Source: a virus. Taken from it: 64,000 nucleotides of DNA. Shown here piece by piece: positions 1 to 64,000 of the stretch. The stretch lies in IMG/VR virus record IMGVR_UViG_3300045941_000223, positions 1 to 64,000 of that record. One strand, given 5' to 3'. Each line of letters begins with the position of its first letter. Position 1 is the first letter of the stretch. The notes beneath the pieces are model-generated. The model did no database searches. It saw nothing but the letters and a program-made list of their open reading frames with translations, and was not told the DNA's origin. A program made the position numbers and the translations under genes.

Positions 1-214
1 CCGGGGGGGGGGATGTGGGAAATTTGATAGTTGCAAGTGAAACTTGACGCGGCGGCGGCCTAAAGTTGGTTCCCTTTTGAAAATTCGAAATTCGGTAATA
101 AAATCAATGGCTTGGATGTGAACCCCACTTCACAGTGGGCAGCGCCCACCTGAGCAATATCAATGGGTTACGACCCCCCGGAAGAATATTCTCTTTTAGA
201 GGCATGGAGATACC
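1..214. other. Upstream region of the packaging genes, no gene seen
   Basis: No convincing coding frame. It is more AT-rich than the rest of the window, opens with a run of ten G, and holds two overlapping hairpins at 124-149. A Shine-Dalgarno-like GGAGAT at about 206-211 serves the GTG start at 215. Promoter-like words (TTGAAA near 79-84, TAATAA near 98-103) are not well spaced, so no promoter is claimed. As the window begins here, this may be the edge of a packaging (cos/pac) region, but nothing in the sequence proves that. Confidence 0.4.
124..149 (+). promoter_or_regulatory. Two mutually exclusive hairpins in the terminase leader
   Basis: CCCACT (124-129) can pair with AGTGGG (134-139). 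The overlapping GTGGGC (135-140) can instead pair perfectly with GCCCAC (144-149). The middle arm cannot do both, which is the geometry of an attenuator or switch. No U-run follows, so it is not a simple terminator. Function is inferred only from position ahead of the packaging genes. Confidence 0.35.
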
Positions 215-652
215 GTGGACATACAGCATGGAAAGCGCTCTTCAGCGGCACACGGCGTGGTTGCAGTGGTGGTTCCCGGCCAGAGACCGGAGCCTCCGGA
301 GGGTTTGAGCCCGGAAGAGGCGGCTGAATGGCGGGCGATCGTGGCTCGAATGCCTTCGGACTGGTTCACCCGGGAGACGCACGGGTTGCTGGAAAACTAC
401 GTGAAGGTCACGTGTAATTTGCGGTGGGTTAACAGCTACATAACCGACTTTAGGTCGAAGCCGATGACCGGGCCGCGGGTTCTCCATCTGACCCGGATGC
501 TTCGGCTGCAGACCGGTCAGGCTGGGATGCTGGCGACGCTGGCGACCAAGCTGCGGATCACCAAGCAGACCCCGGATACCGCCCGGTCGGGTGAGAAGAA
601 CCGGGTTCACGGTCAGGCTCCCGAGCGGCCGTGGGCCAGCCGGGTGGCCTGA
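215..652 (+). CDS. terS: Terminase small subunit (P27-like)
   Basis: Predicted DNA-recognition subunit of the packaging motor. The 145-residue product has the arrangement usual for P27-type small terminases: a Pro/Glu-rich start, a helical part beginning LSPEEAAEWRAIVARMP, then an aromatic WF and a Tyr-containing helix, ending in a basic tail. The GTG start is chosen because GGAGAT lies five bases upstream. It is the first late gene, followed by small genes and the large terminase. Similarity is recognised by pattern only. Confidence 0.7.
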   Translation: MDIQHGKRSSAAHGVVAVVVPGQRPEPPEGLSPEEAAEWRAIVARMPSDWFTRETHGLLENYVKVTCNLRWVNSYITDFRSKPMTGPRVLHLTRMLRLQTGQAGMLATLATKLRITKQTPDTARSGEKNRVHGQAPERPWASRVA

Positions 653-750
653 TGTGTGGTGGCAGGCTTGGACGACGCCCGAGATGGTCAGGGAACGGAC
701 GACGAAGCGGGCCCGGGTGGCGGCCGACGGTCTGATCCGGTCCCTGCCGC

Positions 751-975
751 ATGTTCGCGACTGGCTTCACCAGCACCGTGATGACCCCGCTGTTCACCGT
801 GCTGATCTTGGTCGCGGGGGTGAGCTTCGGGCTGGCGCTGGCGATGGCGATCCTGATCCAGCGACGGGAGGCCGAGCCACCGATGACTCCCGCGTCGGCG
901 TGGACGTGGATCATCATCGCCGGGATCTGTCTCGGCGGGGCGATCCTTGAGGCAATGCGGGCGGCGACGCAGTGA
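751..975 (+). CDS. Small protein with two membrane segments
   Basis: About 74 residues with two hydrophobic stretches (roughly residues 10-35 and 50-66) separated by a short charged loop, so probably an inner-membrane hairpin. Holin-like topology is possible, but the true lysis genes are near 54 kb, so function is unknown. The start is uncertain: ATG at 751 or ATG at 781, neither with a strong ribosome site. The stop overlaps the next gene's GTG by GTGA. The stretch 652-780 before it also looks coding in a third frame (see findings). Confidence 0.55.
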   Translation: MFATGFTSTVMTPLFTVLILVAGVSFGLALAMAILIQRREAEPPMTPASAWTWIIIAGICLGGAILEAMRAATQ

Positions 976-1175
976 CCTATTCCCCTGATCCCGAGTACGA
1001 GCTGGTCGAGTACAAGCCGACCAAGCGTGGGCGGCAGTGCGGCAAGTGCTGGATGAAGTTCGACTACAACGTCAACTACGGCTTCTACTGCCAGCAGGTC
1101 GATTGCCCGATGGGGTACGCCGGAAGCCGGTCGCCCGGGACAACGGCGGGTGCGACCGTGATCAGCCAATCATGA
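972..1175 (+). CDS. Small zinc-ribbon-like protein
   Basis: 67 residues starting at GTG in a GTGA overlap with the previous stop. Four cysteines, two in CGKC and two in YCQQVDC, with Tyr and Asn between, suggest one structural zinc site. The C-terminus is short and low in complexity. It lies in a tight run of small genes between the terminase subunits. No function recognised. Confidence 0.6.
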   Translation: MTYSPDPEYELVEYKPTKRGRQCGKCWMKFDYNVNYGFYCQQVDCPMGYAGSRSPGTTAGATVISQS

Positions 1176-1363
1176 TCAGCAAATCAATGTCGGGCGAAGA
1201 GCTGGCCGCGATCGACGGCGGGCACTTCTACTGCGGCATCGTCCTCATGGACGGCAAGGTGATCGAGACCCCGCCGATCGTCGCCTACATGCGCGGCTGG
1301 AGCAGGGAACGCGTGACCAGCTACTGCCGACGCAAGGGCTGGAAATTCGGTGAGCGCACCTGA
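1172..1363 (+). CDS. Hypothetical small protein
   Basis: 63 residues, ATG start in an ATGA overlap with the upstream stop. It has a GHFYCGIVLMDG segment followed by an Arg/Trp-rich basic helix (RGWSRERVTSYCRRKGWKFG) that could bind nucleic acid. Its end overlaps the next gene by 14 bases. No family recognised. Confidence 0.55.
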   Translation: MISKSMSGEELAAIDGGHFYCGIVLMDGKVIETPPIVAYMRGWSRERVTSYCRRKGWKFGERT

Positions 1364-1628
1364 CACCGTCGAGATCGAGGTCGAGCTGGACCGCCGGGCA
1401 GGTGGTCCGATCTTCGAGTACGTCGTCCGTTTCCGCGGATCGGGCAAGCTGCTGTGCCGATCGGTGCTGCCGTTCTTCGGTGCGTGCCGGGCGCTGGCCG
1501 AGCAGGGTTACCCGCCGTCCACCCGGGTGGAGATGTGGCGGCCGGGCATGCGGCATTGGGATCTCGCCGGTCACATCGGCGGGGCCGAGTGGTTCCCCAA
1601 CAAACCGGAGCTGCCGTTCGTACCATGA
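1350..1628 (+). CDS. Hypothetical small protein before terL
   Basis: 92 residues, GTG start inside the end of the previous gene. Mixed alpha/beta composition with a conserved-looking GKLLCRSVLPFFGACRALAEQG segment and a Trp-rich C-terminus. Its TGA overlaps the terL ATG (ATGA), so translation of the two is probably coupled. Function unknown. Confidence 0.55.
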   Translation: MSAPDTVEIEVELDRRAGGPIFEYVVRFRGSGKLLCRSVLPFFGACRALAEQGYPPSTRVEMWRPGMRHWDLAGHIGGAEWFPNKPELPFVP

Positions 1629-3139
1629 GCGAAGCCGAGAAAGTCGCGAAGTGGATTGGGGACTACTGCTACGTTCCTGAAGGTCGCTTCTTGGGCCAGC
1701 AGGTCAAGCTGCAGGACTGGCAAATTGATCTGCTTGTCGAGATTTACGACCGGCCGGGCGGTTGCCGCCGGGCGATCCTTTCCATCCCGCGCAAGAACGG
1801 CAAGACCGCGTTCTCGGCGTTCCTTCTGCTGGCCCACCTGATGGGCCCGCGCATGGTGCCGAACTCGCAGCTCTACTCGGCGGCGCAATCGCGCGAGCAG
1901 GCGGCGCTGATCTTCTCGCTGGCCTCGAAGATGTGCCGGATGAACCCGCGGCTGAACGAAGTCGTGGTGATCCGCGATTCGCTCAAGGAGCTGTTCGTTC
2001 CGGAGGTCGGCGTCAAATACAAGGCGCTCTCGGCCGAAGCCTCCACCGCCTACGGCCTGTCGCCGGTGTTCATCGTCCATGACGAGCTGGGGCAGGTCCG
2101 CGGACCCCGCTCGGCGCTGTACGAAGCGCTGGAGACCTCGACCGGCGCGCAAGAGAATCCGTTGTCGCTGGTGATCTCCACGCAGGCACCGAACGACGGC
2201 GATCTCTTGTCCATCCTGATCGACGACGCGCTCGCCGGGAACGATGCGCGCACGTTCTGCCAGCTCTATACCGCGCCGCTCAATGCCGACCCGTTCGCGA
2301 TCGAAACCATTCGCATGTGCAATCCGGCGCTCGGCACCTTTCAGAACGAGCAGGAAGTGCTGGCGATGGCCGCCGACGCCAAGCGCATGCGGGCGCGCGA
2401 GCCGGAATTCCGCAACCTCGTCCTCAATCAGCGAGTCGAGGCGCTGGCGCAATTCGTCAGCCCGTCCGACTGGAAACTGTGCGACGCCGAGCCGGTCGAG
2501 CTGGACGACACCATGCCGATCTACGCCGGGCTCGATCTCTCGGAGGTCTCCGATCTCACCGCGCTGGTTTTGATCGGCAAGGTCGGCAAGGTCTGGCAGG
2601 TGTGGCCGACGTTCTGGCTTCCGGAAGTCGGGCTCGCCGACAAGGCCCGCGCCGATCACATCCCGTACGACCTCTGGCACCAGCAGGGCTTCCTGAAGAC
2701 CACGCCCGGGCGCGCGATCAGTTACGAGCACGTCGCGCACGATCTCCGAAAAATCTGCGACTCGTATCGAGTCAAAAAGATCGGCTTCGATCGCTGGAAC
2801 TACAAGCACCTGAAGCCGTGGTTGCTGCACGCTGGCTTCGTCGAGGACAAGCTCGAAGAGCAGTGGGTCGAGTTCGGGCAGGGAACGCAGAGCATGTCGC
2901 CCGCGTTGCGTGATCTGGAAAGCCTGATCGCCAATGCGGAGCTGGCACACGGCAACAACCCGGTGCTGACCATGTGCGCGATGAACTCGGTGGTCGAGGG
3001 CAAGGACAAGGCCAACCGCAAGCTCTCCAAGTCGCGATCGACCGGCCGCATCGACGGCATGGTGGCGCTCGCCATGGCGGTCGGCGTGGTGCCGGTCGCC
3101 GACAAGGCGGGCGTCGATATCGCGGCGCTGATCGGATGA
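1625..3139 (+). CDS. terL: Terminase large subunit
   Basis: ATP-driven DNA translocase and nuclease that packages DNA through the portal; 504 residues, normal for HK97-type TerL. The ATPase domain has a Walker A PRKNGKT (Lys60) and a Walker B ending HDE (Asp153, Glu154). The nuclease half shows YAGLDLSEVSDLTAL (Asp304) and a late Asp in RIDGMVALAMA (Asp477), consistent with an RNase-H-type metal site. The ATG at 1625 is chosen because it overlaps the previous stop; an in-frame extension upstream reads as the shadow of the preceding gene. Confidence 0.93.
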   Translation: MSEAEKVAKWIGDYCYVPEGRFLGQQVKLQDWQIDLLVEIYDRPGGCRRAILSIPRKNGKTAFSAFLLLAHLMGPRMVPNSQLYSAAQSREQAALIFSLASKMCRMNPRLNEVVVIRDSLKELFVPEVGVKYKALSAEASTAYGLSPVFIVHDELGQVRGPRSALYEALETSTGAQENPLSLVISTQAPNDGDLLSILIDDALAGNDARTFCQLYTAPLNADPFAIETIRMCNPALGTFQNEQEVLAMAADAKRMRAREPEFRNLVLNQRVEALAQFVSPSDWKLCDAEPVELDDTMPIYAGLDLSEVSDLTALVLIGKVGKVWQVWPTFWLPEVGLADKARADHIPYDLWHQQGFLKTTPGRAISYEHVAHDLRKICDSYRVKKIGFDRWNYKHLKPWLLHAGFVEDKLEEQWVEFGQGTQSMSPALRDLESLIANAELAHGNNPVLTMCAMNSVVEGKDKANRKLSKSRSTGRIDGMVALAMAVGVVPVADKAGVDIAALIG

Positions 3140-3163
3140 AAATCGCCGCGGTGCGATAAATTT

Positions 3164-3253
3164 ATGAAGGTGCTCAAGCCGATCGTCACGCTGATCGGAG
3201 CTGCGTTGCTCACCATGCTGGTGTTGTTCATCTTGCTGGGAGTACGGCCATGA
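3164..3253 (+). CDS. Tiny single-span membrane protein
   Basis: 29 residues that are almost entirely one hydrophobic helix after a MKVLKP start. ATGA overlap with the following two-span membrane gene suggests the pair is translated together. Possible membrane partners; function unknown. Confidence 0.45.
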   Translation: MKVLKPIVTLIGAALLTMLVLFILLGVRP

Positions 3254-3465
3254 TCACGGCACTGATACAATTGGTAATCTATCTGATCGTCCTTGGCGTG
3301 GTCGCGTGGTTGCTGGTCTACCTGATCGATCACGTGCCGATGCTGCAGCCGTTCGCGCAGGTGGCGCGCACCATCATCATGGTGGTCTGCGTGCTGATCG
3401 CCATCCTTCTCCTTCTGCAATTCGTCGGCCTGATCGACGGCGGGGCCCGCTTCCCGCGCCTCTGA
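3250..3465 (+). CDS. Two-span membrane protein
   Basis: 71 residues with two long hydrophobic helices (about 3-27 and 40-62) around a short polar loop containing DHVP. Small proteins of this build (Thivi_2564-type) occur in many alphaproteobacterial genomes and phages without a known role. ATGA overlap with the upstream mini-gene. It could contribute to lysis timing, but its place after terL does not say so. Confidence 0.6.
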   Translation: MITALIQLVIYLIVLGVVAWLLVYLIDHVPMLQPFAQVARTIIMVVCVLIAILLLLQFVGLIDGGARFPRL

Positions 3466-3531
3466 GTCGCGGGTAATTCCCAAGGGCGAGTACCCGCGGC
3501 TGGCACCAGCGCCCGATATCATGCGTCCGGA

Positions 3532-3939
3532 ATGACGGCGACCCAAATTCCGCTCAAGCAGGATTTCACCGTCTACGGCGGCGACGGCGTCTCCTATCTG
3601 TTCACCTTCCTGCAGTCCGGCAGCGTACCGATGGCGCTCGAAGGAACGTGGCTGGCGCAGGTGCGCGACAAACCATCGCCGCTCGGCAAGGTGATCTGCA
3701 CGTTCGAGATCGACGGCAGCGAGATGGCCAACGGCAAGCTCTATCTCTCGCTCAGCGGTGAATCGACCAGCTACATCGCCGCCATCGGCCGCGCCTATTG
3801 GGATCTCGAACAGATCATGCCCGACAGCCACCCCCGCACGTGGTACAGCGGCATGATCTGGGGCAAGGCCGGGATCAGCCGGGTCGAGCCGGTACCGACC
3901 CGGATCGGTGCGGTACCGCCACGCCTCCGGAGAGCGTGA
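3532..3939 (+). CDS. Baseplate/fibre-base-like beta protein
   Basis: 135 residues, mostly predicted beta strands, beginning with a charged strand (IPLKQDFTVYGGDGVSYLF) and containing FEIDGSEMANGKLYLSLS. This resembles small upper-baseplate or fibre-attachment proteins (BppU N-domain type), by style rather than by a diagnostic motif. It ends in an ATGA overlap with a collagen-like gene. The same pair, beta protein then collagen-like fibre, occurs again at 51403-53291, which supports a fibre-base role. Confidence 0.4.
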   Translation: MTATQIPLKQDFTVYGGDGVSYLFTFLQSGSVPMALEGTWLAQVRDKPSPLGKVICTFEIDGSEMANGKLYLSLSGESTSYIAAIGRAYWDLEQIMPDSHPRTWYSGMIWGKAGISRVEPVPTRIGAVPPRLRRA

Positions 3940-4412
3940 TGCCCACCGCCACCATCGAAGTCATCACCAACGTCGTCACCACCGGACCGCAAGGACCGCG
4001 CGGACCAGCCGGGCCGCAAGGTCCGCCCGGTCCGCCCGGCCCAGCCGCATCCAACGGTGTGCTTTCGGCGCAATATTCCGCCAAGGTGACGACGACGGAG
4101 GCGGAATATCCCGGCGACGGCAAGGTTGTCTGGAATACAGCGGCGCAAGGCGACGCCACCGAGATTTACATCTCGCAAAAGACAAGCGGCAACACCGATA
4201 TCAGTCACGCGCTTGCGGCTGTGCAAGCTGGCCAGCAATTGACGATACAGCGCAAAACCGACGCGGAAATCATCGCGCGCTACACGGTCAATGCCGTCAG
4301 CGATCACGGCACATGGTTTACCTTCAGCGTATTGCCGGGAAGCAATTCGGGATTGCCTTTCGGCGGCGGCGACGCGCTGATCATTGCTCTGAGCGCACAA
4401 CCGATCGCGTGA
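3939..4412 (+). CDS. Short collagen-like protein
   Basis: 157 residues. After about 12 residues of beta-like start (ATIEVITNVVTT) there is a Gly-X-Y tract of about eight triplets (GPQGPRGPAGPQGPPGPPGP). A C-terminal domain of about 125 residues follows, probably a trimeric head. The ATG at 3939 overlaps the previous stop. Likely a short trimeric fibre or virion decoration; ligand unknown. Confidence 0.6.
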   Translation: MPTATIEVITNVVTTGPQGPRGPAGPQGPPGPPGPAASNGVLSAQYSAKVTTTEAEYPGDGKVVWNTAAQGDATEIYISQKTSGNTDISHALAAVQAGQQLTIQRKTDAEIIARYTVNAVSDHGTWFTFSVLPGSNSGLPFGGGDALIIALSAQPIA

Positions 4413-4416
4413 CGCC

Positions 4417-4923
4417 GTGCGATCATCTCTCCCGACACCATCACCCGCGCCCAGCTCGCTCGCGCAGATTCGCGCCGAGCAGGCCAAGGAGCTGGAGAAT
4501 GCCGCCGTGCGCGACAAGCTCTATGCGTACACGCTCGCCGAGGTCGGCGGGCAGGGCGATCAGGCACGACAGGCGTTCATGGAAACCATCCTGAACCGCG
4601 CCGCCTCGCGCGGGCAGTCGATCAGCAAGACCTTGTCCGGCAGCTACTTCCCGAAGGCGACCCACAACAAGGCGGCGCGCGGCGTCACCGACAAGCAGCG
4701 CGCCGAGCTGCAGCCGCTGCTCGATGACGTTCTCGCCGGAAGCAACATCACCGACTACGCCACCGGCAACGCGTCCGGGCCCGAGTACGCATTCGGCAGC
4801 AGCGGATACTTCGGGCAGGGCAAGGGTCGCGGCGTCACCGCGGGCTTCGGCGGCGAGGTCTTCGGTGTCGAAGAGGTCGATGTGGCGTGGGCCGAGCGCG
4901 TCTCTGAAAGCGACGTGGCGTGA
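4417..4923 (+). CDS. Possible peptidoglycan hydrolase (SleB-like)
   Basis: 168 residues with a GTG start. The core LAEVGGQGDQARQAFMETIL followed by NRAASRG, then a YFP segment, resembles SleB-type cell-wall hydrolases, where the Glu after Ala is catalytic. No signal peptide, so if active it would be virion-carried or depend on lysis. It lies between a collagen-like gene and the cargo cluster, unlike the real endolysins near 54-56 kb. The assignment rests on the motif alone. Confidence 0.4.
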   Translation: MRSSLPTPSPAPSSLAQIRAEQAKELENAAVRDKLYAYTLAEVGGQGDQARQAFMETILNRAASRGQSISKTLSGSYFPKATHNKAARGVTDKQRAELQPLLDDVLAGSNITDYATGNASGPEYAFGSSGYFGQGKGRGVTAGFGGEVFGVEEVDVAWAERVSESDVA

Positions 4924-5990
4924 TCTTCTGGATCGCTCCCGAGTACGGCAATATGTGCATCGACAACTGCTCGCTGAGCGCGCTCGATCTGTCGTCGATC
5001 GATCCCACCATCCGCATGGTGCAGTGGCAGGAAAATGCCGGGCGCATCGAACGCAAAACCGGTCCGGCATTGCGCGAGGTCTTTCTCGATCCGATACCCT
5101 ATCTGCCGTCGTTCGACCTGTTCATCACCACGCTGAACGGGCAAGCGCCGCCGATCACGCTCGATCAGGCCAAGAAGATCAAGATCGATCTCAATCGCGC
5201 CATCTTCGACGCCAAGCGACAGGCACCGATCGAATATCTCGCGAAGACATGGGACGCGACCGACGACGAAGTGACCGCGATGAATAGCGAGCTGTCGATG
5301 GTCTCGGCACTGAGCGGCGGCGGCTCTGCGACCGATATCATCACGCTGTCCAACAACCTGAACCAACTCGCCTTCGAAGTTAACAGCCGCGTGGTCGCGC
5401 CCGGCAACAATGCCGATGGCAACATCTGCCAGCAGGTGAACTTCAATGTACGGGGCGCGGTCAATACCATCGTCGATCAGGCGAATTATTCGCTCGCCTA
5501 CAACAAGTCGCTGGTGATCGGCGCGGTCAATGCCGACGTGGTGACGCCGCTCAAGGACAACACCTTCCCGAAGATCCAAGGAAAGTTCGATGCGTACGAA
5601 ACCCGGTTCGAAGCGGCGAGCTGGCCCGGCGGCGTGCCCGGCGACTATCCACCCGATCCGCCCAACATCACGCCGATCAACGACGGGGTATATATTCCGA
5701 GCGGAATCACACAGCTTGCCGCCGCGCTGAGCGCCCCGCCCGGCATGACCAACGTCACCGTACCGGCAGGCGGCGGCGATCCGGCTGATACGACCATCGA
5801 GTGGTATGCGCTCGGCGAGCTGACGCCCACCGTGCTCACGGTCGTGGAGTTCTCCGGGCTGATCAACACCATCAGCGCGCGACGGGCAGTGCTGGCGCAG
5901 ACGCAGCGCACCAAGCGCGCGGAAATTCTCGCATGCAGCACAGTCGCACAAGTAATCGCCATCGACCTCGCCAGCGGCTGGCCGACGTAA
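4920..5990 (+). CDS. Virion-associated protein of unknown function
   Basis: 356 residues, GTG start in a GTGA overlap. The region after residue 60 (TLDQAKKIKIDLNRAIFDAK) resembles the lysine-rich helix of DUF4376-type tail-fibre accessory proteins. The middle is Asn/Ser-rich and helical, and the C-terminus has a Gly/Pro-rich turn and a last helical stretch. It lies just upstream of the cargo genes. No enzyme motif seen. Confidence 0.45.
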   Translation: MIFWIAPEYGNMCIDNCSLSALDLSSIDPTIRMVQWQENAGRIERKTGPALREVFLDPIPYLPSFDLFITTLNGQAPPITLDQAKKIKIDLNRAIFDAKRQAPIEYLAKTWDATDDEVTAMNSELSMVSALSGGGSATDIITLSNNLNQLAFEVNSRVVAPGNNADGNICQQVNFNVRGAVNTIVDQANYSLAYNKSLVIGAVNADVVTPLKDNTFPKIQGKFDAYETRFEAASWPGGVPGDYPPDPPNITPINDGVYIPSGITQLAAALSAPPGMTNVTVPAGGGDPADTTIEWYALGELTPTVLTVVEFSGLINTISARRAVLAQTQRTKRAEILACSTVAQVIAIDLASGWPT

Positions 5991-6009
5991 GGCGGCGGCG
6001 GCGCTACCT

Positions 6010-7962
6010 GTGCGATCGGCACTGGCCCGGACTGCGGGTCAGATTGAGACCACACTGTTGCACGCTCCGAACAGAAATCTCTGGAAGATAGCCAGCGCGC
6101 AGGCGCTGGCGAGGCTCGATCGTCCGCAGCAATGGGCGGTCGCGCAGGCGAAGGCGAAGAAGATCCTTGGCATCTCGCTGCTCGGTCCTGACGTGGTCGA
6201 GTTGCGGGAGTTCGATCCCAACCAGCCACGCGACGAGCACGGCCGCTGGACGGACACCGGGGCAGGCGACGGTGGCGGGCTCGCCGAAGACACGCCCGGG
6301 GGATACGAGCCCGAGCTAGATCCGGAAGTCGTCAACGTCGGCGGCGACAAGTGGAACAAGGACACCGCCGTCCATCTGGAGCGCGAGTACCAGATGGCCA
6401 AGCCGAAGCTCAGCAAGATCGAGAGCGAGGCGGTCGGCAAGTATCCACGGGGCAAGCCGCCATCGCAGCTTCTGGAGTGGAGCGAGCTGAGCAAGGACGA
6501 CCGAGAAGATGTCAAGAACCAATGGATGGAGAAGCAGGTTCCGTTCTACCACAAGAACGAGGTCGGTCACTGGAAGGCAAATGACGGGGTCAGCGACGCC
6601 AAGGACAAGGTGACCGACGACTTCAACGACCGGACGACGATGATTTGGGCCGCAAAGGCGATCAACGAGTATTTCGAGGAAATGGAATCGAAGCTGACCG
6701 AGCAGGCCGACCGACCTTCCGACAGCGCCGAGGTTCAGGCAGCGCTGCACGCCGAGATCCCGTTCGAGGCCGCACAGCTTCTCGATGCCGTCCGTCTGGA
6801 ATATGACCGGGACGCCGACGACCCGGCAATCACCGTCAAATGGGACGACAGCAAATTGCAGGAACCGGCGTACGGTCCAAAGCCGGGCGCTCTGTTTGAT
6901 CCAGATCAGCAACGATTGCCCGGCATCGAAGAGCCGAAGAAGCCGGATATGTCCAAGCTGCTGACCGATAAATACCGCAAGGATCTGGCCGCGCAGATCG
7001 AGCTTGCGGCATTTGAGGAAGTCAAGGATGTGCGCGATGCGATGGAGCCGCCGGAATATCTGCTGGATGCCGCAAAGGAGGCCGCCGACGCCGATTGGGA
7101 AGGCTTGAGCGATAACAGCAAGTTGTCCTACGCCCAAAACTTCGCCGCGGACGAAGAGACGAGGAACCCGCCGGTGCCATGGGTCCGGGCGGTTCCGGAG
7201 AGCTACGATCCGCTCAATGAGACGGTCGGGTTGGACTACAAAGATACGCAAGGCATGGCGCGGCACATGAGCATCGAGCGGGCCGCCGATCTGCTGATCG
7301 AGCGCGACATAGTCAACCCGGCCAATCGCATCGATATCGTCAAGCGCATCGCCTCCATCGATCGCAAGCTGTGGGAAGATTGGAAATCAAGCTCGACCAC
7401 TCAAAACGGCAAGCTGCTGCAGATCGCGGTCGCGGATGAATTGAACGGCCGTCTCAATATGAAGACGCGCGACACCATGAATCAAATGGAGACGAAGACC
7501 TACGCCAACAAGCAATTCAAAGAGATCGGCGGCTACGCGGGCGTGCGCGCCTACGTGCGCGCGAAGTGGGAAACCACGCAATTCATGCTCGACAAGGCCG
7601 ATGTCAAGGAGCTGAGCCTGTACCGCTCCATCGATCTCGACATGGATACTCTCGGTCCGCATCTGACGAAGTCGAAAGAGATCGGTGGCCATCATTACCT
7701 GCCGAGCATCGCGGTCCAGCGCAACGGTGCGGCTTCGACCACCATCGACAGCAAGGTGGCCAACGATTGGGGCGACGGGCAGACGCGCGTCGTGCTCCGC
7801 GCGCTGGTGCCGCGCACCGCGGCGGTGTCGGTCCCGGCCTACGGCGTGAACATCCAGAGCGAGCATGAGGTCGTGATCGCAGGCACCGCGTGGAAGGGCT
7901 GGGACGCGTGGCACCGTCGCGCCCCGAGCCTTCTTGAGATCGAGCTGCAGCGGGCCGCCTGA
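6010..7962 (+). CDS. Cargo protein with C-terminal ADP-ribosyltransferase
   Basis: 650 residues from a GTG start. Residues about 66-83 hold the shared module FDPNQPRDEHGRWTDTG, followed by LAEDTPGGY. Residues 100-520 are mostly charged helices. The C-terminal 120 residues fit an R-S-E-type ADP-ribosyltransferase: LYRSI (Arg539), a Ser-Thr-Thr strand (AASTTID, near 576), and SEHEVV with Glu618-x-Glu620. Such enzymes transfer ADP-ribose from NAD to host protein. It would be injected as virion cargo if the shared module is a packaging signal, which is inference. The stop overlaps the next ATG (TGATGG). Confidence 0.7.
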   Translation: MRSALARTAGQIETTLLHAPNRNLWKIASAQALARLDRPQQWAVAQAKAKKILGISLLGPDVVELREFDPNQPRDEHGRWTDTGAGDGGGLAEDTPGGYEPELDPEVVNVGGDKWNKDTAVHLEREYQMAKPKLSKIESEAVGKYPRGKPPSQLLEWSELSKDDREDVKNQWMEKQVPFYHKNEVGHWKANDGVSDAKDKVTDDFNDRTTMIWAAKAINEYFEEMESKLTEQADRPSDSAEVQAALHAEIPFEAAQLLDAVRLEYDRDADDPAITVKWDDSKLQEPAYGPKPGALFDPDQQRLPGIEEPKKPDMSKLLTDKYRKDLAAQIELAAFEEVKDVRDAMEPPEYLLDAAKEAADADWEGLSDNSKLSYAQNFAADEETRNPPVPWVRAVPESYDPLNETVGLDYKDTQGMARHMSIERAADLLIERDIVNPANRIDIVKRIASIDRKLWEDWKSSSTTQNGKLLQIAVADELNGRLNMKTRDTMNQMETKTYANKQFKEIGGYAGVRAYVRAKWETTQFMLDKADVKELSLYRSIDLDMDTLGPHLTKSKEIGGHHYLPSIAVQRNGAASTTIDSKVANDWGDGQTRVVLRALVPRTAAVSVPAYGVNIQSEHEVVIAGTAWKGWDAWHRRAPSLLEIELQRAA

Positions 7963-9443
7963 TGGTCGAGACTCTGAAGGTCGATATTCTGCAGACGGAG
8001 CTGGAGCAGAATCTGCCCTACTGGCTCGATCCGTCGCAGAAGAACGCCGAGCGGCACGCCGAGATCCGCGCCAAGCACCGGCAGCGATGGCTCGACGAGC
8101 AGAAGCGCGAGAAAGGCTGGAAGCGGGCCAAGCAGGACGCGTGGTTGCTGCTCCGCAAGTATGACGAAAGCGAGCACCCGCGGGACGAACGCGGACGCTG
8201 GACCGATGCAGGCGGCGGTGACGGTGGTAAGCCCGACGTTGGCACCGGCTCCGAGAAGTCCAAGGGCGACTGCATGTCGGCCGCCTACAAATGGATCAAG
8301 GAGCATCCGGAGGAAACGCTGGTCCACGGCATGGTCACCAGCGACGGCAAGCGCTTCCCGCACGCGTGGGGTGAGGACAATGACGGCAACGTCCACGAGG
8401 TCAGCAACGGACAGAACGTGGTCGTGCCGCGGGCCGAGTACTACGAGCGCTTCGAGGTCAAGCCGGACGATCCCGCCGAGTATCACCGCTACACGCACAC
8501 CGAGGCGCTGGTCCAGTCGGTGCGGGCAGGGCATTATGGCCCATGGGATATCAGCGAGGAAACGGTCGATCTCGATCGGCTCGAAGAGAGCACCGGCGGC
8601 GGCTACCGCAAGCCCGGCAAGAAGCCCAGCGATCTATCGGATTTTCTCGGCAAGGAACGGGTGCAGATTTCCGACAATGTGGACGATCCTCACAACCTGA
8701 TCAAGAATTGGAACAAGTACATCGGCATGGACCCGGAAGAGTTCGCCGATAGTTTTTTCGGCGCGAGGTACAAGCCGCAAATGACGGTCAGCTACGGTGC
8801 GGGTCAAATCTATGTCGATGCCTTGCTGCAGAATCCAAGGACCGGAGAACATCTCGCATCGGTGTCGCGGTTTATCAACGGTCCGAAGAACCGGGCCACC
8901 GCATCGTTCTTCGAGGTTGACTCGGCTCAGCAGGGCAAGGGCATCGGCAAGCAGGTGACCGCCAGTAACGTGAAAATGTACGCAGACCTTGGCATCACCG
9001 AGGTTCACGCACGCTGCAACATCAATGTAGGCGGATATGCGTGGGCGAAGTACGGCTACGTGCCACGCGATCGAGAGGCATGGGAGGAATTGGCCGATAA
9101 GGTTCAGGAAAAGCTCGAAAACATGGACGAAGATGATGTCTCGGACCAAGAGCGCGAAACGATCATCGAGCTAATCGACAATCCAGATCCCAAGGCGGTG
9201 TGGGCGATTGCTGATTCCGAGGTCGGCAAGGAGCTGCTGACCGACACCGAGTGGGACGGCGTGCTCGACCTGACCGACAAGGAAGTGCTCGAACGGCTGA
9301 ACGCCTACATCGGCACCAACATCAAGCCGGTGAAACCGAAGCCTTTCGACGACGAAGACGACGATGATGATTTCGACCGGCCGGTGACGGTCAGGCCGGG
9401 CGATGAAGATGATGATGACGATGACGATCGCATCGACCCATAA
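7962..9443 (+). CDS. Cargo protein: Cys-His enzyme domain plus GNAT
   Basis: 493 residues. The N-terminus is a basic helix ending WKRAKQDAWLLLRKY, then the shared module HPRDERGRWTDAGGG (about residues 71-85). Domain 1 has Cys104 (GDCMSAAYKW) and His134 (FPHAWGE), the spacing of papain/transglutaminase-like Cys-His enzymes. Domain 2 (about 270-375) is a GNAT acyltransferase with the acyl-CoA loop QQGKGIG (323-329) and a YAWAKYGY end. The tail is a long Asp/Glu tract. Two enzyme folds after one module suggest a multi-activity effector; substrates unknown. Confidence 0.65.
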   Translation: MVETLKVDILQTELEQNLPYWLDPSQKNAERHAEIRAKHRQRWLDEQKREKGWKRAKQDAWLLLRKYDESEHPRDERGRWTDAGGGDGGKPDVGTGSEKSKGDCMSAAYKWIKEHPEETLVHGMVTSDGKRFPHAWGEDNDGNVHEVSNGQNVVVPRAEYYERFEVKPDDPAEYHRYTHTEALVQSVRAGHYGPWDISEETVDLDRLEESTGGGYRKPGKKPSDLSDFLGKERVQISDNVDDPHNLIKNWNKYIGMDPEEFADSFFGARYKPQMTVSYGAGQIYVDALLQNPRTGEHLASVSRFINGPKNRATASFFEVDSAQQGKGIGKQVTASNVKMYADLGITEVHARCNINVGGYAWAKYGYVPRDREAWEELADKVQEKLENMDEDDVSDQERETIIELIDNPDPKAVWAIADSEVGKELLTDTEWDGVLDLTDKEVLERLNAYIGTNIKPVKPKPFDDEDDDDDFDRPVTVRPGDEDDDDDDDRIDP

Positions 9444-11232
9444 GACCGGTGAGCTGTTCTACGTCGATGACGCAGGCGAGCGGCAGGACGCTTCGCTGCA
9501 TCAGGAAATCCTCGACGAAGGCGATCATCTCCGCGCGCTCGCGGTCTCGCGCAAGGTCATGCGGCGGCTCGGGCTCGATCCCGACGTGCTGCTCAAGCAG
9601 AAGGCATTCGATCCGTCGCAGCCGCGCGACGAGCACGGGCGATGGACCGATACCGGCGGGTCGGACGACAGCCTCGCCGAAGATACGATCGGCGGCTACG
9701 ACCGCATCCCCGGGCTTCCGCCCGGCACCAAGATCCGCGATCCGAGTGACAGCATCGCCACCGCGCTCAATCGCGACGCGTTCGATATGACCGCCGAGAA
9801 GAAAGAGCGCGGACCGTTCGACGACGGCGACACCTACCATCTGACCATCACGTCGAAGCTCGCTCCCGGCATCGAGCCATTCGAATCTCGGCCGGGCCAG
9901 ACCCGCTACTATGATCCCCGGCTGGCGCGTCTGGAAACCATCGACGCCGGGACAATCATAGAGAGGACTTATGCGAGACCGAAAGACACAGACGCGACGG
10001 AAATCCAGCCGCTCGAAGGCGAGAAAATCATCTATCGCGGCATCTCGGCGGAAGAGTACCAAGCGATCCTCGAAACCGGCAAAGTCTCGTCGAAGGGCGA
10101 ATACAACATCGGTGAGGACCAGCGAGGACTGACCTACTGGACGACAAAGCCCAACACGGCGGCGTCCTACGCCAGCGGCTTCGCTCCATGGCAATTCGCG
10201 CCAACCTTCACCAAGCCCGCCTACGTGATCGCCGCCCGCATGCCGGAAGAAACCCGCGAGGTTCCCGGCACCGGCGAGAACGAGGTCGGCGTCGCCCGCC
10301 CGATCGAGCGGAGCGAGCTGCTGGCGGTGTGGCGGGGCGATGTCTACTCGCACACGCCGGGCGAGATCGATCTGAAGCAGATCGGCTCTTCCGATACCTA
10401 CCGGATGGGCTCGGCCTCACATCCGAACAGCCCCGTGGTCTGGAGCCGGGAAGATCAGGGTCTCGCCGAGGACACGGTTGGCTATGCCAACCCTGCCGAA
10501 GAGACCACCGAGAAGGCCACGGTCGGCGGCCGGACCTACCCGGTGCGCGACAACAAGAACCACGTGATTGATACCTCCCGCATGCGCGGGGCGGCGATCG
10601 TCTATGACGACAACACGGTGTCGATCCTGCACGTCACCGACACCCCGGAGCGGGTCGAGCAAGGGCTGAACGATGCGCCCGAGGATCTGACCACCGCCTT
10701 CGGCAACGTCGGCGACGATCTCGGCGCTGGCTTCTACGGTTCCGCAGTGCCGCAAATCTGGATGTCACGATCGGCGGGCAAGTGGGACTTCCTGTCGAGC
10801 ATGACCAGCGCGCAGAAGCAGGACTACGTGACCTACCTGCGCGGCAAGATCGAACAGCAGCGCTCGGTGAAGTACATCACCGCCAACGAGTACGAGCGCG
10901 CGGTCCGCGATCTCGGATACTTCGAGAGCGGGCAGACCGACTACATCACATGGTCCGCCGAGCAGCCCTACAACATCGAGTCGTGGAAGCCCGAGACGCT
11001 GGCCACGCTCGGCATCACCCCCGGCAAGCAGCCCGAGGTCATGGACATTCGCCTGCGGGGGAGGTTCGTCGATCTCACGGCCGGGGGCTTCCGGCAGTCC
11101 GACGTGGAAGAGCTGCAGAAGCGCGGGTACGACGGTGCCTACGTGCAGGGCTCATTCTCGTACACCCCGCAATTCGTGATCTGGAACAAGGCGGCGATCA
11201 CCGAGATCAAGCGCTCCAAGCATGCCCGTTGA
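9403..11232 (+). CDS. Cargo protein with two ART-like domains
   Basis: 609 residues. The ATG at 9403 lies inside the acidic repeat of the previous gene. The shared module FDPSQPRDEHGRWTDTGG (about 69-86) is followed by SLAEDTIGGY. First domain (about 205-315): IYRGIS (Arg212), a GLTYWT-TKPNTAASYASGFAP segment, and GENEVGV, typical of phage-borne ADP-ribosyltransferase-like folds. Second domain (about 405-605): ILHVTDTPE, a FYGSAVPQIW segment and GYDGAYV near the end, like polyvalent ART domains. A second LAEDTVGY lies between them, so this may be two fused effectors. Catalytic Glu positions are not certain. Confidence 0.55.
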   Translation: MKMMMTMTIASTHKTGELFYVDDAGERQDASLHQEILDEGDHLRALAVSRKVMRRLGLDPDVLLKQKAFDPSQPRDEHGRWTDTGGSDDSLAEDTIGGYDRIPGLPPGTKIRDPSDSIATALNRDAFDMTAEKKERGPFDDGDTYHLTITSKLAPGIEPFESRPGQTRYYDPRLARLETIDAGTIIERTYARPKDTDATEIQPLEGEKIIYRGISAEEYQAILETGKVSSKGEYNIGEDQRGLTYWTTKPNTAASYASGFAPWQFAPTFTKPAYVIAARMPEETREVPGTGENEVGVARPIERSELLAVWRGDVYSHTPGEIDLKQIGSSDTYRMGSASHPNSPVVWSREDQGLAEDTVGYANPAEETTEKATVGGRTYPVRDNKNHVIDTSRMRGAAIVYDDNTVSILHVTDTPERVEQGLNDAPEDLTTAFGNVGDDLGAGFYGSAVPQIWMSRSAGKWDFLSSMTSAQKQDYVTYLRGKIEQQRSVKYITANEYERAVRDLGYFESGQTDYITWSAEQPYNIESWKPETLATLGITPGKQPEVMDIRLRGRFVDLTAGGFRQSDVEELQKRGYDGAYVQGSFSYTPQFVIWNKAAITEIKRSKHAR

Positions 11233-13027
11233 TCCGCACCCGCAAGAGACCCGTACCGATTTCATGAACCGGTGCTGCTTCGAAACCGGTCGCGCCGAGC
11301 CCGGGTGGAGCAACGACGCCGTGGCGGCGGCCTGCTTCAGCGCATGGGGGCGCTCGCGCGCCAACAAGCAGGCGGCATGGCAAAACGCTCGGGGAAGGGC
11401 CATATCTACCCTGCGGTTCGACCCGAACCAGCCGAGAGACGAATATGGCCGATGGACCGACGCAGGCGGATCAGGACTTGCTGAAGGACTTGACGAAGGA
11501 AGACCGGGAGCTGGTGCTGTCCACGGTGAAAAATCACCCCGGCCTTTCGATCGAAGAAGCCCTACGGATGTTGAAAGCAGCCGGAATGTAGTCGCGGTCT
11601 GGACCCGCGGCAGTCACACATTCCATGAGCTGAACGCTGACGGTGCCGGGCGCTTCAGCGTCGCCATCCAATCGGCCAAACATTCCAATCCGTACGGGGC
11701 GTCGGTCCACGCCTACCCGACCAGAGCCTACGAGTACATGCGGACGTTCGTGTCGCCGAACGGCGACTACGGCTTCGCCCTCAAGGGCGACGATATCGTC
11801 TCGCTGTTCAAGAACCCGAACTCGGATCAGCCCGGTGTGGCTGGCGCGGCGATCGACCTCGCCGTACAGCAAGGCGGCCGACGCGCCGACGCATTCGATA
11901 CCGTCCTGCCGGACCTCTACGCCAAGCACGGCCTGCGGGTGGTCGCGCGCCTCGCGTGGGACGACAAGGAAGCACCGCCCGGCTGGGACAAGAAGACCTA
12001 CCAGAAGTTCAACAACGGCGAGCCGGACGTGGTGTTCATGGTCTACGACCCGGCCTCGACGACCTATACCGCTGGGCAGGGCGAGCGGGTGGACGAGTAC
12101 GACGACGGCAAGGCGACGCAGGACCGGGAGCTGGAGGCGATCGACGCCGCCAAGCCACCGGAACCGCCGCCGCCACCGAGACCGGAGCAGCCGCGGTTTG
12201 GATTCGGGGAGGCCGATCCCAAGCTGGAGATCAACCGGCAGATATCGGCCGATTACGTGCTGCGAGAAGGCAGGCGCACCGACACCGAGCACCTGCGCTG
12301 GATCGATCTGGCCACCGGCGAGCTGTCACCGGAGATCGAGGAAGGTACCGAAAAGGAAGTCGGCTTCGGGCCCGAGCTGGGAAAGGCGCTGGACGATCCG
12401 TCCCGCGCGATCGAGGTTGATCACAATCACCCGAACTCCAGCCCGCTCTCGGTGCAGGATCTGGCCATTCTCAGCACCAAGCCGGGATGTTACGGCGTGC
12501 GGGCGCTCGGCCACGACGGCAGCATCTATGCCGCCAGCCGACCAGCGAGGCATGACATTCGTGGCGCATTCAAGAAGGCGAGGGGGGCGCAGTACACCGA
12601 CGCCGACGAGTTTCTGGTCGATGAGATCACGTCGGAAAAGATGGAGCCGGATCGGGGTACGAAGATTTTCTTCCATGCCGTCAGCGATGCGCTCGGACGC
12701 AACGGCTGGTTCGATTACGGCTTCCGCCTCGCGCCCGATCTCCAGCGCGATATCGATCGGCTGAGCAAGGAGTACAACGCACTGGTCGCCGACATGCAGA
12801 AACGCGCCGGGCCGCCGCCGACGTTCGCAGGCAGATCGATCGATATCGATTGGGAGAAGTACCCGGTGCCGAATGCCTTCATCGATCCGCCCGGCGAGTA
12901 CGAGCCGCTGGACGAGTGGATCAGCTATCGGAAGGAACTCGACGAGCTGAGCCATCTCCCCGGCATCGAGCCGTTCAAGCAGGAAGCCGACGAAATCATC
13001 GAGCGCAAGCGGAGGCAGCAGAAATGA
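11222..13027 (+). CDS. Cargo protein: GNAT-like and JAMM-like domains
   Basis: 601 residues, ATG overlapping the previous stop. Order: an RTDFMNRCCF...AVAACFSAWG motif (also in the capsid protease), the shared module FDPNQPRDEYGRWTDAGG (about 66-83), then a GNAT-like domain (about 125-285; ends EPDVVFMVYDP). After a Pro-rich linker comes a JAMM-like domain with HNHPNSSPLSVQD (His401, His403, Ser410, Asp413; Glu398 upstream). JAMM enzymes are zinc proteases or deubiquitinases. The Ser spacing is one residue shorter than classical JAMM. Residues about 84-122 are written in an atypical frame (see 11445-11591), so the protein as read may contain a frame-displaced stretch. Confidence 0.55.
   Translation: MPVDPHPQETRTDFMNRCCFETGRAEPGWSNDAVAAACFSAWGRSRANKQAAWQNARGRAISTLRFDPNQPRDEYGRWTDAGGSGLAEGLDEGRPGAGAVHGEKSPRPFDRRSPTDVESSRNVVAVWTRGSHTFHELNADGAGRFSVAIQSAKHSNPYGASVHAYPTRAYEYMRTFVSPNGDYGFALKGDDIVSLFKNPNSDQPGVAGAAIDLAVQQGGRRADAFDTVLPDLYAKHGLRVVARLAWDDKEAPPGWDKKTYQKFNNGEPDVVFMVYDPASTTYTAGQGERVDEYDDGKATQDRELEAIDAAKPPEPPPPPRPEQPRFGFGEADPKLEINRQISADYVLREGRRTDTEHLRWIDLATGELSPEIEEGTEKEVGFGPELGKALDDPSRAIEVDHNHPNSSPLSVQDLAILSTKPGCYGVRALGHDGSIYAASRPARHDIRGAFKKARGAQYTDADEFLVDEITSEKMEPDRGTKIFFHAVSDALGRNGWFDYGFRLAPDLQRDIDRLSKEYNALVADMQKRAGPPPTFAGRSIDIDWEKYPVPNAFIDPPGEYEPLDEWISYRKELDELSHLPGIEPFKQEADEIIERKRRQQK
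11445..11591 (+). other. Alternative-frame coding segment inside a cargo gene
   Basis: A 48-residue frame in the +1 register of the 11222-13027 gene, ATG to TAG. It reads LLKDLTKEDRELVLSTVKN, then HPGLSIEEALRMLKAAGM, a well-formed helical pair of the kind found next to GRWTD modules in such phages. By eye its third codon positions are mostly G/C like the rest of the genome, while the main frame here is mostly A/T at third positions. It is either a nested gene or the remains of two compensating frameshifts. Confidence 0.5.
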
Positions 13028-14136
13028 CCGCCACCGTCGATGGACGCCCGGCCACGCTGGCCTACTTCAAGGGCGAGTTCGATCCGGCGAGCGAGGCCGA
13101 CGCCACCTTGGTGCAAATCACCTTCATGGACGCCCGCGGCGGATCGCACTTCTACGTGCCCGATCCCGCCAAGCGCGAAGCCGAGAAGCGATCGATCCAA
13201 TGGAAGCGGGCCAAGGCCAGAGCGCAGGTGTTGCTGCGCGAGTTCGACGAGAGCAAGCATCCGCGCGACGAGCGCGGACGCTGGACGGACGGCGGGGGCG
13301 GCGACGACAGTCTCGCCGAGGACACCGAGAGCGGGTACGGGAAGAACCCGACCGCCACCGAGATTTACGAGAGCTACAAAACGCCGACGATGGAAGAAGT
13401 GCGGGCGCGGCTGAGCCCGCGTGATATCGAAGAGATCGATCAGGCCAAGCGCGATATGGAAGGTCGCATTCCGACCATGGCGCAATTCAAGCAACCGGAC
13501 GGCAAGTACACTCCGGAACGCGTGGCAGTGCACGCCGACATTATCAAGAACAAGATGAAGCTGTTCAGCCCGGAGAACATTGCCAAGTACACGCCACCAG
13601 CAGGCGAGAAGCCATTGGTGACGCTGGTCGGTGGGCGACCAGCCAGCGGCAAAACCACGTCGCTACCGGCTGAAATTATGGAATCGAGCCTATATATATC
13701 CGCAGACGACGTGCAGGAACATTTGCCCGGATACGAGCCCCGGCTGGCTGGCCTGTTCAACGGCGAGGCGCAAGAGATTGGCGATCGTATCGAAGAGATG
13801 GCCCGCGAGCTGAAGATCAACGTCATCTTCGATTCGACTATGAAGACGCAAAAAACCGCCGCCGGGCGGCTTGCGGCCTACCAGCAGGCGGGTTACGAGG
13901 CGGACGGGTACTTCGTCAGCACGTCGCCGATCGAATCGGCCGTGCGGACGGTCGGCCGGTTCCGGCACAAGAAGGGCGACTACAGCGGGCGGTTCGTGCC
14001 GCCGGAAGTGACGATCGCCAGCACGACCAACGAGAAGACATTCGACTCGCTGAAGTCGGAGTTCCGGAGCTGGAAATTGTTTGATAACAACGGGGACAAG
14101 CTCAAGCTGGTCGCCGAAGGTGGAAAAGGGAAGTAG
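13024..14136 (+). CDS. Cargo protein with zeta-toxin-like kinase
   Basis: 370 residues, ATGA start. The shared module HPRDERGRWTDGGG (about 79-92) follows a WKRAKARAQVLLREF helix almost the same as in the 7962 gene. From about residue 190 there is a P-loop ATPase fold: VGGRPASGKTTS with Lys210, SADDVQEHLPGY, NVIFDSTM, and an Arg-rich lid (RTVGRFRHKKG). This matches zeta-type toxins and related small-molecule or peptidoglycan-precursor kinases. No classical epsilon antitoxin is adjacent; the next gene encodes only 59 residues. Confidence 0.7.
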   Translation: MTATVDGRPATLAYFKGEFDPASEADATLVQITFMDARGGSHFYVPDPAKREAEKRSIQWKRAKARAQVLLREFDESKHPRDERGRWTDGGGGDDSLAEDTESGYGKNPTATEIYESYKTPTMEEVRARLSPRDIEEIDQAKRDMEGRIPTMAQFKQPDGKYTPERVAVHADIIKNKMKLFSPENIAKYTPPAGEKPLVTLVGGRPASGKTTSLPAEIMESSLYISADDVQEHLPGYEPRLAGLFNGEAQEIGDRIEEMARELKINVIFDSTMKTQKTAAGRLAAYQQAGYEADGYFVSTSPIESAVRTVGRFRHKKGDYSGRFVPPEVTIASTTNEKTFDSLKSEFRSWKLFDNNGDKLKLVAEGGKGK

Positions 14137-14139
14137 GCC

Positions 14140-14319
14140 ATGAAGCCATTGCCAAAGCGCACCGACCGCGGGCCGCTCATCGTCGAGACGCCAGCCGGTC
14201 CGCTCTACGCGGACGACACCTATGGCGAGGGATTTAACCCTCCGAAGCCGGATGATCCGTTGATGCAGGCGATCAGGCAGGGGATCGCCGAGGACAAGGC
14301 CAAGGCCGGGAAGTCCTAG
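14140..14319 (+). CDS. Small protein after the zeta-like gene
   Basis: 59 residues, three bases after the kinase gene. Begins MKPLPKRTDRGPLIVET, has an acidic and Pro-rich middle (DDTYGEGFNPPKPDDPL) and a helical end. It closes the rightward cluster, and its stop overlaps the stop of the leftward gene 14316-14519 inside CCTAGG. Position allows an immunity or antitoxin role for the kinase, but nothing in the sequence shows one. Confidence 0.5.
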   Translation: MKPLPKRTDRGPLIVETPAGPLYADDTYGEGFNPPKPDDPLMQAIRQGIAEDKAKAGKS

Positions 14320-14519
14320 GCCGCGTTGGCCGTGGTTTCGGTCTCTTTGCTCTCCCAGCAGGCCAGATGACCGTTCCATCGGATCGTATGGTTACCGAAC
14401 ATCACGCGGACCTCGCGCAAGGTCAGGTTGGCGGGAACCAACCCCATCAGCGTGCCGTTCGCTCCGACGACTTTAACGAGCCGGGCCGTCACCGGTCCGT
14501 CTCTGATCAGGCGGGTCAT
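14316..14519 (-). CDS. Hypothetical leftward protein
   Basis: 67 residues, last gene of the leftward island and convergent with the cargo cluster. A strong GGGAGG ribosome site and its own promoter (14544-14572) precede the ATG. Contains strand-like MGLVPANLTLREVRVMFGNH and a WNGHLACWE end. No family recognised. A separate promoter for one small gene suggests tight control. Confidence 0.55.
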   Translation of the reverse strand: MTRLIRDGPVTARLVKVVGANGTLMGLVPANLTLREVRVMFGNHTIRWNGHLACWESKETETTANAA

Positions 14520-14543
14520 TAGTCTTACCTCCCTTCCAATACT

Positions 14544-14572
14544 AATATAGGGCGTAATGGCCTACATTTCAA
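14544..14572 (-). promoter_or_regulatory. Leftward promoter with operator (site 1)
   Basis: On the minus strand TTGAAA (14567-14572), a 17-bp spacer, then TATATT (14544-14549). The operator-like 17-mer occupies 14548-14564 and covers the spacer. The -35 lies in the last codons of the HTH gene and the HTH stop codon lies in the operator. Drives 14316-14519. Confidence 0.75.
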
Positions 14573-14831
14573 GATGCCGCTCGTAATCCATCCTCGCCAC
14601 GTCTTCCGGCGAATGCTTCTTGCGCACCATCAGCCGCAGCAGCATGGCGGTGGCGCGCGGGATCGGGGCCTCGCCCAGCGCCCAGCGCCGCGACGTGCGC
14701 GGGCCGACGCCGATGAACCTGCCCGCCTGAACTTGATTCAGGTCGAGCGCGTCGATCGCTTCTCGGTACTGTTCTTTGGTCATGACGCGCTTCGCGGTCT
14801 TCTTCTTGGTAGCGGTCTTGCGCTTGGCCAT
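14562..14831 (-). CDS. HTH transcriptional regulator
   Basis: 89 residues: a Lys/Arg-rich start, then TKEQYREAIDALDLNQVQAG and RFIGVGPRTSRRWALGEAPI, a typical helix-turn-helix with the second helix in GPRTSRRWAL. It is flanked by two copies of the operator (14548-14564 and 14859-14875), the upstream copy being its own promoter with a weak -10 (TAGGAG). Likely the DNA-binding protein of the leftward regulon and self-regulated; that link is inference. The leader has CCGCA-GA-TGCGG beside the GGAGG ribosome site, which may limit translation. Confidence 0.75.
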   Translation of the reverse strand: MAKRKTATKKKTAKRVMTKEQYREAIDALDLNQVQAGRFIGVGPRTSRRWALGEAPIPRATAMLLRLMVRKKHSPEDVARMDYERHLEM

Positions 14832-14854
14832 GGGAACCTCCGCATCTGCGGCAA

Positions 14855-14883
14855 CTCCTAGGACGTAATGGCCTAGCTCGCAA
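14855..14883 (-). promoter_or_regulatory. Leftward promoter with operator (site 2, HTH gene)
   Basis: Minus strand TTGCGA (14878-14883), 17-bp spacer, TAGGAG (14855-14860). Operator TAGGACGTAATGGCCTA at 14859-14875. The -10 is the poorest of the set, fitting low basal expression of a regulator. The stop codon of gene 14873-15478 lies in the operator. Confidence 0.6.
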
Positions 14884-15478
14884 GAGCCTGCTCAGGGTTG
14901 TGAACACATCGCCGGACGAGTTCCTGATGCAAGAGATCGGACATATCCCAGCTCCCGCCGTTGATCCGGCGATCGGTCGCTCGGTCGATGTAGGGGCCGA
15001 ACCCGCTGGAATGCAGCAGCTTGAACTCGGCAGGGTTAACGCCGTGCCTGCGGCAGGCGGCCTCGAACGCCCGGCGGCCGAACTCTTCGGAGTACTTCCG
15101 GTCGGTAAATACATAGTCGGAGCCGAACCGGACCTTCTCGGCCCTGAACGAAGGCTGCAGCTCCGATCGGGACTCGACCATGCCCATGGAACTCGCGGTG
15201 CCCTTGGTCTCGGCGAACGTCGCCGAACCGTCCGGCATCAGCCATGCGTACTTCGAGTACTTCAGGTCGATCATGCCGTCGAAGCCGCCACCGGCGTAAG
15301 CGTTGGTGACCGCCTCGACCATCTTGGTGGTCGGGCCGTCCGTCCAGCCGACTCGGATCGAGGCTCCACCGGAGTAGGTGTGCGATCGGACCGAGAATTT
15401 GACGCCCGGGAATGCCTTCTTCAGGGCGACCCGGATCAGCTTGGCAGTCTCGGCGCAGCTCAGGTAGCGGGTAGTCAT
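14873..15478 (-). CDS. LPD29-like protein
   Basis: 201 residues. The first 100 residues match the LPD29 pattern of large polyvalent proteins: AAxLIRxALKKAFPGVKFSV-like start, YSGGASI, VGWTDGPT and FDGMIDLKY. LPD domains are carried by phage and plasmid proteins delivered or made early in infection; the role is unknown. The start overlaps the upstream small zinc protein (ATGA). Confidence 0.6.
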   Translation of the reverse strand: MTTRYLSCAETAKLIRVALKKAFPGVKFSVRSHTYSGGASIRVGWTDGPTTKMVEAVTNAYAGGGFDGMIDLKYSKYAWLMPDGSATFAETKGTASSMGMVESRSELQPSFRAEKVRFGSDYVFTDRKYSEEFGRRAFEAACRRHGVNPAEFKLLHSSGFGPYIDRATDRRINGGSWDMSDLLHQELVRRCVHNPEQALAS

Positions 15479-15660
15479 TTCGTTCCTTTCGTCATGGTGA
15501 AGGGATAGGCCAGCGCGGTCAGGTAACCGTCGCGGGCAGCGAGGATGGCAGCACCAGCATCGGTTATGTCGAGAGCGCAGGCATCGCACCGCTCGATCGC
15601 TTCGCGGCCATCGGCTCGCTCGACAATCAGGTAGCGCTTGTCGTGGCAGGTATCGCACAT
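15475..15660 (-). CDS. Small CxxC zinc-ribbon protein
   Basis: 61 residues with CDTC at residues 2-5 and CDAC near 29-32, a plausible four-Cys zinc site, then a helix and a short hydrophobic end. Overlaps the next gene by ATGA and has GGGAGAT ahead of its ATG. Function unknown. Confidence 0.6.
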   Translation of the reverse strand: MCDTCHDKRYLIVERADGREAIERCDACALDITDAGAAILAARDGYLTALAYPFTMTKGTK

Positions 15661-15674
15661 CAGATGATCTCCCT

Positions 15675-15893
15675 TCACTCTTCGTTCGCGCCCCAATCGC
15701 AGCCGTGCTCTTTCGCCTTCTTGGCGGCGAAGCGATCGGCGGCGCGGCGGGCTTCGGCGTAGTCGCGGTAGGCGTCGCCCTCGACGCCCCACTCGAACTC
15801 GCCCTGATCGAAGATGTCGTTGCCTTCGTCGTCGAGCCCGTAGACGTGGATCTGGCGCTGCAGGCGGTTCACATCGACGTAGACATAGGTCAT
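15675..15893 (-). CDS. Hypothetical acidic small protein
   Basis: 72 residues, beginning MTYVYVDVNRLQRQIHVYG and then a long Ala/Arg helix (YAEARRAADRFAAKKAKEHG). The ATG is preceded by GAGAGGAC. Looks like a soluble strand-plus-helix protein; no family recognised. Confidence 0.55.
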   Translation of the reverse strand: MTYVYVDVNRLQRQIHVYGLDDEGNDIFDQGEFEWGVEGDAYRDYAEARRAADRFAAKKAKEHGCDWGANEE

Positions 15894-15907
15894 GTCAGTC
15901 CTCTCGC

Positions 15908-16069
15908 TTAAAACCGGATCTCGAAGTCGATCTCGCCGTTGCGTTCCGGCGTCTTCTCCGGAGGCGGCACCGGGATCGGGAGGTAGAGCGGCAGTCGCCG
16001 TTCCTCGAACTCGCGGTCTTCGCGCTCGCGGCGGCGGCGCAGCTCTTCGATCATCCAACCGGGCAACAT
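15908..16069 (-). CDS. Hypothetical Arg-rich small protein
   Basis: 53 residues: a start MLPGWMIEELRRRREREDRE forms a charged amphipathic helix, followed by a Pro-rich tail. The ATG shares one base with the end of the upstream gene. Function unknown. Confidence 0.5.
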   Translation of the reverse strand: MLPGWMIEELRRRREREDREFEERRLPLYLPIPVPPPEKTPERNGEIDFEIRF

Positions 16070-16314
16070 CAGTAGACCTCCGTTCCGGGCACCAGCCACT
16101 TGCTGCCGCCCCAATAGTCCACGACGAACAGACCAAACTCGGTGTATTCGAGGTAGATCCAGAGCTTCTTCTTCAGCTCTGCCTTCCAGATAGTCTTCAT
16201 GGTTCTTTCCAGATGTGCGGGGCTCGGGAGGTTCGTGCCTCCCGTCCCCATCTTGGACGCGGCGGTTCGCCCCGCGCCTGCGGGAAGGATGGTTCCGACT
16301 TCGGTCTTGGCCAT
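16069..16314 (-). CDS. Hypothetical small protein, first in operon 3
   Basis: 81 residues. Starts 17 bases after the -10 of promoter site 3 with ribosome site GGAGGGAGAA. The C-terminal half (MKTIWKAELKKKLWIYLEYT, then GLFVVDYWGG) is likely a compact beta fold and may also be made from the internal ATG at about 16200. Heads the operon running to 14873. Confidence 0.5.
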   Translation of the reverse strand: MAKTEVGTILPAGAGRTAASKMGTGGTNLPSPAHLERTMKTIWKAELKKKLWIYLEYTEFGLFVVDYWGGSKWLVPGTEVY

Positions 16315-16330
16315 TTCTCCCTCCACCATA

Positions 16331-16359
16331 CATATAGGGCGTAATGGCCTATAGGGCAA
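16331..16359 (-). promoter_or_regulatory. Leftward promoter with operator (site 3)
   Basis: Minus strand TTGCCC (16354-16359), 17-bp spacer, TATATG (16331-16336). Operator TAGGGCGTAATGGCCTA at 16335-16351, identical to the copy at site 4. Drives 16314 leftward to 14873. Confidence 0.75.
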
Positions 16360-16365
16360 GGGGGC

Positions 16366-16647
16366 CTACGGACTATCTTGGACGTGCATGGCAATATGTT
16401 CCAATTCCGCAATTATCTTGTGAATAACGGTCAGCCGGGCACGATGCTCGGCAAGCGCTTCGTTGATGGCCGTTGGTCCGGACGGGTAGTAGTCGCGCCC
16501 GTTGGGCGCGCTGGCGGCTATCGCCTTCTCGGCCTCGCGAAGGGCGTGGATCGCGGCGATGTAGCCGTTGAAGAGATCGTCCCGGTGCGTGCCGTTCAGG
16601 TGGACGACCGGCAGGGTTAAGGCGTGCAGCGAGTTTCTAATCAGCAT
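16366..16647 (-). CDS. Hypothetical helical protein
   Basis: 93 residues, largely helical: IAAIHALREAEKAIAAS and EHRARLTVIHKIIAELEHIA flank a Gly/Pro loop. Probably a helical hairpin or dimer. The stop lies beside the -35 of promoter site 3. Last gene of the operon from site 4. Function unknown. Confidence 0.55.
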   Translation of the reverse strand: MLIRNSLHALTLPVVHLNGTHRDDLFNGYIAAIHALREAEKAIAASAPNGRDYYPSGPTAINEALAEHRARLTVIHKIIAELEHIAMHVQDSP

Positions 16648-16828
16648 CGATCGGCTCGTCGCTCCAGTAATTGGGGTCGGTCAGCACGTCCGGCCGGTAA
16701 CCGGCCATCTTGCGCTTGTGGCAGACCACGCAGGTCCGGCAGAGCGGAATCCCGCGGGCGTCGTATGCCCATGTGGACGGTCGGCCAGAGCCGCAGGGGC
16801 AGGGGCTGGCTCGGTAGCGGTCGGTCAT
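16637..16828 (-). CDS. Small zinc-binding protein
   Basis: 63 residues with CPCGSGRP near the start and CRTCVVCHKRKMAGYRPDVL in the middle, giving enough Cys/His for one or two zinc sites. Such small double-zinc proteins are common in rhizobial phages and prophages; no activity is known. ATGA-type overlaps on both sides show it is within an operon. Confidence 0.6.
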   Translation of the reverse strand: MTDRYRASPCPCGSGRPSTWAYDARGIPLCRTCVVCHKRKMAGYRPDVLTDPNYWSDEPIDAD

Positions 16829-17061
16829 GCTTTCCACCTTCTCTTTGTCAGCTCTTGCGCCTGATCGAGCAGGCCGCGTTCCTTCAGCAGGAAGTAGGGC
16901 AACTTCTCGATTTCGTGGAGCGGCAGCGCGGCGAGCGGCTTGCCTGCATCGAAGTAGCAGCGCGGATGCGCGTAGTGCCGGGTGCCGTACTTGACCAGCT
17001 CGTCGGACGGCACCATCGGCCCCTTGCAGAACCGGCAGCTATTCCAGCGCTCGCGCCACAT
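16825..17061 (-). CDS. Small zinc-finger-like protein
   Basis: 78 residues. CRFC near residue 9 and HYAHPRC near 29-35 form a likely zinc site; the rest is an Arg/Leu-rich helix pair. The next gene starts in its stop. Function unknown. Confidence 0.55.
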   Translation of the reverse strand: MWRERWNSCRFCKGPMVPSDELVKYGTRHYAHPRCYFDAGKPLAALPLHEIEKLPYFLLKERGLLDQAQELTKRRWKA

Positions 17062-17064
17062 CGC

Positions 17065-17250
17065 TCAGTACTCCGACGTTCCGTCCGCGTATTCCTTGCG
17101 GACCAGCACGTGCAACGCCTCGATCTCGTCGTCGCTGTACTTGTTGGTCATCCACGCCAGAGCTTCAGCGAGATGCTTGATGCCCTCGCGCACCACCCGC
17201 TCGCCTTCGTATCCGGCGTTCTCGACCACGGTGTAGGTCTTTGGTTTCAT
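17065..17250 (-). CDS. Hypothetical small protein
   Basis: 61 residues with a YTVVENAGYEGERVVREGIK strand-turn and a helix (HLAEALAWMTNKYSDDEIEA). Similar in style to small inhibitor or adapter proteins of early phage operons, but no family recognised. Confidence 0.5.
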   Translation of the reverse strand: MKPKTYTVVENAGYEGERVVREGIKHLAEALAWMTNKYSDDEIEALHVLVRKEYADGTSEY

Positions 17251-17262
17251 CCATCCCTCCGT

Positions 17263-17658
17263 TCAGAAGCTGAAGTCGTGGTACTTGGCGCGCTCGCCGA
17301 TCCGCAGGCCGTAGCCTCCGGTCTTGACCAGCCGCCCGGTCTTCTCATTGCGGGCGACTTCGTCCCACATGCCGTGCTTGTTCATCTTGAACAGGTGGAC
17401 GCGGCCGTTCTCGTTGGGCTCGAACAGGTAGGTCTGGCTCTCGCTGAACCCGTTCTTGTCGGTCCGGGTGGCGTTGTCCTCGCGCACCGTGAGCACCGTC
17501 GCGCCGCGCTCGCGGGCGATGCCGATCACCGTGCCGGGGTAGCGGTCGGTCCAAGACAGCATGGTCGCGCCCATGCCGACCGTTGCGTCGGGCTGGCCCT
17601 TCACCGCGCGGGCCAGAACGTGGTTCGTCAAAGAGCCGGTCTGTGTTCCGAGTTTCAT
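17263..17658 (-). CDS. Hypothetical conserved-type protein
   Basis: 131 residues, beta-rich. Begins MKLGTQTGSLTNHVLAR, has SWTDRYPGTVIGIARERGAT and an Asn/Asp-rich middle. Looks like a small beta-barrel. It lies just downstream of the DnaJ-zinc-finger gene. Function unknown. Confidence 0.55.
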   Translation of the reverse strand: MKLGTQTGSLTNHVLARAVKGQPDATVGMGATMLSWTDRYPGTVIGIARERGATVLTVREDNATRTDKNGFSESQTYLFEPNENGRVHLFKMNKHGMWDEVARNEKTGRLVKTGGYGLRIGERAKYHDFSF

Positions 17659-17673
17659 CGCTTCCTTCTCCCT

Positions 17674-18471
17674 TCACTCTGCAGCAAGGTCTGCGGTCTT
17701 CACCCGCATGACCACCGTCTGCTTCTCGCCGTTGTATTCGCCGTGCTCTTTCACGGTGGCAGTCAGCAGGAACTTCTCGCCCTTCTCGGCGTGGAACCGG
17801 GGGGTCTTGCTCACGATCGCGTTCCCGGCGGCGTCGCGCATGGTCACGATCCAGACCGTTTCCTCGCTATTGCGGAACCCGAACGCGGCCCGCGCGTAGC
17901 TCGCGACCCGCTCGACCGTGACCGCGGCGGTGATCCGCTCGCCGACCTTGCCGACGTGGCCGCTCGCGGCCTTGACGGCGTCTTCGGTGGCGATCCGCTC
18001 GATCGCGGCGGCGAGCGCGGCAGCCTGCTTCTCGGTCAGCTCGGCCTTCTCATGCGCCTTGCGCAGCACGTCGGCGATGAATTCGTTCCGGCCCTTGAAG
18101 GCTTCCGCCTTGGCCAGCAGCTCGCCGTAGGTTTCGAGGAAGCCCGCCCGCTTAGCGTCGGCTTCCGCGGCGGCGGCGGCGGCCAGCTCGGCGGCGACCG
18201 CGGCCTTCTTCGCCGCCCGCTTCGCGGCGGTGGCGTTCAGCTTGGCCAGCTCGGCTTCGGTGTAGAGCCGGACGGTTTCGAGACCCTTGTGGCCGGTGCC
18301 GCCGCAGCCGTAGCAGGTCCAGCCGGTGGCCGCCCAAACGTCGGCACCGCCAGCGCCACCGCAGCGGTGGCAGGTCCGGTGCCTCTGAAAGGCGGGCTTA
18401 CCCTTGCCGGTGAGGTAAACGGCACCGCCGTGGGCGGTGCCAGCTCGGGTGAACAGGGCGGCGGTGGTCAT
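17674..18471 (-). CDS. Protein with DnaJ-type zinc finger and helical linker
   Basis: 265 residues. Residues about 34-62 carry two CxxCGGxG units (CHRCGGAGG and CYGCGGTGHKG), as in DnaJ cysteine-rich domains. A long Ala/Lys/Glu helix (about 75-160) follows, then a beta domain with WIVTMRDAAGN. No J domain. First gene after promoter site 4, with a GGAGGG ribosome site only a few bases before ATG. Possibly an adapter that binds host protein or nucleic acid. Confidence 0.65.
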   Translation of the reverse strand: MTTAALFTRAGTAHGGAVYLTGKGKPAFQRHRTCHRCGGAGGADVWAATGWTCYGCGGTGHKGLETVRLYTEAELAKLNATAAKRAAKKAAVAAELAAAAAAEADAKRAGFLETYGELLAKAEAFKGRNEFIADVLRKAHEKAELTEKQAAALAAAIERIATEDAVKAASGHVGKVGERITAAVTVERVASYARAAFGFRNSEETVWIVTMRDAAGNAIVSKTPRFHAEKGEKFLLTATVKEHGEYNGEKQTVVMRVKTADLAAE

Positions 18472-18486
18472 TTTCCCTCCACCCCT

Positions 18487-18515
18487 TATATAGGGCGTAA
18501 TGGCCTATCCCGCAA
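18487..18515 (-). promoter_or_regulatory. Leftward promoter with operator (site 4)
   Basis: Minus strand TTGCGG (18510-18515), 17-bp spacer, TATATA (18487-18492). Operator TAGGGCGTAATGGCCTA at 18491-18507. The predicted leader to the ATG at 18471 is only about 15 bases. Drives 18471 to 16366. Confidence 0.8.
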
Positions 18516-18524
18516 GGGGTGCTT

Positions 18525-18833
18525 TCACTCTACTTTCTCGAAGCCGAACCGGGCAACCTTCCAGACTTCCCGGGTGGCAAGGTCGATCGCCACGTCGCCG
18601 ACCGACATGCTGGTATGCCGCAACCCGAGCGCCTTGATCATGCCGAAGGCTTCGCCGTTGGGCGACCAGCGCTCGCCCTGCATCTCGACGAACACCGCTT
18701 CGAGGTTGTCCGCTTCGATCTCGCGCAGGCGGATGTGGGTCTTACCGAGATCGGCCGCGATCGGCTTGCCGAGCCCGCAGATGCCGTCGCGGAAGTGCTC
18801 GGGCCGCATGTACCAGACTTCGAACTTGCGCAT
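18525..18833 (-). CDS. Hypothetical protein
   Basis: 102 residues, mixed alpha/beta, starting MRKFEVWYMRPEHFRDGICG and ending DLATREVWKVARFGFEKVE. Widespread small early-phage type of unknown role. Last gene before promoter site 4. Confidence 0.55.
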   Translation of the reverse strand: MRKFEVWYMRPEHFRDGICGLGKPIAADLGKTHIRLREIEADNLEAVFVEMQGERWSPNGEAFGMIKALGLRHTSMSVGDVAIDLATREVWKVARFGFEKVE

Positions 18834-18836
18834 CGC

Positions 18837-19166
18837 TCAGTACTCCGCTGCCAGCATGATGGTCAGCACCCGGCCCGTGACCTTGGGATCGGCAGGGTCT
18901 TCGCTGCCGTACTCGAATGCCTTGTCGTAGTAGTCGATCTTGAAGAACGCCTTCTCGCCGTTGACCTCGATCGCGCCGAAGTCGTGCTCGCCGTACGGGT
19001 CGTCGCCGTCCGTGAAGTCCTTGAACTCGCGCACCTTGGTCAGGAAGTCCTCGCGCTTGTCGTGGTCGCGGATGCCTTCGGTGAGAACCACCCGGCCGAG
19101 CTGCGGCAGGAACGTGCCGCGCAACAGGTCGTTCAATTCGCGGATCTTGGCAGTCTTGTCGGTCAT
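18837..19166 (-). CDS. DUF3768-family protein
   Basis: 109 residues matching the DUF3768 pattern: IRELNDLLR near the start, RVVLTEGI, then GEHDFGAIEVNGEKAFFKID and a C-terminal GSEDPADPKVTGRVLTIMLA. The family is common in alphaproteobacterial plasmids and phages; function unknown. ATGA overlap with the upstream gene. Confidence 0.8.
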   Translation of the reverse strand: MTDKTAKIRELNDLLRGTFLPQLGRVVLTEGIRDHDKREDFLTKVREFKDFTDGDDPYGEHDFGAIEVNGEKAFFKIDYYDKAFEYGSEDPADPKVTGRVLTIMLAAEY

Positions 19167-19354
19167 CGGTCACCTTTCTTGATGGCGTCTTGCCGTTCAG
19201 TTTCGAGTCGGAACATGCGGGCGTTCAGGCTGTATGCCTCGCCGCTGAGCCCGCCGTTGAAGCAGGACGTTCGCCTGATGCCCTTGGCGCGCATCTCGGC
19301 GCGGGTCTCGCGTAGCTCTCGGTTGATCTCTTTGAGCGTGCGGTTGCCGAACAC
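19163..19354 (-). CDS. Hypothetical helical small protein
   Basis: 63 residues, GTG start, almost all charged helix (LKEINRELRETRAEMRAKG, then LNARMFRLETERQDAIKKG). Likely a coiled-coil dimer. Function unknown. Confidence 0.5.
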   Translation of the reverse strand: MFGNRTLKEINRELRETRAEMRAKGIRRTSCFNGGLSGEAYSLNARMFRLETERQDAIKKGDR

Positions 19355-19403
19355 GTCGTGTCCTTTCAGGTGTGACCGCCGGGCGAACCCGGCGGCCGGT
19401 GGT

Positions 19404-19847
19404 TCAGTCCATCCGAGATCCGGCGTAGGCTTTGACGCCCAGCTCGGTGGTCAGCACTTCCGCCATCGCGCGGGCGGCGGCTTCCTTCCGCTCCAGCGAC
19501 TGACCGAAGTCAGAGATCCAGATATCGACGCCGCCGCGGTAGGCCGCCCGGGCCAGCTTGTTCTTGACCAGCCACTTGGCGAAGCTCGACGTGCCGGGAT
19601 AGACCGTTACCCACGCGAACCCGCAGACCCCTTCCGCTTCGTACCAGCGGTTGCCGCCCTCGACCGGCTTCCCGGCGAGATCGGCGTCGAACACGACCAT
19701 GGCGCGGGGCTTGGCGGCCTCGCCCGCGGCCTTGGCGGCGGCGGCGGCCTTGGCGTAGGCGGCCTCGAAGGCGGCGTAGCGGGCCTTGCGGGCCTTGGTT
19801 TCCGCGGCGATCTTCTCGCGGAGCGAACCATATTCAACGGCAGTCAT
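19404..19847 (-). CDS. Hypothetical protein with Ala-rich helix
   Basis: 147 residues. An Ala/Lys coiled region (about 8-45) precedes a compact domain containing MVVFDADLAGKPVEGGNRWY, GFAWVTVYPG, FAKWLVKN and DIWISDFGQS. First gene after promoter site 5, but separated from it by a leader of about 75 bases with a stable hairpin (19864-19909). Function unknown. Confidence 0.55.
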   Translation of the reverse strand: MTAVEYGSLREKIAAETKARKARYAAFEAAYAKAAAAAKAAGEAAKPRAMVVFDADLAGKPVEGGNRWYEAEGVCGFAWVTVYPGTSSFAKWLVKNKLARAAYRGGVDIWISDFGQSLERKEAAARAMAEVLTTELGVKAYAGSRMD

Positions 19848-19863
19848 TCGTCCTTCCCTTTCC

Positions 19864-19909
19864 GGAGAGCCGGGCGTGTCACGCGGTGGCCACCGCCATC
19901 CGGCTCTCC
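19864..19909 (-). promoter_or_regulatory. Structured leader with mini-gene
   Basis: A perfect 10-bp stem, GGAGAGCCGG (19864-19873) with CCGGCTCTCC (19900-19909), encloses a 26-base loop that itself contains the palindrome GGTGGCCACC. Inside, on the minus strand, a seven-codon frame ATG-TGA (19879-19899; MAVATA) follows GGGAGAG. A leader peptide plus hairpin between promoter site 5 and the first gene suggests attenuation or translational control. Confidence 0.5.
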
Positions 19910-19923
19910 CTCTCTCCACTACT

Positions 19924-19952
19924 TATATAGGGCGTGGTGGCCTATAGGGCAA
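19924..19952 (-). promoter_or_regulatory. Leftward promoter with operator (site 5)
   Basis: Minus strand TTGCCC (19947-19952), 17-bp spacer, TATATA (19924-19929). Operator TAGGGCGTGGTGGCCTA at 19928-19944. Drives 19847 to 18525. Confidence 0.75.
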
Positions 19953-19958
19953 GGGGGC

Positions 19959-20531
19959 CTATCCGGTGACGACCAACAAATTTTCGCGGGCTCGGGCGGT
20001 CAGCCGGTAGAGCACGTAGTCGTTCCGGAACAGAACCTTCCGGCCACGCTTCACGACCGTGAAGGTGTCGATCTTCGCCCCGTTGCGGAACTCCATCGGC
20101 GCGGGGAGCTTGACGACCATCCCGGCCCGGAGCTTGGGGGCGGCCTTGCGCCGGTCGATGTTGGCCCGGCAGCGAGCGCGCCAGTCGCGTGCGTACTTGG
20201 CACCGTCGCCCTTGGCGTCGTCGGCGATCGGCGACAAGAAATCGAGGACCGCGGCGGGCGCGGTGCTCTCGACCGGGCCCATGAACTCGTCCATGTCCTT
20301 CCAGCCGAAGTTGTAGTCGCCCTTGGCCCACTTGGTCAGGAGCACCAGCGCGACCCGAACCTTGCCGTTGGCGTCCGGCACCAGCCGGGCTTCCTTCTCG
20401 GCATCAAGCTCGATGACGGCGTAGAACACCCCGGCCTTGGTGGCCGTGGCCTTGAACTTCATCCCGAACTCGCGCTCGAACCAGTCGGCGGTGGTCACGC
20501 CCTTCGGGCGGTAGGTATACGTCCAACCCAT
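19959..20531 (-). CDS. DUF6927-like protein
   Basis: 190 residues. The N-terminus MGWTYTYRPKGVTTADWFER and the following VFYAVIELDAEKE and VALVLLTKWAKGDYNFGWKD fit the DUF6927-type proteins of rhizobial phages and prophages. The C-terminal 60 residues form a small beta domain (KLRAGMVVKLPAPMEFRNGA). Role unknown. Second gene of the operon from promoter site 6. Confidence 0.6.
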   Translation of the reverse strand: MGWTYTYRPKGVTTADWFEREFGMKFKATATKAGVFYAVIELDAEKEARLVPDANGKVRVALVLLTKWAKGDYNFGWKDMDEFMGPVESTAPAAVLDFLSPIADDAKGDGAKYARDWRARCRANIDRRKAAPKLRAGMVVKLPAPMEFRNGAKIDTFTVVKRGRKVLFRNDYVLYRLTARARENLLVVTG

Positions 20532-20547
20532 CAGCTTGCTTCCTTCC

Positions 20548-20763
20548 TCACATGAGCACCCGGTTCCCAGCCACCTTGGCGGTGGCGAGCGGGATCAGCG
20601 CAGCGACCGAGAAATTGACCATGGCGCGGTGCTTGGTTCTGACCCGCTTTGCGTGAGCAACCGCCGCGGCGTCCTTGGCGGTTGCGAACTTCCAGATGTC
20701 GCCGTTGGCGTCCTTGAGCCAACCAGCAACACCACCGATGACCGTCCAGATTCCGAAGAACAT
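20548..20763 (-). CDS. Small membrane-anchored protein
   Basis: 71 residues from the ATG at 20763: a hydrophobic start MFFGIWTVIGGVAGWL, then WKFATAKDAAAVAHAKRVR (a basic helix), then a second hydrophobic stretch. The ribosome site is weak (AAGAG). A longer reading from GTG at 20973 is possible, but its extra 70 residues look non-coding (Pro/Arg-rich, no strand or helix pattern). Confidence 0.5.
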   Translation of the reverse strand: MFFGIWTVIGGVAGWLKDANGDIWKFATAKDAAAVAHAKRVRTKHRAMVNFSVAALIPLATAKVAGNRVLM

Positions 20764-20970
20764 CGCTCTTGGGCCGCGGGCCGGGGGCTCAAATCGGCAG
20801 TCGGACCGGTCTCGTAGCGGGGGCTCTAGATCCCGCGTTCCTGCCGCTGCCGTCAGACGGAGGGGAGGTTGTGTGGCCCGGTGCGTAGGCAATCCCGTCT
20901 CCCCGGACCCCAAGCACGCATCCTCAGTCCGTTCCGCAATCTCTTCCGGCCTTTCCGGCTTCCCTCCTTC
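20764..20970 (-). promoter_or_regulatory. Long leader downstream of promoter site 6
   Basis: About 200 bases separate the predicted start of transcription from the first gene, unlike the 15-base leaders at sites 3, 4 and 8. It contains AGGAGGGAAG near the 5' end, a possible 22-codon mini-frame (20853-20921) and GAGCCCCCG twice. Nothing else is recognised; it may be a regulatory leader. Confidence 0.3.
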
Positions 20971-20977
20971 CACTACT

Positions 20978-21005
20978 TATATAGGCCATGGTGGCCTACT
21001 TTCAA
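20978..21005 (-). promoter_or_regulatory. Leftward promoter with double operator (site 6)
   Basis: Minus strand TTGAAA (21000-21005), 16-bp spacer, TATATA (20978-20983). The operator at 20982-20998, TAGGCCATGGTGGCCTA, is the best copy: perfect 7-bp inverted arms around three bases. A second copy, TAGGGCGTGGGAGCCTA, lies at 21007-21023, 25 bp away centre to centre, just before the capsid gene on the other strand. Control of both directions is possible. Confidence 0.75.
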
Positions 21006-21048
21006 GTAGGGCGTGGGAGCCTAGCGGAAATAAAAGTAGGAGAGTTCC

Positions 21049-23304
21049 ATGCCGATGAAGCCAAAGGATGGCGAGAGCCGATCGGATTTTCTCAGCCGCT
21101 GCGTCCCCGAGATGATGGGTGACGGGAAGCGCGAGAAGGATCAGGCGGTCGCAGCCTGCATCAGCATGTACGGGCAGAAGGGATACCTCGAAGCGGGCGG
21201 GCACTGTGAGCCAGAGCCCGGCGAGGACTACAACGATTTCATCGAACGCTGCATCGATGAAGGTGGCGACGAAGAAGAGTGCCACCTGATCTGGGAAGAC
21301 GAGGGCGAGAAGTCCGCCAGCGGCCGTCGCCTCAAGCACAAGACGCACGCGTCGCCGAGCGAGAGCGGGATGATGTTCATCCTGAGCGACGACACGCCCG
21401 ATCGGATGGGCGACGTGATCGTGGCCGAGGGCTGGGATCTTACGAACTTTCGAAAAAATCCCGTGGCTCTCTTCAATCACAATCCGGATTTTGTGATCGG
21501 CATGTGGAAGTCGTTGTGGATCGAAGGCAATTCTCTGCGCGGGCATCTGCAGCTCGCGCCCGAGGGAACCTCCGCTCGCATCGACGAGATCCGCAAGCTG
21601 GTCGATGCAGGAATCTTGCGTGCCACTTCGGTCGGCTTCCGTCCGATCGACAGTGAACCGCGCAAGTCGTCGGAGCCGATGGGCGGCATCACCTACAAGC
21701 GTTGCGAGCTGATCGAGACCTCACTGGTCGCGGTGCCAGCCAACCCCAACGCTCTGGCGGTCGCCAAGTCACTCCGCGTTTCGTCCGGGACGATCGATCT
21801 CGTTTTTGCCAAGCACGGCAAGGGAAACGGGAACGCTCGCCGGGGCGCTCACGGCAAGCACGCCGACACGTCTCGAAGTGGAAAGTCCAAAGCCATGACT
21901 ACACTGGCGCAACGCGTCACAGACGCACAGGCCCGGTTGCTGAACTTGCGTGACCAGCTCACCGAGCATCTGAAGTCCGTCGATGACACTGCCGTCACCG
22001 ACGAGCAGATCACGCTCACCAACGAACTCAATGCCAAGATCACGCAGGAAGAGAAGGGGCTTGGCGCTCTGCGTGACGCCGAAGCGAGGCTGGCCAGCGC
22101 GGCCAACAACGCCAGCGGCGGCGGCGACGGCGGTAACGGTGGCGGCACCGTCGTGAAGAATGGCGGCAGCGTCGATACCGCCAAGCGGCCGTTCGGCCTG
22201 CCGGTGCGCAAGATGGACCCGCTCGAATATCTCGTTCGCGCGGGCACCGTGCGCTATATGTCGAAGGTCACCGGCGACAGCATCGACGTTTGCCGACAGA
22301 AGATTTACGGCAACGACGAAGCCACCAAGGTGATCGTCGATTACTGCGCCAAGGCGGCAAGCGCTCCAGCGTTGACCACGGTTGCGGGCTGGGCGGCCGA
22401 GCTGGTCCAGCAGGTCAACGCGTCGTTCATGGAAACCCTGCAGCCGCAGGCGGTGTTTCCGCAGTTGTCGGCACTCGGCATGTCGCTGAGCTTCGGGCGC
22501 AACGGTCGCATCGCCGTTCCGACTCGGGCGGCGACGCCGACCATCGCGGGATCGTTCGTCGGTGAAGGTCAGCCGATCCCGGTCCGTCAGGCCGCATTCT
22601 CGTCGGTGCTCTTGACCCCCAAGAAAATGGCCGTGATCACCAGTTGGTCCAGAGAGATTGACGAGCATTCGGTGCCCGCGATCGAGGGCTTGCTGCGCAA
22701 CGCGATCCAAGAGGACACCGCGGTGTCGATCGACTCGGTGCTGCTCGACAGCAACGCGGCGACCGCCATCCGTCCGGCTGGCATTCGCAACGGCGTGGTC
22801 GGTCTCACGCCGACCGCGGGCGGCGGGTTCGCCGCACTGGTGGGCGATATCAAGCAGCTCACCGGCGCACTGCTGACGGCCACCAACGGCAACATCCGCA
22901 ACATGGCCTTCATCATGAACCCGCAGCAGGCGCTGAGCATCAGCCTGATCCAGCCACCAGTCCCGGGCGGGCTGTTCCCGTTTGCCGACGAAGTGGCGGC
23001 CGGGCGGTTGCGCGGTGCCAAGCTGATCACGTCCGGCACCGTGCCGGTCTCCACCGTGATCTGCATCGACGCTGCGGACTTCGTGGTGGTCGGAGGCGAA
23101 GCCCCTCGCTTCGAGATCAGCGATCAGGCGACGCTTCATATGGAGGATACGACTCCGCTGCCGATCGTCGCGGGCACCACCGCTGCCGATCCGACGCGTT
23201 CGTTGTGGCAGACGGATTCGCTCGCTCTGAGGCTCATCCTTCCTCTGAATTGGGCTCTCAGGCGCACCGGCACCGTCTCTTGGCTCACCGCGGTCACGTG
23301 GTGA
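21049..23304 (+). CDS. Prohead protease fused to major capsid protein
   Basis: 751 residues. Residues 1-85 carry two DF(L/I)xRC motifs (SDFLSRC, NDFIERC). Residues about 95-260 are an HK97-type (S78) prohead protease with DRMGDVIVAEGW, His144 (FNHN) and Ser194 (ATSVGF). An Ala/Gln helical delta-like region follows (about 285-350), and from about 384 an HK97-fold major capsid protein with GRIAVPTRAATPTIAGSFVG and a typical C-terminal WQTDSLALRLILPLNWALRR. Protease and shell in one chain must be separated by self-cleavage. AGGAG precedes the ATG. Confidence 0.9.
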   Translation: MPMKPKDGESRSDFLSRCVPEMMGDGKREKDQAVAACISMYGQKGYLEAGGHCEPEPGEDYNDFIERCIDEGGDEEECHLIWEDEGEKSASGRRLKHKTHASPSESGMMFILSDDTPDRMGDVIVAEGWDLTNFRKNPVALFNHNPDFVIGMWKSLWIEGNSLRGHLQLAPEGTSARIDEIRKLVDAGILRATSVGFRPIDSEPRKSSEPMGGITYKRCELIETSLVAVPANPNALAVAKSLRVSSGTIDLVFAKHGKGNGNARRGAHGKHADTSRSGKSKAMTTLAQRVTDAQARLLNLRDQLTEHLKSVDDTAVTDEQITLTNELNAKITQEEKGLGALRDAEARLASAANNASGGGDGGNGGGTVVKNGGSVDTAKRPFGLPVRKMDPLEYLVRAGTVRYMSKVTGDSIDVCRQKIYGNDEATKVIVDYCAKAASAPALTTVAGWAAELVQQVNASFMETLQPQAVFPQLSALGMSLSFGRNGRIAVPTRAATPTIAGSFVGEGQPIPVRQAAFSSVLLTPKKMAVITSWSREIDEHSVPAIEGLLRNAIQEDTAVSIDSVLLDSNAATAIRPAGIRNGVVGLTPTAGGGFAALVGDIKQLTGALLTATNGNIRNMAFIMNPQQALSISLIQPPVPGGLFPFADEVAAGRLRGAKLITSGTVPVSTVICIDAADFVVVGGEAPRFEISDQATLHMEDTTPLPIVAGTTAADPTRSLWQTDSLALRLILPLNWALRRTGTVSWLTAVTW

Positions 23305-23378
23305 TTTGGCAAACGGTTTGGCAAACGGAACATTTTGTTCGCGTTTGTTCGCTTTGCGTACAGCTCCGTGTGCCAAAT
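23304..23378 (+). repeat. Tandem 12-mer and long inverted repeat after the capsid gene
   Basis: TTTGGCAAACGG occurs twice in perfect tandem (23305-23328). ATTTGGCAAACGG (23304-23316) pairs with CCGTGTGCCAAAT (23366-23378) at 12 of 13 positions, and GAACATTTTGTTC (23328-23340) is a perfect inverted repeat in the loop. It lies between the capsid stop and the next gene, where messenger processing or partial termination could set the high capsid yield. Confidence 0.5.
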
Positions 23379-23415
23379 CTGATCTGAACTTCGAACGATC
23401 GGAAAGGAGATCATC

Positions 23416-23700
23416 ATGGCCGATCAAGCAGAGACCGCGGCGAGGAAAGTCATCGCGGAAAACAAGGCAGCCCGCACAGCGGCGGTGAAGGAGGGCAACC
23501 CGGCAGAGGGGAGCACGCCGACGCCGACGCAGGAAGAGAACGATCTCGCCAAGCTCGGCGTGGTCGTTGATCCGAAGGCCGACGACGGTTCCGGACCGGA
23601 GATGCAGATGCAGATGGTCCGGCGGACAGTCGAGGCCAAGCCAGCGCAGGCTGGCTACGCCACCCGCAGCGTCGCACCAGCTTCAAAGCCGAAGGAATGA
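23416..23700 (+). CDS. Small protein between capsid and portal
   Basis: 94 residues with an Ala/Lys/Glu helix (ETAARKVIAENKAARTAAVK), a Thr/Pro linker and a disordered C-terminus. Strong ribosome site AAAGGAGAT. Overlaps the portal start (ATGA). Could be a decoration or scaffold-like protein; no motif decides. Confidence 0.5.
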   Translation: MADQAETAARKVIAENKAARTAAVKEGNPAEGSTPTPTQEENDLAKLGVVVDPKADDGSGPEMQMQMVRRTVEAKPAQAGYATRSVAPASKPKE

Positions 23701-25157
23701 GCAGAGTTCGTAGGCTCATATCTCGTCTCGGCGGCGCGTTGGTTCAGCGCGCCGCCGAAGGCGAATATCGCCCCGGTCCGTACCATCTTCCGGTCACGGG
23801 CGGCTGGCTCAGCGCCGAGGCCGGTCAGTACTGGAATTGGTGGCAGAACGGATACGATGTCGAAAGCCGATCGAGTCAGTCGGCCATGGTCGAGGCGTGC
23901 GTCTCGGCCTACGCACAGACCGTTGCAATGTGCCCGGGGGATCACTGGCGCGCGAACACCAAGGGCGGACGCGACCGGATCATCAACTCGTCGCTCTCGC
24001 GCGTGCTGCGCAAGCCGAACTACTACCAGAGCATGAGCGACTTCATGCTCAATGCCACCCGCTCGCTCTATCTCGACGGCAATGCCTATGCGCTGGCGGT
24101 GCGCAATGATCGCTACGAGATCGTCGAATTGCACCTGATGGACCCGCGCCAGTCCACTCCGATGGTCGCGCGCCAGACCGGCGATGTGTTCTATCGCTTG
24201 GGCGGCAATGACGTGATCGATTACCGGCTCGGCTATCAGCTCGGTTACGAAGAGACGCTGGTGCCGATGCGCGACGTGCTGCACATCCGGCTGCACAGCG
24301 GCAAACGGCATCCGCGCCCGTTGTTGGGCGAGTCGCCATTGACTGCGGCGCTGGCCGATCTGGCGGCATCGTCGGCGATCCTCGATCAGCAGATCCAGTT
24401 CTACATGAACCAAGCGCGGCCGAGCGCCGTGCTGTCCACCGATCTGGTGCTCTCGCCCGAGCAGACGGCGGCGCTGCGGGATCGCTGGAACGAGCAGGCC
24501 AAGGGGCTGTGCTCCGGTGGCGTTCCGATCCTGACCGCCGGGCTGAAGGTGCAGCCGTGGGGGCAGAGCCCGAAGGACTCCGAGCTGGCGGAAGTGATGA
24601 AGCTGACCGATCAGAAGATCGCGCTCGCCTTCCGCGTTCCGTTGCAGATCCTTGGGCTCGGCGGACCGGCATCGTCCACCGAGATGATGATGCAATCGTG
24701 GATCGCCACCGGTCTCGGCTTTGCGCTGAACCACATCGAGGAATCATTCGGCCTGCTGTTCGAGTTGCGCGGTCAGCCCGACGAGTACGTGGAGTTCGAT
24801 ACCGCAGCATTGCTGCGCACCGCCTTCAAGGATCGCATCGACGCGCTGGTGCGCGGTGTGCAGGGCGGCGTCATGGCTCCGAACGAGGCCCGAAATCTCG
24901 AAGGCTACGATTCCGTACCGCATGGATCGGAGCCGAGAGTGCAGCAGCAGGTTGTCCCGCTTTCGGCTGCGGCAGCAATTCCTGCCGCGCCGCCGTCACC
25001 CGGACAGCCGTCGTCTGCTGCGCAGAAGATCACCGAAGAGAAGCCCGAACCCAAGCCCGAGCCGAAACCGGCGAAGGACTATGCAAATGACCTCCAACGG
25101 GAAATCCGAAACATTCGGTCAGCCGCCGAGCGAATCGCACGCCGACGTACTGCTTGA
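23697..25157 (+). CDS. Portal protein (HK97 family)
   Basis: 486 residues; forms the dodecameric ring at one head vertex through which DNA passes and to which the neck binds. Recognised by the early WWQNGYDVES and ACVSAYAQTVA segments, LYLDGNAYALAVRN, the DVLHIR strand, and the long helix with ALAFRVPLQILGL. The C-terminal 70 residues are Pro/Glu/Lys-rich and disordered and contain no MuF domain. The next gene begins inside its last 71 bases. Confidence 0.9.
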   Translation: MSRVRRLISRLGGALVQRAAEGEYRPGPYHLPVTGGWLSAEAGQYWNWWQNGYDVESRSSQSAMVEACVSAYAQTVAMCPGDHWRANTKGGRDRIINSSLSRVLRKPNYYQSMSDFMLNATRSLYLDGNAYALAVRNDRYEIVELHLMDPRQSTPMVARQTGDVFYRLGGNDVIDYRLGYQLGYEETLVPMRDVLHIRLHSGKRHPRPLLGESPLTAALADLAASSAILDQQIQFYMNQARPSAVLSTDLVLSPEQTAALRDRWNEQAKGLCSGGVPILTAGLKVQPWGQSPKDSELAEVMKLTDQKIALAFRVPLQILGLGGPASSTEMMMQSWIATGLGFALNHIEESFGLLFELRGQPDEYVEFDTAALLRTAFKDRIDALVRGVQGGVMAPNEARNLEGYDSVPHGSEPRVQQQVVPLSAAAAIPAAPPSPGQPSSAAQKITEEKPEPKPEPKPAKDYANDLQREIRNIRSAAERIARRRTA

Positions 25158-26682
25158 TGCGTGGCGCGAGGCGCTGGCTGGCATCCTCGAAGAAGAGCGG
25201 CGCGAGTGGCGTCGCGAACGCGAGCTGATCGAAGAGCAGTCGCGGCGGATGATCGCCGAGCTGCGCATTGAATTCACCGCCCTGCATTCGAACTTCGTCA
25301 GCGGCGTCACCGAGCTGATGAAGTCGGTGCGCGACGGTATCGATGGACAACCGGGGGCGGCAGGTGCGGAAGGTCCGGCAGGACCGGAAGGACCGGCGGG
25401 AGCTGCGGGGGAGAGGGGCCCGGCTGGCGAGCGCGGCGACGCTGGCCCGCCGGGTCTTCCCGGCGAGAAAGGCGACAAGGGTGAGCCCGGCGAGATCGGT
25501 GAGCAGGGAGAGCCCGGTGAGTGGGGTGAGAAGGGCGAGCCCGGCGCAACCGGCGAGAAGGGATTGCCCGGTGAGAAGGGCGAGCGTGGCGACAAGGGCG
25601 AGCGCGGCGACAAGGGCGATCGTGGCGACCCCGGGCCGCAGGGTCTGGTCGGCCTGATCGGCGCAGTCGGCGAGCGCGGCGAGCGCGGTGACAGAGGCGA
25701 GAAGGGCGAACTCGGTCCGCAGGGCGTGCGCGGCGAGCGCGGCGAGAAGGGTGAGAAAGGCGAGAAGGGTGTGCAAGGTGCGCCCGGTATGCCCGGGGTG
25801 CGCGGCGACAAAGGCGAGCGCGGCGAGAAGGGTCTGCCCGGCGACAAGGGCGAGAATGGTCTGAACGGCGTCGGCGAGAAGGGCGAGCGCGGCGAACGTG
25901 GCGAGAAGGGCGAGCGCGGCGATATCGGTGCGCAGGGCCCGGTCGGACTGATCGGCACCAAGGGTGATCCGGGTGAGCGTGGCGAGAAGGGCGAGAAAGG
26001 CGACCGTGGCGATGTCGGTCTGCAGGGCCTGATCGGTCCGATCGGCACCAAGGGCGACAAGGGCGAGCGCGGCGAGAAGGGTGATCCGGGCCCGCGTGGT
26101 GAGCATGGCCAGCGCGGTGAGAAGGGTGAGCGTGGCGAGCAGGGCATCCGCGGCGAGCGCGGCGAGCTGCCGCCGGTGCGCGAATTCAAGTCCGGGCAGG
26201 TGACCTATCGCGGCGAGTGCATCACGCACGCGGGCGCGACGTGGCAGGCTCGCAAGGATACCGGTGCCTGTCCGCCGCATGCCGACTTCGTCTGTCTGGC
26301 ACTGGCCGGGCTCGACGGCGCGAGCCCCGAGATCCGCGGCACCTATTCCGATGAGATCGCCGACTACAAGCGGCTCGATATCGTGGTGCTCAATGGCGGC
26401 TCGTTCATCGCCCGCAAGGATCGCCCCGGGCCGTGCCCGGGTCCGGACTGGCAACTGATTGCCCGGCAGGGCCAGCGTGGCGACAGGGGCGAGAAGGGCG
26501 AGCGCGGTCAGGTCGGACCGGTCGGCGCGATGGGCGTGGCCGGGAAGGATGCCCCGGCCGTCACCGGCTGGCAGCTCGACCGCAAGACCTTCACCGCCAC
26601 CCCGGTGATGAGCGACGGCAGCCCCGGACCGCGGCTGGAGCTGCGGGCGCTGTTCGAGGAATTCGAGACCGAGATCCGATGA
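25087..26682 (+). CDS. Long collagen-like head protein with sugar-binding end
   Basis: 531 residues. A helical start (about 15-80; EEERREWRRERELIEEQSRR) may trimerise it. Residues 84-361 are about 92 Gly-X-Y triplets rich in GEKGER and GDKG, with one interruption (NGVGEK). Then come two Trp/Cys modules like CBM5/12 chitin-binding repeats (TYRGECITHAGATWQARKDT; RLDIVVLNGGSFIARKD), a short second collagen stretch and a C-terminal strand pair. Of the two possible starts, 25087 has better spacing to AAGGA than 25081. Placement between portal and neck genes suggests a head- or neck-anchored fibre. Confidence 0.75.
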   Translation: MTSNGKSETFGQPPSESHADVLLDAWREALAGILEEERREWRRERELIEEQSRRMIAELRIEFTALHSNFVSGVTELMKSVRDGIDGQPGAAGAEGPAGPEGPAGAAGERGPAGERGDAGPPGLPGEKGDKGEPGEIGEQGEPGEWGEKGEPGATGEKGLPGEKGERGDKGERGDKGDRGDPGPQGLVGLIGAVGERGERGDRGEKGELGPQGVRGERGEKGEKGEKGVQGAPGMPGVRGDKGERGEKGLPGDKGENGLNGVGEKGERGERGEKGERGDIGAQGPVGLIGTKGDPGERGEKGEKGDRGDVGLQGLIGPIGTKGDKGERGEKGDPGPRGEHGQRGEKGERGEQGIRGERGELPPVREFKSGQVTYRGECITHAGATWQARKDTGACPPHADFVCLALAGLDGASPEIRGTYSDEIADYKRLDIVVLNGGSFIARKDRPGPCPGPDWQLIARQGQRGDRGEKGERGQVGPVGAMGVAGKDAPAVTGWQLDRKTFTATPVMSDGSPGPRLELRALFEEFETEIR

Positions 26683-26813
26683 CAATCCCGTTGGGTCGTG
26701 GGCGGCTGAACATCCGGCGCGAGACCGCGACCGTGATGTTCTCCGAACGGTATGGGCTGGTACCGAGCATCGTCGTTCTCGGCTTCCGGTTCACTTGGCG
26801 AAAGAAGCGCTGA
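26679..26813 (+). CDS. Tiny basic protein
   Basis: 44 residues: MTIPLGRGRLNIRRETATVM then a hydrophobic segment and a WRKKR end. ATGA overlap with the collagen gene and TGATG overlap with the connector gene mark it as translated. Function unknown. Confidence 0.45.
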   Translation: MTIPLGRGRLNIRRETATVMFSERYGLVPSIVVLGFRFTWRKKR

Positions 26814-27466
26814 TGGCCGACGTAACCGTCAAGATCCTGCAGGCGGCCAGCTCCTACGCGTTCATGACGCTGGAAGAGGCCAAGACCTTTCTCGGCATTC
26901 CGGCGGTCGATACCAGCGGCGACGCCCAGCTCCAGATGCTGATCGACCAGCAGTCGGCGTGGCTCGCCACCGAGGCCAACCGGCAATTCGCCTACGAGCA
27001 CGTGCGCGAGACGTGGCGCTGGATCGATTGCCCGCCGCAGAGCCCGCGCATCTATCTCACGCACTGGCCGGTCAAGGAGGACGATATCGAGAGCGTCGAG
27101 TCGCCGGAAGGCGTGGTGCTCGATCCCAGCATGTACGAGATCGAGGAAGAGAGCGGCAAGATCACCATCCTCGACGGCATGTGGGAATCGCCGACCGTTA
27201 TCACCTATTGGGGCGGATATCTGCTGCCGATCGAGGCCCCGGCGGCACTCAAGCAAGCGCTCGGCATCGCGCTGCGCAGCGCCCGCACCGAAGCCGCGCA
27301 GGCCGCGGTCGCCGGTATCCGCTCGCTCAGCCACAAGGAAGCGCGGGTGATGTTCTTCGACCCGAACGCCCGTGGCGGCAGTGGGGCGACCGGCGGCGGC
27401 TTGACCACGCAGCAGATGAGTTCAGTGAAGAGCCTGCTCAGCCACTACATGCGGTATCCGGTCTGA
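26813..27466 (+). CDS. Head-tail connector (gp6-like)
   Basis: 217 residues. The N-terminal helices (SSYAFMTLEEAKTFLGIP, then QLQMLIDQQSAWLATEANRQ) match gp6/gp15-type connectors that sit below the portal. The middle has a beta element with WRWIDCPPQSPRIYL and a central helix (PAALKQALGIALRSAR). Order portal, connector, neck, sheath supports the call. Confidence 0.7.
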   Translation: MADVTVKILQAASSYAFMTLEEAKTFLGIPAVDTSGDAQLQMLIDQQSAWLATEANRQFAYEHVRETWRWIDCPPQSPRIYLTHWPVKEDDIESVESPEGVVLDPSMYEIEEESGKITILDGMWESPTVITYWGGYLLPIEAPAALKQALGIALRSARTEAAQAAVAGIRSLSHKEARVMFFDPNARGGSGATGGGLTTQQMSSVKSLLSHYMRYPV

Positions 27467-27927
27467 TGGCTGACGGCATCCCGGTCCCGGGCATTCTGAT
27501 CGTGGTCGATAACGCTCCGGTCGGCGAGCAGGTCACCGACCTGATCAACTACCTGAACTATGAATTGCCGGAAGGCATCGTGCGCGAAATGCGGACGTGG
27601 GAAACCGAGGACATGAACCGGCAGTATCCGAACTCGGAAATGTTGGCCGGGCAGGAAGCCTCAGTCCCGGTCCTGACGCCGCGGATGGCGAGCGTCGGTC
27701 ATGGGGAAACGGGAGGCGGGGATTTCGTTCCGCCCCGCCAATATCAGACGCGCGTCTGGCCGCGCTCGCGCAAGGACTTATTGCGGGCCCGCGGCAGCAA
27801 GTTCCGCCCACGTGTCCGCCAGCGCGTTGGCATACGCCGACCGATCCTGCGACCGCAGATGTGGGACATGCTGGTCGATCGCATGCGGACATTGCTCAGC
27901 AAGACGATTGATCTCGCATGGCGGTAG
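27466..27927 (+). CDS. Neck-region protein
   Basis: 153 residues; begins MADGIPVPGILIVVDNAPVG with a strand-like start and ends in an Arg-rich helical part (RGSKFRPRVRQRVGIRRPIL). TGATG junction with the connector. Position predicts a neck or head-completion protein; no family motif recognised. Confidence 0.45.
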   Translation: MADGIPVPGILIVVDNAPVGEQVTDLINYLNYELPEGIVREMRTWETEDMNRQYPNSEMLAGQEASVPVLTPRMASVGHGETGGGDFVPPRQYQTRVWPRSRKDLLRARGSKFRPRVRQRVGIRRPILRPQMWDMLVDRMRTLLSKTIDLAWR

Positions 27928-28280
27928 ATTTCGGAACGCTGATCTATGCGCCCAATTTCGATATGTGGGCGATCCCGGTGACGTTCTATCCGATCGTCTC
28001 GATCCCACTGCAGGGCAGCTACGCCGCCCGCGGGATCTTCGACACCCGGCAGCTCGACGTGCTGGCGCTCGACGGATCGATCGTGTCGGAGCAGCGCACC
28101 ATCCTCGATATCCTGAACTCGGAATTCTCCGTCATCCCGATGCAGGGCGACCGAGTCGATATCCCGACCGACAGTAATCACCAAGTCCACGGCATGTTCG
28201 AGATCACCGACGCGTCCTACAACGCAGGCGGCGAAACCACGCTCACGCTGAAGGAAGTGATGGTTCGCCAGTCGCCGTGA
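27918..28280 (+). CDS. Head-closure-like protein
   Basis: 120 residues, beta-rich. FDTRQLDVLALDGSIVSEQR and MQGDRVDIPTDSN followed by FEITDASYNAGGETTLTLKE resemble the small barrel of gpFII/gp16-type head-closure proteins that plug the connector after packaging. Overlaps both neighbours. Confidence 0.6.
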   Translation: MAVDFGTLIYAPNFDMWAIPVTFYPIVSIPLQGSYAARGIFDTRQLDVLALDGSIVSEQRTILDILNSEFSVIPMQGDRVDIPTDSNHQVHGMFEITDASYNAGGETTLTLKEVMVRQSP

Positions 28281-28981
28281 GCATCAGCGACGATCAGAGC
28301 TACACGTTGATTCTGCGCGACGTGTTGTTCGCCAAGGTCGCGGTGTTGCCGCCGTTCGCCACCTTCACCAAGCGGCGCACCAAGATGGTGCCGGTGCAGC
28401 CGCATCTGCTGCCCTATCTCGGGGTCTACATCATCGACGAGAGCATGGTGCCGGACGGCGACTTCAACGCCGGGAACATCCGCTTCAATCACACCGCGCG
28501 CATCGGCTTCTCGGTGATCATGGCCAACAATGATCAGGTCGTTCTCGAAACCAAACTGGATGCTGCTTTTTGGGCGATCATGAATGGTGTCTGGAAAGAC
28601 CCGTGGCTCACCAACATGCTCGACACCACGCGCTACGGGCAGACGCATCCGAGCAATCCCGACAACACCCGGCTTGAAGGCGTCACCCGCGGCAGTCGCA
28701 AGCACGTATTCGGCAACGCCGGTCTGAACAACGAGATGCCGATCGGCGAGCTGCAGTACGACGTTTCGATCTTCTACCGGACCATCTTTGCGCCGGTGAT
28801 CACCGACGATCTGCTCTTGATCCACGTCGAAACCGCGTTCCCGTCCGGCGGCACGCCCGACGAGATCGCCGCGGTCCAGCAGGTCATCGCCAAGTACGAG
28901 TTCTCTCCGATCGGCACCGATTCCGTGGCGCTGGTGGCGGTCGAGCAACCTGACAGCGCCGCGTTCTCAGGCAGCACATAG
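28277..28981 (+). CDS. Tail-terminator-like protein
   Basis: 234 residues. The start SYTLILRDVLFAKVAVLPPF, a strand with LGVYIIDES and the following HTARIGFSVIMANND fit tail-terminator (gpU/gp37-like) proteins, which cap the tail at the neck. Followed by GGAGG of the next gene. Assignment mainly from order and beta/alpha pattern. Confidence 0.5.
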   Translation: MSISDDQSYTLILRDVLFAKVAVLPPFATFTKRRTKMVPVQPHLLPYLGVYIIDESMVPDGDFNAGNIRFNHTARIGFSVIMANNDQVVLETKLDAAFWAIMNGVWKDPWLTNMLDTTRYGQTHPSNPDNTRLEGVTRGSRKHVFGNAGLNNEMPIGELQYDVSIFYRTIFAPVITDDLLLIHVETAFPSGGTPDEIAAVQQVIAKYEFSPIGTDSVALVAVEQPDSAAFSGST

Positions 28982-28992
28982 GAGGCAGCGTC

Positions 28993-29292
28993 ATGCCCGA
29001 GCAGGCACAGGACGAGCACAGCAAGATGGTGCGCGAACGTGAAGTCCGTCGTCGCGAGCGGCTGAAGGAGATGACCCGGGTGAGCCAGATTCAGCGGGTG
29101 AAGGTCATCCCGGCCACCGACGAAATCCGCAAGTACGTGAAGCATCCGACCGGCATCAAGTTCGGCAAGTCGGGACCGGCGGAATGGCCGATGGACGGCT
29201 TCACCCGAAAACGGATTCGGGAGGGCGCGGTCAAGCTCGAAGGCGAACCGGCGAAGGCAGCGGCCGAGAAGCGTGCGCCGCGCGCCAGCTAA
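28993..29292 (+). CDS. Small basic protein before the sheath
   Basis: 99 residues, highly charged. An Arg/Glu-rich helix (KMVREREVRRRERLKEMTR), then KVIPATDEIRKYVKHPTG and an Ala/Lys tail. AGGAGG ribosome site. Position matches short assembly proteins beside contractile-tail sheath genes. Role unknown. Confidence 0.45.
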   Translation: MPEQAQDEHSKMVREREVRRRERLKEMTRVSQIQRVKVIPATDEIRKYVKHPTGIKFGKSGPAEWPMDGFTRKRIREGAVKLEGEPAKAAAEKRAPRAS

Positions 29293-29332
29293 ACGGAACG
29301 GGAAACAAGCACGAATAGAACAGGAGGCATGA

Positions 29333-30943
29333 ATGCCTATCTCATTTGCTCAGATCCCACAGGAAATCAAAGTCCCGCTCTATTGGGTCGAGGTCGATCC
29401 GAGCAAGGCGGGGCTTCCGACCATCCGCCAGCCCGCGCTCTTGGTCGGCTCGATGCTCTCGACCGGCACGGCACCGCCGAACCAGCCGATTGCGATCGGC
29501 ACGCAGGCGCAGGCCGACGACCGCTTCGGACAAGGCTCCGAGCTGGCCAATATGTTCAAGAGCTTCTTCCACAACCAGTTCTCCGGAGAGGTATGGGGAG
29601 CTGGCGTTCCCGAGACCTCGCTGGGTGCCGGTACGCTTCAAGCGGCGAGTGGAACGATCGTCGTCACCGCGCCGCCGACCGCAGCCGGAACGATCCACTT
29701 GTACGTCGCGGGTGAGCACATCCCGATCAACTGCGGTCCGTCAGACACGATCGATGCCATCGCAGCCTTCATCGCGGAAGCGATCAACGACGATCTCAAT
29801 CTGCCGGTGTCGGCGACTGTCGCGACTGCGACGGTGACGGTGACGTGCCTGTGGAAGGGCATCACCGGCAACGATATCTCGCTGATGCTGAACTACTTCG
29901 GTGCGATCGGCGGACAGGAAGGTCCGCAGGGGCTGGTGCTCACCATGCCTGCGACTGGCTACCTCACTGGTGGCAACGGCGTTCCGGATTGGAACCCCGG
30001 ACCACCCCCGGCCGATCCCACCGTGATCGACAATATGGGCGAGCAGGAATTCGAGTATGTCGCGCTCGCGTGGACCGACACCGAAACGCTGCAGGCGTGG
30101 GATCTGGAGTACGGCTTCACCGACAACGGCCGGTGGGGCTGGCGTCGTCAGCTCTTCGGCCACATCTTCACGGCCAAGCGTGGCCTCTACTCCGATCTGA
30201 TTACGTGGGGCTTGAACCCTGCGATGGGCCGTAACTCGGGCGTGATCTCGACGATGGCGGTCGAGACGAAGAGCCCGACGCCGGTGTACGAGTGGGCCGC
30301 GGCTTACACCGCCAAGGCACAGCGTGCGCTGATCAACGACCCGGCGCGACCGCTGCAAACGCTGTCGCTCACTGCCGTCAAGCCTGCACCGTTGCACGAC
30401 CGGTTCAGCTTCGTGGAGCTGAACTCGCTCGCGGGCAGCGGGTTCGCAATTCAGAAGGCGGGATCGGACGGCTATCCGATGATCGCCCGGGAGCAGACGA
30501 CGTACCAATGGAACTTGTACGGTCAGGGCGACGACGCCTACGAGCTGGTCACCACGTTGGCCACCTTGGCGAAGCTGCTACGCAATCAGCGGCACGCAAT
30601 CACCACCAAGTTCCCGCGACACAAATTGGCCAACGATGGCACTAGATTTGGGCCCGGCCAAGCAATCGTGACGCCGGGAATAATCAAGGGCGAGTTGATC
30701 GCACAGTATAGGCAGGACGAATACAATGGTCTTGTAGAAGATACACGCAATTTCAAGCGTCATCTTCTGGTGGAAAGAGACCCGAATAACCCCAACCGGG
30801 TAAATGTACTGTATCCGCCTGACTTGATCAACCAGCTCCGGATCTTCGCGGTGCTGGCGCAATTCCGCCTGCAGTACGACCGCGGCATCGATGTCGAGAT
30901 CATCGGCCCGCTGACTTCGACCGCGATCACCGGTCGGCTCTAA
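29333..30943 (+). CDS. Tail sheath protein (Mu gpL-like)
   Basis: 536 residues. Contractile outer tube subunit. Start MPISFAQIPQEIKVPLYWVE, RQPALLVGSML and the central LMLNYFGAIGGQEGP strand are typical of Mu-type sheaths, with an inserted beta domain (about 100-225) and the conserved C-terminal RIFAVLAQFRLQYDRGIDVE. AGGAGG precedes the ATG at 29333. A perfect hairpin follows the stop. Confidence 0.85.
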   Translation: MPISFAQIPQEIKVPLYWVEVDPSKAGLPTIRQPALLVGSMLSTGTAPPNQPIAIGTQAQADDRFGQGSELANMFKSFFHNQFSGEVWGAGVPETSLGAGTLQAASGTIVVTAPPTAAGTIHLYVAGEHIPINCGPSDTIDAIAAFIAEAINDDLNLPVSATVATATVTVTCLWKGITGNDISLMLNYFGAIGGQEGPQGLVLTMPATGYLTGGNGVPDWNPGPPPADPTVIDNMGEQEFEYVALAWTDTETLQAWDLEYGFTDNGRWGWRRQLFGHIFTAKRGLYSDLITWGLNPAMGRNSGVISTMAVETKSPTPVYEWAAAYTAKAQRALINDPARPLQTLSLTAVKPAPLHDRFSFVELNSLAGSGFAIQKAGSDGYPMIAREQTTYQWNLYGQGDDAYELVTTLATLAKLLRNQRHAITTKFPRHKLANDGTRFGPGQAIVTPGIIKGELIAQYRQDEYNGLVEDTRNFKRHLLVERDPNNPNRVNVLYPPDLINQLRIFAVLAQFRLQYDRGIDVEIIGPLTSTAITGRL

Positions 30944-30966
30944 GTTTTCCGGTCATCGGAAAACTT
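30942..30966 (+). promoter_or_regulatory. Hairpin between sheath and tube genes
   Basis: AAGTTTTCCG (30942-30951), loop GTCAT, CGGAAAACTT (30957-30966): a perfect 10-bp stem that begins inside the sheath stop codon. No U-run follows, so a full terminator is unlikely. It may stabilise the messenger end or adjust the sheath-to-tube ratio. Confidence 0.5.
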
Positions 30967-31001
30967 CCCTCACCACTCAAATACTGTCGGAGTAACGAAC
31001 C

Positions 31002-31388
31002 ATGGCACAGAGATTTGCCGGGATCGCCTTCCTGTTCGTGGACGGCGTCCAACTTGCACTTCGCGGCAACTTCACCGTGAGCCCGTCGCCGATCGAGCGC
31101 ACTATGATCGCCGGTCAGGACCGGGTTCACGGCTATCAGGAATTGCCGCGCGTGCCCTACATCGAGGGCGACGTTTCCACGGTGCCCGAGCTGAACATCG
31201 AAGACCTCGATGGACAGACCGACGTGACCGTGATCGCGCAGCTCGCCAACAACAAGCAGTACACGCTGTTCGGCGGGACGTGCAAAGCCGCACTCGAAGC
31301 CAACACCCGCGACGGGCAGATGCGCGTGCGCTGGGAAGGCTTGATCTGCGACGAGATCGACCTAGGCCCGACCGCGGGCGCGGCGTAA
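31002..31388 (+). CDS. Tail tube protein (Mu gpM-like)
   Basis: 128 residues. Inner tube subunit through which DNA is ejected. Pattern typical of Mu-like tubes: GIAFLFVDGVQLALRGNFTV, then PSPIERTMIAGQDRVHGYQE, PELNIEDLDG and a closing MRVRWEGLICDEI. Order sheath-tube-chaperone-tape measure is standard. Confidence 0.85.
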   Translation: MAQRFAGIAFLFVDGVQLALRGNFTVSPSPIERTMIAGQDRVHGYQELPRVPYIEGDVSTVPELNIEDLDGQTDVTVIAQLANNKQYTLFGGTCKAALEANTRDGQMRVRWEGLICDEIDLGPTAGAA

Positions 31389-31398
31389 AGGAGGCGTC

Positions 31399-31800
31399 AT
31401 GAACAAGCCGCAACCACGCGAGGGCTTCGTCGCCGACGAGCCGACGCAGGTCGATCTGCAGACACTGGAGCGGGAGCCGGTCATCGAGCCGCTTCCCGCA
31501 GAAGTGTGGCCGGTCAAGGTCAAGCTGATGCACCGCGCCATTCGCAACAACAGTGGCGAGGAAACCCGCGAGCTTTCGTTCCGCGAGCCGACCGGCGGCG
31601 ATATCAATCGCTACGGCAACCCGGTGCGGGTCAATCAGGAAGGCGACGTGGTCATCGACGAGCGCAAGATGACCACCATCATGGCCGCCCTGTCGGGCGT
31701 GCTGCAACCGCTCATCGAACGCATGGACCCGCGCGACTGGAATTCGTGCGCGTATCGGTTACGCGGTTTTTTTCTTCCAGATCCACAGGCGTGGCTCTAG
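31399..31800 (+). CDS. Tail assembly chaperone, short form (G-like)
   Basis: 133 residues, Mu gp41-like: an acidic N-terminus, WPVKVKLMHRAIRNNSGEET, LSFREPTGGD, and a C-terminal helix (IMAALSGVLQPLIERMDPRD). AGGAGGCGTC precedes the ATG. Such chaperones coat the tape measure during tail assembly and have a longer frameshifted form; the slip site at 31767 gives that here. Confidence 0.8.
   Translation: MNKPQPREGFVADEPTQVDLQTLEREPVIEPLPAEVWPVKVKLMHRAIRNNSGEETRELSFREPTGGDINRYGNPVRVNQEGDVVIDERKMTTIMAALSGVLQPLIERMDPRDWNSCAYRLRGFFLPDPQAWL
31767..31773 (+). promoter_or_regulatory. Programmed -1 frameshift slip site
   Basis: Seven consecutive T, arranged T-TTT-TTT in the frame of the short chaperone, a perfect X-XXY-YYZ slip heptamer close to its end. 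A -1 shift joins RGF to FSSRSTGVAL and opens the frame to 31970. Conserved in tail chaperone genes of many phages, including Mu. Confidence 0.85.
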
Positions 31801-31970
31801 ACGACGAGAACATCATTATCGACTGCTATCGTCTAGCGCGCTGGTATCACCAGCCTCCGGATCTTTTCCTGAACATGCCTGTGAGTACGGTGCGGCTGCA
31901 CTTGCTGCGCACGATCCAGCTCGCGCGGATCATGCGACGCGAGGCAGCGGACAGCGAAGACAATGCCTGA
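31767..31970 (+). CDS. Tail assembly chaperone, frameshift extension (T-like)
   Basis: About 67 residues reached only by the -1 shift: FSSRSTGVALDDENIIIDCY, then RLARWYHQPPDLFLNM and a helix RLHLLRTIQLARIMRREA. The YHQPPD pattern is typical of the second part of these chaperones. No ribosome site of its own. The stop overlaps the tape-measure ATG at 31963. Confidence 0.8.
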   Translation, partial: FFSSRSTGVALDDENIIIDCYRLARWYHQPPDLFLNMPVSTVRLHLLRTIQLARIMRREAADSEDNA

Positions 31971-34860
31971 ATTCCAAGAGCTGAAGATCACCGTCTCGCT
32001 GCAGGACAATCTCAGCGCCGTGCTGGCTGAGATCAAGAAGCACATTGCCGAAATGCAGCATGTCAAGGGACATGACAAGCTGGGCGAGGAAGCGAGGAAG
32101 ACCGGCGAGCAAGTGAAGAGCCTGACGCATCACACCGGTCTGCTGGGGTTTGCGCTCGGCTACGCAACCAACGTGATCTGGGGCGCGCTCGATGAATTCA
32201 AAAAGAAGGCGGTGGATCTGGTCGCTAATACCAGCAAGTTGCGGAGCTGGGCCGAGGGCATGTCCGACTTTGCGCAACTGGCCAGACGACTTGGCGTGCA
32301 TCAGGGCGAGTTCAAGGCCGTGCATGATCAACTGATCCTGCAAGGCTTCACGTCGCCGCAGGCTAAGGAATTCATGGCGCAGATGGCCAGCATAACGGAC
32401 AAGATCAAATACAGTCCGCAATTCAACGAGATCAGAACGAAGATGCTCTCGTTCGCTGGCACGAACGTGGAGCTGTTCAACAAGCTGAAGGACTTGCTCG
32501 ACGAGTACGAGATCGCTGACACCTACGAGAAAAAAGCCAACGTCATCATCCGGTCGGTGCAAGCGGTCCGCGACAATCTCTTGAAACAGCCGGGCATGGC
32601 CCCGGAAACGGCAGCGAGAGCAGCGAGGGTATTCGCCGAGCAGGCGTGGGGTGTTGGTCCAGAAGTGGTCGGCATGAGCAGGCTGCTCGTCGAGCACTCC
32701 AGAGAGTATCTGGACAACATGGGGCGGATGGTCGTCGAAGCCGAGAAATACATGAAGGTGATGCACAATCTGGAGTACCAGACGCAACGGATCTCCGATG
32801 TGTTCATGCGCCTCAAATTGGCGATCTTCGTGATACCCGAGGAATGGAATGCCAAAGCCTACGAGAAGACGGCCGATCTGCTGGAATGGCTCACGTTGGA
32901 GCTATCACCAGAGGAAAGAAAGAAGCTCGAAGAGCGGTTCGGTGAGAAGTTGCGCGAGCGCACGCAGCAGCAGCGACCGCAGCGACCACCGGGGGCACCG
33001 CGCGGTGGGATGCCGTGGCGCTTCATGGGACTCGCCGACGAGAATAAGAAGCTGATCGAGCTGCACGATCAGGTGAAGGAGAGCGCCGACTACTTTCAGA
33101 TCATAACCAACGATCCGCGCCGCAGGGCACTCGGTCTGCTGTCAACACAGATGGGCGGGCTGGGCGCTGGGCTCGGCGGCGGCGACGGCTTCGGCGGCGG
33201 TGGCGGTGGCGGTGGTGGCCGCACCGGCACCGGAGCTGGCGCTGGCTATGGTGGCGGTGGACCACCGACGCCGCACTCGGGGGCCGCGCCGGGGAGCCGC
33301 GAGCAGGCATCGTCCGGCGGCGCTTCTGGTGGCGGGACGCCGTACTACTATGGCGGCAAGGTCACGATCGGCGACAAAGAATTCAATTATGGCACCGGCG
33401 GCGGTGGGCGCGGTGCACTCCCGTACGGGACTTACTCGGTCAACATCGGCACCGGCGACATTGGGCCGCTCGGCAGATCACGGCTCGGCTCGGTCGCTAC
33501 CATCGGCGGCTTGGGCGGCGTCGTCAACGACCCGCGCTATCCGGGCGCACCGCGACAAGGGATTCAGATTCACGCATCAAGCAGCCAAGACCTCGATCGA
33601 TTGTATACCGCCGGATGTTTCGCGGTGCCGAAGTCGCAGTGGCCAGCCTTCAAGCAAGCGCTCTTGGAGGAATCCAAGAAGGGGCCATTGTCGATAAATC
33701 TTGATCGAAGCGGGAGCGCGAGGATCGGGCCGACTTCGAGTATCACGGCTGCGAACCAGAAAGGTCACAATGCGCCGCAGGGCGGCGCGGAGGGCGAAAG
33801 CGATCCGATGGTTCTGCCGTGGAATTCATCCCATCCCGGTGGCGGTGCCTCTTGGGAGGCGCGGCAGACGCCACGCTACTATCGCGGCAAGGTCACGATC
33901 GGCGGGAAGGAGTTCGACTACGGCACCGGTAACATTGGTCGTGGCGCTGTTCCATGGGGAACCTACCCGATCAATATCGGTGCCAATGACATTGGGCGGA
34001 AGGGTAGGAAACTTGGCTCGGTTGCGACTCTCGGAGGTTTGAACGGGATCATCAACGACCCACGCTATCCCGGTGCACCGCGGACCGGAGTTCAGATCCA
34101 CGCGTCAAGCAGCGCAACTCTCGATCGATTGTATAGCGAGGGATGCTTTGCGGTGGCGCGGGCACAGTGGCCAGACTTCAAAGCCGCGCTCTTGGAAGAG
34201 GCGAAGAAAGGGCCATTGTCGATCAATCTTGATCCGAGCGGGCGCGCGATCATCGGCGAAACTTCGGAAGTTACGGCTCAGGCCAGTCGCAGTGGTGGGT
34301 TCGACGAAGGTGGTACGACCGGGCTTGAATTGTCCCGCGCTGGTCCACGCGGCATCTCAGCACGCGCGTCCGAGATTGCATCAGAACGTCAGCAGATGGC
34401 GGCGACCCGCTTCATGGCGAGCGAGGGCGGAAGCGGGACATACACTCCGTCACCCGAGCAGCAGCAACGCATGCAGAAAATCAGCGATGTCCTGCCGCGC
34501 TCGGCCAACGTGATCGATCTGAGACCGTATTCAAATGTCACCAATCCATTTCTACGCAAAGGTCTGATGGCGCGCGGAGGATGGAGCACCGAAGAGCGGC
34601 TACGCGCCGATTTTGAAAGAAGGATGGCCAAAGAGCACGAAGAGATGGCCGAAGAGATGCGGCGTGAGCTGGACCGCGACATGGGCACCGAGATCGACGG
34701 CGGCGAGGTTGAGGCTGGTGGCAATGTCGATGTTGAGATCCCGCCGGGTGTTGGCGCACCTGCGTCGCAGAACCTGTTCTCTCCGGTGCCGTTGAACCGG
34801 CAGACCATGATGGATCAGACGCCGAGAGGGCGGCCTTCACAGATTCCCGAGGCTGAATAG
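31963..34860 (+). CDS. Tape-measure-like protein with two L,D-transpeptidase-like domains
   Basis: 965 residues. N-terminus MPEFQELKITVSLQDNLSAV, helical (1-380) with one hydrophobic patch near 60. A Gly-rich hinge follows (about 385-430; after GLLSTQMGGLGAG). Then two tandem copies of an LDT-like domain (about 455-590 and 635-760), each with His and Cys at equal spacing: IHASSS...TAGCFAV (His537/Cys552) and IHASSS...SEGCFAV (His713/Cys728). These resemble YkuD/Tlde1 peptidoglycan enzymes that act on D-amino-acid bonds. It sits where the tape measure should, and is a paralog of the next gene. Confidence 0.7.
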   Translation: MPEFQELKITVSLQDNLSAVLAEIKKHIAEMQHVKGHDKLGEEARKTGEQVKSLTHHTGLLGFALGYATNVIWGALDEFKKKAVDLVANTSKLRSWAEGMSDFAQLARRLGVHQGEFKAVHDQLILQGFTSPQAKEFMAQMASITDKIKYSPQFNEIRTKMLSFAGTNVELFNKLKDLLDEYEIADTYEKKANVIIRSVQAVRDNLLKQPGMAPETAARAARVFAEQAWGVGPEVVGMSRLLVEHSREYLDNMGRMVVEAEKYMKVMHNLEYQTQRISDVFMRLKLAIFVIPEEWNAKAYEKTADLLEWLTLELSPEERKKLEERFGEKLRERTQQQRPQRPPGAPRGGMPWRFMGLADENKKLIELHDQVKESADYFQIITNDPRRRALGLLSTQMGGLGAGLGGGDGFGGGGGGGGGRTGTGAGAGYGGGGPPTPHSGAAPGSREQASSGGASGGGTPYYYGGKVTIGDKEFNYGTGGGGRGALPYGTYSVNIGTGDIGPLGRSRLGSVATIGGLGGVVNDPRYPGAPRQGIQIHASSSQDLDRLYTAGCFAVPKSQWPAFKQALLEESKKGPLSINLDRSGSARIGPTSSITAANQKGHNAPQGGAEGESDPMVLPWNSSHPGGGASWEARQTPRYYRGKVTIGGKEFDYGTGNIGRGAVPWGTYPINIGANDIGRKGRKLGSVATLGGLNGIINDPRYPGAPRTGVQIHASSSATLDRLYSEGCFAVARAQWPDFKAALLEEAKKGPLSINLDPSGRAIIGETSEVTAQASRSGGFDEGGTTGLELSRAGPRGISARASEIASERQQMAATRFMASEGGSGTYTPSPEQQQRMQKISDVLPRSANVIDLRPYSNVTNPFLRKGLMARGGWSTEERLRADFERRMAKEHEEMAEEMRRELDRDMGTEIDGGEVEAGGNVDVEIPPGVGAPASQNLFSPVPLNRQTMMDQTPRGRPSQIPEAE

Positions 34861-37782
34861 TTGCCTGAATTCGAAGAGCTGCGGATTTCTGTCCAACTGG
34901 TCGATAACGCATCGCCCGGGTTGGTCCGGCTGCGGTCGGAGATCGCATCGTTGGCATCGGGTGAAGTCCTGAAGAAGCAGGATTCGTTCGGCAAGTCGTG
35001 GGCGGATCTCGGCACCAAGGTCAAGGATTTCGCCGAGAACGCCAAGTCGCTGGGCACCGAGTTGCGTACGCTGGGTGTTCGCTTTGCTCTGCCGGTGGTC
35101 GGGCTCACCTTGCTCGCCCGCTGGATCATCAATACCAGAGAAGCGGCGTCGGCATTTGCCTCCGAGCTGTCCGGCATCGCTCGCACCGCCCGTTCGGTCG
35201 GAATGGATTCGGTCCATTTCAAGACTCTGACCGACAACCTCCAGCGTTTGGGATTGTCGCTGGAGACCTCGCAGAAAGCCGCTGCCGGATTCGCCGAAGC
35301 GCGCGGCAAGCTCATGGAAAGGGGCAACGAGCTTCACCAACAACTGATGGAGATGACCAAGGGTATTCCCGGCGCAACGCACAACATGCGGCAGTTCATC
35401 GAAACCTTCATCAGCATGTCCGACCGCCCGGAAGCGTTCAACATGATGATGGAGTCCGGGCTGAGCATCCGCAAAAAAATCGAGGATCAATTCGGCTCAG
35501 AGGCGGCGGCAAGATTCCATCGTCAATTCCTCGACTTTCTGACCGGCGGCATGGGGGCGGCGATAGCCGGGCTCGATCCCTCCGGAAGAATCAAGCCGCT
35601 GACCGAAGCTCAAAAAAAGGCGCAGGAAGAAGCCTTCAAAAACTCCCAAAAGATTTCGCAGGCCAACAAGGAGACGGAAGCCGCTGCAAAGCGAGCGGAA
35701 GAGGTCGCGCTGAGATTGGCGGTCGATGTTTGGGCCCCGCTCATCACTGGCATGAACACCGGGCTGGAAAAGGTCGCCAATCTGGTCGAGCGGATTGACC
35801 GGGTGGTTCGCAACTGGAAATGGCTCGGCGGCGGCGGCAATGAGGGCAGGCCCGATGAGGGCAAGCCGGTACGGTTCATGAGTGCTGGCATGGGGGAGCC
35901 GCTGCCGGATGTCGGTGGCAACGAGATCCCCGGCGGTACCGGACCCGGCACGTTGTTCGACGCGCTGAAAGAGTACCGCGATCTCGGGCGCTCGCGGATC
36001 GAGGATCGACGCACCGGCATGGGCGCACCGGCAGGCGAGCAGGGCGATGTGACCCAGCAGCTCACCGAGCAATTCAGGCGCTTGAACGAGTACCTGATGC
36101 TGCTGGTGCCACAGGGCAAAGGGCTCGGCCTGCTCTCGACGGAGATGGGCGGGCTCGGCAAAGGCTTCGGCACCGGCGGTGGTGTTGCTTCGCCGATGGG
36201 CGGCGGCGGTGGTGGGTTTGGTGGCGGCGGTGGCGGCGGCGGCGGTGGCGGGTTTGGCGGCGGCGGCGGCGGCGGCGGTGGTGGAGGCGGTGGAGGCGGC
36301 GGCGGTGGGCGTCCACCCGGGGCGCTCGATCCGAGCCACTTCGTCGATCCAGCGAAGCCCAGCGCGGTGGGCGTCACCGAACCGCAGAAAGGCGTGTTCG
36401 GCTTTGATCCGACCACCGGTCAGCCGCTGGCGATCGATCCCGGGACGTTAGCGCCGAAGCCGCCTGCTGGAAGCGTGACCCAACCACCGAAGGGCGGCGG
36501 CGGTGGTGGCGGTGGTGAGGGTATGCGCCGCGGTGACGCGCCTCCCGGTACGGACGCGCCGGGTATTTACAACAAGCTGCTCACAGCATTTCAGAATTCG
36601 AAATTGGTCGGCGTCGTGCCGCCTGATGGTGCGCGGTTTGGGATCACGACAGGATCTGCCGAAGAGTGGGCGCGGTTCGCTACTTCAATTGCCAACGAGG
36701 AGTCGAGTTTCAAGCCGTGGACTAAGAACGAGTACGGGGAGCGCTCCTATGGAATCTTCCAGTACGATCACTCGCAAGTGCCGGGAGGAAATGCATTCAA
36801 TGTAGATGCGTCGATTAGTGCGTTTGTCAGGGATGCTGAAACTTCGGTGAGAGAAGGAGGCATTCGCGATGCTCGCGGTGGCAAGGGCGGCAGAAGTCTA
36901 CTGGCTCGGCGGTTTTCGACTATTGGCAACCATCCCGAGCGCGCAATAAGAAGTTTGCCATTGGCTGGACGTGTGGGCGTAACGGCAACAGGCGGCCGTG
37001 GCCCCGTCACCGCTGATCCAGCCAAGCCGTTCCCGTGGACACCATCGACTGCAGGCGGCGCTGGCGGCGGTGATGTCATCAATCGCGATATCAGTCATCT
37101 CTCGCAAGGTCAGGCCAACGTCGGAGCATTCAATCAAGCTGTGAAGGGGCTGGTCGTTCATCACACTTCCGGTCGCGGGACGCCCGAAGGTGTCGCGACG
37201 ACGTTTCAGCAGCGCGGCTACCCAGCGCAATTCATCATCGATCGCGAGGGCAACATTGTCCGCTATCTGCCGGAAGGTGCGAGCGGCGCGCATGTCAAAC
37301 CCGGACAGGGCATTGGCAAGGGACTCGGCAATTGGAATTTGGAGGGCGTCGAGGTCATCGCAAGAAACGAAAAAGATGTTTTGCCAATTCAGCGCGAGGC
37401 CGTTGCCCGTCTGCTTGCCGAACGTGCTGCAAGGCACGGCTACGATCCCAAAACAGGTGTTTTCGGTCACGGCGAAATAAATCCGCACAAGGAACGCAAC
37501 GAAGGCTCGACTGCCCAAATGATTCGGGAAGGCAAGATAGCCATTCCGGATCGCGCGGTGCTCGATCGTGCGCAAGGCCGTGAGATCACTTCCAAGGTCA
37601 ACGCCACCGGCAAATTGGATGTTACCGTGCGCGCTCCGAAACGGACGCGCGTCGGCGTCAAGGGCTCTGGCGTGTTCGCCAAGACCGAGCTGGACCGTCA
37701 GACGACAATGCCAACGACACCACGTCAGAGCGCTCGCCAGAGCGAGAACGCTTCCATGGCAGAGCCAGAGTGGCAGGAGTGA
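34861..37782 (+). CDS. Tape-measure-like protein with lysozyme-like and amidase domains
   Basis: 973 residues from a TTG directly after the previous stop. N-terminus MPEFEELRISVQLVDNASPG matches the upstream protein, as does the hinge GLLSTEMGGLGKG followed by poly-Gly (about 440-485). Then an SLT/lysozyme-like domain around Glu613/614 (NEESSFKPW, RSYGIFQYD), and an N-acetylmuramoyl-L-alanine amidase (PGRP/Amidase_2; about 737-900) with His767-His768 (VVHHTS) and GHGEINPHKERNEG (His870). Both enzyme parts could open the wall during DNA ejection. Paired with the gene above by duplication. Confidence 0.75.
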   Translation: MPEFEELRISVQLVDNASPGLVRLRSEIASLASGEVLKKQDSFGKSWADLGTKVKDFAENAKSLGTELRTLGVRFALPVVGLTLLARWIINTREAASAFASELSGIARTARSVGMDSVHFKTLTDNLQRLGLSLETSQKAAAGFAEARGKLMERGNELHQQLMEMTKGIPGATHNMRQFIETFISMSDRPEAFNMMMESGLSIRKKIEDQFGSEAAARFHRQFLDFLTGGMGAAIAGLDPSGRIKPLTEAQKKAQEEAFKNSQKISQANKETEAAAKRAEEVALRLAVDVWAPLITGMNTGLEKVANLVERIDRVVRNWKWLGGGGNEGRPDEGKPVRFMSAGMGEPLPDVGGNEIPGGTGPGTLFDALKEYRDLGRSRIEDRRTGMGAPAGEQGDVTQQLTEQFRRLNEYLMLLVPQGKGLGLLSTEMGGLGKGFGTGGGVASPMGGGGGGFGGGGGGGGGGGFGGGGGGGGGGGGGGGGGGRPPGALDPSHFVDPAKPSAVGVTEPQKGVFGFDPTTGQPLAIDPGTLAPKPPAGSVTQPPKGGGGGGGGEGMRRGDAPPGTDAPGIYNKLLTAFQNSKLVGVVPPDGARFGITTGSAEEWARFATSIANEESSFKPWTKNEYGERSYGIFQYDHSQVPGGNAFNVDASISAFVRDAETSVREGGIRDARGGKGGRSLLARRFSTIGNHPERAIRSLPLAGRVGVTATGGRGPVTADPAKPFPWTPSTAGGAGGGDVINRDISHLSQGQANVGAFNQAVKGLVVHHTSGRGTPEGVATTFQQRGYPAQFIIDREGNIVRYLPEGASGAHVKPGQGIGKGLGNWNLEGVEVIARNEKDVLPIQREAVARLLAERAARHGYDPKTGVFGHGEINPHKERNEGSTAQMIREGKIAIPDRAVLDRAQGREITSKVNATGKLDVTVRAPKRTRVGVKGSGVFAKTELDRQTTMPTTPRQSARQSENASMAEPEWQE

Positions 37783-37785
37783 TGC

Positions 37786-38433
37786 ATGGCCACCATCATT
37801 GAAGCTGGCAGGGGCCGTGGGCCGCATCGTCTTAAATCCTATTGGCGCGACAAGCTGGTACCGGCACATTTCCGCGGCGCGATGTTCCATGTCGAAGCTG
37901 GCGGCAAGTCGTCCGGAAGAAGAACCGTCGTCCATGAATTCCCCAAGCGCAACGTCCCTTATGCGGAGGACATGGGTAGGCGTGCAGTCGAGTGGAGTGT
38001 GCGCGGCTATCTGATCTGCTTCGTCGATGACACCGAAAGCGAACTCTACCGGCGAGACTACACGCTCCAGCGCGAGAAGGTGATCGCTGCGCTGGAGCAG
38101 GACGGGTATGGCCCGCTGCAGCTTCCGCTGCTGCCGCCGATGACGGTGATGTGCCAGCGCTACCGCGTCACCGAGGAAGAAAAGCTCGGCGGCTATTGCG
38201 TGTTCGACATGGAGTTCGTCGAGTTCGGCAAGCCGCCGCTCGCCGGGCCGCCGATGAGCGACGCGCAGCTCAAGGCGCAATCCGATGCACTGAAGGCGCG
38301 GACCATCCAAGCGCTCGCCAACTACGACACCGAGCTGCTGGGCCGCAAGACGACGCCGACCCCTGCGGGTCCGAGCGTGCCGATCTCGGAGATCATTCCG
38401 ATCGGGCCAACGATCCCCGGTCCCGGTCCCTAA
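37786..38433 (+). CDS. gpN-like (DNA circularisation) N-terminal domain only
   Basis: 215 residues matching the N-terminal domain of Mu gpN-type proteins: LVPAHFRGAMFHVE, HEFPKRNVPYAEDMGRRAVE, LQREKVIAALEQDGYGPLQL and a final FDMEFVEFG. The family normally continues for another 200-300 residues in one chain. Here the gene ends in a Pro-rich tail, and the missing C-terminal part appears 5.6 kb downstream, fused to a repeat protein (41220-44720). In the Mu family this protein is part of the tail tip/baseplate. Confidence 0.75.
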   Translation: MATIIEAGRGRGPHRLKSYWRDKLVPAHFRGAMFHVEAGGKSSGRRTVVHEFPKRNVPYAEDMGRRAVEWSVRGYLICFVDDTESELYRRDYTLQREKVIAALEQDGYGPLQLPLLPPMTVMCQRYRVTEEEKLGGYCVFDMEFVEFGKPPLAGPPMSDAQLKAQSDALKARTIQALANYDTELLGRKTTPTPAGPSVPISEIIPIGPTIPGPGP

Positions 38434-38489
38434 AGCTCGTCCTTCCTTCGCATCTTTTCATCTCTGGCCACACAACATGGGAGGTCACC

Positions 38490-38867
38490 ATGGCCGTCAA
38501 CTATTCAACCACGCTCAAAGGCAACCGCATGCAGGCGGTGCTCGACGAGATCGACTCGCACGCGAGCCCCGCCATCCTGCAGATCCTGCAGAGCCCCAGC
38601 ACCGTGCTGGCGGTCATCACCTTGTCCGATCCGTCGTTCACCCGTTCTGGCTCGGTGCTCACCATGGCGGGCACACCACGATCCGACACATCGGCCGACG
38701 CCAGCGGCACCGCCAATCTTGCCAAGATCCTCAAGGGCGATGGGACCAGCGTGGTGGTTGACGGGCTCACGGTCGGCACTGCCGCGAGCGATATCATCCT
38801 GAACAGCACAACGATCACGGCGGGCCAAACCATTACCATCACGTCGGGAACGATCACTCACGCCTGA
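38490..38867 (+). CDS. Beta-rich virion-type protein
   Basis: 125 residues, Thr/Ser-rich. A short helical start (LKGNRMQAVLDEIDSHASPA) then strands (VLAVITLSDPSFTRSGSVLT, DGLTVGTAASDIILNSTTIT). Composition suits a fibre or decoration protein. GGAGG ribosome site. First gene of the module that separates the two gpN parts. Confidence 0.5.
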   Translation: MAVNYSTTLKGNRMQAVLDEIDSHASPAILQILQSPSTVLAVITLSDPSFTRSGSVLTMAGTPRSDTSADASGTANLAKILKGDGTSVVVDGLTVGTAASDIILNSTTITAGQTITITSGTITHA

Positions 38868-38883
38868 TCGAGGCCCCTGAGCC

Positions 38884-40881
38884 ATGGCTCACATCCTCGC
38901 GGATCGCGTCCGCGACACCACCACGACGAACGGCGTCGGTGCCGTCACGGTCAGCGGCACCGCGCCGATACGTCATCGCACGTTCAGTGCTGTGGCCACG
39001 GCTGATGGCGACACGTTCCCGTACGTGATCGTCCATCGGACTGCGAACGAGTGGGAAACTGGTCTCGCGACCCGCGTGTCGGCCAACGTCTACGCCCGCA
39101 CCATTATCTATGCGCCGAACCCCGGCACGCCGGTGGACTTTTCGTCGGGCGACAAGGACATGGCGCTGGTCTTCACTTCCAACCCGACGCACGCCAACAC
39201 CATCGAACTCGGCCACCCGACCGACACGACGCTTGCGCGAAGTGCCGCCGGTAGGGTGTCGGTCGAGGGCTTGGACTTGCTGATCGGCAGCGATATCGCT
39301 GGCAAGGCCGATCTGGCGTCACCGGTCTTCACCGGCGATCCGCGGGCCCCGACGCCTGCGACGGCCGACAACGACACGAGCGTTGCGACCACTGCATTTG
39401 TGAAGGCGCAGGGGTATCTCGTCTCCAGCGACATTACGGGGAAGGCCGATCTCGCCAGCCCGATATTCACTGGCGATCCGAAAGCGCCCACGCCGACGAC
39501 GGCGGACAACGACACGAGCATCGCGACCACCGCCTTCGTCAAGGCGCAAGGCTATTTGGTGTCGAGTGATCTGACGCCCTATGCGTTGGACACTGACTTG
39601 GCAAACTACCAGCCGCTCGATGCAGAGCTGACGGCGGTCGCCGGATTGTCATCGAACGGCCTGATGGCGAGGACGGGAGCCGGTACCGCTGCCGCGCGCT
39701 CGATCGCTGGACCGGCGGCAGGCATCACGGTCTCCAATGCGGATGGCGTCAGCGGCAACCCGACGCTGGCACTGGCCAACGATCTCGCGGCGTTGGAGGC
39801 GCTGGCGGGAACGAACACGATCTACTACCGGTCGGGAGCGGATGCGTGGAGCGCCGTGACCATCGGCGGCAACATGACGTTCGCGGGAGGCGTACTGAAC
39901 TCGACCGCCGGTGGCGGTGGAGCGCCAACGAATGCTCAGTATGTTGTGCTGGCGCTCGATGCGACGCTGACTGATGAGCGGTTGTTGGCGTTCGGCACCG
40001 GGATATCGCTGACGGACGGTGGAGCTGGTGCCAGCGCCACCATCAACCTCGATGCCGATCTGGTGTCGTGGGCGGGCATCACGCGCGCAGCCGGTTTCGA
40101 CACATTCGTGGCGACGCCGTCGTCCGCCAATCTTGCGGCTTTGGTCACCGGCGAGACCGGCACCGGAGCGCTGATGTTCGGCACGTCGCCGGTGATCACC
40201 ACCGACATTACGATCCCGAATACCGGGCTGCATCTATTCGACACGGATGCCTCGCATGACCTGATCGTCAAGCCGGGCTCGAATCTAACCGCTGATCGCA
40301 CGTTCACGGTTGTCACTGGCGATGTTGATCGCACGTTGACGCTCACCGGCAACGTCACTTCGAATCAGGATGTATCGACGACTGGCACTCCGACGTTCGC
40401 GTCGATCACGTTGTCAAACGGTCAGATTGTCTTTCCGGCATCACAGGTCGCGAGCGCGGGCGCGAACACGCTCGACGACTATGAAGAAGGGACATGGACG
40501 CCGACCGTCACGTTTGCGACCCAAGGCGATAGGAGCATCGCAAGCCCAGGAATCGTCGGCTGGTACGTCAAGGTCGGCGGAATGGTGATGGCCGGTGGTC
40601 AGGTGTCCGGCACAATGAATTACACAACGTCGGGTGGAAACATACGCCTGCAGACCTTCCCGTTCACGCCGAGCCAGACGGCGATCGGAACGATCTTGAA
40701 CGGCGGGATGACGATCACCGGCTACACGCACGTCCAACTGATGCTGCAGGGGAGCAACACATACGCAGAATTTTATGCAAGCGATCCGGCGAACAATAAG
40801 GCCATCACGCCGTGCTCAGTTACGAACTTGCCGAACGGCAGGGCCTTCGATTTCAGATGGACCATGACCTACAGGGTGTGA
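38884..40881 (+). CDS. Tail fibre-like protein
   Basis: 665 residues, almost all beta. Contains two near-identical units of about 42 residues (ADLASPVFTGDPRAPTPATA; repeated after residue 180), each ending NDTS(V/I)ATTAFVKAQG, the classic tail-fibre repeat. A long Thr/Gly-rich shaft and a C-terminal domain beginning LDDYEEGTWTPTVTF, common in phage fibres, follow. Probable adhesin. Confidence 0.75.
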   Translation: MAHILADRVRDTTTTNGVGAVTVSGTAPIRHRTFSAVATADGDTFPYVIVHRTANEWETGLATRVSANVYARTIIYAPNPGTPVDFSSGDKDMALVFTSNPTHANTIELGHPTDTTLARSAAGRVSVEGLDLLIGSDIAGKADLASPVFTGDPRAPTPATADNDTSVATTAFVKAQGYLVSSDITGKADLASPIFTGDPKAPTPTTADNDTSIATTAFVKAQGYLVSSDLTPYALDTDLANYQPLDAELTAVAGLSSNGLMARTGAGTAAARSIAGPAAGITVSNADGVSGNPTLALANDLAALEALAGTNTIYYRSGADAWSAVTIGGNMTFAGGVLNSTAGGGGAPTNAQYVVLALDATLTDERLLAFGTGISLTDGGAGASATINLDADLVSWAGITRAAGFDTFVATPSSANLAALVTGETGTGALMFGTSPVITTDITIPNTGLHLFDTDASHDLIVKPGSNLTADRTFTVVTGDVDRTLTLTGNVTSNQDVSTTGTPTFASITLSNGQIVFPASQVASAGANTLDDYEEGTWTPTVTFATQGDRSIASPGIVGWYVKVGGMVMAGGQVSGTMNYTTSGGNIRLQTFPFTPSQTAIGTILNGGMTITGYTHVQLMLQGSNTYAEFYASDPANNKAITPCSVTNLPNGRAFDFRWTMTYRV

Positions 40882-40884
40882 GCG

Positions 40885-41208
40885 ATGGAAAAGTTGACGC
40901 TGATCGGGCAGATCGAGTTGACGGCCAATGCCGTCCAAGTCCGGTTGCATCTGACGATTATGGATGGCGAGAACAAATTGAGCGAACAGTACCACCGGTT
41001 CGCTCTTGACAGCGAAGCAGACGTGCAGGGCACCTATGATTCGGTCAACGCGCATCTCCAATCAATGGGCTGGTCGCCAATGTCGGCGGCGCAGATGACT
41101 GAGATTTCTAACGTCTATACGAATTGGCAGGAGAGTTTGGTTGCGGCTGGTGTGGAAGCGCAGAGGGCGACGGCGCAGACAACGGTGAAGTCGAAGACGA
41201 AGCGTTAA
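40885..41208 (+). CDS. Fibre-accessory-like small protein
   Basis: 107 residues: a start with strands (LTLIGQIELTANAVQVRLHL), a DSEADVQGTYDSVNAHLQSM helix and a Lys-rich C-terminus. The next gene begins 11 bases after its stop. Position after a fibre suggests a fibre-linked or chaperone role; no motif recognised. Confidence 0.5.
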   Translation: MEKLTLIGQIELTANAVQVRLHLTIMDGENKLSEQYHRFALDSEADVQGTYDSVNAHLQSMGWSPMSAAQMTEISNVYTNWQESLVAAGVEAQRATAQTTVKSKTKR

Positions 41209-41219
41209 AAGAACGCTCG

Positions 41220-44200
41220 ATGTCAATCACCGATCTCGGTTCGCTCGGCGCGACCGGCAGCACCGGCAACAATCAGGCTTCGCTTGCGCTTACGACGACG
41301 CAGGCGTGCTCGGTCGGCGATCTCGTCGTCGTTGTCGTCGCGGTTGATAACCGACTCGGTACTACACCGGCTGACGACGACGAAGTGTCGGGTGTCGCCG
41401 ACAATGCGGTCGGTAGTGAGAACGTATGGTCGAAGGCGGTCGGCTGGAGCTACGGCGGCGCGAGCCCGGCGGTGCAGGGCGGCGCGGCGGTCGCGATCTG
41501 GTATTCGGTCCTCAAAACCGCGCTCCCGACCGGGCGGACGATCACCGCGAGCTTTACCAGCAGCGGCACGTCCGATGCGACCGGCCTGACGGCGCGACGG
41601 TTCGGGACTGGCGGCCCGATCGGGGTCGTTGCCACCAACACCGGCGTTGTCAGTGCTGGACAGCCCGGATCGCTCGACGCGACGACTCCGAACCTTGAAC
41701 ACCTTCGCGTCCGCGGTATTGCGGGCGAGGTCGGCAACAACACATCGCTGACGCCGACCACCAACTGGACAGCATGGGCAAATGGCAACAGCGCAACATC
41801 CGGCACGATCGCCGAGATGTGTGCCCGGGCGGAAAGCCGGATCGTCACCGGCACCAGCGGGGCGTCGAACCCGACTTGGGTCGCGTGCGACATTGCCAAC
41901 GCCTACGTCGCTTTCCAAGAGATCATCAGTGGCGACCTAGATGCAACCGATGACCAAGATGTTGCGTCCTTCGACGGTGAGGTCACGACGCCAGCGGTCG
42001 AGGGCGACCTTGCCGCGACCGACGATCCGGACACTGCTTCGTTCGCTGGCGAAAGCATCTTCAATGCCGTTCTCGGCGCAACCGATGATCCCGACACTGC
42101 CGAGTTCGATGGCGATGTCACCAGCCCCATTGTTCTCGCCGAGACCGCCGACGATCTCGGCATTGCAACCACGGCTATCGCGGTCGCAGCAATTGCCAGC
42201 GAGAGCGGCGGCGGGATTCTCGCGGCGCTGGCAGCGACCGATGCGCCGGACACTGCTTCGTTCGCAGGCGACGTTACGGCGGGTATCATCGATGGCACGC
42301 TGGCGGCGACTGACGCTCCCGATGTTGCCGCTCTCAATGGATCGGCTGCATGGAATGCAGTGCTGGCGGCCAGCGAAGCGCCGGACGTGGTCGCATTCTC
42401 TGGCCAGAGCGTTGCACAAGGAACGCTGGCGGCCACCGATGCTCCGGACGTTGCCGCCTTCTCCGGAACAGCAGTCAACAATGGCACACTGGCCGCGACC
42501 GAGCAGGCGGACACCGCAGCTCTTGCCGGATCGGTTTATTGGGCCGCAACACTGGCGGCAACTGAGCAGGCGCTGGACACCGCGGCCTTCTCAGGCGGCA
42601 TTGTGGCCACTGGTACGCTGGCGGCGAGCGACGTGCTCGATACCGCGGCGCTGTCCGCAAGCGTGTATTTCTCATGCTCGCTGGCCGTCACCGAGGCACC
42701 TGACACTGCCGCATTCGCCGGGAACGCTGAATGGCGGGCGGTACTGGCGGCGACTGAAGCGCTGGATGTTGCGGCTCTGGCCGGAAAGGTCGAGTGGATT
42801 GCAACACTGGCGGCCACCGAGACCGCGCTCGATACCGCCGCCTTTGTCGGTCAGAGCGTTGCGCAAGGAATACTGGCCGCTACTGAGCAGGTGCTGGATA
42901 CCGCGGCCTTTACCGGCCAGAGCGTCGCACAAGGAACGCTCGCCGCTACGGAACAGTACGACGTTGCCGCCTTCTCCGGAACAGCGGTTGCCACCGGCAC
43001 ACTGGCCGCAACCGAAGCCATCGATCAGGCGTCCTTCATCGGCGAGGGCGTGGCGCTTGAGAGCAGCGGCACCCTCGCTGCGGTCGAACAGGCAGACGGT
43101 GCGGCGCTTGCCGGGCAGATCGAGTGGCTGGCGACGCTGGTTGCATCCGATACGCCGGATGTTGCAGCTCTGGCCGGTTCCGTTGCATGGAACGCCACGC
43201 TGGCGGCGACCGAGGCGCTGGATGTTGCGGCTCTGGCTGGCACCGTCCACTGGACGGCGACCCTCGCGGCCACCGAGACCGCGCTCGATACCGCCGCGCT
43301 TGCTGGTTCTGTCTATTGGGGTCTGACGCTCGCCGCCAGCGAGGCGGCCGATACGCTCTTCATGACCGCCGACGTTGTCTCGCCCGGCGGCATACTGAAT
43401 GTAGTCGAGGCGGCGGACACCGCGGCGGGCACCGGCAGCGTCTACTGGCCGGGCCACCTGCAGGTCACAGAGGCACCGGACACTGCCGCATTCTCTGGAA
43501 CGATCGTCGCCACCGGCACCCTCGCCGCCACCGAGGCTGTGGACAGCGCAGCCTTCTCGGGCACGATCGTTGCGACCGGTGTGCTGGCGGCCACCGATGC
43601 TCCCGATGTCGTGGCGTTCACCAGCACGGCGGTTGCGACTGGTGCTCTCGCTGCCACCGACGCGCCGGACGTGGCGGCGTTCTCTGGAAAGGCGGTCGCC
43701 ACCGGCACATTGGCGGCCACCGACGCCCCCGACGTTGCCGCGTTTTCCGGCACGATCGTCGCTACCGGTACGCTGGCCGCAAGCGAGGCGATCGATACCG
43801 CTGCCTTCGTCGGCAATCTCGTCCCGATCTCGACCGGTGTGCTGGCGGCAACCGACGCGCCCGATCAGGCGGCCTTCAGCGGGTTGGCGCTCGATGTCCT
43901 CACCGGCACGCTGGCTGCGACCGAAGCTCGGGACGTTGCCGCGTTCTCCGAATCCCCGCCGCTGCCCGGCATCCTGCAGGCCAGCGAAGCGCCGGACGGC
44001 ATCTTCATCGTCGGTCACATCGATATCCTCGAACCGATCGAGTGGACGCACATGGTCAAGAGCCAAGCACAGGAAGCAGCCCGCATCGTGCAGCGGGCCT
44101 TGCGCGAGCTGCTGTGGGTTTCGCCCACCCGCGGGCGGCCGGGATCGGACCTTCGGACGCAATGCGGCGACGTGATCACCCACGCCGCGCTGCTGATCCA

Positions 44201-44720
44201 GAAGAACCTGATCGGCGAGCCGCTGGCCGAATGCTTCGATCTGGCGGTCACCGCTGGCATCACGCAAAAGAAGCTCGCGCACGTGCGCAAGACGGTGGTG
44301 GCCGACACGGCGGTCAGCGTCGGTGCAGTCACCGTGAAGCACCATCTGACGTGGATGATCATGGCGGCCGAGTGCCGGGTGATCGCCGACATGCGGTTCT
44401 TCAGCCGCGAGGACGCGGTCAAGCTGAAGGACGATATGAACGCCGCCTTCAACGAGGCCGAGATCATCGCCGCCGACCAGATGGACGAAGCGAGCTACAT
44501 GGCGCTGGTCAAGCTGCACGCGGCACTCACCTTCCACCTGATCGAGACCGCGCGGCCCTTGCCGCGAGTGGTGGCGTGGCGGTTCGGCAAGCCGATGTCC
44601 ACCCGCATCGTCGCTCAGCGGCTGTACTACGACGCCGCCCGCGCCGACGAGCTGCGGCGTGAGAACAAGGTCGTCCACCCCGCATTCATGCGCAACTACG
44701 GAAGAGGCTTGTCGCTGTAA
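41220..44720 (+). CDS. Giant repeat protein fused to gpN C-terminal domain
   Basis: 1166 residues. Residues 1-235: a beta-sandwich type start (SLGATGSTGNNQASLALTTT). Residues about 237-930: about 32 repeats of 21-22 residues, consensus TLAATEAPDVAAFSGTVATG. Residues about 938-1166: a helical domain ending LPRVVAWRFGKPMSTRIVAQ, LYYDAARADELRREN and HPAFMRN, which matches the C-terminal end of Mu gpN-type proteins. So the tail-tip domain is displayed on, or extended by, a long repeat arm. Length and repeats suggest an extended tail-tip fibre. Confidence 0.65.
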   Translation: MSITDLGSLGATGSTGNNQASLALTTTQACSVGDLVVVVVAVDNRLGTTPADDDEVSGVADNAVGSENVWSKAVGWSYGGASPAVQGGAAVAIWYSVLKTALPTGRTITASFTSSGTSDATGLTARRFGTGGPIGVVATNTGVVSAGQPGSLDATTPNLEHLRVRGIAGEVGNNTSLTPTTNWTAWANGNSATSGTIAEMCARAESRIVTGTSGASNPTWVACDIANAYVAFQEIISGDLDATDDQDVASFDGEVTTPAVEGDLAATDDPDTASFAGESIFNAVLGATDDPDTAEFDGDVTSPIVLAETADDLGIATTAIAVAAIASESGGGILAALAATDAPDTASFAGDVTAGIIDGTLAATDAPDVAALNGSAAWNAVLAASEAPDVVAFSGQSVAQGTLAATDAPDVAAFSGTAVNNGTLAATEQADTAALAGSVYWAATLAATEQALDTAAFSGGIVATGTLAASDVLDTAALSASVYFSCSLAVTEAPDTAAFAGNAEWRAVLAATEALDVAALAGKVEWIATLAATETALDTAAFVGQSVAQGILAATEQVLDTAAFTGQSVAQGTLAATEQYDVAAFSGTAVATGTLAATEAIDQASFIGEGVALESSGTLAAVEQADGAALAGQIEWLATLVASDTPDVAALAGSVAWNATLAATEALDVAALAGTVHWTATLAATETALDTAALAGSVYWGLTLAASEAADTLFMTADVVSPGGILNVVEAADTAAGTGSVYWPGHLQVTEAPDTAAFSGTIVATGTLAATEAVDSAAFSGTIVATGVLAATDAPDVVAFTSTAVATGALAATDAPDVAAFSGKAVATGTLAATDAPDVAAFSGTIVATGTLAASEAIDTAAFVGNLVPISTGVLAATDAPDQAAFSGLALDVLTGTLAATEARDVAAFSESPPLPGILQASEAPDGIFIVGHIDILEPIEWTHMVKSQAQEAARIVQRALRELLWVSPTRGRPGSDLRTQCGDVITHAALLIQKNLIGEPLAECFDLAVTAGITQKKLAHVRKTVVADTAVSVGAVTVKHHLTWMIMAAECRVIADMRFFSREDAVKLKDDMNAAFNEAEIIAADQMDEASYMALVKLHAALTFHLIETARPLPRVVAWRFGKPMSTRIVAQRLYYDAARADELRRENKVVHPAFMRNYGRGLSL
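41930..44020 (+). repeat. About 32 coding repeats of 63-66 bases
   Basis: Unit consensus L-A-A-T-(E/D)-A-P-D-(V/T)-A-A-F-S-G-x-x-x-A-x-G/A-T. Most units are 21 residues, some 22-24. Repeats diverge at DNA level but some neighbours (around 43600-43760) are nearly identical, which shows recent unit duplication. Not CRISPR: no constant spacers, one open frame throughout. Confidence 0.8.
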
Positions 44721-46111
44721 TGTCCGATTTCAGGCTCGATCTCGACGAGGTCGTCGTCACCGGCGACGATCCGTCGCGTCTGCAGGACGAAGGCACGCCC
44801 GGCAACCCGCGGCAGCAAACGTCGTCGTCCATACCCAACAGCAGCGGCAGAGCAGAAGGCATTGGCGGCCAGCAGGATTGGCCGAGCCGCGATGAAGTGG
44901 CGGTGCTCGAAGTCAACAATGTCAGGTATGAAAATTGGACTTCGGTGTGGGTGCAGCACCGCATGATGGAATGGTGGCCGCTTTTCCGGTTCACGTGCGC
45001 TGAATATTCGCCGGTGCCACCAGCGTGGCCGCAACTGCAATTCAAGCCGGGCGACACCTGCAAGATTTGGCTCGGCGGCTACTTGGCGTTGGCAGGCCGC
45101 ATCCTTGTCCGGCAGACGGCCTACGACGCCGACAATCATCAGGTGCTGCTGATCGGAGTAGGTCACCAGTGGTGTGGCTCGCGTGCTTCGATCATTCACA
45201 AGGATGGCAATTTCGACAACAAGGATTTCATGACGATCGCGAACGAAGTATTCGCCCCGTTCGGCAGCAAGTTCATTCCGAGAGGCCAGCCGGATATGGA
45301 GCCATACGAGGAAGCGCAAGCGGGCCGGGGCGAAGTGACCGCTGACTTCATTGAACGGCTCGCTCGCTTCCGCGATGTGATCCTAGGTGTCGATCCAAAC
45401 GACCCCGCCGGTAAAAACTACGTGGCGTTCTGGCCGCATATCCAGAAGAGCGACATTGGGTTGATCGAGGGCGAGAACATTCTGCGCTGCCAGTGCACCA
45501 TCAAGATCAACGATATGTTCAATCCGTACTACGCCGAAGGCGGGAGCAACGGTAACGACGAGAAGAACGGCAGGAAGGCGTCCGAGATGGGAGCCCGCGC
45601 CGATGGCGTGCTGCCATGCTATTCGCCCCTGCTCATTCCGGCCGAGATGCCGGTAGCGAACGATGGCCAGCTCCAGAAGCGCGTCAACCAAGAGCGGGAT
45701 CTTCGCGACTACGCGATCTTCGAAGCCAACGTGACCGTCGCCGGATGGCTGCGCAATCGCGCCACCGGACTGTGGAAGGCCGGTGACTACGTCTACGTCT
45801 GGTCGCCGATGGCGATGATCGACCAGCTCATGGGCATCAAGACCGTCACGTTCTCGCAGGACACCAACGCCGGTACGACCACCACGCTGGAGCTGGTGCA
45901 GCCGGGCCTTCTGAACAATCAGATTGCCGCCGACCCCGGCAAGACCGGAGTGCGAAAGCCCGGCACTTCGACCGGCACCACCAACGATCCAGCGCCGCCG
46001 ACGCCGATCGAGCCGGTCCCGGCACCGAACCAGCCCGATCCAAACCAGCCGCTGCCCGGCGAGAGCATACCGGGCACGCCCGGCATCGGCGGTATGGGCG
46101 GCGCTCCATAA
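44720..46111 (+). CDS. Baseplate hub protein (Mu gpP-like)
   Basis: 463 residues. A T4-gp27-like hub on which the tube and spike sit. Recognised by the start with VNNVRYENWTSVWVQHRM, QFKPGDTCKIWLGGYLALAG and a middle SRASIIHKDGNF. A long central helix-and-strand part and a Pro-rich C-terminal tail (about 415-463) follow. Order gpN-C, gpP, gp45, gp46, gp47, gp48 is the Mu order. Confidence 0.75.
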   Translation: MSDFRLDLDEVVVTGDDPSRLQDEGTPGNPRQQTSSSIPNSSGRAEGIGGQQDWPSRDEVAVLEVNNVRYENWTSVWVQHRMMEWWPLFRFTCAEYSPVPPAWPQLQFKPGDTCKIWLGGYLALAGRILVRQTAYDADNHQVLLIGVGHQWCGSRASIIHKDGNFDNKDFMTIANEVFAPFGSKFIPRGQPDMEPYEEAQAGRGEVTADFIERLARFRDVILGVDPNDPAGKNYVAFWPHIQKSDIGLIEGENILRCQCTIKINDMFNPYYAEGGSNGNDEKNGRKASEMGARADGVLPCYSPLLIPAEMPVANDGQLQKRVNQERDLRDYAIFEANVTVAGWLRNRATGLWKAGDYVYVWSPMAMIDQLMGIKTVTFSQDTNAGTTTTLELVQPGLLNNQIAADPGKTGVRKPGTSTGTTNDPAPPTPIEPVPAPNQPDPNQPLPGESIPGTPGIGGMGGAP

Positions 46112-46127
46112 ACCCAACGGAGGCAGC

Positions 46128-46976
46128 ATGTTTCGACAGACCCCATTGACCAGCGGTTTCTACGCCTACAACGGCGGCGGCGCGCGGTGCCTGATCGACA
46201 CCGCCGACGATGGCCATTTCATGCAGGAGTCGAAAAGCACATTCATGCGCGGCGAGCAGCGATCGAAGATCGAGTCGCCGCAGAACTACGGCTTCACGTC
46301 GGTGGTCGCCAAGGCCACCAAGGACAAGCAGGGCCGGATCACCGGCAGCGCCGAAGGCTTCGTCTCGTTTATGGGCAGCAGTCGGTCGTTCCCGGTGATC
46401 ACCGTGATGGACGATCGGCGGCATCGCCTGCGCGATCTCAAGGAAGGCGACGTGGCGCTCTTCCGCGGCAAGGACGATCAGAACCAGATTCACCTGAACG
46501 AGGACGGCGGCTTCTGGTCGAACCGCAACGACCGCAAGACCCGCATCCAGATGGTCAAGAAAAAAGAGAAACAGGAACAGGGCGGCCCACAAAGCCAGCC
46601 AACCGTGAGCGCGCTTGCCAATGGTGGCGGTGGCGGCGGCAGCGGTGGTGGCGGCAGCAGCAGCGGTGGCCAGAGCGAGAGCGAGGACTTCCAGCAGGAA
46701 AAGCTCGAAGGCCAGCAGGCGCAGTACAAGGAAGAATCGAAGACCTACCTCGAACTCGACGGCGACAACAACATTCTGGCCAAGCGCGGCGAGGGGCACC
46801 AGAAGACCGAGGACAACAAGATCCAAGGCTACTGGAAGGACGAGACCCACTCCTATCAGGTCACCGACAGGCACATCCACATTCGCTTCAAGCAATTCCG
46901 GGTGTGGATCGACGAGACCGGCATCTGGAGCACGATCCCGATCCAAGTGAAGCAAGACCCGATGGACCATGCCTGA
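46128..46976 (+). CDS. Baseplate assembly protein V / spike (Mu gp45-like)
   Basis: 282 residues. Central spike protein that pierces the outer membrane in the Mu family. Contains MRGEQRSKIESPQNYGFTSV near the start and DVALFRGKDDQNQIHLNEDG, a Gly/Ser/Gln-rich linker (about 160-190) and a C-terminal part with HIHIRFKQFRVWIDETG. AGGCAGC before the ATG. The low-complexity linker is longer than I would expect. Confidence 0.7.
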   Translation: MFRQTPLTSGFYAYNGGGARCLIDTADDGHFMQESKSTFMRGEQRSKIESPQNYGFTSVVAKATKDKQGRITGSAEGFVSFMGSSRSFPVITVMDDRRHRLRDLKEGDVALFRGKDDQNQIHLNEDGGFWSNRNDRKTRIQMVKKKEKQEQGGPQSQPTVSALANGGGGGGSGGGGSSSGGQSESEDFQQEKLEGQQAQYKEESKTYLELDGDNNILAKRGEGHQKTEDNKIQGYWKDETHSYQVTDRHIHIRFKQFRVWIDETGIWSTIPIQVKQDPMDHA

Positions 46977-47472
46977 CATTCGGTTCGTTCAGTCGGGAAC
47001 CTTCCCGACCGTCACCGCGGTCAGCGTCGATTGGCTGCTGCTCGGCGACGGCTCACTCGACGAGACCGAGGCGCTGGCCACCGCGGTGATCGTGGCGCTC
47101 GGCACCGACCGGCTGGCCGAGCCCGGCGAACGCCTGCCAGATCCGGACTCGGTCGATCGGCGCGGCTGGTGGGGCGACCTCGACGCCGAGCAGATATGGG
47201 ACGGCTGGCCGATCGGCTCGCGGCTGTGGCTGCTCATGCGCGAGAAGATCACCGGGGCGGAAGCCTACCAAGGCGCGACCATCACCCGGGTCGAGCACTA
47301 CATCCGCGAAGCGCTGCAGCCGTTCATCGATCGCCGCGTCGCCTCGCAGTTGGAAGTGCGCGTCACGCGCGTCAATCAGGAACGCATCGACGCACTGATC
47401 CGGATGTACCGCGGTCCGGATATCGAGATCGAGCTGCGCTATCAGATCCTGTGGGAAGACATAATGGAATGA
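46969..47472 (+). CDS. Baseplate protein gp46-like
   Basis: 167 residues: LATAVIVALGTDRLAEPGER, WWGDLDAEQIWDGWPIGSRL and YIREALQPFIDRRVASQLEV are typical of Mu gp46 (gpW/gp25-related) baseplate wedge proteins. Overlaps the spike gene by eight bases. Confidence 0.8.
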   Translation: MPDIRFVQSGTFPTVTAVSVDWLLLGDGSLDETEALATAVIVALGTDRLAEPGERLPDPDSVDRRGWWGDLDAEQIWDGWPIGSRLWLLMREKITGAEAYQGATITRVEHYIREALQPFIDRRVASQLEVRVTRVNQERIDALIRMYRGPDIEIELRYQILWEDIME

Positions 47473-47478
47473 TCGGCC

Positions 47479-48567
47479 ATGCCATGGGCAACCCCAACTC
47501 TTACCCAAGTTCGTGAGCTGGTTCGTGACCAGATCCGCGGATCGTTGCCGGGCGCTGACGCAGCGATCCCGAACTCGGTGCTGCGCGTCATGTCCGACAA
47601 TCAGGGCGCGCTCTGCCACTTGGTTTTGCAGTACATCGACTGGCTGTCGCTGCAGCTCTTGCCTGACACCGCCGAGACCGAATGGCTCGATCGGCACGGC
47701 GATATCTGGCTGGTCAATTCCGATGGCAGTACCGGCCGCAAGGTCGCCACCTTGGCGCAAGGGACCGCCACCTTCACCAGCATCGACGGCGGCATCATCG
47801 TTCCGGCCGGGACGCGGCTGATCCACGGCAACGTCGAGTACGAGACCATCCAAGAGTTTGTGGTGGCGTCGGGTCAGGTGCCGACCCCGGGCGAGATCCG
47901 CGCGCTCGATCCCGGGGTCATCGGCAACCTCGTCCCCGGCGATTCGCTGGCGATCTCCACCACCGTCGCCGGGGTGGACGGCACCGCGGTGGCGATCGAT
48001 GTGGACGGCGGCGTCGATGAAGAGAGCGACGACGACCTGCGCATCCGGGTTCTGGAGCGCATCCGCCAGCCGCCGCAGGGCGGTGCCGCGCACGACTACG
48101 TGCGATGGGCGAAGGCGGTGCCGGGCGTCACCCGCGCGTGGTGCGAGCCGCTGGAGATGGGAATCGGCACCGTCACCGTGCGCTTCATGATGGACGAGCT
48201 GCGCGCCGACAACGACGGCTTCCCGTTCGAGAGCGATTGCGAGACGGTCGCAGAGTACATCGACACGCAGCGTCCGGTGGCCGTGAAGGACTTCTTCGTC
48301 GTGGCACCGCTCAAACAGCGCATCGACATTCTGATCAACAACCTTAATCCGAGCACCGACGCGGTGAAGGCCGAGATCAAGAACTCGATCGAGCAGATGC
48401 TGTTCGACAAGGCCAAGCCCGGCCAGACGATCTACGCGGCATGGAAATACTGCGCGATCATGGAATCGCCCAACGTGGTGTCGTTCTCATTCCCAACATC
48501 GGCCGATGACGTGATGCCGAGCCCCGGGCACATGGCCGTGCTCGGCGATATCGTCTATGGCACATAA
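47479..48567 (+). CDS. Baseplate J-like protein (Mu gp47)
   Basis: 362 residues, a wedge subunit. Has TLTQVRELVRDQIRGSLPGA, WLDRHGDIWLVNSDGSTGRK, a Gly-rich TFTSIDGGIIVPAGTRL stretch, ESDDDLRIRVLERIRQPPQG and a final MPSPGHMAVLGDIVYG, as in the Mu gp47/P2 J family. Strong call from motif and order. Confidence 0.85.
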   Translation: MPWATPTLTQVRELVRDQIRGSLPGADAAIPNSVLRVMSDNQGALCHLVLQYIDWLSLQLLPDTAETEWLDRHGDIWLVNSDGSTGRKVATLAQGTATFTSIDGGIIVPAGTRLIHGNVEYETIQEFVVASGQVPTPGEIRALDPGVIGNLVPGDSLAISTTVAGVDGTAVAIDVDGGVDEESDDDLRIRVLERIRQPPQGGAAHDYVRWAKAVPGVTRAWCEPLEMGIGTVTVRFMMDELRADNDGFPFESDCETVAEYIDTQRPVAVKDFFVVAPLKQRIDILINNLNPSTDAVKAEIKNSIEQMLFDKAKPGQTIYAAWKYCAIMESPNVVSFSFPTSADDVMPSPGHMAVLGDIVYGT

Positions 48568-49291
48568 CCAGACGCCAGTCGTCATTGAGCGCGATCGGCA
48601 CATCCGTCGCTACGGCGAGGACTACACCGACGCATTCGTCGATCTTCTGCCGCGCGGCAAGATATGGTCCCGCTCGCCCGGCTCGACCATCTACGGCGTC
48701 TGCCGCGGCCTCGCGTGGTTTTGGGAATATGTCGATGGCCGCGCCGCCGACCTTCTGGAACGCGAGAGCGATCCGCGTCTGACCACCGAGCTGCTTCCCG
48801 AGTGGGAGCGCGCATGGGGCCTGCCCGATCCATGCTTCCCGTCCACCACCGATATCGAATCGCGTCGCAAGATGCTCGTCATGGTGATGACGTGGCTCGG
48901 CGGCCAGTCGCGCGAATACTACAAGAAGGTGATGGAGTGGGTCGGCTACGAGGATATCGAGATCGCGGACTTCGGCGAGTACGCGCCGTTCATGGCCGGG
49001 ATCTCGCAGGTAGGCGACACGCGGCCGACGCAAGATCCGACCAAGAACCAGAATTTCCGCTGGTACATCGGCCCGCCCGAGCAGCGTTTCTACTGGTACA
49101 TCCGCCCCGGCACGGTTGGCCTGCGATGGTTCCGCGCGGGCTCGGGACAGGCGGGCGTCGATCATCACCTTGAGTTCGCCGTTCCCGAAGAGTTGGAGTG
49201 CCTGCTCAATCGGTGGAAGCCCGCACACACCGACCTCATCATGGACTTCTCGCAGATGGCGTTCGGTGGACCCATGCAGGGTACGCCGTAG
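48557..49291 (+). CDS. Baseplate protein gp48-like (DUF2313)
   Basis: 244 residues with YTDAFVDLLPRGKIWSRSPG, RESDPRLTTELLPEWERAWG and a C-terminal PEELECLLNRWKPAHTDL, the pattern of Mu gp48/P2 I-type proteins that finish the wedge and link to fibres. Overlaps gp47 by 11 bases. Confidence 0.8.
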   Translation: MAHNQTPVVIERDRHIRRYGEDYTDAFVDLLPRGKIWSRSPGSTIYGVCRGLAWFWEYVDGRAADLLERESDPRLTTELLPEWERAWGLPDPCFPSTTDIESRRKMLVMVMTWLGGQSREYYKKVMEWVGYEDIEIADFGEYAPFMAGISQVGDTRPTQDPTKNQNFRWYIGPPEQRFYWYIRPGTVGLRWFRAGSGQAGVDHHLEFAVPEELECLLNRWKPAHTDLIMDFSQMAFGGPMQGTP

Positions 49292-49389
49292 CGGGAGCCC
49301 GGCATCTGATCATTGGGTTTCATCGGTCCTGACCGTTCCGGCGAACGGCTGGCTGTAAATCTAAACCTATCAACGACGGGACTGAAGCC

Positions 49390-51099
49390 ATGAAATACGT
49401 GCAGCCCTACGGCATCTCCGATCCGAACGCGCCCTACATCAATGGCGACCCGTCGATCGGACGGCAGGGCAGCATTCCGCCTGCTGCCGCGTTCGAGCAC
49501 CCGATGCGCGAGCTGGTGGCGATCATCACCAGAAGTTTCGTCACGCCCAGCGATACCGATCTCGAACAGGTGGCGAAATCGATCCGCTCGCAGCGGATGA
49601 ATTATGCGGAGGATACCGGGTCGGCCAACACCATCTCATGCTCGTTCGCTCCACCGATCACCAGCTACACGGTCGGCCTGCCGCTGCGCGTCAAGATCAA
49701 GGTCACCAACACTGGCGCGGTCACCATCAATGCCGGTGCCGGGAGCGCGCAGGTCAAGCGTCCGAATGGATCGCAGCTCTCGGCTGGCGATCTCACCGCT
49801 GGCGGTCTGGCCGAGCTGGTCTACGACGGCACCAGCTTCATCCTGATCAATTTCGGCGGCACCGGCGGCGCTGGCACCACCAATAACTACTTCGTCTACA
49901 TTCCGTACGCGGTCGATTCCGGTGCGGCGAACACCGTGACGGTCAGCTATTCACCACCCGCCGGTGCGCCAGCAATCTCGCTGGCCGCCGGTCTGGCGAT
50001 CCTGATCAAGATCAACAACACCAACACCGGGCCGACCACGCTCAATATCAACGGCTTGGGTGCGAGGCCGGTGTTCGCGCAGGGTGGCGGGGCGCTGCTG
50101 CCATCCGATGTGGTAGCAGGCGATACCTGCTTGTTCATCTACGACGGCACGCAATTCTGGATCTCTCCCAACATCACGATCACCGCGAATTGCACGATCA
50201 ACGTCGCCAACAATACCGACCTCGACAACGCCTTCAGAAATCTCGGCCGCAAGCGCATTCCGCCGAACATCACGGTGACGATCAAGCTCGCTGGCGCGGC
50301 AGCCCCAAACCCGAAAATCTTCACGCCGTTCACGACATATCACACCAATGCCGATCGCATCGTAGTCGAAGGCACGATGAACGGGGCGGTGCCGACCAAG
50401 AATGACTTCTACAAGACCGGCAATCCGAGCGACACCAGCAACAATCTCGCGATGCTGCGCGGTCGCTACGGCACCGAGATCCAGTTCACCAACGCGGCGT
50501 CAATCCTGACCGGCGGGTCCGGACTGGTGGCAATCAATCACACCGGCCCCGGCAAGATCACCATCAAGAATATTCTGATCACCGGCGCGAATTCCTATGG
50601 CGGCATATCTGGCACGCTCGGTGCGATCGGTCCGGAGCATGGCTGCGGCATGATCTGCGACGGCGTCAGCGTGTGGGGCGGTGGCTACAATGCGTTCGCG
50701 GTTGCGCAGGGCACTCTCGACTGCAGCAAATGCTTTTCGGCCAACAGTTGGGGCAGCGGCTTCTACTGCTACGGCGGCAGCACAATGTCGCTCTACGATT
50801 GTGGGGCGTACGGCAATGCGCAGGACGGGATGCAGTCCGGTGTCGGCTCGATGCTCTATCTCTACCAGAACAACGAGAGCATGAGGAATCTCTGGAATGG
50901 ACTGTCGGCGTGGGCAGGTAGCACCGCACTGCTGAAGAACCAAAATGGCGTCATCAACAACAGTGGTTCTTATTTCGATATCAACGCGACCGACATTTCT
51001 TCCATCACCATCAACAGCTCGGTCGGCAACACGTGGACCACAACGACTCCAGCGACCGGCGTGGTCGGCAATTTCGGGTCGCTGATCCGAATTTACTAG
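49390..51099 (+). CDS. Tail spike with beta-helix domain
   Basis: 569 residues. An N-terminal anchor (about 1-80; DPSIGRQGSIPPAAAFEHPM), two similar beta modules (about 85-160 and 175-255; each SANT-ISCSFAPP / AANTVTVSYSPP), then a right-handed beta-helix (about 265-550) rich in GxNA, Cys and Gly turns (CGMICDGVSVWGGGYNAF, NNESMRNLWNGLSAWAG). Such spikes bind or cut surface polysaccharide. No catalytic residues can be named from this view. Confidence 0.7.
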   Translation: MKYVQPYGISDPNAPYINGDPSIGRQGSIPPAAAFEHPMRELVAIITRSFVTPSDTDLEQVAKSIRSQRMNYAEDTGSANTISCSFAPPITSYTVGLPLRVKIKVTNTGAVTINAGAGSAQVKRPNGSQLSAGDLTAGGLAELVYDGTSFILINFGGTGGAGTTNNYFVYIPYAVDSGAANTVTVSYSPPAGAPAISLAAGLAILIKINNTNTGPTTLNINGLGARPVFAQGGGALLPSDVVAGDTCLFIYDGTQFWISPNITITANCTINVANNTDLDNAFRNLGRKRIPPNITVTIKLAGAAAPNPKIFTPFTTYHTNADRIVVEGTMNGAVPTKNDFYKTGNPSDTSNNLAMLRGRYGTEIQFTNAASILTGGSGLVAINHTGPGKITIKNILITGANSYGGISGTLGAIGPEHGCGMICDGVSVWGGGYNAFAVAQGTLDCSKCFSANSWGSGFYCYGGSTMSLYDCGAYGNAQDGMQSGVGSMLYLYQNNESMRNLWNGLSAWAGSTALLKNQNGVINNSGSYFDINATDISSITINSSVGNTWTTTTPATGVVGNFGSLIRIY

Positions 51100-51108
51100 G
51101 AGAGTGGC

Positions 51109-51399
51109 ATGAAAGTGTACGTCTACGCTGCGACGATCACCGATATCAATCCGCGAGTAGGCGCAACCTATCCGCTGGGAGCCGTCGTTCCGGACGACGC
51201 TCACGGTATAGGAATGACCGTGCTTTACGTTGCGGATCAGGCGGTGTTCGTCAAACCGCTGGAGATGGGGTCCGGCACAGAAGGGCGAATGTTCTTGGTC
51301 GAAAACTGGCGGGATTTCGAGCTGGAGCCGCCGGTGCAGCAACAATTCAAGAAGAAAGCGGCACCGGTGCCAGAGGCCGAGGCGTCGTCCGAGGACTAA
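51109..51399 (+). CDS. Small beta protein after the spike
   Basis: 96 residues: MKVYVYAATITDINPRVGAT, VPDDAHGIGMTVLYVADQAV and an acidic, Ala/Glu-rich end. GGAGAGTGGC before the ATG. Probably a tail-fibre accessory; function not shown. Confidence 0.5.
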   Translation: MKVYVYAATITDINPRVGATYPLGAVVPDDAHGIGMTVLYVADQAVFVKPLEMGSGTEGRMFLVENWRDFELEPPVQQQFKKKAAPVPEAEASSED

Positions 51400-51402
51400 C
51401 GA

Positions 51403-51828
51403 ATGTCCAACCTGCTCGCCATGCCGTTGTGCTCGCTGGTGATCGAGACCGGCAACAACGAGGACTGGATCGACAGCATCAAGTTCGTGATCGATGTCGA
51501 TGAAGATCCACAACCACAGCTCGATCTTACCGGGATCGATTTCGAGATGGAGGTTCGTCGCACGCCGGACGACGTGGAAGTGATCCTCGCCGCCTCGACC
51601 GCCAACGGCACGCTGATGATCGGCGACGCGCCCGATACCGGCTTCCTGATCATTCAGGTTCCCTTAGCCGACATGAAGGACAAGAAGGCCGGGAAGTACG
51701 TCGCCGATATCGTCGGCATGGACGGCGAGTTCACCCGCGCGGTCGCGCAGATCGAGCTGGTCATTCTCGAAGGGGTTACCAAGAAGCCGGTGAACAAGCG
51801 CATTGTCGTGCAAGGACCGGAAACATGA
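51403..51828 (+). CDS. Baseplate/fibre-base-like protein (BppU-type)
   Basis: 141 residues with a strand-rich order (SLVIETGNNEDWIDSIKFVI, DFEMEVRRTPDDVEVILAAS, KAGKYVADIVGMDGEFTRAV) like the N-domain of BppU-type upper baseplate proteins. Overlaps the following collagen-like fibre by ATGA. Parallel to the pair 3532/3939. Confidence 0.45.
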   Translation: MSNLLAMPLCSLVIETGNNEDWIDSIKFVIDVDEDPQPQLDLTGIDFEMEVRRTPDDVEVILAASTANGTLMIGDAPDTGFLIIQVPLADMKDKKAGKYVADIVGMDGEFTRAVAQIELVILEGVTKKPVNKRIVVQGPET

Positions 51829-53291
51829 CGATCCTCAGTATCGCGACTGTTTCCCGCAACCCGGCGGTTGCCGGTGACGGTCTGCTGGTGCCGTCAGCTA
51901 TTGGCGTTGCCGCGCCGTACGGCACGCCCGGGCCAATGGTAGGAGGTACCAGCACCACGCCGGTCATGGTCGAGATCGGGGCCAAAGCATTCATCATCAA
52001 TGAACTCGGCCGGGTGTTTGTCGTCGGCCAGCGGGTGCGCGCCAGCGCGGTCGGCGTTAGCGATGTCTGGATGGAAGGCGTCGTCACCGAATGGCTCAGC
52101 AACGAGCGGCGGCTGACGATCGATGTCGATCTCATGTTTGGCGCTGGCGAATATGCCGAGTGGGCGATCGGGGTCACCGGCGAGCCGGGGCATATCGGAG
52201 CAACCGGGCCGACCGGACCGCAGGGCGCAACGGGACCGCAGGGACCAATCGGCCCAACCGGGCCATCCGGGTTCAACGGAGGGACGATCACCGGCGATCT
52301 GACGATCGACAAGGCAACGCCGCGAATCTCGCTGCAAGCGCCGTTCGGCGGTGGGCAAAATCAGAGCCGAGGAATCCGGGGCCGCGATGCCACCGGGCTC
52401 AATCGCTGGATCGTTCAATTCGGCGATGCCGCGGTCGAGAGCGGCGGGAATACTGGATCTGACTTCACCATCAATCGCTACACCGATGCCGGGGCACCAC
52501 TCGGCCTCGATGTCATGAAGGTGGTGCGCAGCACCGGCGCGATCACCTTCAACTACCCGGTCACGATCACCGGGGCGGTCACTGTCGGCGGGCAGCTCCA
52601 CGCATCCGCAGGACCGATCACGCTCAATCAGGCCGCGGCATCGTCGCCACAACTGACGACCAACTGCTTCGGGCTGCAAGTCGCTGGCACCACCGCGCCG
52701 TTTTCCTACCAGATGCGCTTCAACGATTGGGGCCTGCAGTGGGTCATCGGCACCGGCAGGCTGGAGTACTTCGATTACGCCGGGGCAATCCTGTTCAGCG
52801 TCAACGCCAGCGGCGTCCTCGCGGTCTCCGGTGACGGCGTGAAGCCGGGTGGCGGAAGCTGGTCGGCTCCTTCCGACGAGCGCGTCAAGACCGTCACCGG
52901 CGAATACCAGCACGGCATGGTCGAGCTGCGGGAGCTGCAGCCGGTCGTCTACACGTACAAGGGCAACGACACGCTCGAAATCCCGCAGGGCGAAGTGCCG
53001 TACAAAAATTCGCCCAACTATCAACCAGCCGTGGCAGGCAGGGAATTCGTCGGTCTGATTGCGCAGGATACCGAGCAGGCGCTTCCCGAGCTGGTCAGGA
53101 AAATATCTGGCTACATCGACGGCGCACTGATCGGCGACCTGCGGGTCATGGACACCACGCCGCTGATCTTCGCGCTCTTGAATGCCGTCAAGGAGCTGGA
53201 CGCGCGGGTGCAGGGGCTGGAGAGCGGCACTGCACCGGAAGCGACGGAAGCAACCGCACCGGAAACGAAGAAGGCCAAGAAGAAGAGGTAG
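51825..53291 (+). CDS. Collagen-like fibre with S74 self-cleaving chaperone
   Basis: 488 residues. N-terminal domain (1-120), a Gly-X-Y tract of about ten triplets (GEPGHIGATGPTGPQGATGP), a beta shaft, and from about residue 345 an intramolecular chaperone of the S74 type: SDERVK (Ser350, Lys355), then EYQHGMVELRELQPVVYTY and GREFVGLIAQDTEQALPELV. S74 domains assist trimer folding and then cut themselves off. Ends with Thr/Glu-rich and Lys-rich tail. Confidence 0.8.
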   Translation: MTILSIATVSRNPAVAGDGLLVPSAIGVAAPYGTPGPMVGGTSTTPVMVEIGAKAFIINELGRVFVVGQRVRASAVGVSDVWMEGVVTEWLSNERRLTIDVDLMFGAGEYAEWAIGVTGEPGHIGATGPTGPQGATGPQGPIGPTGPSGFNGGTITGDLTIDKATPRISLQAPFGGGQNQSRGIRGRDATGLNRWIVQFGDAAVESGGNTGSDFTINRYTDAGAPLGLDVMKVVRSTGAITFNYPVTITGAVTVGGQLHASAGPITLNQAAASSPQLTTNCFGLQVAGTTAPFSYQMRFNDWGLQWVIGTGRLEYFDYAGAILFSVNASGVLAVSGDGVKPGGGSWSAPSDERVKTVTGEYQHGMVELRELQPVVYTYKGNDTLEIPQGEVPYKNSPNYQPAVAGREFVGLIAQDTEQALPELVRKISGYIDGALIGDLRVMDTTPLIFALLNAVKELDARVQGLESGTAPEATEATAPETKKAKKKR

Positions 53292-53294
53292 GCC

Positions 53295-53450
53295 ATGGCT
53301 TGCCGAGCCTGTGAGGAAACGCGCCGGGTGATCGCCAGCGTCTGGCGGCGGATCAACGTCCGGCGGCAACAGAAGACGCGTCCGCCGGTGCCGACGCGCG
53401 CCAAGCCGACCACGGTCAACGTGCGGCCTCGCCGCTGGCCGCCGCGCTAA
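53295..53450 (+). CDS. Tiny Arg-rich protein
   Basis: 51 residues: MACRACEETRRVIASVWRRI and a Pro/Arg-rich tail ending RRWPPR. CRAC could hold metal or a disulfide. Compact gene between the fibre and the lysis cluster. Function unknown. Confidence 0.45.
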   Translation: MACRACEETRRVIASVWRRINVRRQQKTRPPVPTRAKPTTVNVRPRRWPPR

Positions 53451-53465
53451 ACAAGCATCGACACA

Positions 53466-53873
53466 TTGAACCATTTGGTGACCAGCGTGCGCCAAGCGCG
53501 TGCGATCAGGAACGTCTTCCTCACGATCGTCTCGGCCACGGCCATGATGTTCACGTGGGTCGTCGTCAATGAGGTCGATGCTGAACAGCAATCACTGACG
53601 CCGCTGACCACCTTCCCGAAGATCAAGATGCCGACCTGCATCAGCGCCCCGATGCGTGACAAGGTTCGCGGCCTGACCCTCGACGGGCTCGATCAAGCGC
53701 TCAAGAACCGGATGGACAAGCTGTTCGACAGTTGGATGAAGGACGACGCCGATCAGCCGCGGCGCGCACAGCGCGGGCTGGACCAAGCGATCCGCGCCTA
53801 CGTCGGGTCTCGCTACTTGATGTCCGCATGGGACCCGCCGATTTGCCCGGACATGCACGGAGAAAGTCAATGA
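53466..53873 (+). CDS. Membrane-anchored protein of the lysis region
   Basis: 135 residues from TTG (a GTG at 53478 is also possible). An N-terminal basic start and one membrane helix (about 18-36; VFLTIVSATAMMFTWVVV), then a periplasmic-type helical domain with two Cys. No lipobox. Suits a spanin-like or other envelope protein ahead of the endolysins; not proven. Confidence 0.5.
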   Translation: MNHLVTSVRQARAIRNVFLTIVSATAMMFTWVVVNEVDAEQQSLTPLTTFPKIKMPTCISAPMRDKVRGLTLDGLDQALKNRMDKLFDSWMKDDADQPRRAQRGLDQAIRAYVGSRYLMSAWDPPICPDMHGESQ

Positions 53874-54166
53874 GCGAGGATCGATCGCCAAACACTCTGG
53901 TCGGAGCCGCAGGGCAGACTGCAAGCGAGGTTGTGCAAGGCTTGGGTCAGCAGCCGGTTCTGCTCGGCCTGATAGTCCTGAACATCATCTTCATCGCGAC
54001 AGGTGGTTGGTTCCTGCATGAGCTGCGGGCAGGAGCCGGTCAGCGGATGGATATGCTCATTGAACGCTGCTTGCCGAAGAGCGTCAGCAGCACCGAGATC
54101 CCATTGCCGATCCCCAAGCCGCCTGAAATCGCGTCCGCGCCGCTGCCGCCGGTACCAACGGAGTGA
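53870..54166 (+). CDS. Single-span membrane protein, holin candidate
   Basis: 98 residues, ATGA start. One hydrophobic helix (about 30-49; VLLGLIVLNIIFIATGGWFL) flanked by a Gln/Gly-rich start and a basic, Pro-rich C-terminus. It lies immediately before the first endolysin, the usual holin place, but one span and a long Pro tail also fit an anchor protein. Confidence 0.5.
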   Translation: MSEDRSPNTLVGAAGQTASEVVQGLGQQPVLLGLIVLNIIFIATGGWFLHELRAGAGQRMDMLIERCLPKSVSSTEIPLPIPKPPEIASAPLPPVPTE

Positions 54167-54169
54167 TCT

Positions 54170-55096
54170 ATGGCGTCGAAACGCAAGCCGCCCAAGCGCA
54201 AGCCTAAACCGAAAACCAAACCGAGGGAGGCGCAAGCCATGCCCGTATCGAGATTAGGACACTTGCCGAAGTTGAAGGTGCCCGCTTCGAGCACGCCACC
54301 GTGGCTATCGACCATGAGGGCGATCAGCGGATGGACCGAAGTGCCCGGCGAAGCCGACAACCCGAAGATCGTCGGTATGGCCGAGTCGATCGCACAGAAT
54401 TTTCCAGAGATGGAGTCGTACTGCGATCAGTACCAGCACGACTCGACTCCGTGGTGCGGTCTGACCGTCGCCTATTGCATGTCGGAGAACGATATCCGGC
54501 CGGTGTTCGGCCCGACCGACACCGATAAATTCCTTTGGGCGCAGGCGTGGATCGATTGGGGCTTCCCGATCGAGCCGACGCCGGGCTGCGTGATGATCTT
54601 CACGAGAGAAGGCGGCGGCCACGTCACGCTGCTGGAAGAGATCACCAGCTCGGGCGCGTGGAAGTGCCGCGGCGGAAACCAAAGCGACATGGTGAACGTC
54701 GCAACGTACACGTCCGGTCTGCTCGGCGCGGTCTGGCCGCCCGGCTACCGGCCGCCGGTGCCGGTCAAGCCGCCGATGCTCGAAAAGGGTGATACCGGAC
54801 GGTGGGTCGGGATTGCGCAGAAGCTGCTCAATGCCAACGGCGCAACGCCGGTGCTCGACGTGGACAGTGACTTCGGTCCGGCGACCGACACCGCCACCCG
54901 CGAGTTCCAGCGTGAAAGCGATCTCACCGTCGATGGGGTCATCGGTCCGGATACGTGGAAGGCGTTGGCCGCGGGCGTGATCCTGCCGCCCGACCCGGAC
55001 ACGGTCACCGCCGAAGAGGTCGTCAGCGAGATCATGACGGCGATCGAGCCGGTGATGACCGAGATTTTGAACAAGTACACGTTCACGATGGAGTAG
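54170..55096 (+). CDS. Endolysin: NlpC/CHAP-like with peptidoglycan-binding domain
   Basis: 308 residues. A basic Pro/Lys start (1-25) leads to a TIGR02594-type cysteine amidase/peptidase domain: STPWCGLTVAYCM (Cys96) and GGGHVTLLEE (His151). After a PV-rich linker comes a PG_binding_1 domain (about 203-265; RWVGIAQKLLNANG, VDSDFGPATDTATREFQ, DGVIGPDTWKAL). It cuts the host wall at lysis. A GGAG at spacing 6 supports the ATG at 54170; ATG at 54240 is a second possibility. Confidence 0.85.
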   Translation: MASKRKPPKRKPKPKTKPREAQAMPVSRLGHLPKLKVPASSTPPWLSTMRAISGWTEVPGEADNPKIVGMAESIAQNFPEMESYCDQYQHDSTPWCGLTVAYCMSENDIRPVFGPTDTDKFLWAQAWIDWGFPIEPTPGCVMIFTREGGGHVTLLEEITSSGAWKCRGGNQSDMVNVATYTSGLLGAVWPPGYRPPVPVKPPMLEKGDTGRWVGIAQKLLNANGATPVLDVDSDFGPATDTATREFQRESDLTVDGVIGPDTWKALAAGVILPPDPDTVTAEEVVSEIMTAIEPVMTEILNKYTFTME

Positions 55097-55100
55097 TCCG

Positions 55101-55874
55101 ATGGCAACGATCAATCGAAGAGTGCTCGATATCAGCCACCACAATTCGATCAGCGATTACGACGCCATCAAGGACGCCGGGATCATCGGCATCATCCACA
55201 AGGCGACGGAGAGCGATCACTTCATCGACGACGACTACGAGCCGCGCCGCAAGGAGTTCATCAAGCGTGGATTCCTGTGGGGCGCGTACCACTTCCTGCG
55301 GCCCGGGAACATGGTCGAGCAGGCGCGCTTCTTCCTCGACGTGGCGGGCAGCGATCCGTCGTATCTCTACTGCCCGGACCATGAGGACGACGGCGTCAGC
55401 CTGTCGGATCTCAAGGAGTTCTGCAGAGAGATCGAAAGATTGACCGGCCGCACCGGCGCGCTCTACAGCGGCCACGTCATCAAGGAACAGCTCTCGGGCA
55501 GGGACGACTATCTCGCCACGTGGCGGCTGTGGCTCTGCCACTACTCCAACACCCCGAGCTGGCCGACCTCGACGTGGCCGCAATGGTATTTGTGGCAGTA
55601 CGGCGACGGGACTGCCGGGCCACCGCCGCAGGGCTGTCCCGGCGTCACTGGCGGCGTTGATGTCAACTCATGGAACGGCACCGACGACGAGCTGCGATCG
55701 AGCTGGTCGGGCGGCGGCGGGGTGCCGATCGACCCGACAGTCCCGGTGCCGACCGAGGTCGTGCTCGAACAGCTCACCACGCAGATGCGGCCGGACATGG
55801 TCAGCGCCTTGAAGCCGTACAACATCAAGCGCAACGAGCCGCCGCCTGCGGAGCCGTACCATGGCGACTCGTGA
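55101..55874 (+). CDS. Second endolysin: GH25 muramidase
   Basis: 257 residues, glycoside hydrolase family 25 lysozyme. Start RRVLDISHHN (Asp10), FIKRGFLWGAYHFLRPGNM, CPDHEDDG (Asp93, Glu95), WLCHYSN and YLWQYGDGT match the family barrel. A C-terminal tail (about 210-257) has a Pro/Gly linker and a helix. With the previous gene it gives two bond specificities for lysis. Confidence 0.88.
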   Translation: MATINRRVLDISHHNSISDYDAIKDAGIIGIIHKATESDHFIDDDYEPRRKEFIKRGFLWGAYHFLRPGNMVEQARFFLDVAGSDPSYLYCPDHEDDGVSLSDLKEFCREIERLTGRTGALYSGHVIKEQLSGRDDYLATWRLWLCHYSNTPSWPTSTWPQWYLWQYGDGTAGPPPQGCPGVTGGVDVNSWNGTDDELRSSWSGGGGVPIDPTVPVPTEVVLEQLTTQMRPDMVSALKPYNIKRNEPPPAEPYHGDS

Positions 55875-56058
55875 CGCTCTGCGCGAAGGGCTCGATCTCG
55901 GCCTGAAGAACTACGTCGCCAAGCTGGCGGAAGTGCTGATCACCAGCACCGGGGCCGACGACGGCGAGCTGGTGGAGCACTTCAAGAGCGGACTGGATAA
56001 AGCGATCCGCCGCCACGCGAAGGCGGCGGCGGCGCTCGACGAGATGGACGGTCTTTAG
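55861..56058 (+). CDS. Small helical protein closing the late operon
   Basis: 65 residues, helical and charged: LREGLDLGLKNYVAKLAEVL and HFKSGLDKAIRRHAKAAAAL. Overlaps the muramidase by 14 bases. The terminator follows 30 bases on. Function unknown. Confidence 0.5.
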   Translation: MATRDALREGLDLGLKNYVAKLAEVLITSTGADDGELVEHFKSGLDKAIRRHAKAAAALDEMDGL

Positions 56059-56073
56059 ACCGTTCTAAGGAGC

Positions 56074-56274
56074 CTACTCCCCACCTTGCCCCGGGCGGTT
56101 CCCGGGGCTTTTGTTTTTCCGGTGGGCGAAGATGTGAGAGAGTCTTTTCGGGACAACGACCAGACTGTTGCAGAGTTCACAGCACCGCTTGCCGGGCTTC
56201 ACCGGATCGGCGTTGTGGCCATATCCCTCATAGGTCTCGCGGCAGATCACGCAGCGTTTCGGTTTTTCGGTCAT
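56074..56274 (-). CDS. Small four-Cys zinc protein
   Basis: 66 residues with CVIC, then GHNADPVKPGKRCCELC and NSLVVVPKRL, a recognisable small phage zinc protein type. Last gene of the leftward block; its end crosses the terminator of the late operon, so the two convergent units share that hairpin. Confidence 0.6.
   Translation of the reverse strand: MTEKPKRCVICRETYEGYGHNADPVKPGKRCCELCNSLVVVPKRLSHIFAHRKNKSPGNRPGQGGE
56088..56118 (+). terminator. Intrinsic terminator of the late operon
   Basis: GCCCCGGG (56088-56095), loop CGGTT, CCCGGGGC (56101-56108), then TTTTGTTTTT. Strong 8-bp GC stem and U-run after the last rightward gene. On the other strand the stem lies in the end of gene 56074-56274 and has no U-run, so it is directional. 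Confidence 0.85.
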
Positions 56275-56507
56275 GAGGTCACCAGCGTCAGAACGTAGGG
56301 CTCATTTTCGTCGAAGCGCTGGATGATCGCCAGCGCGTAGGGGCGGTTGGCGTGCCACAGCGAGCGCACCGACAGCCCGCACGCCCAGCCGCCGGGCTCG
56401 AACTTTGAGCGGTTCGGTCGATGGTGCTCGGCGGCGACCCGTTCGAGCCAGTCGTAGGAAGCCTCGACCGCTTCGTGGAGTTCGGCATACTCATGCTGCT
56501 CGATCAC
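56271..56507 (-). CDS. Hypothetical small protein
   Basis: 78 residues, GTG start in a GTGA overlap. Helical start MIEQHEYAELHEAVEASYDW, then GGWACGLSVRSLWHANRPYA and a strand end. No family recognised. Confidence 0.5.
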   Translation of the reverse strand: MIEQHEYAELHEAVEASYDWLERVAAEHHRPNRSKFEPGGWACGLSVRSLWHANRPYALAIIQRFDENEPYVLTLVTS

Positions 56508-57012
56508 GCCCCGGCCTCCATCGGCTCCCCATCGCGCCAACGCTCGACCGAGATCCACGGCCGGGCCGCCTTGATCAGCATGGTGCCGCTGATGTGCTGG
56601 ACCAGCCCGTAGCCGGTGGTGTGCATCAGGGCGAACCATGGGGCCTTCTCGTCGCTGGCGATCTCGATCACGTGCAGGCCGTGGCCGTTGCCGACCGGCG
56701 CGAACCTCCCCTTGGACGACGCCAGATGCGGGCAGGTCTGCAGCGCGTATACCGCGCATTCGCGATGCATCGGCGGGTCGATGAACAGTCCGTTCTCGAC
56801 GCACAGCGGGCCGCCGACGAAGTGGATGTGCTTTGCCCAGCCGCTCGCCGCACATGCCGCACAGCCGGTTGCGGATGCACTTGGCCAGCCGTTCCTGATC
56901 CGACCGTGCGGAAGTCCGGCACCCCGTCCTTGTCCACCAAGGTGACGAAGGTGATCGGGTAGCCGCGCCGATCGCGCGGGCGGGCGAGCATGCGAGCCGG
57001 GATCTCGGTCAC
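56504..57012 (-). pseudogene. Zinc-type protein broken by two +1 shifts
   Basis: On the minus strand the frame from GTG at 57012 reads YPITFVTLVDKDGVPDFRTV, then must move +1 near 56899-56903 to read DQERLAKCIRNRLCGMCGER, and +1 again near 56831 to read KHIHFVGGPLCVENGLFIDP, HRECAVYALQTCPHLA and an intact end. Corrected, it is one protein of about 168 residues with CxxC...C sites. Two lone extra bases within 75 bp suggest either decay or sequencing error. GTGA links to both neighbours argue it was recently functional. Confidence 0.6.
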
Positions 57013-57254
57013 GCGGTCTCCAGCTCGTCCAGTATCCGATTGGTCGCCCACGTCTTGCACTCGCGCACGGTATCGAATGTGAGCCTGCCGTGCCCGCCCT
57101 GTACGCCCCGCAGGCGGTCGCGCACCGAGTAGGTGTCAGGGTAGACCGTGCTCCGGTAGTTCGGGCTGATCTCGAAGCGCCCTTCCACGCTTCGCCAGTA
57201 TCCACGTTCGTCCGCGACAGCGCCCGGAGCGAGGTTGATCCATTTCAGCTTCAA
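57009..57254 (-). CDS. Hypothetical protein
   Basis: 81 residues: MKLKWINLAPGAVADERGYW, FEISPNYRSTVYPDTYSVRD, then TVRECKTWATNRILDELE. Short strand-plus-helix fold. GGGAGGTAACGC precedes the ATG. Function unknown. Confidence 0.5.
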   Translation of the reverse strand: MKLKWINLAPGAVADERGYWRSVEGRFEISPNYRSTVYPDTYSVRDRLRGVQGGHGRLTFDTVRECKTWATNRILDELETA

Positions 57255-57445
57255 GCGTTACCTCCCTTCGTCCGTTCGAGCATGTCGTTGGTCTCTTTGG
57301 TGATCCTCTCCATCACCGGGCCGTGCTTGCCGCACCATCCATCGCGGACCGCCCGGCGTCTGCACTGCTTGCCGTTGTTGAACATCGCGCAGCAGCGCTT
57401 GACGCCTTCCGCTTCCAGCTCGCGCCATGTCTTCTTCTCGGTCAT
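57251..57445 (-). CDS. Small Cys/His protein
   Basis: 64 residues. CCAMFNNGKQC and GWCGKH form a probable zinc site. Charged helices on each side. ATGA overlaps with both neighbours. Function unknown. Confidence 0.55.
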   Translation of the reverse strand: MTEKKTWRELEAEGVKRCCAMFNNGKQCRRRAVRDGWCGKHGPVMERITKETNDMLERTKGGNA

Positions 57446-57957
57446 GCCGCTTCCTTTCCCTCTCCGTAGACCGCCAGTGCCCGCGCCCGCAGCTCGGCGT
57501 CGCCGCGCGTCATGACCGCCAGCAGCTCGGCCTTCTCGGGCAGGAAGACCGCGGCGAAGCCGGGGTCGTGCTCGACGATGTCCTTGGCGTTGTCGAGCAG
57601 GTCGGCGTACTTGATGGTGTGGGCGGCGGCGTCGGCACCGGCGAGGTTCATCAGGTCGAGCCGCTTCCGCCGCGCCCGGTTGCCGTCAACCCCGGTCTTC
57701 GAGATCCTGGTCAGCCAGAGCACCAGATTGGCCACCCGGTTGCCGAAGCCGTGAACCAGCTCGGCGTAGGTGACGTTGGTGTCTTCGAGGGTGTCGTGCA
57801 GGAAGGCGGCGGCGACCATCTCGGCGTCGTCGGTCCGCTCGGCGACCAGCCCGGCCACCCGGATCAGGTGGTTCACGTAGGGCTCTTCGGTGTACTTCCG
57901 GACGTGTCCCGCGTGGGCTTCCGTCGCGAACCGAAGTGCTCTGTTTACGAGGTCCAT
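57442..57957 (-). CDS. HD-domain hydrolase, MESH1/SpoT-like
   Basis: 171 residues, the size of small alarmone hydrolases. HAGHVRKYTEEPYVNHLIRV, AFLHDTLEDTN and VANLVLWLTRISK match the HD fold of SpoT/MESH1; His30, His54-Asp55, Glu58-Asp59 fit the metal site. A phage enzyme of this kind would remove (p)ppGpp and keep the host out of starvation response. Activity is inferred from motif. The ATG at 57957 is chosen for the first family-like residues and lies one base after the mini-gene stop. Confidence 0.7.
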   Translation of the reverse strand: MDLVNRALRFATEAHAGHVRKYTEEPYVNHLIRVAGLVAERTDDAEMVAAAFLHDTLEDTNVTYAELVHGFGNRVANLVLWLTRISKTGVDGNRARRKRLDLMNLAGADAAAHTIKYADLLDNAKDIVEHDPGFAAVFLPEKAELLAVMTRGDAELRARALAVYGEGKEAA

Positions 57958-57958
57958 T

Positions 57959-58054
57959 TCACCACAACCAGAGTGCCATCGTGACGGCGGCAACGAACCA
58001 GAACGCATTGTCGAAGCCCGCAGCCGTCATCACAGCCACAGCCGTCTTTTTCAT
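57959..58054 (-). CDS. Tiny membrane protein, first after promoter site 7
   Basis: 31 residues: MKKTAVAVMTAAGFDNAFWF followed by a hydrophobic AAVTMALWLW. GGAGGGAGAAGCG ribosome site right after promoter site 7. A leader role for the HD gene, or a short membrane peptide; unknown. Confidence 0.45.
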   Translation of the reverse strand: MKKTAVAVMTAAGFDNAFWFVAAVTMALWLW

Positions 58055-58073
58055 CGCTTCTCCCTCCACCCTA

Positions 58074-58101
58074 TATATAGGTCTTTATGGCCTACTTTCA
58101 A
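58074..58101 (-). promoter_or_regulatory. Leftward promoter with operator (site 7)
   Basis: Minus strand TTGAAA (58096-58101), 16-bp spacer, TATATA (58074-58079). Operator TAGGTCTTTATGGCCTA at 58078-58094, the most divergent left arm. Embedded in the end of gene 58085-58258. Drives 58054 to 56074. Confidence 0.75.
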
Positions 58102-58258
58102 GGGGTGCTTTGGGACGCTCGCCGTACAGGGTGACGATCGCTCGGGCGATCTCCAGTGCGAGCTGGTCGCGCTTGGCCGGGTCGAACGGGACGACCACGG
58201 CGTGCAGGGTATCCTTGCCGTCTTGGACGGTGACGGTGAGGTAGACTTTCTCGGTCAC
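58085..58258 (-). CDS. Hypothetical small beta protein
   Basis: 57 residues: MTEKVYLTVTVQDGKDTLHA then a helix (KRDQLALEIARAIVTLYGER). GTG start in a GTGA overlap. Its last codons form the -35 and operator of promoter site 7. Function unknown. Confidence 0.5.
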   Translation of the reverse strand: MTEKVYLTVTVQDGKDTLHAVVVPFDPAKRDQLALEIARAIVTLYGERPKAPLESRP

Positions 58259-58683
58259 GGCTTCACCGTCAGCTTGCGGCACAGCTCTTCGTTCGGCCGA
58301 TCGCGACAGAACGTCACCAGTGCGTCTTCCACTTCCTTCCGGGTGATCCCTCGCGGATTCGGTTCTACGTCATCCAGCACGTCCGGACGCACGCGTGGGG
58401 GTGGCGGCGGGCGGCCACCCGGCCACCGGTACCACGGCGCGACCGAGTTCTGCCGCAGCTCGCGTTGCCAGAACCAGAACTCCGGGGGCGCGGGCATGAG
58501 ATCAGGCCAGCCCGGGCCCGGCGGCTGAACCCGCACGAACGGCACCGGCGGGCCGAGGTAGCCAGCCCGCGGTGCGTAGGTAAACATGCCGAACCGGCCG
58601 AGGTTGGGTCCGGGCTGGATTTGAGCCGTGGCGGCGGTCGAGCAGATCAGCGCCAGTGCGGCGGCGAACAGGTGACGGATCAT
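58255..58683 (-). CDS. Secreted Pro-rich protein
   Basis: 142 residues with a clear signal peptide (MIRHLFAAALALICSTAATA) and then a Pro/Gly/Trp-rich mature part (PPEFWFWQRELRQNSVAPWY) and a C-terminal helix with two Cys. Exported to the periplasm. Phage-made secreted proteins in this block may alter the envelope. No family recognised. Confidence 0.55.
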   Translation of the reverse strand: MIRHLFAAALALICSTAATAQIQPGPNLGRFGMFTYAPRAGYLGPPVPFVRVQPPGPGWPDLMPAPPEFWFWQRELRQNSVAPWYRWPGGRPPPPPRVRPDVLDDVEPNPRGITRKEVEDALVTFCRDRPNEELCRKLTVKP

Positions 58684-58781
58684 GATGCCAACCACATCAG
58701 CAAACAGATCGCTTCCGGCATCACGTTCCACATCAGCACGTAGAAAATATCGCCGATGGCGCGCAGGATCAGGCGGGTCAT
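58680..58781 (-). CDS. Tiny single-span membrane protein
   Basis: 33 residues, almost wholly hydrophobic (FYVLMWNVMPEAICLLMWLA) after MTRLILRAIGD. ATGA-type overlaps with both neighbours. Function unknown. Confidence 0.4.
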   Translation of the reverse strand: MTRLILRAIGDIFYVLMWNVMPEAICLLMWLAS

Positions 58782-59008
58782 GCTTCGTCCATGGCGAAGT
58801 CGGTGGCCTGCTCCAGCGTCTTGAACGCCCGGCCGGTGCCCTCGACCGCGTACAGCGGGCCAAACCGGGAGCCCACGCGCCTGATCCGGCGGCCGTTGAC
58901 CACCGCGACCGCGGTGGACTTGAAGTGCTCTTCCTGCAGCCGGTTGTACTCTTGCGGCCCGACGCGATCGATCAGCGCAGCTCGGGCAACAGGATCGTTC
59001 CAATTCAC
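58778..59008 (-). CDS. Hypothetical protein
   Basis: 76 residues, GTG start. ARAALIDRVGPQEYNRLQEE helix, then VAVVNGRRIRRVGSRFGPLY strand hairpin and FKTLEQATDFAM. Looks like a small alpha/beta fold. Function unknown. Confidence 0.5.
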   Translation of the reverse strand: MNWNDPVARAALIDRVGPQEYNRLQEEHFKSTAVAVVNGRRIRRVGSRFGPLYAVEGTGRAFKTLEQATDFAMDEA

Positions 59009-59256
59009 GGTGTCTGCTCCAGCGCCGAGCGCACCTTTTCCTTGGCGGCTCGCAGGCCGATCATGCCAATTCGCGGGTACAGGGCGGCGGCCGGGTGCTC
59101 GCTGTGGAATTCGTAGTTCAGATATTTTCGATGATCGCAGCTAAAGGCCACAAGCTGTCCGATCTTCTCGCCATCCACATGCACATCGACGTAATCGGAC
59201 CAGCCGCGCCAGCCACTCTTGAACGGCTCGGACTTGCTGTAGGTGATCTTTTTCAT
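59005..59256 (-). CDS. Hypothetical protein
   Basis: 83 residues: MKKITYSKSEPFKSGWRGWS, DYVDVHVDGEKIGQLVAFSC, then a C-terminal helix (GLRAAKEKVRSALEQ). Strand-rich with a basic start. AAGGAAGCGC ahead of the ATG. Function unknown. Confidence 0.5.
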   Translation of the reverse strand: MKKITYSKSEPFKSGWRGWSDYVDVHVDGEKIGQLVAFSCDHRKYLNYEFHSEHPAAALYPRIGMIGLRAAKEKVRSALEQTP

Positions 59257-59573
59257 GCGCTTCCTTTCGTTGGCATGCGCTCGGCGAGCTTGCTGCGCCA
59301 TACGTCCAGCTCTTGCGCGATCAGATCCATGCGGCGCAGATCGGCGGTGGTCGGGTCTTCGCCGGGGTCGAGCATGTTCATGATGCTCGCAAAGGTGTGC
59401 TCGGCACCGGCCATGTAGGCCAGTCGCATCTCGGTGTACTGCACCAGCGGCGCATTCTTGGGGATGACGAAGTGGGCGAACGCCGCGAAGCCCGCCTCGA
59501 TCAGCTTGCCTTCGTCGGCCAGCTTCTTGGTCACACCGGTCGCGATCTCTTCAACCTGCTTCGTCTTGTCCAT
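59253..59573 (-). CDS. Hypothetical helical protein
   Basis: 106 residues, helical throughout (TKQVEEIATGVTKKLADEGK, MRLAYMAGAEHTFASIMNML, ADLRRMDLIAQELDVWRSKL). Similar in build to the protein at 63520-63753 (AEHYMIEAIK; FAAFAHF vs FMQAAAF), so possibly related. Function unknown. Confidence 0.5.
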   Translation of the reverse strand: MDKTKQVEEIATGVTKKLADEGKLIEAGFAAFAHFVIPKNAPLVQYTEMRLAYMAGAEHTFASIMNMLDPGEDPTTADLRRMDLIAQELDVWRSKLAERMPTKGSA

Positions 59574-59619
59574 GGCACTCTCGAAAAGGTTGGGCGGCGG
59601 GGATCGCCGCCCCTGATGG

Positions 59620-59829
59620 TCATCGACCGTTGTTGGTCTTCTTGCGTGATGCGGCGCGCGGGGTCGGCGCGGACGCGACTGGTGCCGGTTGAATCGGCAT
59701 CTTCTGGTAGTAGTAGCCGTCCGGTCGCGACATGAGCCGCGGCTGGAGCCCGGGGTGGTCGTTGACGTACTGCGCCTCTGCGCCGGACACGGCGACAAGG
59801 ACGAAGGCGATGGTAGCAAGCAGTCTCAC
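59620..59829 (-). CDS. Secreted small protein
   Basis: 69 residues, GTG start. Signal peptide (MRLLATIAFVLVAVSGAEA), then a Pro/Arg-rich mature part with YYYQKMPIQPAP. Periplasmic or exported. Between it and 59908 a possible further coding frame starts at 59911 (ATGA overlap) but runs into later genes and is not called. Confidence 0.5.
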   Translation of the reverse strand: MRLLATIAFVLVAVSGAEAQYVNDHPGLQPRLMSRPDGYYYQKMPIQPAPVASAPTPRAASRKKTNNGR

Positions 59830-59907
59830 TGTTCAGCTCTCCCTCTGGTTCCACCACGTTTTGAAGAACCGGCGTTGTCGCGGTGGCCGACAGGCCGGAT
59901 TGGTTGG

Positions 59908-60150
59908 TCATCTCGGCTTCAGGCTTGACGATCCGGTCTTGTTGCCCCGCGAGTCGTAGAAGGTGGTCGTCCCGCCGATCGTCGTTGCCGATCCTGTCTT
60001 GTTGCCGCGGGCATCGTAGACGTTGGTGGTGGTTCCGGCCGACGACGGCGACAGCGTGGTCGCCGACCCGGTCTTGTTGCCGCGGGCGTCGTAGAAGCTC
60101 TCGGCGTTGGCAGTGGCGACAAGGGCGAGCAGGAACAGCAGGGTCTTCAT
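59908..60150 (-). CDS. Secreted repeat protein (YDARGNKTGS repeats)
   Basis: 80 residues. Signal peptide MKTLLFLLALVATANA, then three units of about 20 residues, each (F/V)YDxRGNKTGSxxT followed by a Ser/Thr-rich spacer. Repeats of this kind are common in rhizobial small secreted proteins, with RHS-like turns. Role unknown; it is one of four exported or membrane proteins in this operon. Confidence 0.6.
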   Translation of the reverse strand: MKTLLFLLALVATANAESFYDARGNKTGSATTLSPSSAGTTTNVYDARGNKTGSATTIGGTTTFYDSRGNKTGSSSLKPR

Positions 60151-60548
60151 TCGTCTTCATCCTCAAGGTTGTCAGTGCGTTTGAAATTGGCGAACGCCTT
60201 GATACGGCGGCCGACCGATTCCAGTTGCTTGAACGATGCCTCCCACAGAGTGACCTGATGGGCGACCTGCTCGGCGTGCTCGCGCAATGCCTGATTGGTC
60301 TCGATCAGGCCGATGATCAGCTTGTAGAGCACCGCGACTTCCGCTTCGGTCATCGCTCGCGGCTGCGCCAGCTTCAGTAACTCCGGGCGGTTGGTCAGCA
60401 TGCCCGGCAGCAGATCCTGCGGTACGGCCAGCGCCTCGACGAACTCGTTCCATGATTTCAGCCGGGTCTTGGCCGACAGCTCGGTGATTTGGTCATCCAG
60501 CCGCTCGGTCGCGGTCGGCGGGCGCATCTTGGTCAACGGTTCCGTCAT
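60147..60548 (-). CDS. Hypothetical helical protein
   Basis: 133 residues. LDDQITELSAKTRLKSWNEF, a RAMTEAEVAVLYKLIIGLIE helix and a long coiled part, then an acidic end. The next upstream gene overlaps its start by 56 bases. Function unknown. Confidence 0.5.
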   Translation of the reverse strand: MTEPLTKMRPPTATERLDDQITELSAKTRLKSWNEFVEALAVPQDLLPGMLTNRPELLKLAQPRAMTEAEVAVLYKLIIGLIETNQALREHAEQVAHQVTLWEASFKQLESVGRRIKAFANFKRTDNLEDEDE

Positions 60549-60717
60549 CCCTCTTCCCTTCCTTCATGTCGCCGTAGCAGTCTTGCCAAATCTCCCGGCT
60601 GCGCCGTGATCGCTCTTCCCGGCTCAGCTTGCAGACGCGCATCTCTTCGGCCAGCGCGGCCATCATCACGTGATAGGACCGGTCACGCGCCGCCTTGCTC
60701 TGCAGCTTCTTCGGCAT
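60493..60717 (-). CDS. Hypothetical basic small protein
   Basis: 74 residues, highly charged: MPKKLQSKAARDRSYHVMMA, then REERSRRSREIWQDCYGDMK. The last third overlaps the start of the next gene and may be translated in both frames. Likely nucleic-acid- or protein-binding. Function unknown. Confidence 0.45.
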   Translation of the reverse strand: MPKKLQSKAARDRSYHVMMAALAEEMRVCKLSREERSRRSREIWQDCYGDMKEGKRDDGTVDQDAPADRDRAAG

Positions 60718-61036
60718 TCTTGTTGCCTCCACATTTCCAACACGCGACCCGCGTGGGCACAGTGTCCGGACCGATGAATGCGGTGCCAGCTATGCGCTGA
60801 AACCTACCGGCCCTGATCCAGCCGGTGCCGATGCACACGTCGCAGACGACCGGGCGCTCGTACAGCGGCTTGCCCATCTCGACCACGATCGCCTCGCGCG
60901 ACGGGCTCACGCCCTTGGCGTAGTGCTCCGCGGCCTCGCGGGTGATGAACGTCCCATGCGTGGCCATCACGTAATCGCCCGGGGTGTCTTCGTCCTTGCG
61001 ATCGTCGCGGCAGATGACGATGTAGCGGTAGGTCAC
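60683..61036 (-). CDS. Protein with CxxC pair
   Basis: 117 residues, GTG start. YIVICRDDRKDEDTPGDYVM, FITREAAEHYAKGVSPSREA, then a zinc-ribbon-like CDVCIGTG and CWKCGG. The strand-helix start resembles small adapter domains. Function unknown. Confidence 0.55.
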   Translation of the reverse strand: MTYRYIVICRDDRKDEDTPGDYVMATHGTFITREAAEHYAKGVSPSREAIVVEMGKPLYERPVVCDVCIGTGWIRAGRFQRIAGTAFIGPDTVPTRVACWKCGGNKNAEEAAEQGGA

Positions 61037-61572
61037 GCTGCGCCTCTCTGTTCTCTGGCCATCTGCACCATTCGAAACACTTCAGCCGATGTTCTGCTCG
61101 GGATCGCCGTCCCGCGTTCTTCGACCCACTCGGGGGTCATCGGCGGGGCGAGCACCACCATGCCGTCATCGGTGCCCCAGCGCACGATCGTTCCGATTCC
61201 TTCGGCGGCCCGGCGGGTGATGAAGGCACGCACGGCATCGGTGCGCCACGCGTCGCGGTAATCCGGATCGACCCACATCTGCACCACTTCCACGACCGCG
61301 ACGCTCGCGCCGGTATCGTCGCGGCGGACTTCGATCGAGTCGGGAATCATGTCGATGACCACGTGCGACCGGTCGGGGCGCTGCTGGTCGTACGTATCGG
61401 CACCGGTCAGCCATCGGCAGGACCACAGCGCGCAGGGCTGCGGACGGCGGCGGTAGATCATGCAGCCCTTGCCGCGCCGCTGATGCTCGCAGCGGGTATT
61501 GGCACCCTTGCGCAGCTCGGGCAGCGGCATCAGCTTGCAACAGAGTTGGCAGTCGCCGCAGGCGCGGGTCAT
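61033..61572 (-). CDS. YkgJ-like Cys-cluster protein
   Basis: 179 residues. CGDCQLCCKLMPLPELRKG, CEHQRRGKGCMIYRRRPQPC and CALWSCRWL give the multi-Cys pattern of YkgJ-type proteins that bind zinc or an Fe-S cluster. The C-terminal 100 residues contain WGTDDGMVVLAPPMTPEWVE. Widespread in proteobacteria and phages; biochemical role not established. Confidence 0.65.
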   Translation of the reverse strand: MTRACGDCQLCCKLMPLPELRKGANTRCEHQRRGKGCMIYRRRPQPCALWSCRWLTGADTYDQQRPDRSHVVIDMIPDSIEVRRDDTGASVAVVEVVQMWVDPDYRDAWRTDAVRAFITRRAAEGIGTIVRWGTDDGMVVLAPPMTPEWVEERGTAIPSRTSAEVFRMVQMAREQRGAA

Positions 61573-61841
61573 GTGATCACGAAATCCGGGTCCGGCGGGT
61601 TGTCGTTGTCGGCGAACCACTTCTTCTCGACCAAGAGATCGGTGGCCAGCTCGCAGGCTTCGGCGTAGTCCGGGTTGCATTCCTCGCCGCCGAGATAGGA
61701 CCAGCACGCCACGAACAGCGGCTCGAAGCCGACCTGCCAGCCGACGAGAACGGCGTGCGGCGGCATGTCCTTCAGCTCGCGTTCCGCCAGCGCGTCATCG
61801 ACGCAGTAGGCAACGTAGGGCAGGGCCTGCTCGCGGGTCAT
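61569..61841 (-). CDS. Hypothetical acidic protein
   Basis: 90 residues: YVAYCVDDALAERELKDMPP, a hydrophobic middle (VGFEPLFVACWSYLGG) and an acidic end. ATGA overlaps. Could be membrane-associated but no clear span. Function unknown. Confidence 0.45.
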   Translation of the reverse strand: MTREQALPYVAYCVDDALAERELKDMPPHAVLVGWQVGFEPLFVACWSYLGGEECNPDYAEACELATDLLVEKKWFADNDNPPDPDFVIT

Positions 61842-62044
61842 GGCGTCTCCAGCTTGCGCAAACGCTCGCCGAAGCGATTGTGCTGCTTGTGCATCGCGCG
61901 GACTTCATCGACCAGCCCGCGCAGAGTGTTGTCCTGCCGCAGCACCATCGCGGTCAGCACGTTGATATCGTCGCGGATAGCGTTGATCCCAGCGATGATC
62001 CGCTCATTCTGTTGCGCTAGAAATTCCAGACTGATCTCGGTCAT
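61838..62044 (-). CDS. Coiled-coil small protein
   Basis: 68 residues, one long helical heptad pattern (EFLAQQNERIIAGINAIRDD, LRGLVDEVRAMHKQHNRFGE). Probably a coiled-coil dimer or trimer. Function unknown. Confidence 0.5.
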   Translation of the reverse strand: MTEISLEFLAQQNERIIAGINAIRDDINVLTAMVLRQDNTLRGLVDEVRAMHKQHNRFGERLRKLETP

Positions 62045-62241
62045 CGCATACCTCGATTGGTGCGGTACTTCGCGGCCCGGCGCTCGTTCTCGGTCGCCTT
62101 GTTGCCGATGGCGATCAGCATGTTGGTGACCGCCTCCGCGACCGTCTCTCCGCGGATGTAGGCGGCCTTCAGCGCCTTCTCGGCGATGCCGGATGTGGCC
62201 AGATCGGCCAGAACCGCTTCGCGCCATTCGTAGTAGGTCAT
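62041..62241 (-). CDS. Hypothetical protein, first gene after promoter site 8
   Basis: 66 residues: MTYYEWREAVLADLATSGIA, EKALKAAYIRGETVAEAVTN and a basic end. GGAGGAACTTTC ribosome site just after promoter site 8. Heads the longest leftward operon, to 58085. Function unknown. Confidence 0.55.
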   Translation of the reverse strand: MTYYEWREAVLADLATSGIAEKALKAAYIRGETVAEAVTNMLIAIGNKATENERRAAKYRTNRGMR

Positions 62242-62259
62242 GAAAGTTCCTCCATCCCT

Positions 62260-62288
62260 GATATAGGGCTTGGCGGCCTACGTTTCAA
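62260..62288 (-). promoter_or_regulatory. Leftward promoter with operator (site 8)
   Basis: Minus strand TTGAAA (62283-62288), 17-bp spacer, TATATC (62260-62265). Operator TAGGGCTTGGCGGCCTA at 62264-62280. The stop codon of gene 62285-62548 lies in the -35. Drives about fifteen genes. Confidence 0.75.
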
Positions 62289-62548
62289 GGGGTGCTTTCG
62301 CCAAGCAGCTCGGCAACGTCGGCTGCAAACCGCGCCACACCGAGATCCAGCGGCGTCTTGGCGACTGGCGACAATTCGTTGAACACCTTGCGTCGCCGGT
62401 CTCGGTTCTCGCCCAAGGCCCGGCCAGCGATGAACCGGCGCAAGTCGGATGCAGCCAGCGTGCGGGAGATTTCGCCCTTTTCGAGCTGGTAGGCGACGAA
62501 GGTTACGGCGTCGCGAAATTCAAGATCGGAGAGTGGATTGATGTTCAT
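62285..62548 (-). CDS. Hypothetical protein
   Basis: 87 residues, helical: FRDAVTFVAYQLEKGEISRT, RFIAGRALGENRDRRRKVFN and a final LGVARFAADVAELLGE. Overlaps the next upstream gene by 29 bases. Function unknown. Confidence 0.5.
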   Translation of the reverse strand: MNINPLSDLEFRDAVTFVAYQLEKGEISRTLAASDLRRFIAGRALGENRDRRRKVFNELSPVAKTPLDLGVARFAADVAELLGESTP

Positions 62549-62750
62549 CCTGCACCTTCATGTCCTTCACGTCGGCGACCGCAGCGGCGAAGTCCGGCCG
62601 GATCGGTCCCTCGCGGGTCTTGGACCACGCCATGTATCCGTCGTTGCGGCAGAGAATCGCGTAGTCGATCTCGCCGCTCATGAGTTCGTGCGTGGTGGGG
62701 TTCAGCTTGAACCGGGTCTTCTTGGATATCTCTGAAAGCGGGTGCTTCAT
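62520..62750 (-). CDS. Hypothetical protein
   Basis: 76 residues: SEISKKTRFKLNPTTHELMS, then IDYAILCRNDGYMAWSKTRE. Short fold with basic start and acidic end. Its last residues overlap the following gene. Function unknown. Confidence 0.45.
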   Translation of the reverse strand: MKHPLSEISKKTRFKLNPTTHELMSGEIDYAILCRNDGYMAWSKTREGPIRPDFAAAVADVKDMKVQDEHQSTLRS

Positions 62751-62932
62751 TCCACCGGTTCCTTCGGTGCTGCCGCGGAAATGTCCACGCCGTTGGCGTA
62801 CTCGGTCGCCAGATCGTGCAGGCGACTCAGAACTTCCCTGTCCTTTGCGTGCGGAAAATGATGGGCGGCCAAGCGCAGGAACAGCTTGAGATCCTGACCA
62901 AGGCGGCGCAATTCAATCTGTTCTGGCGTCAC
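62747..62932 (-). CDS. Hypothetical helical protein
   Basis: 61 residues, GTG start. MTPEQIELRRLGQDLKLFLR and DREVLSRLHDLATEYANGVD are two helices. Overlaps on both sides. Function unknown. Confidence 0.45.
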   Translation of the reverse strand: MTPEQIELRRLGQDLKLFLRLAAHHFPHAKDREVLSRLHDLATEYANGVDISAAAPKEPVE

Positions 62933-63143
62933 GGATGAAATCCTTTCCGGTTGGCGTCAGCTTCAGTTGCCAGATGGTGCGGTGCCTGCCGCGCAGGGCG
63001 TCCGGCTCTATGTCAAGCTCGGCCTCGACGAGACCGCGTTCCCTCAGTCGCTTGATGGCCACGTGATATCGCCACTTGATGCGGCGCGTCGCATCCTCGC
63101 GACCGGCGAATCCGAACAGAAGGTTCCTTTCGGTTCTCGTCAC
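62913..63143 (-). CDS. Winged-helix-like small protein
   Basis: 76 residues. RIKWRYHVAIKRLRERGLVE followed by a strand hairpin (IWQLKLTPTGKDFIRD) is the pattern of a small winged-helix DNA-binding domain. It could be a second regulator of this block. GTG start. Confidence 0.5.
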   Translation of the reverse strand: MTRTERNLLFGFAGREDATRRIKWRYHVAIKRLRERGLVEAELDIEPDALRGRHRTIWQLKLTPTGKDFIRDARTD

Positions 63144-63523
63144 GAATCAGGCTCCGGGTTAAGCTGCTCCAACTCGTTGCCATGCTCGGTCTCGGGCGAC
63201 TCGATCTCGTCGATGGTGTCGAGCGCGGTGGTGTCGTAGCTCTCCCAATCGCTCTTCCAGCTCTCGTAGTTCTGACCGGCGTCGCTCTCGGTCCACTTCT
63301 CCGATCGCTCGCCGATGTAGGTGTCCATCTCGCCGACGATCTCGTCGCGGAAGCTCTCGATATCGGAGACCACCGCGTTGTAGGTTTCGATCGCTGGGTT
63401 CAGTAGGTCGCTGATCATCGCGTTGACCTCGACCAGCTTCTTGTCGATATCGGCCGCGGCGATCGTCAGCCGGGCGACCAGATCCGCGCGGGTCTTTTCC
63501 TGTTCCTTGGTCAGCTTCTTCAT
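63140..63523 (-). CDS. Helical acidic protein
   Basis: 127 residues, long amphipathic helices (KKLTKEQEKTRADLVARLTI, AMISDLLNPAIETYNAVVSD, DEIVGEMDTYIGERSEKWTE) and an acidic end. Likely coiled-coil. ATGA overlaps with both neighbours. Function unknown. Confidence 0.5.
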   Translation of the reverse strand: MKKLTKEQEKTRADLVARLTIAAADIDKKLVEVNAMISDLLNPAIETYNAVVSDIESFRDEIVGEMDTYIGERSEKWTESDAGQNYESWKSDWESYDTTALDTIDEIESPETEHGNELEQLNPEPDS

Positions 63524-63753
63524 CGGTGTTCCTCCATGAGCACGGCGATCGAGCGAAGTTGCTGGCCGATCAGCGCGGTGCCGCAATCGAAGGCGGCGGC
63601 CTGCATGAATGCGGCGACCAGCTCGGGGTGCTGCTTGGCAGTGCCGTTGCCGAATTGCACGTCGATCCGCTTGATGGCCTCGATCATGTAATGCTCGGCG
63701 GTCATGCAGGCTTGCTCCATGAGCATGTCGCCGGTCAGGCTGGTGTCGATCAT
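63520..63753 (-). CDS. Hypothetical helical protein
   Basis: 77 residues: LMEQACMTAEHYMIEAIKRI, GTAKQHPELVAAFMQAAAFD and ALIGQQLRSIAVLMEEH. A compact helical bundle resembling part of the 59253-59573 product. Function unknown. Confidence 0.45.
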   Translation of the reverse strand: MIDTSLTGDMLMEQACMTAEHYMIEAIKRIDVQFGNGTAKQHPELVAAFMQAAAFDCGTALIGQQLRSIAVLMEEHR

Positions 63754-64000
63754 CAGAACGGAACCTCGTCCTCTTCGATCGTGCGCAGGGGTCGCAGCTT
63801 GGCGGGCAGCGGTACCGGCACCGGGTCGCCGTTCTCGTCGTAGTCCCAAGCCTCGACGTGGCAGGCTTCGCCATCGGCGTTCATGGCACGGGCTTCGGCT
63901 TCAGCCGCCGCCAGCGTGGCGTACCACGTGCCGCCGCTGTGGCCGTCGTTGGTGACCACCAGCCAGAACCGGCCGTCCGGGCGCTCGTCGTCCTTACCGA
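63753..64000 (-). CDS. Partial gene running off the window
   Basis: At least 82 residues, open through base 64000. RPDGRFWLVVTNDGHSGGTW, AAAEAEARAMNADGEACHVE and an acidic end give an alternating strand/helix pattern. The true start lies outside the window. Function unknown. Confidence 0.5.
   Translation of the reverse strand, partial: GKDDERPDGRFWLVVTNDGHSGGTWYATLAAAEAEARAMNADGEACHVEAWDYDENGDPVPVPLPAKLRPLRTIEEDEVPF

What the first reader, a model, noticed from the sequence alone, without database searches (positions are those of the whole stretch)
14544..21023. One operator palindrome controls the leftward genes, with an HTH gene sitting between two copies
Nine 17-bp sites of the form TAGGscgTwATGGCCTA occur at 14548, 14859, 16335, 18491, 19928, 20982, 21007, 58078 and 62264. 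Eight lie exactly between a TTGnnn -35 and a TATATA-like -10 spaced 16-17 bp on the minus strand. The copy at 20982 is a perfect inverted repeat (TAGGCCA-tgg-TGGCCTA). The HTH gene 14562-14831 lies between sites 1 and 2 and is transcribed from site 2. This is a complete early regulon with a likely autoregulated dimeric DNA-binding protein.
Basis: partly seen in the sequence, partly recalled or inferred. Interest (0 to 1): 0.82.

Follow-up and report, generated by a model that had tools for sequence, protein, structure and literature searches.

The report
Phage repressor with many matching switches
A small DNA-binding protein in this uncultivated phage very probably switches off at least ten of the phage's own promoters through one repeated palindromic DNA site, and related phages of soil bacteria carry matched pairs of the same protein and site, so the site can be used to find the genes such phages keep under lock.

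Summary
In the 77-kb virus record, TAGG-N9-CCTA occurs 14 times (0.08 expected). Ten copies fill the 16-17-bp spacer of leftward sigma70 promoters (CTTG / TATAT); three are second upstream copies; one (14859) lies before the HTH gene but lacks a -10. Three promoters lie outside the window, one ahead of excisionase-integrase. The same promoter-operator recurs in other IMG/VR phages and a Bradyrhizobium prophage. The HTH protein is the likely binder. In 42 HTH-family loci found by protein alone, the commonest 6-bp inverted repeat (gap 5) is TAGGGC, then TAGGCC; a site lies within 1 kb upstream of the HTH in 15 of 42 (2.5 expected). A residue beside the recognition helix (D or G) goes with operator base 5 (G or C). 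In nine relatives the HTH gene's own operator has lost one half-site. A DNA-only search of 399 genomes led blind to another HTH gene. Structurally the protein resembles the anti-CRISPR-associated repressors Aca2, Aca10 and Aca1 (and MqsA, HigA2); the Aca1 operator has the same TAGG-N9-CCTA frame. Best reading: an Aca-like repressor, often encoded in one-cargo operons, here governing a phage-wide regulon. Binding is untested.

The parts
14562..14831 (-). HTH gene (89 aa), proposed repressor of the regulon
   Evidence: weak MqsA-family/Xre-like HTH and PHROG transcriptional-regulator matches; AF2 pLDDT 86; Foldseek to Aca2, MqsA, HigA2, Aca10, Aca1; family tied to the operator
14548..14564 (-). 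operator in promoter of gene 14316-14519 (TTGAAA-17-TATATT)
   Evidence: (43.8 bits)
14859..14875 (-). operator between the LPD29 gene and the HTH gene; CTTG but no -10
16335..16351 (-). operator in the promoter of the gene run 16314 to 14562 that ends with the HTH gene
   Evidence: 44.4 bits
16352..16368 (-). second operator copy abutting 16335, covers the -35
18491..18507 (-). operator in promoter of the CxxCGG zinc-finger-like protein gene 17674-18471
   Evidence: 38.0 bits
19928..19944 (-). operator in promoter of the EYGSLREK-family gene 19404-19847
   Evidence: 41.7 bits
19945..19961 (-). second operator copy abutting 19928; the tandem is also seen before the same gene in L086 and L017
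20982..20998 (-). operator with perfect 7-bp arms in promoter of gene 20548-20763 and the following DUF6927 gene 19959-20531
   Evidence: 28.7 bits
21007..21023 (-). second operator copy 25 bp upstream of 20982
58078..58094 (-). operator in promoter ahead of the small alarmone hydrolase-like gene
   Evidence: 32.8 bits
62264..62280 (-). operator in promoter of gene 62041-62241
   Evidence: 32.8 bits
14873..15478 (-). LPD29 (polyvalent-protein domain) gene directly upstream of the HTH gene; homologues near the HTH in L043, L045, L073, L088
19404..19847 (-). EYGSLREK-family gene, behind an operator in ten loci
57442..57957 (-). HD_4 / small alarmone hydrolase-like gene, behind an operator in nine loci
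17674..18471 (-). zinc-finger-like gene of the regulon; homologue behind an operator in L045

Best explanation
The 89-aa HTH protein is an Aca-like transcriptional repressor. It binds, most likely as a dimer, the palindrome TAGG(C/G)C-N5-G(C/G)CCTA placed in the spacer of sigma70-type promoters of a temperate phage and blocks RNA polymerase there. At least ten leftward promoters are switched together, including those ahead of excisionase-integrase, an alarmone hydrolase-like gene and many small accessory genes; the HTH gene is inside the regulon (negative feedback). In a cell without repressor the promoters would fire at once; as repressor accumulates, or in the lysogen, they are shut. Shown by computation: the sites, the promoter geometry, the pairing of protein family with operator, the covariation, the integrase. 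Inferred: binding, repression, dimer state, timing.
For: 14 sites against 0.08 expected. Ten promoters with fixed CTTG-site-TATAT geometry, found by a matrix trained on relatives only. HTH homologues in most operator-rich contigs. In 42 loci found by protein alone TAGGGC and TAGGCC are the two commonest 6-bp inverted repeats with gap 5, and a site lies within 1 kb upstream of the HTH in 15 of 42 (null mean 2.5, max 9; none downstream). Residue 43 D or G against operator base G or C: 10 of 10 and 11 of 11. Half-broken operator at the HTH gene's own promoter in nine relatives. Blind recovery of an HTH gene from DNA alone. Fold like Aca2, Aca10, Aca1; Aca1 operator in the same TAGG-N9-CCTA frame (PMC9410881). 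Consensus-like -35 in relatives argues for repression rather than activation.
Against: No binding or expression data. G012 (37 kb, six sites) has no HTH homologue, though it may be a fragment. In about half of the 42 unbiased loci no site was found, so not all family members use this operator. The covariation rests on only 2-3 independent contrasts. In the window the HTH's nearest operator lacks a -10. Sequence matches to solved Aca proteins are weak (E 0.016-0.75), and Foldseek E-values are above 0.01.
Confidence: 0.78

Rival explanations
1. The operator is read by another protein (a host factor, or the second phage HTH at 67558-67869), and the 89-aa HTH only travels with it.
For: No binding data; a second Cro/C1-type HTH is encoded in the leftward run; G012 has sites but no HTH homologue.
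Against: The promoter pattern is nearly absent from 399 host-family genomes, and in Bradyrhizobium SRL28 all hits fall in one prophage. The second HTH has homologues in only 3 of 11 operator-bearing records, two of them near-identical. Covariation and the upstream position point to the 89-aa family.
Confidence: 0.1
2. The HTH protein binds the operator but activates these promoters or acts as a timing switch rather than as a plain repressor.
For: Several -35 elements in the window phage are only TTG, so help from an activator is conceivable.
Against: The site fills the spacer and runs into the -10, where a bound dimer should block polymerase; relatives have TTGACA with 17 bp and need no activator; the Aca family that it resembles represses from this position (PMC9410906).
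Confidence: 0.08
3. The motif is the promoter of a phage-encoded polymerase or sigma factor, not an operator.
For: Site and promoter elements are conserved together with fixed spacing.
Against: TTGACA-17-TATAT is the ordinary sigma70 form. Second copies lie outside -35/-10 (16352, 19945, 21007), and HTH genes' own promoters keep -35 and -10 while losing one palindrome arm. No polymerase or sigma family was reported among 71 leftward proteins, though the record may be incomplete.
Confidence: 0.04

Closest known systems
Anti-CRISPR-associated repressors Aca1, Aca2, Aca10 (PMC9410906, PMC8434428, PMC9410881)
   Same: Small phage HTH protein; fold; inverted repeat inside the core promoter, sometimes with a second copy; small genes followed by the HTH gene in one operon in the single-operator relatives; the Aca1 IR has the same TAGG-N9-CCTA frame.
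   Different: Only weak sequence similarity; no acr gene shown; here one regulator serves about ten promoters including excisionase-integrase, whereas described Acas serve the acr-aca operon.
MrpR and the SPBRE element of prophage SPbeta (PMC10516654)
   Same: One phage master repressor with a repeated 15-bp element in about ten promoter regions of the prophage.
   Different: MrpR has a tyrosine-recombinase fold, not a small HTH; different site and host.
Mycobacteriophage L5 stoperators and BPs gp33 operators (PMC4557955)
   Same: Multiple repressor sites scattered over a temperate phage genome; in BPs an operator lies between -35 and -10, and half-sites of reduced match occur.
   Different: L5 sites are asymmetric and many block elongation; different repressor families.
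MqsA antitoxin C-terminal HTH domain
   Same: HTH fold (3fmy, 3gn5 among Foldseek hits) and autoregulation.
   Different: No zinc-binding, toxin-binding domain; no toxin partner identified beside the gene.

Membership tests
Aca repressors | small phage or mobile-element HTH protein of the XRE-like fold | tested here: met
   89 aa; AF2 model; Foldseek to Aca2, Aca10, Aca1
Aca repressors | inverted repeat inside the core promoter of the operon that holds the gene | tested here: met
   16335 promoter in the window; single-operator operons in relatives
Aca repressors | gene lies downstream of an acr gene in the same operon | tested here: inconclusive
   small genes precede the HTH gene; none matched a known acr model in NCBIfam or Pfam
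Aca repressors | significant sequence similarity to a named Aca family | tested here: not met
   best profile matches to solved Acas E 0.016-0.75; other Aca families were not compared
Aca repressors | represses its promoter | not testable with these tools
   needs a reporter or binding assay
Multi-site prophage master repressor (MrpR/SPBRE, L5 Rep type, by function) | one repeated operator at many phage promoters in a temperate phage | tested here: met
   ten promoters, integrase present
Multi-site prophage master repressor (MrpR/SPBRE, L5 Rep type, by function) | loss of the repressor leads to induction | not testable with these tools
   needs a mutant
MqsA antitoxin | N-terminal zinc-binding, toxin-binding domain | tested here: not met
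   only the C-terminal HTH part is matched (profile positions 60-123 of 131); the 89-aa sequence holds no cysteine

The most novel reading that the evidence does not exclude
An undescribed Aca-type autorepressor family, found in phages of Rhizobiales mostly in a form that drives one cargo operon, has in some temperate phages become the master repressor of about ten promoters. Its cargo (LPD29 proteins, alarmone hydrolase-like proteins and many unknown small proteins) is a coordinately deployed counter-defence set, so the operator can be used as a bait for new anti-defence genes.
Probability: 0.4. Interest if true: 0.75.

Novelty: new variant of a known kind. Interest (0 to 1): 0.62.

Why it matters
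It gives a testable regulator-operator code (one residue beside the recognition helix against one operator base) and a DNA bait that picks out co-regulated small genes of unknown function in phages that have mostly not been cultured. It would link two known kinds, one-operon Aca autorepressors and multi-site prophage master repressors, through relatives that show both states. No INPHARED record matched the promoter, and only one held an HTH homologue.

Tried and rejected
Host-encoded regulator: rejected, the promoter is nearly absent from 399 host-family genomes; the two exact hits without an HTH (L096, L097) fit the number expected by chance for 15 fixed bases in more than two billion bases, and no HTH was found in the 20 kb around each. 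Second phage HTH as binder: not favoured. Transcription of the HTH from 14859: rejected for lack of a -10. The site at 72533 (one mismatch in eight) has no proper -35/-10 and was left out. Megablast against INPHARED found nothing. Named functions in the regulon: NCBIfam and Pfam gave none of interest beyond integrase, Rel/SpoT-like HD, MazG, HTH, LPD29 and DUFs. The independent-contrast test of the covariation could not reach significance because too few contrasts exist; the 'RR only' line of that call used a wrong index and is replaced.

Full report
1. Observation. The window is bases 1-64000 of a 77,254-base IMG/VR virus record. In the whole record TAGG-N9-CCTA occurs 14 times; 200 Markov-1 simulations gave a mean of 0.08 and a maximum of 1, and no copy exists at gaps 6-8 or 10-13. 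Ten copies sit between CTTG and TATATN with a 16- or 17-bp spacer, all pointing left: 14548, 16335, 18491, 19928, 20982, 58078, 62264 in the window and 64217, 66536, 70267 outside it. Three are second copies upstream (16352, 19945, 21007). The fourteenth, 14859, has CTTG but no -10.

2. Same promoter elsewhere. A degenerate scan of IMG/VR found the same promoter-operator in other contigs, often many times each: CTTGACATATAGGCC-nnnnn-GGCCTATAT. Counting 69 sites gives CCNCTTGACATA-TAGGCC-RNAAY-GGCCTA-TAT, with a conserved TG about 27 bases from the start of the site: a sigma70 promoter whose 17-bp spacer is filled by the palindrome. A matrix trained only on relatives finds exactly the ten leftward promoters of the record at 28.7-44.4 bits; the best of five simulated genomes is 8.1.

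3. Who binds. The 89-aa HTH protein has homologues in seven of the eight other contigs longer than 10 kb that hold two or more sites, G012 being the exception. To avoid circularity I took HTH-family loci found by protein search and set aside contigs already found by the DNA pattern and near-duplicates. In the remaining 42, TAGGGC is the commonest of all 6-bp inverted repeats with a 5-bp gap (19 copies in 9 loci) and TAGGCC is second. A TAGG-N9-CCTA site lies within 1 kb upstream of the HTH in 15 of the 42 (null mean 2.5, maximum 9 in 5000 draws) and never within 1 kb downstream. In reverse, searching 399 genomes of the Bradyrhizobium family with DNA alone gave five hits in four genomes: two in the known prophage, one (L099) with an HTH-family gene directly downstream (E=1e-28), and two that look like chance.

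4. A recognition code. Residue 43 of the window protein, in the turn just before the recognition helix (V-[GD]-x-R-T-[SA]-R-R-W-A), goes with operator base 5. D43 with Arg-Arg has G as majority or tie in 10 of 10 loci; G43 has G in the minority in 11 of 11 (mostly C, some T); D43 with Arg-Lys has no G in 3 of 3 (Fisher 2.8e-6, which ignores ancestry). Shared ancestry explains part of this: only 2-3 independent contrasts exist, but they go the same way, and L050 (D43, 10 of 10 half-sites G) is nested inside the G43 clade. The window protein (G43) has mixed half-sites: C in 10, G in 7, A in 1 of the 18 in the region counted.

5. Autoregulation. In the nine regulon-type relatives whose HTH gene has its own site, that site keeps the 3' half (5-6 of 6 bases) but only 3-4 of 6 in the 5' half, against means of 5.7 and 5.6 at other sites. 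A weaker operator at the regulator's own gene would let repressor be made at levels that shut the rest; this is inference. In the window the HTH gene is instead the last of a run of leftward genes starting at 16335, with no minus-strand terminator found; its nearest operator (14859) lacks a -10.

6. Two architectures. In single-operator relatives the operator-promoter is followed by one to three small genes and then the HTH gene, often with overlapping stop and start codons, the plan of an acr-aca operon. In regulon-type phages there are 5-9 such sites per locus. The two share cargo: the LPD29 gene upstream of the HTH in the window has a homologue in the operator-HTH operon of a Methylobacterium contig, L088, and the HTSPETAYV family occurs in both types (L058, and L060/L067/L068/L073). 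The EYGSLREK family and the alarmone hydrolase-like HD family are the genes most often found behind the operator.

7. Lifestyle. Site 70267 precedes an excisionase-like HTH_17 protein and a tyrosine integrase (1e-19). A relative lies in a 907-kb Bradyrhizobium contig, where all promoter hits of the 9.7-Mb genome fall within about 53 kb. So this is probably a temperate phage, and the operator probably keeps integrase and accessory genes off in the lysogen. Early expression is an inference from the promoter type.

8. What it is like. The AF2 model (pLDDT 86) has as nearest solved structures Aca2, the MqsA C-terminal domain, HigA2, Aca10 and Aca1 with DNA (E-values above 0.01, as usual for so small a domain). 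A family profile lists Aca10 (7xi5) first, Aca2 second and Aca1 further down among 12 weak hits. Aca proteins repress from an inverted repeat inside the core promoter, sometimes with a second copy (PMC9410906); the Aca1 oligo quoted in PMC9410881 contains TTAGGCACAATGTGCCTAA. The protein works like an Aca on this evidence; membership in a named Aca family is not shown. As a multi-site system the nearest analogue is MrpR/SPBRE of SPbeta (PMC10516654), a different protein fold. I found no described Aca-type protein serving a phage-wide regulon in the papers held, which is not proof of absence.

9. Limits. There are no binding, expression or timing data. Gene calls come from my own codon-usage script. 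The anti-defence role of the cargo is a guess from LPD29 and the alarmone hydrolase-like gene.

Noticed in passing
57442-57957: HD_4 protein with an HDTLEDT motif, similar to Rel/SpoT and Mesh1 hydrolases in the PDB (1.5e-16); conserved behind the operator in relatives. A possible counter to alarmone-based defences.
   Followed up: partly
6010-14136: Five consecutive rightward ORFs carry the same short peptide, (F/Y)D(P/E)(N/S)(Q/E/K)(P/H)PRDExGRWTD(A/T/G)G, seen by eye. Function unknown.
   Followed up: no
25087-26682: Rightward ORF with a long collagen-like Gly-X-Y stretch.
   Followed up: no
41220-44720: Rightward 1166-aa ORF made largely of repeats of the type TLAATEAxDTAAFSG.
   Followed up: no
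14316-20973: Block of about 20 small leftward genes inserted between rightward structural genes (internal virion-like ORFs and the protease-capsid gene), like an accessory island.
   Followed up: partly
L029:6558-6869 (record 67558-67869): A second, unrelated Cro/C1-type HTH gene in the leftward run; homologues in G002/G010 and G013 only.
   Followed up: partly
L029:11533-11549 (record 72533): Operator-like site with one mismatch in the eight arm bases, not framed by -35/-10; resembles the half-broken sites at HTH genes.
   Followed up: no
L013: A 5.7-kb IMG/VR contig nearly identical to the 19-21 kb part of the window (encoded proteins 99-100% identical).
   Followed up: no
L101:15801-16094 (Bradyrhizobium SRL28): A second, divergent HTH-family paralogue about 53 kb from the first in the same prophage region.
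   Followed up: no
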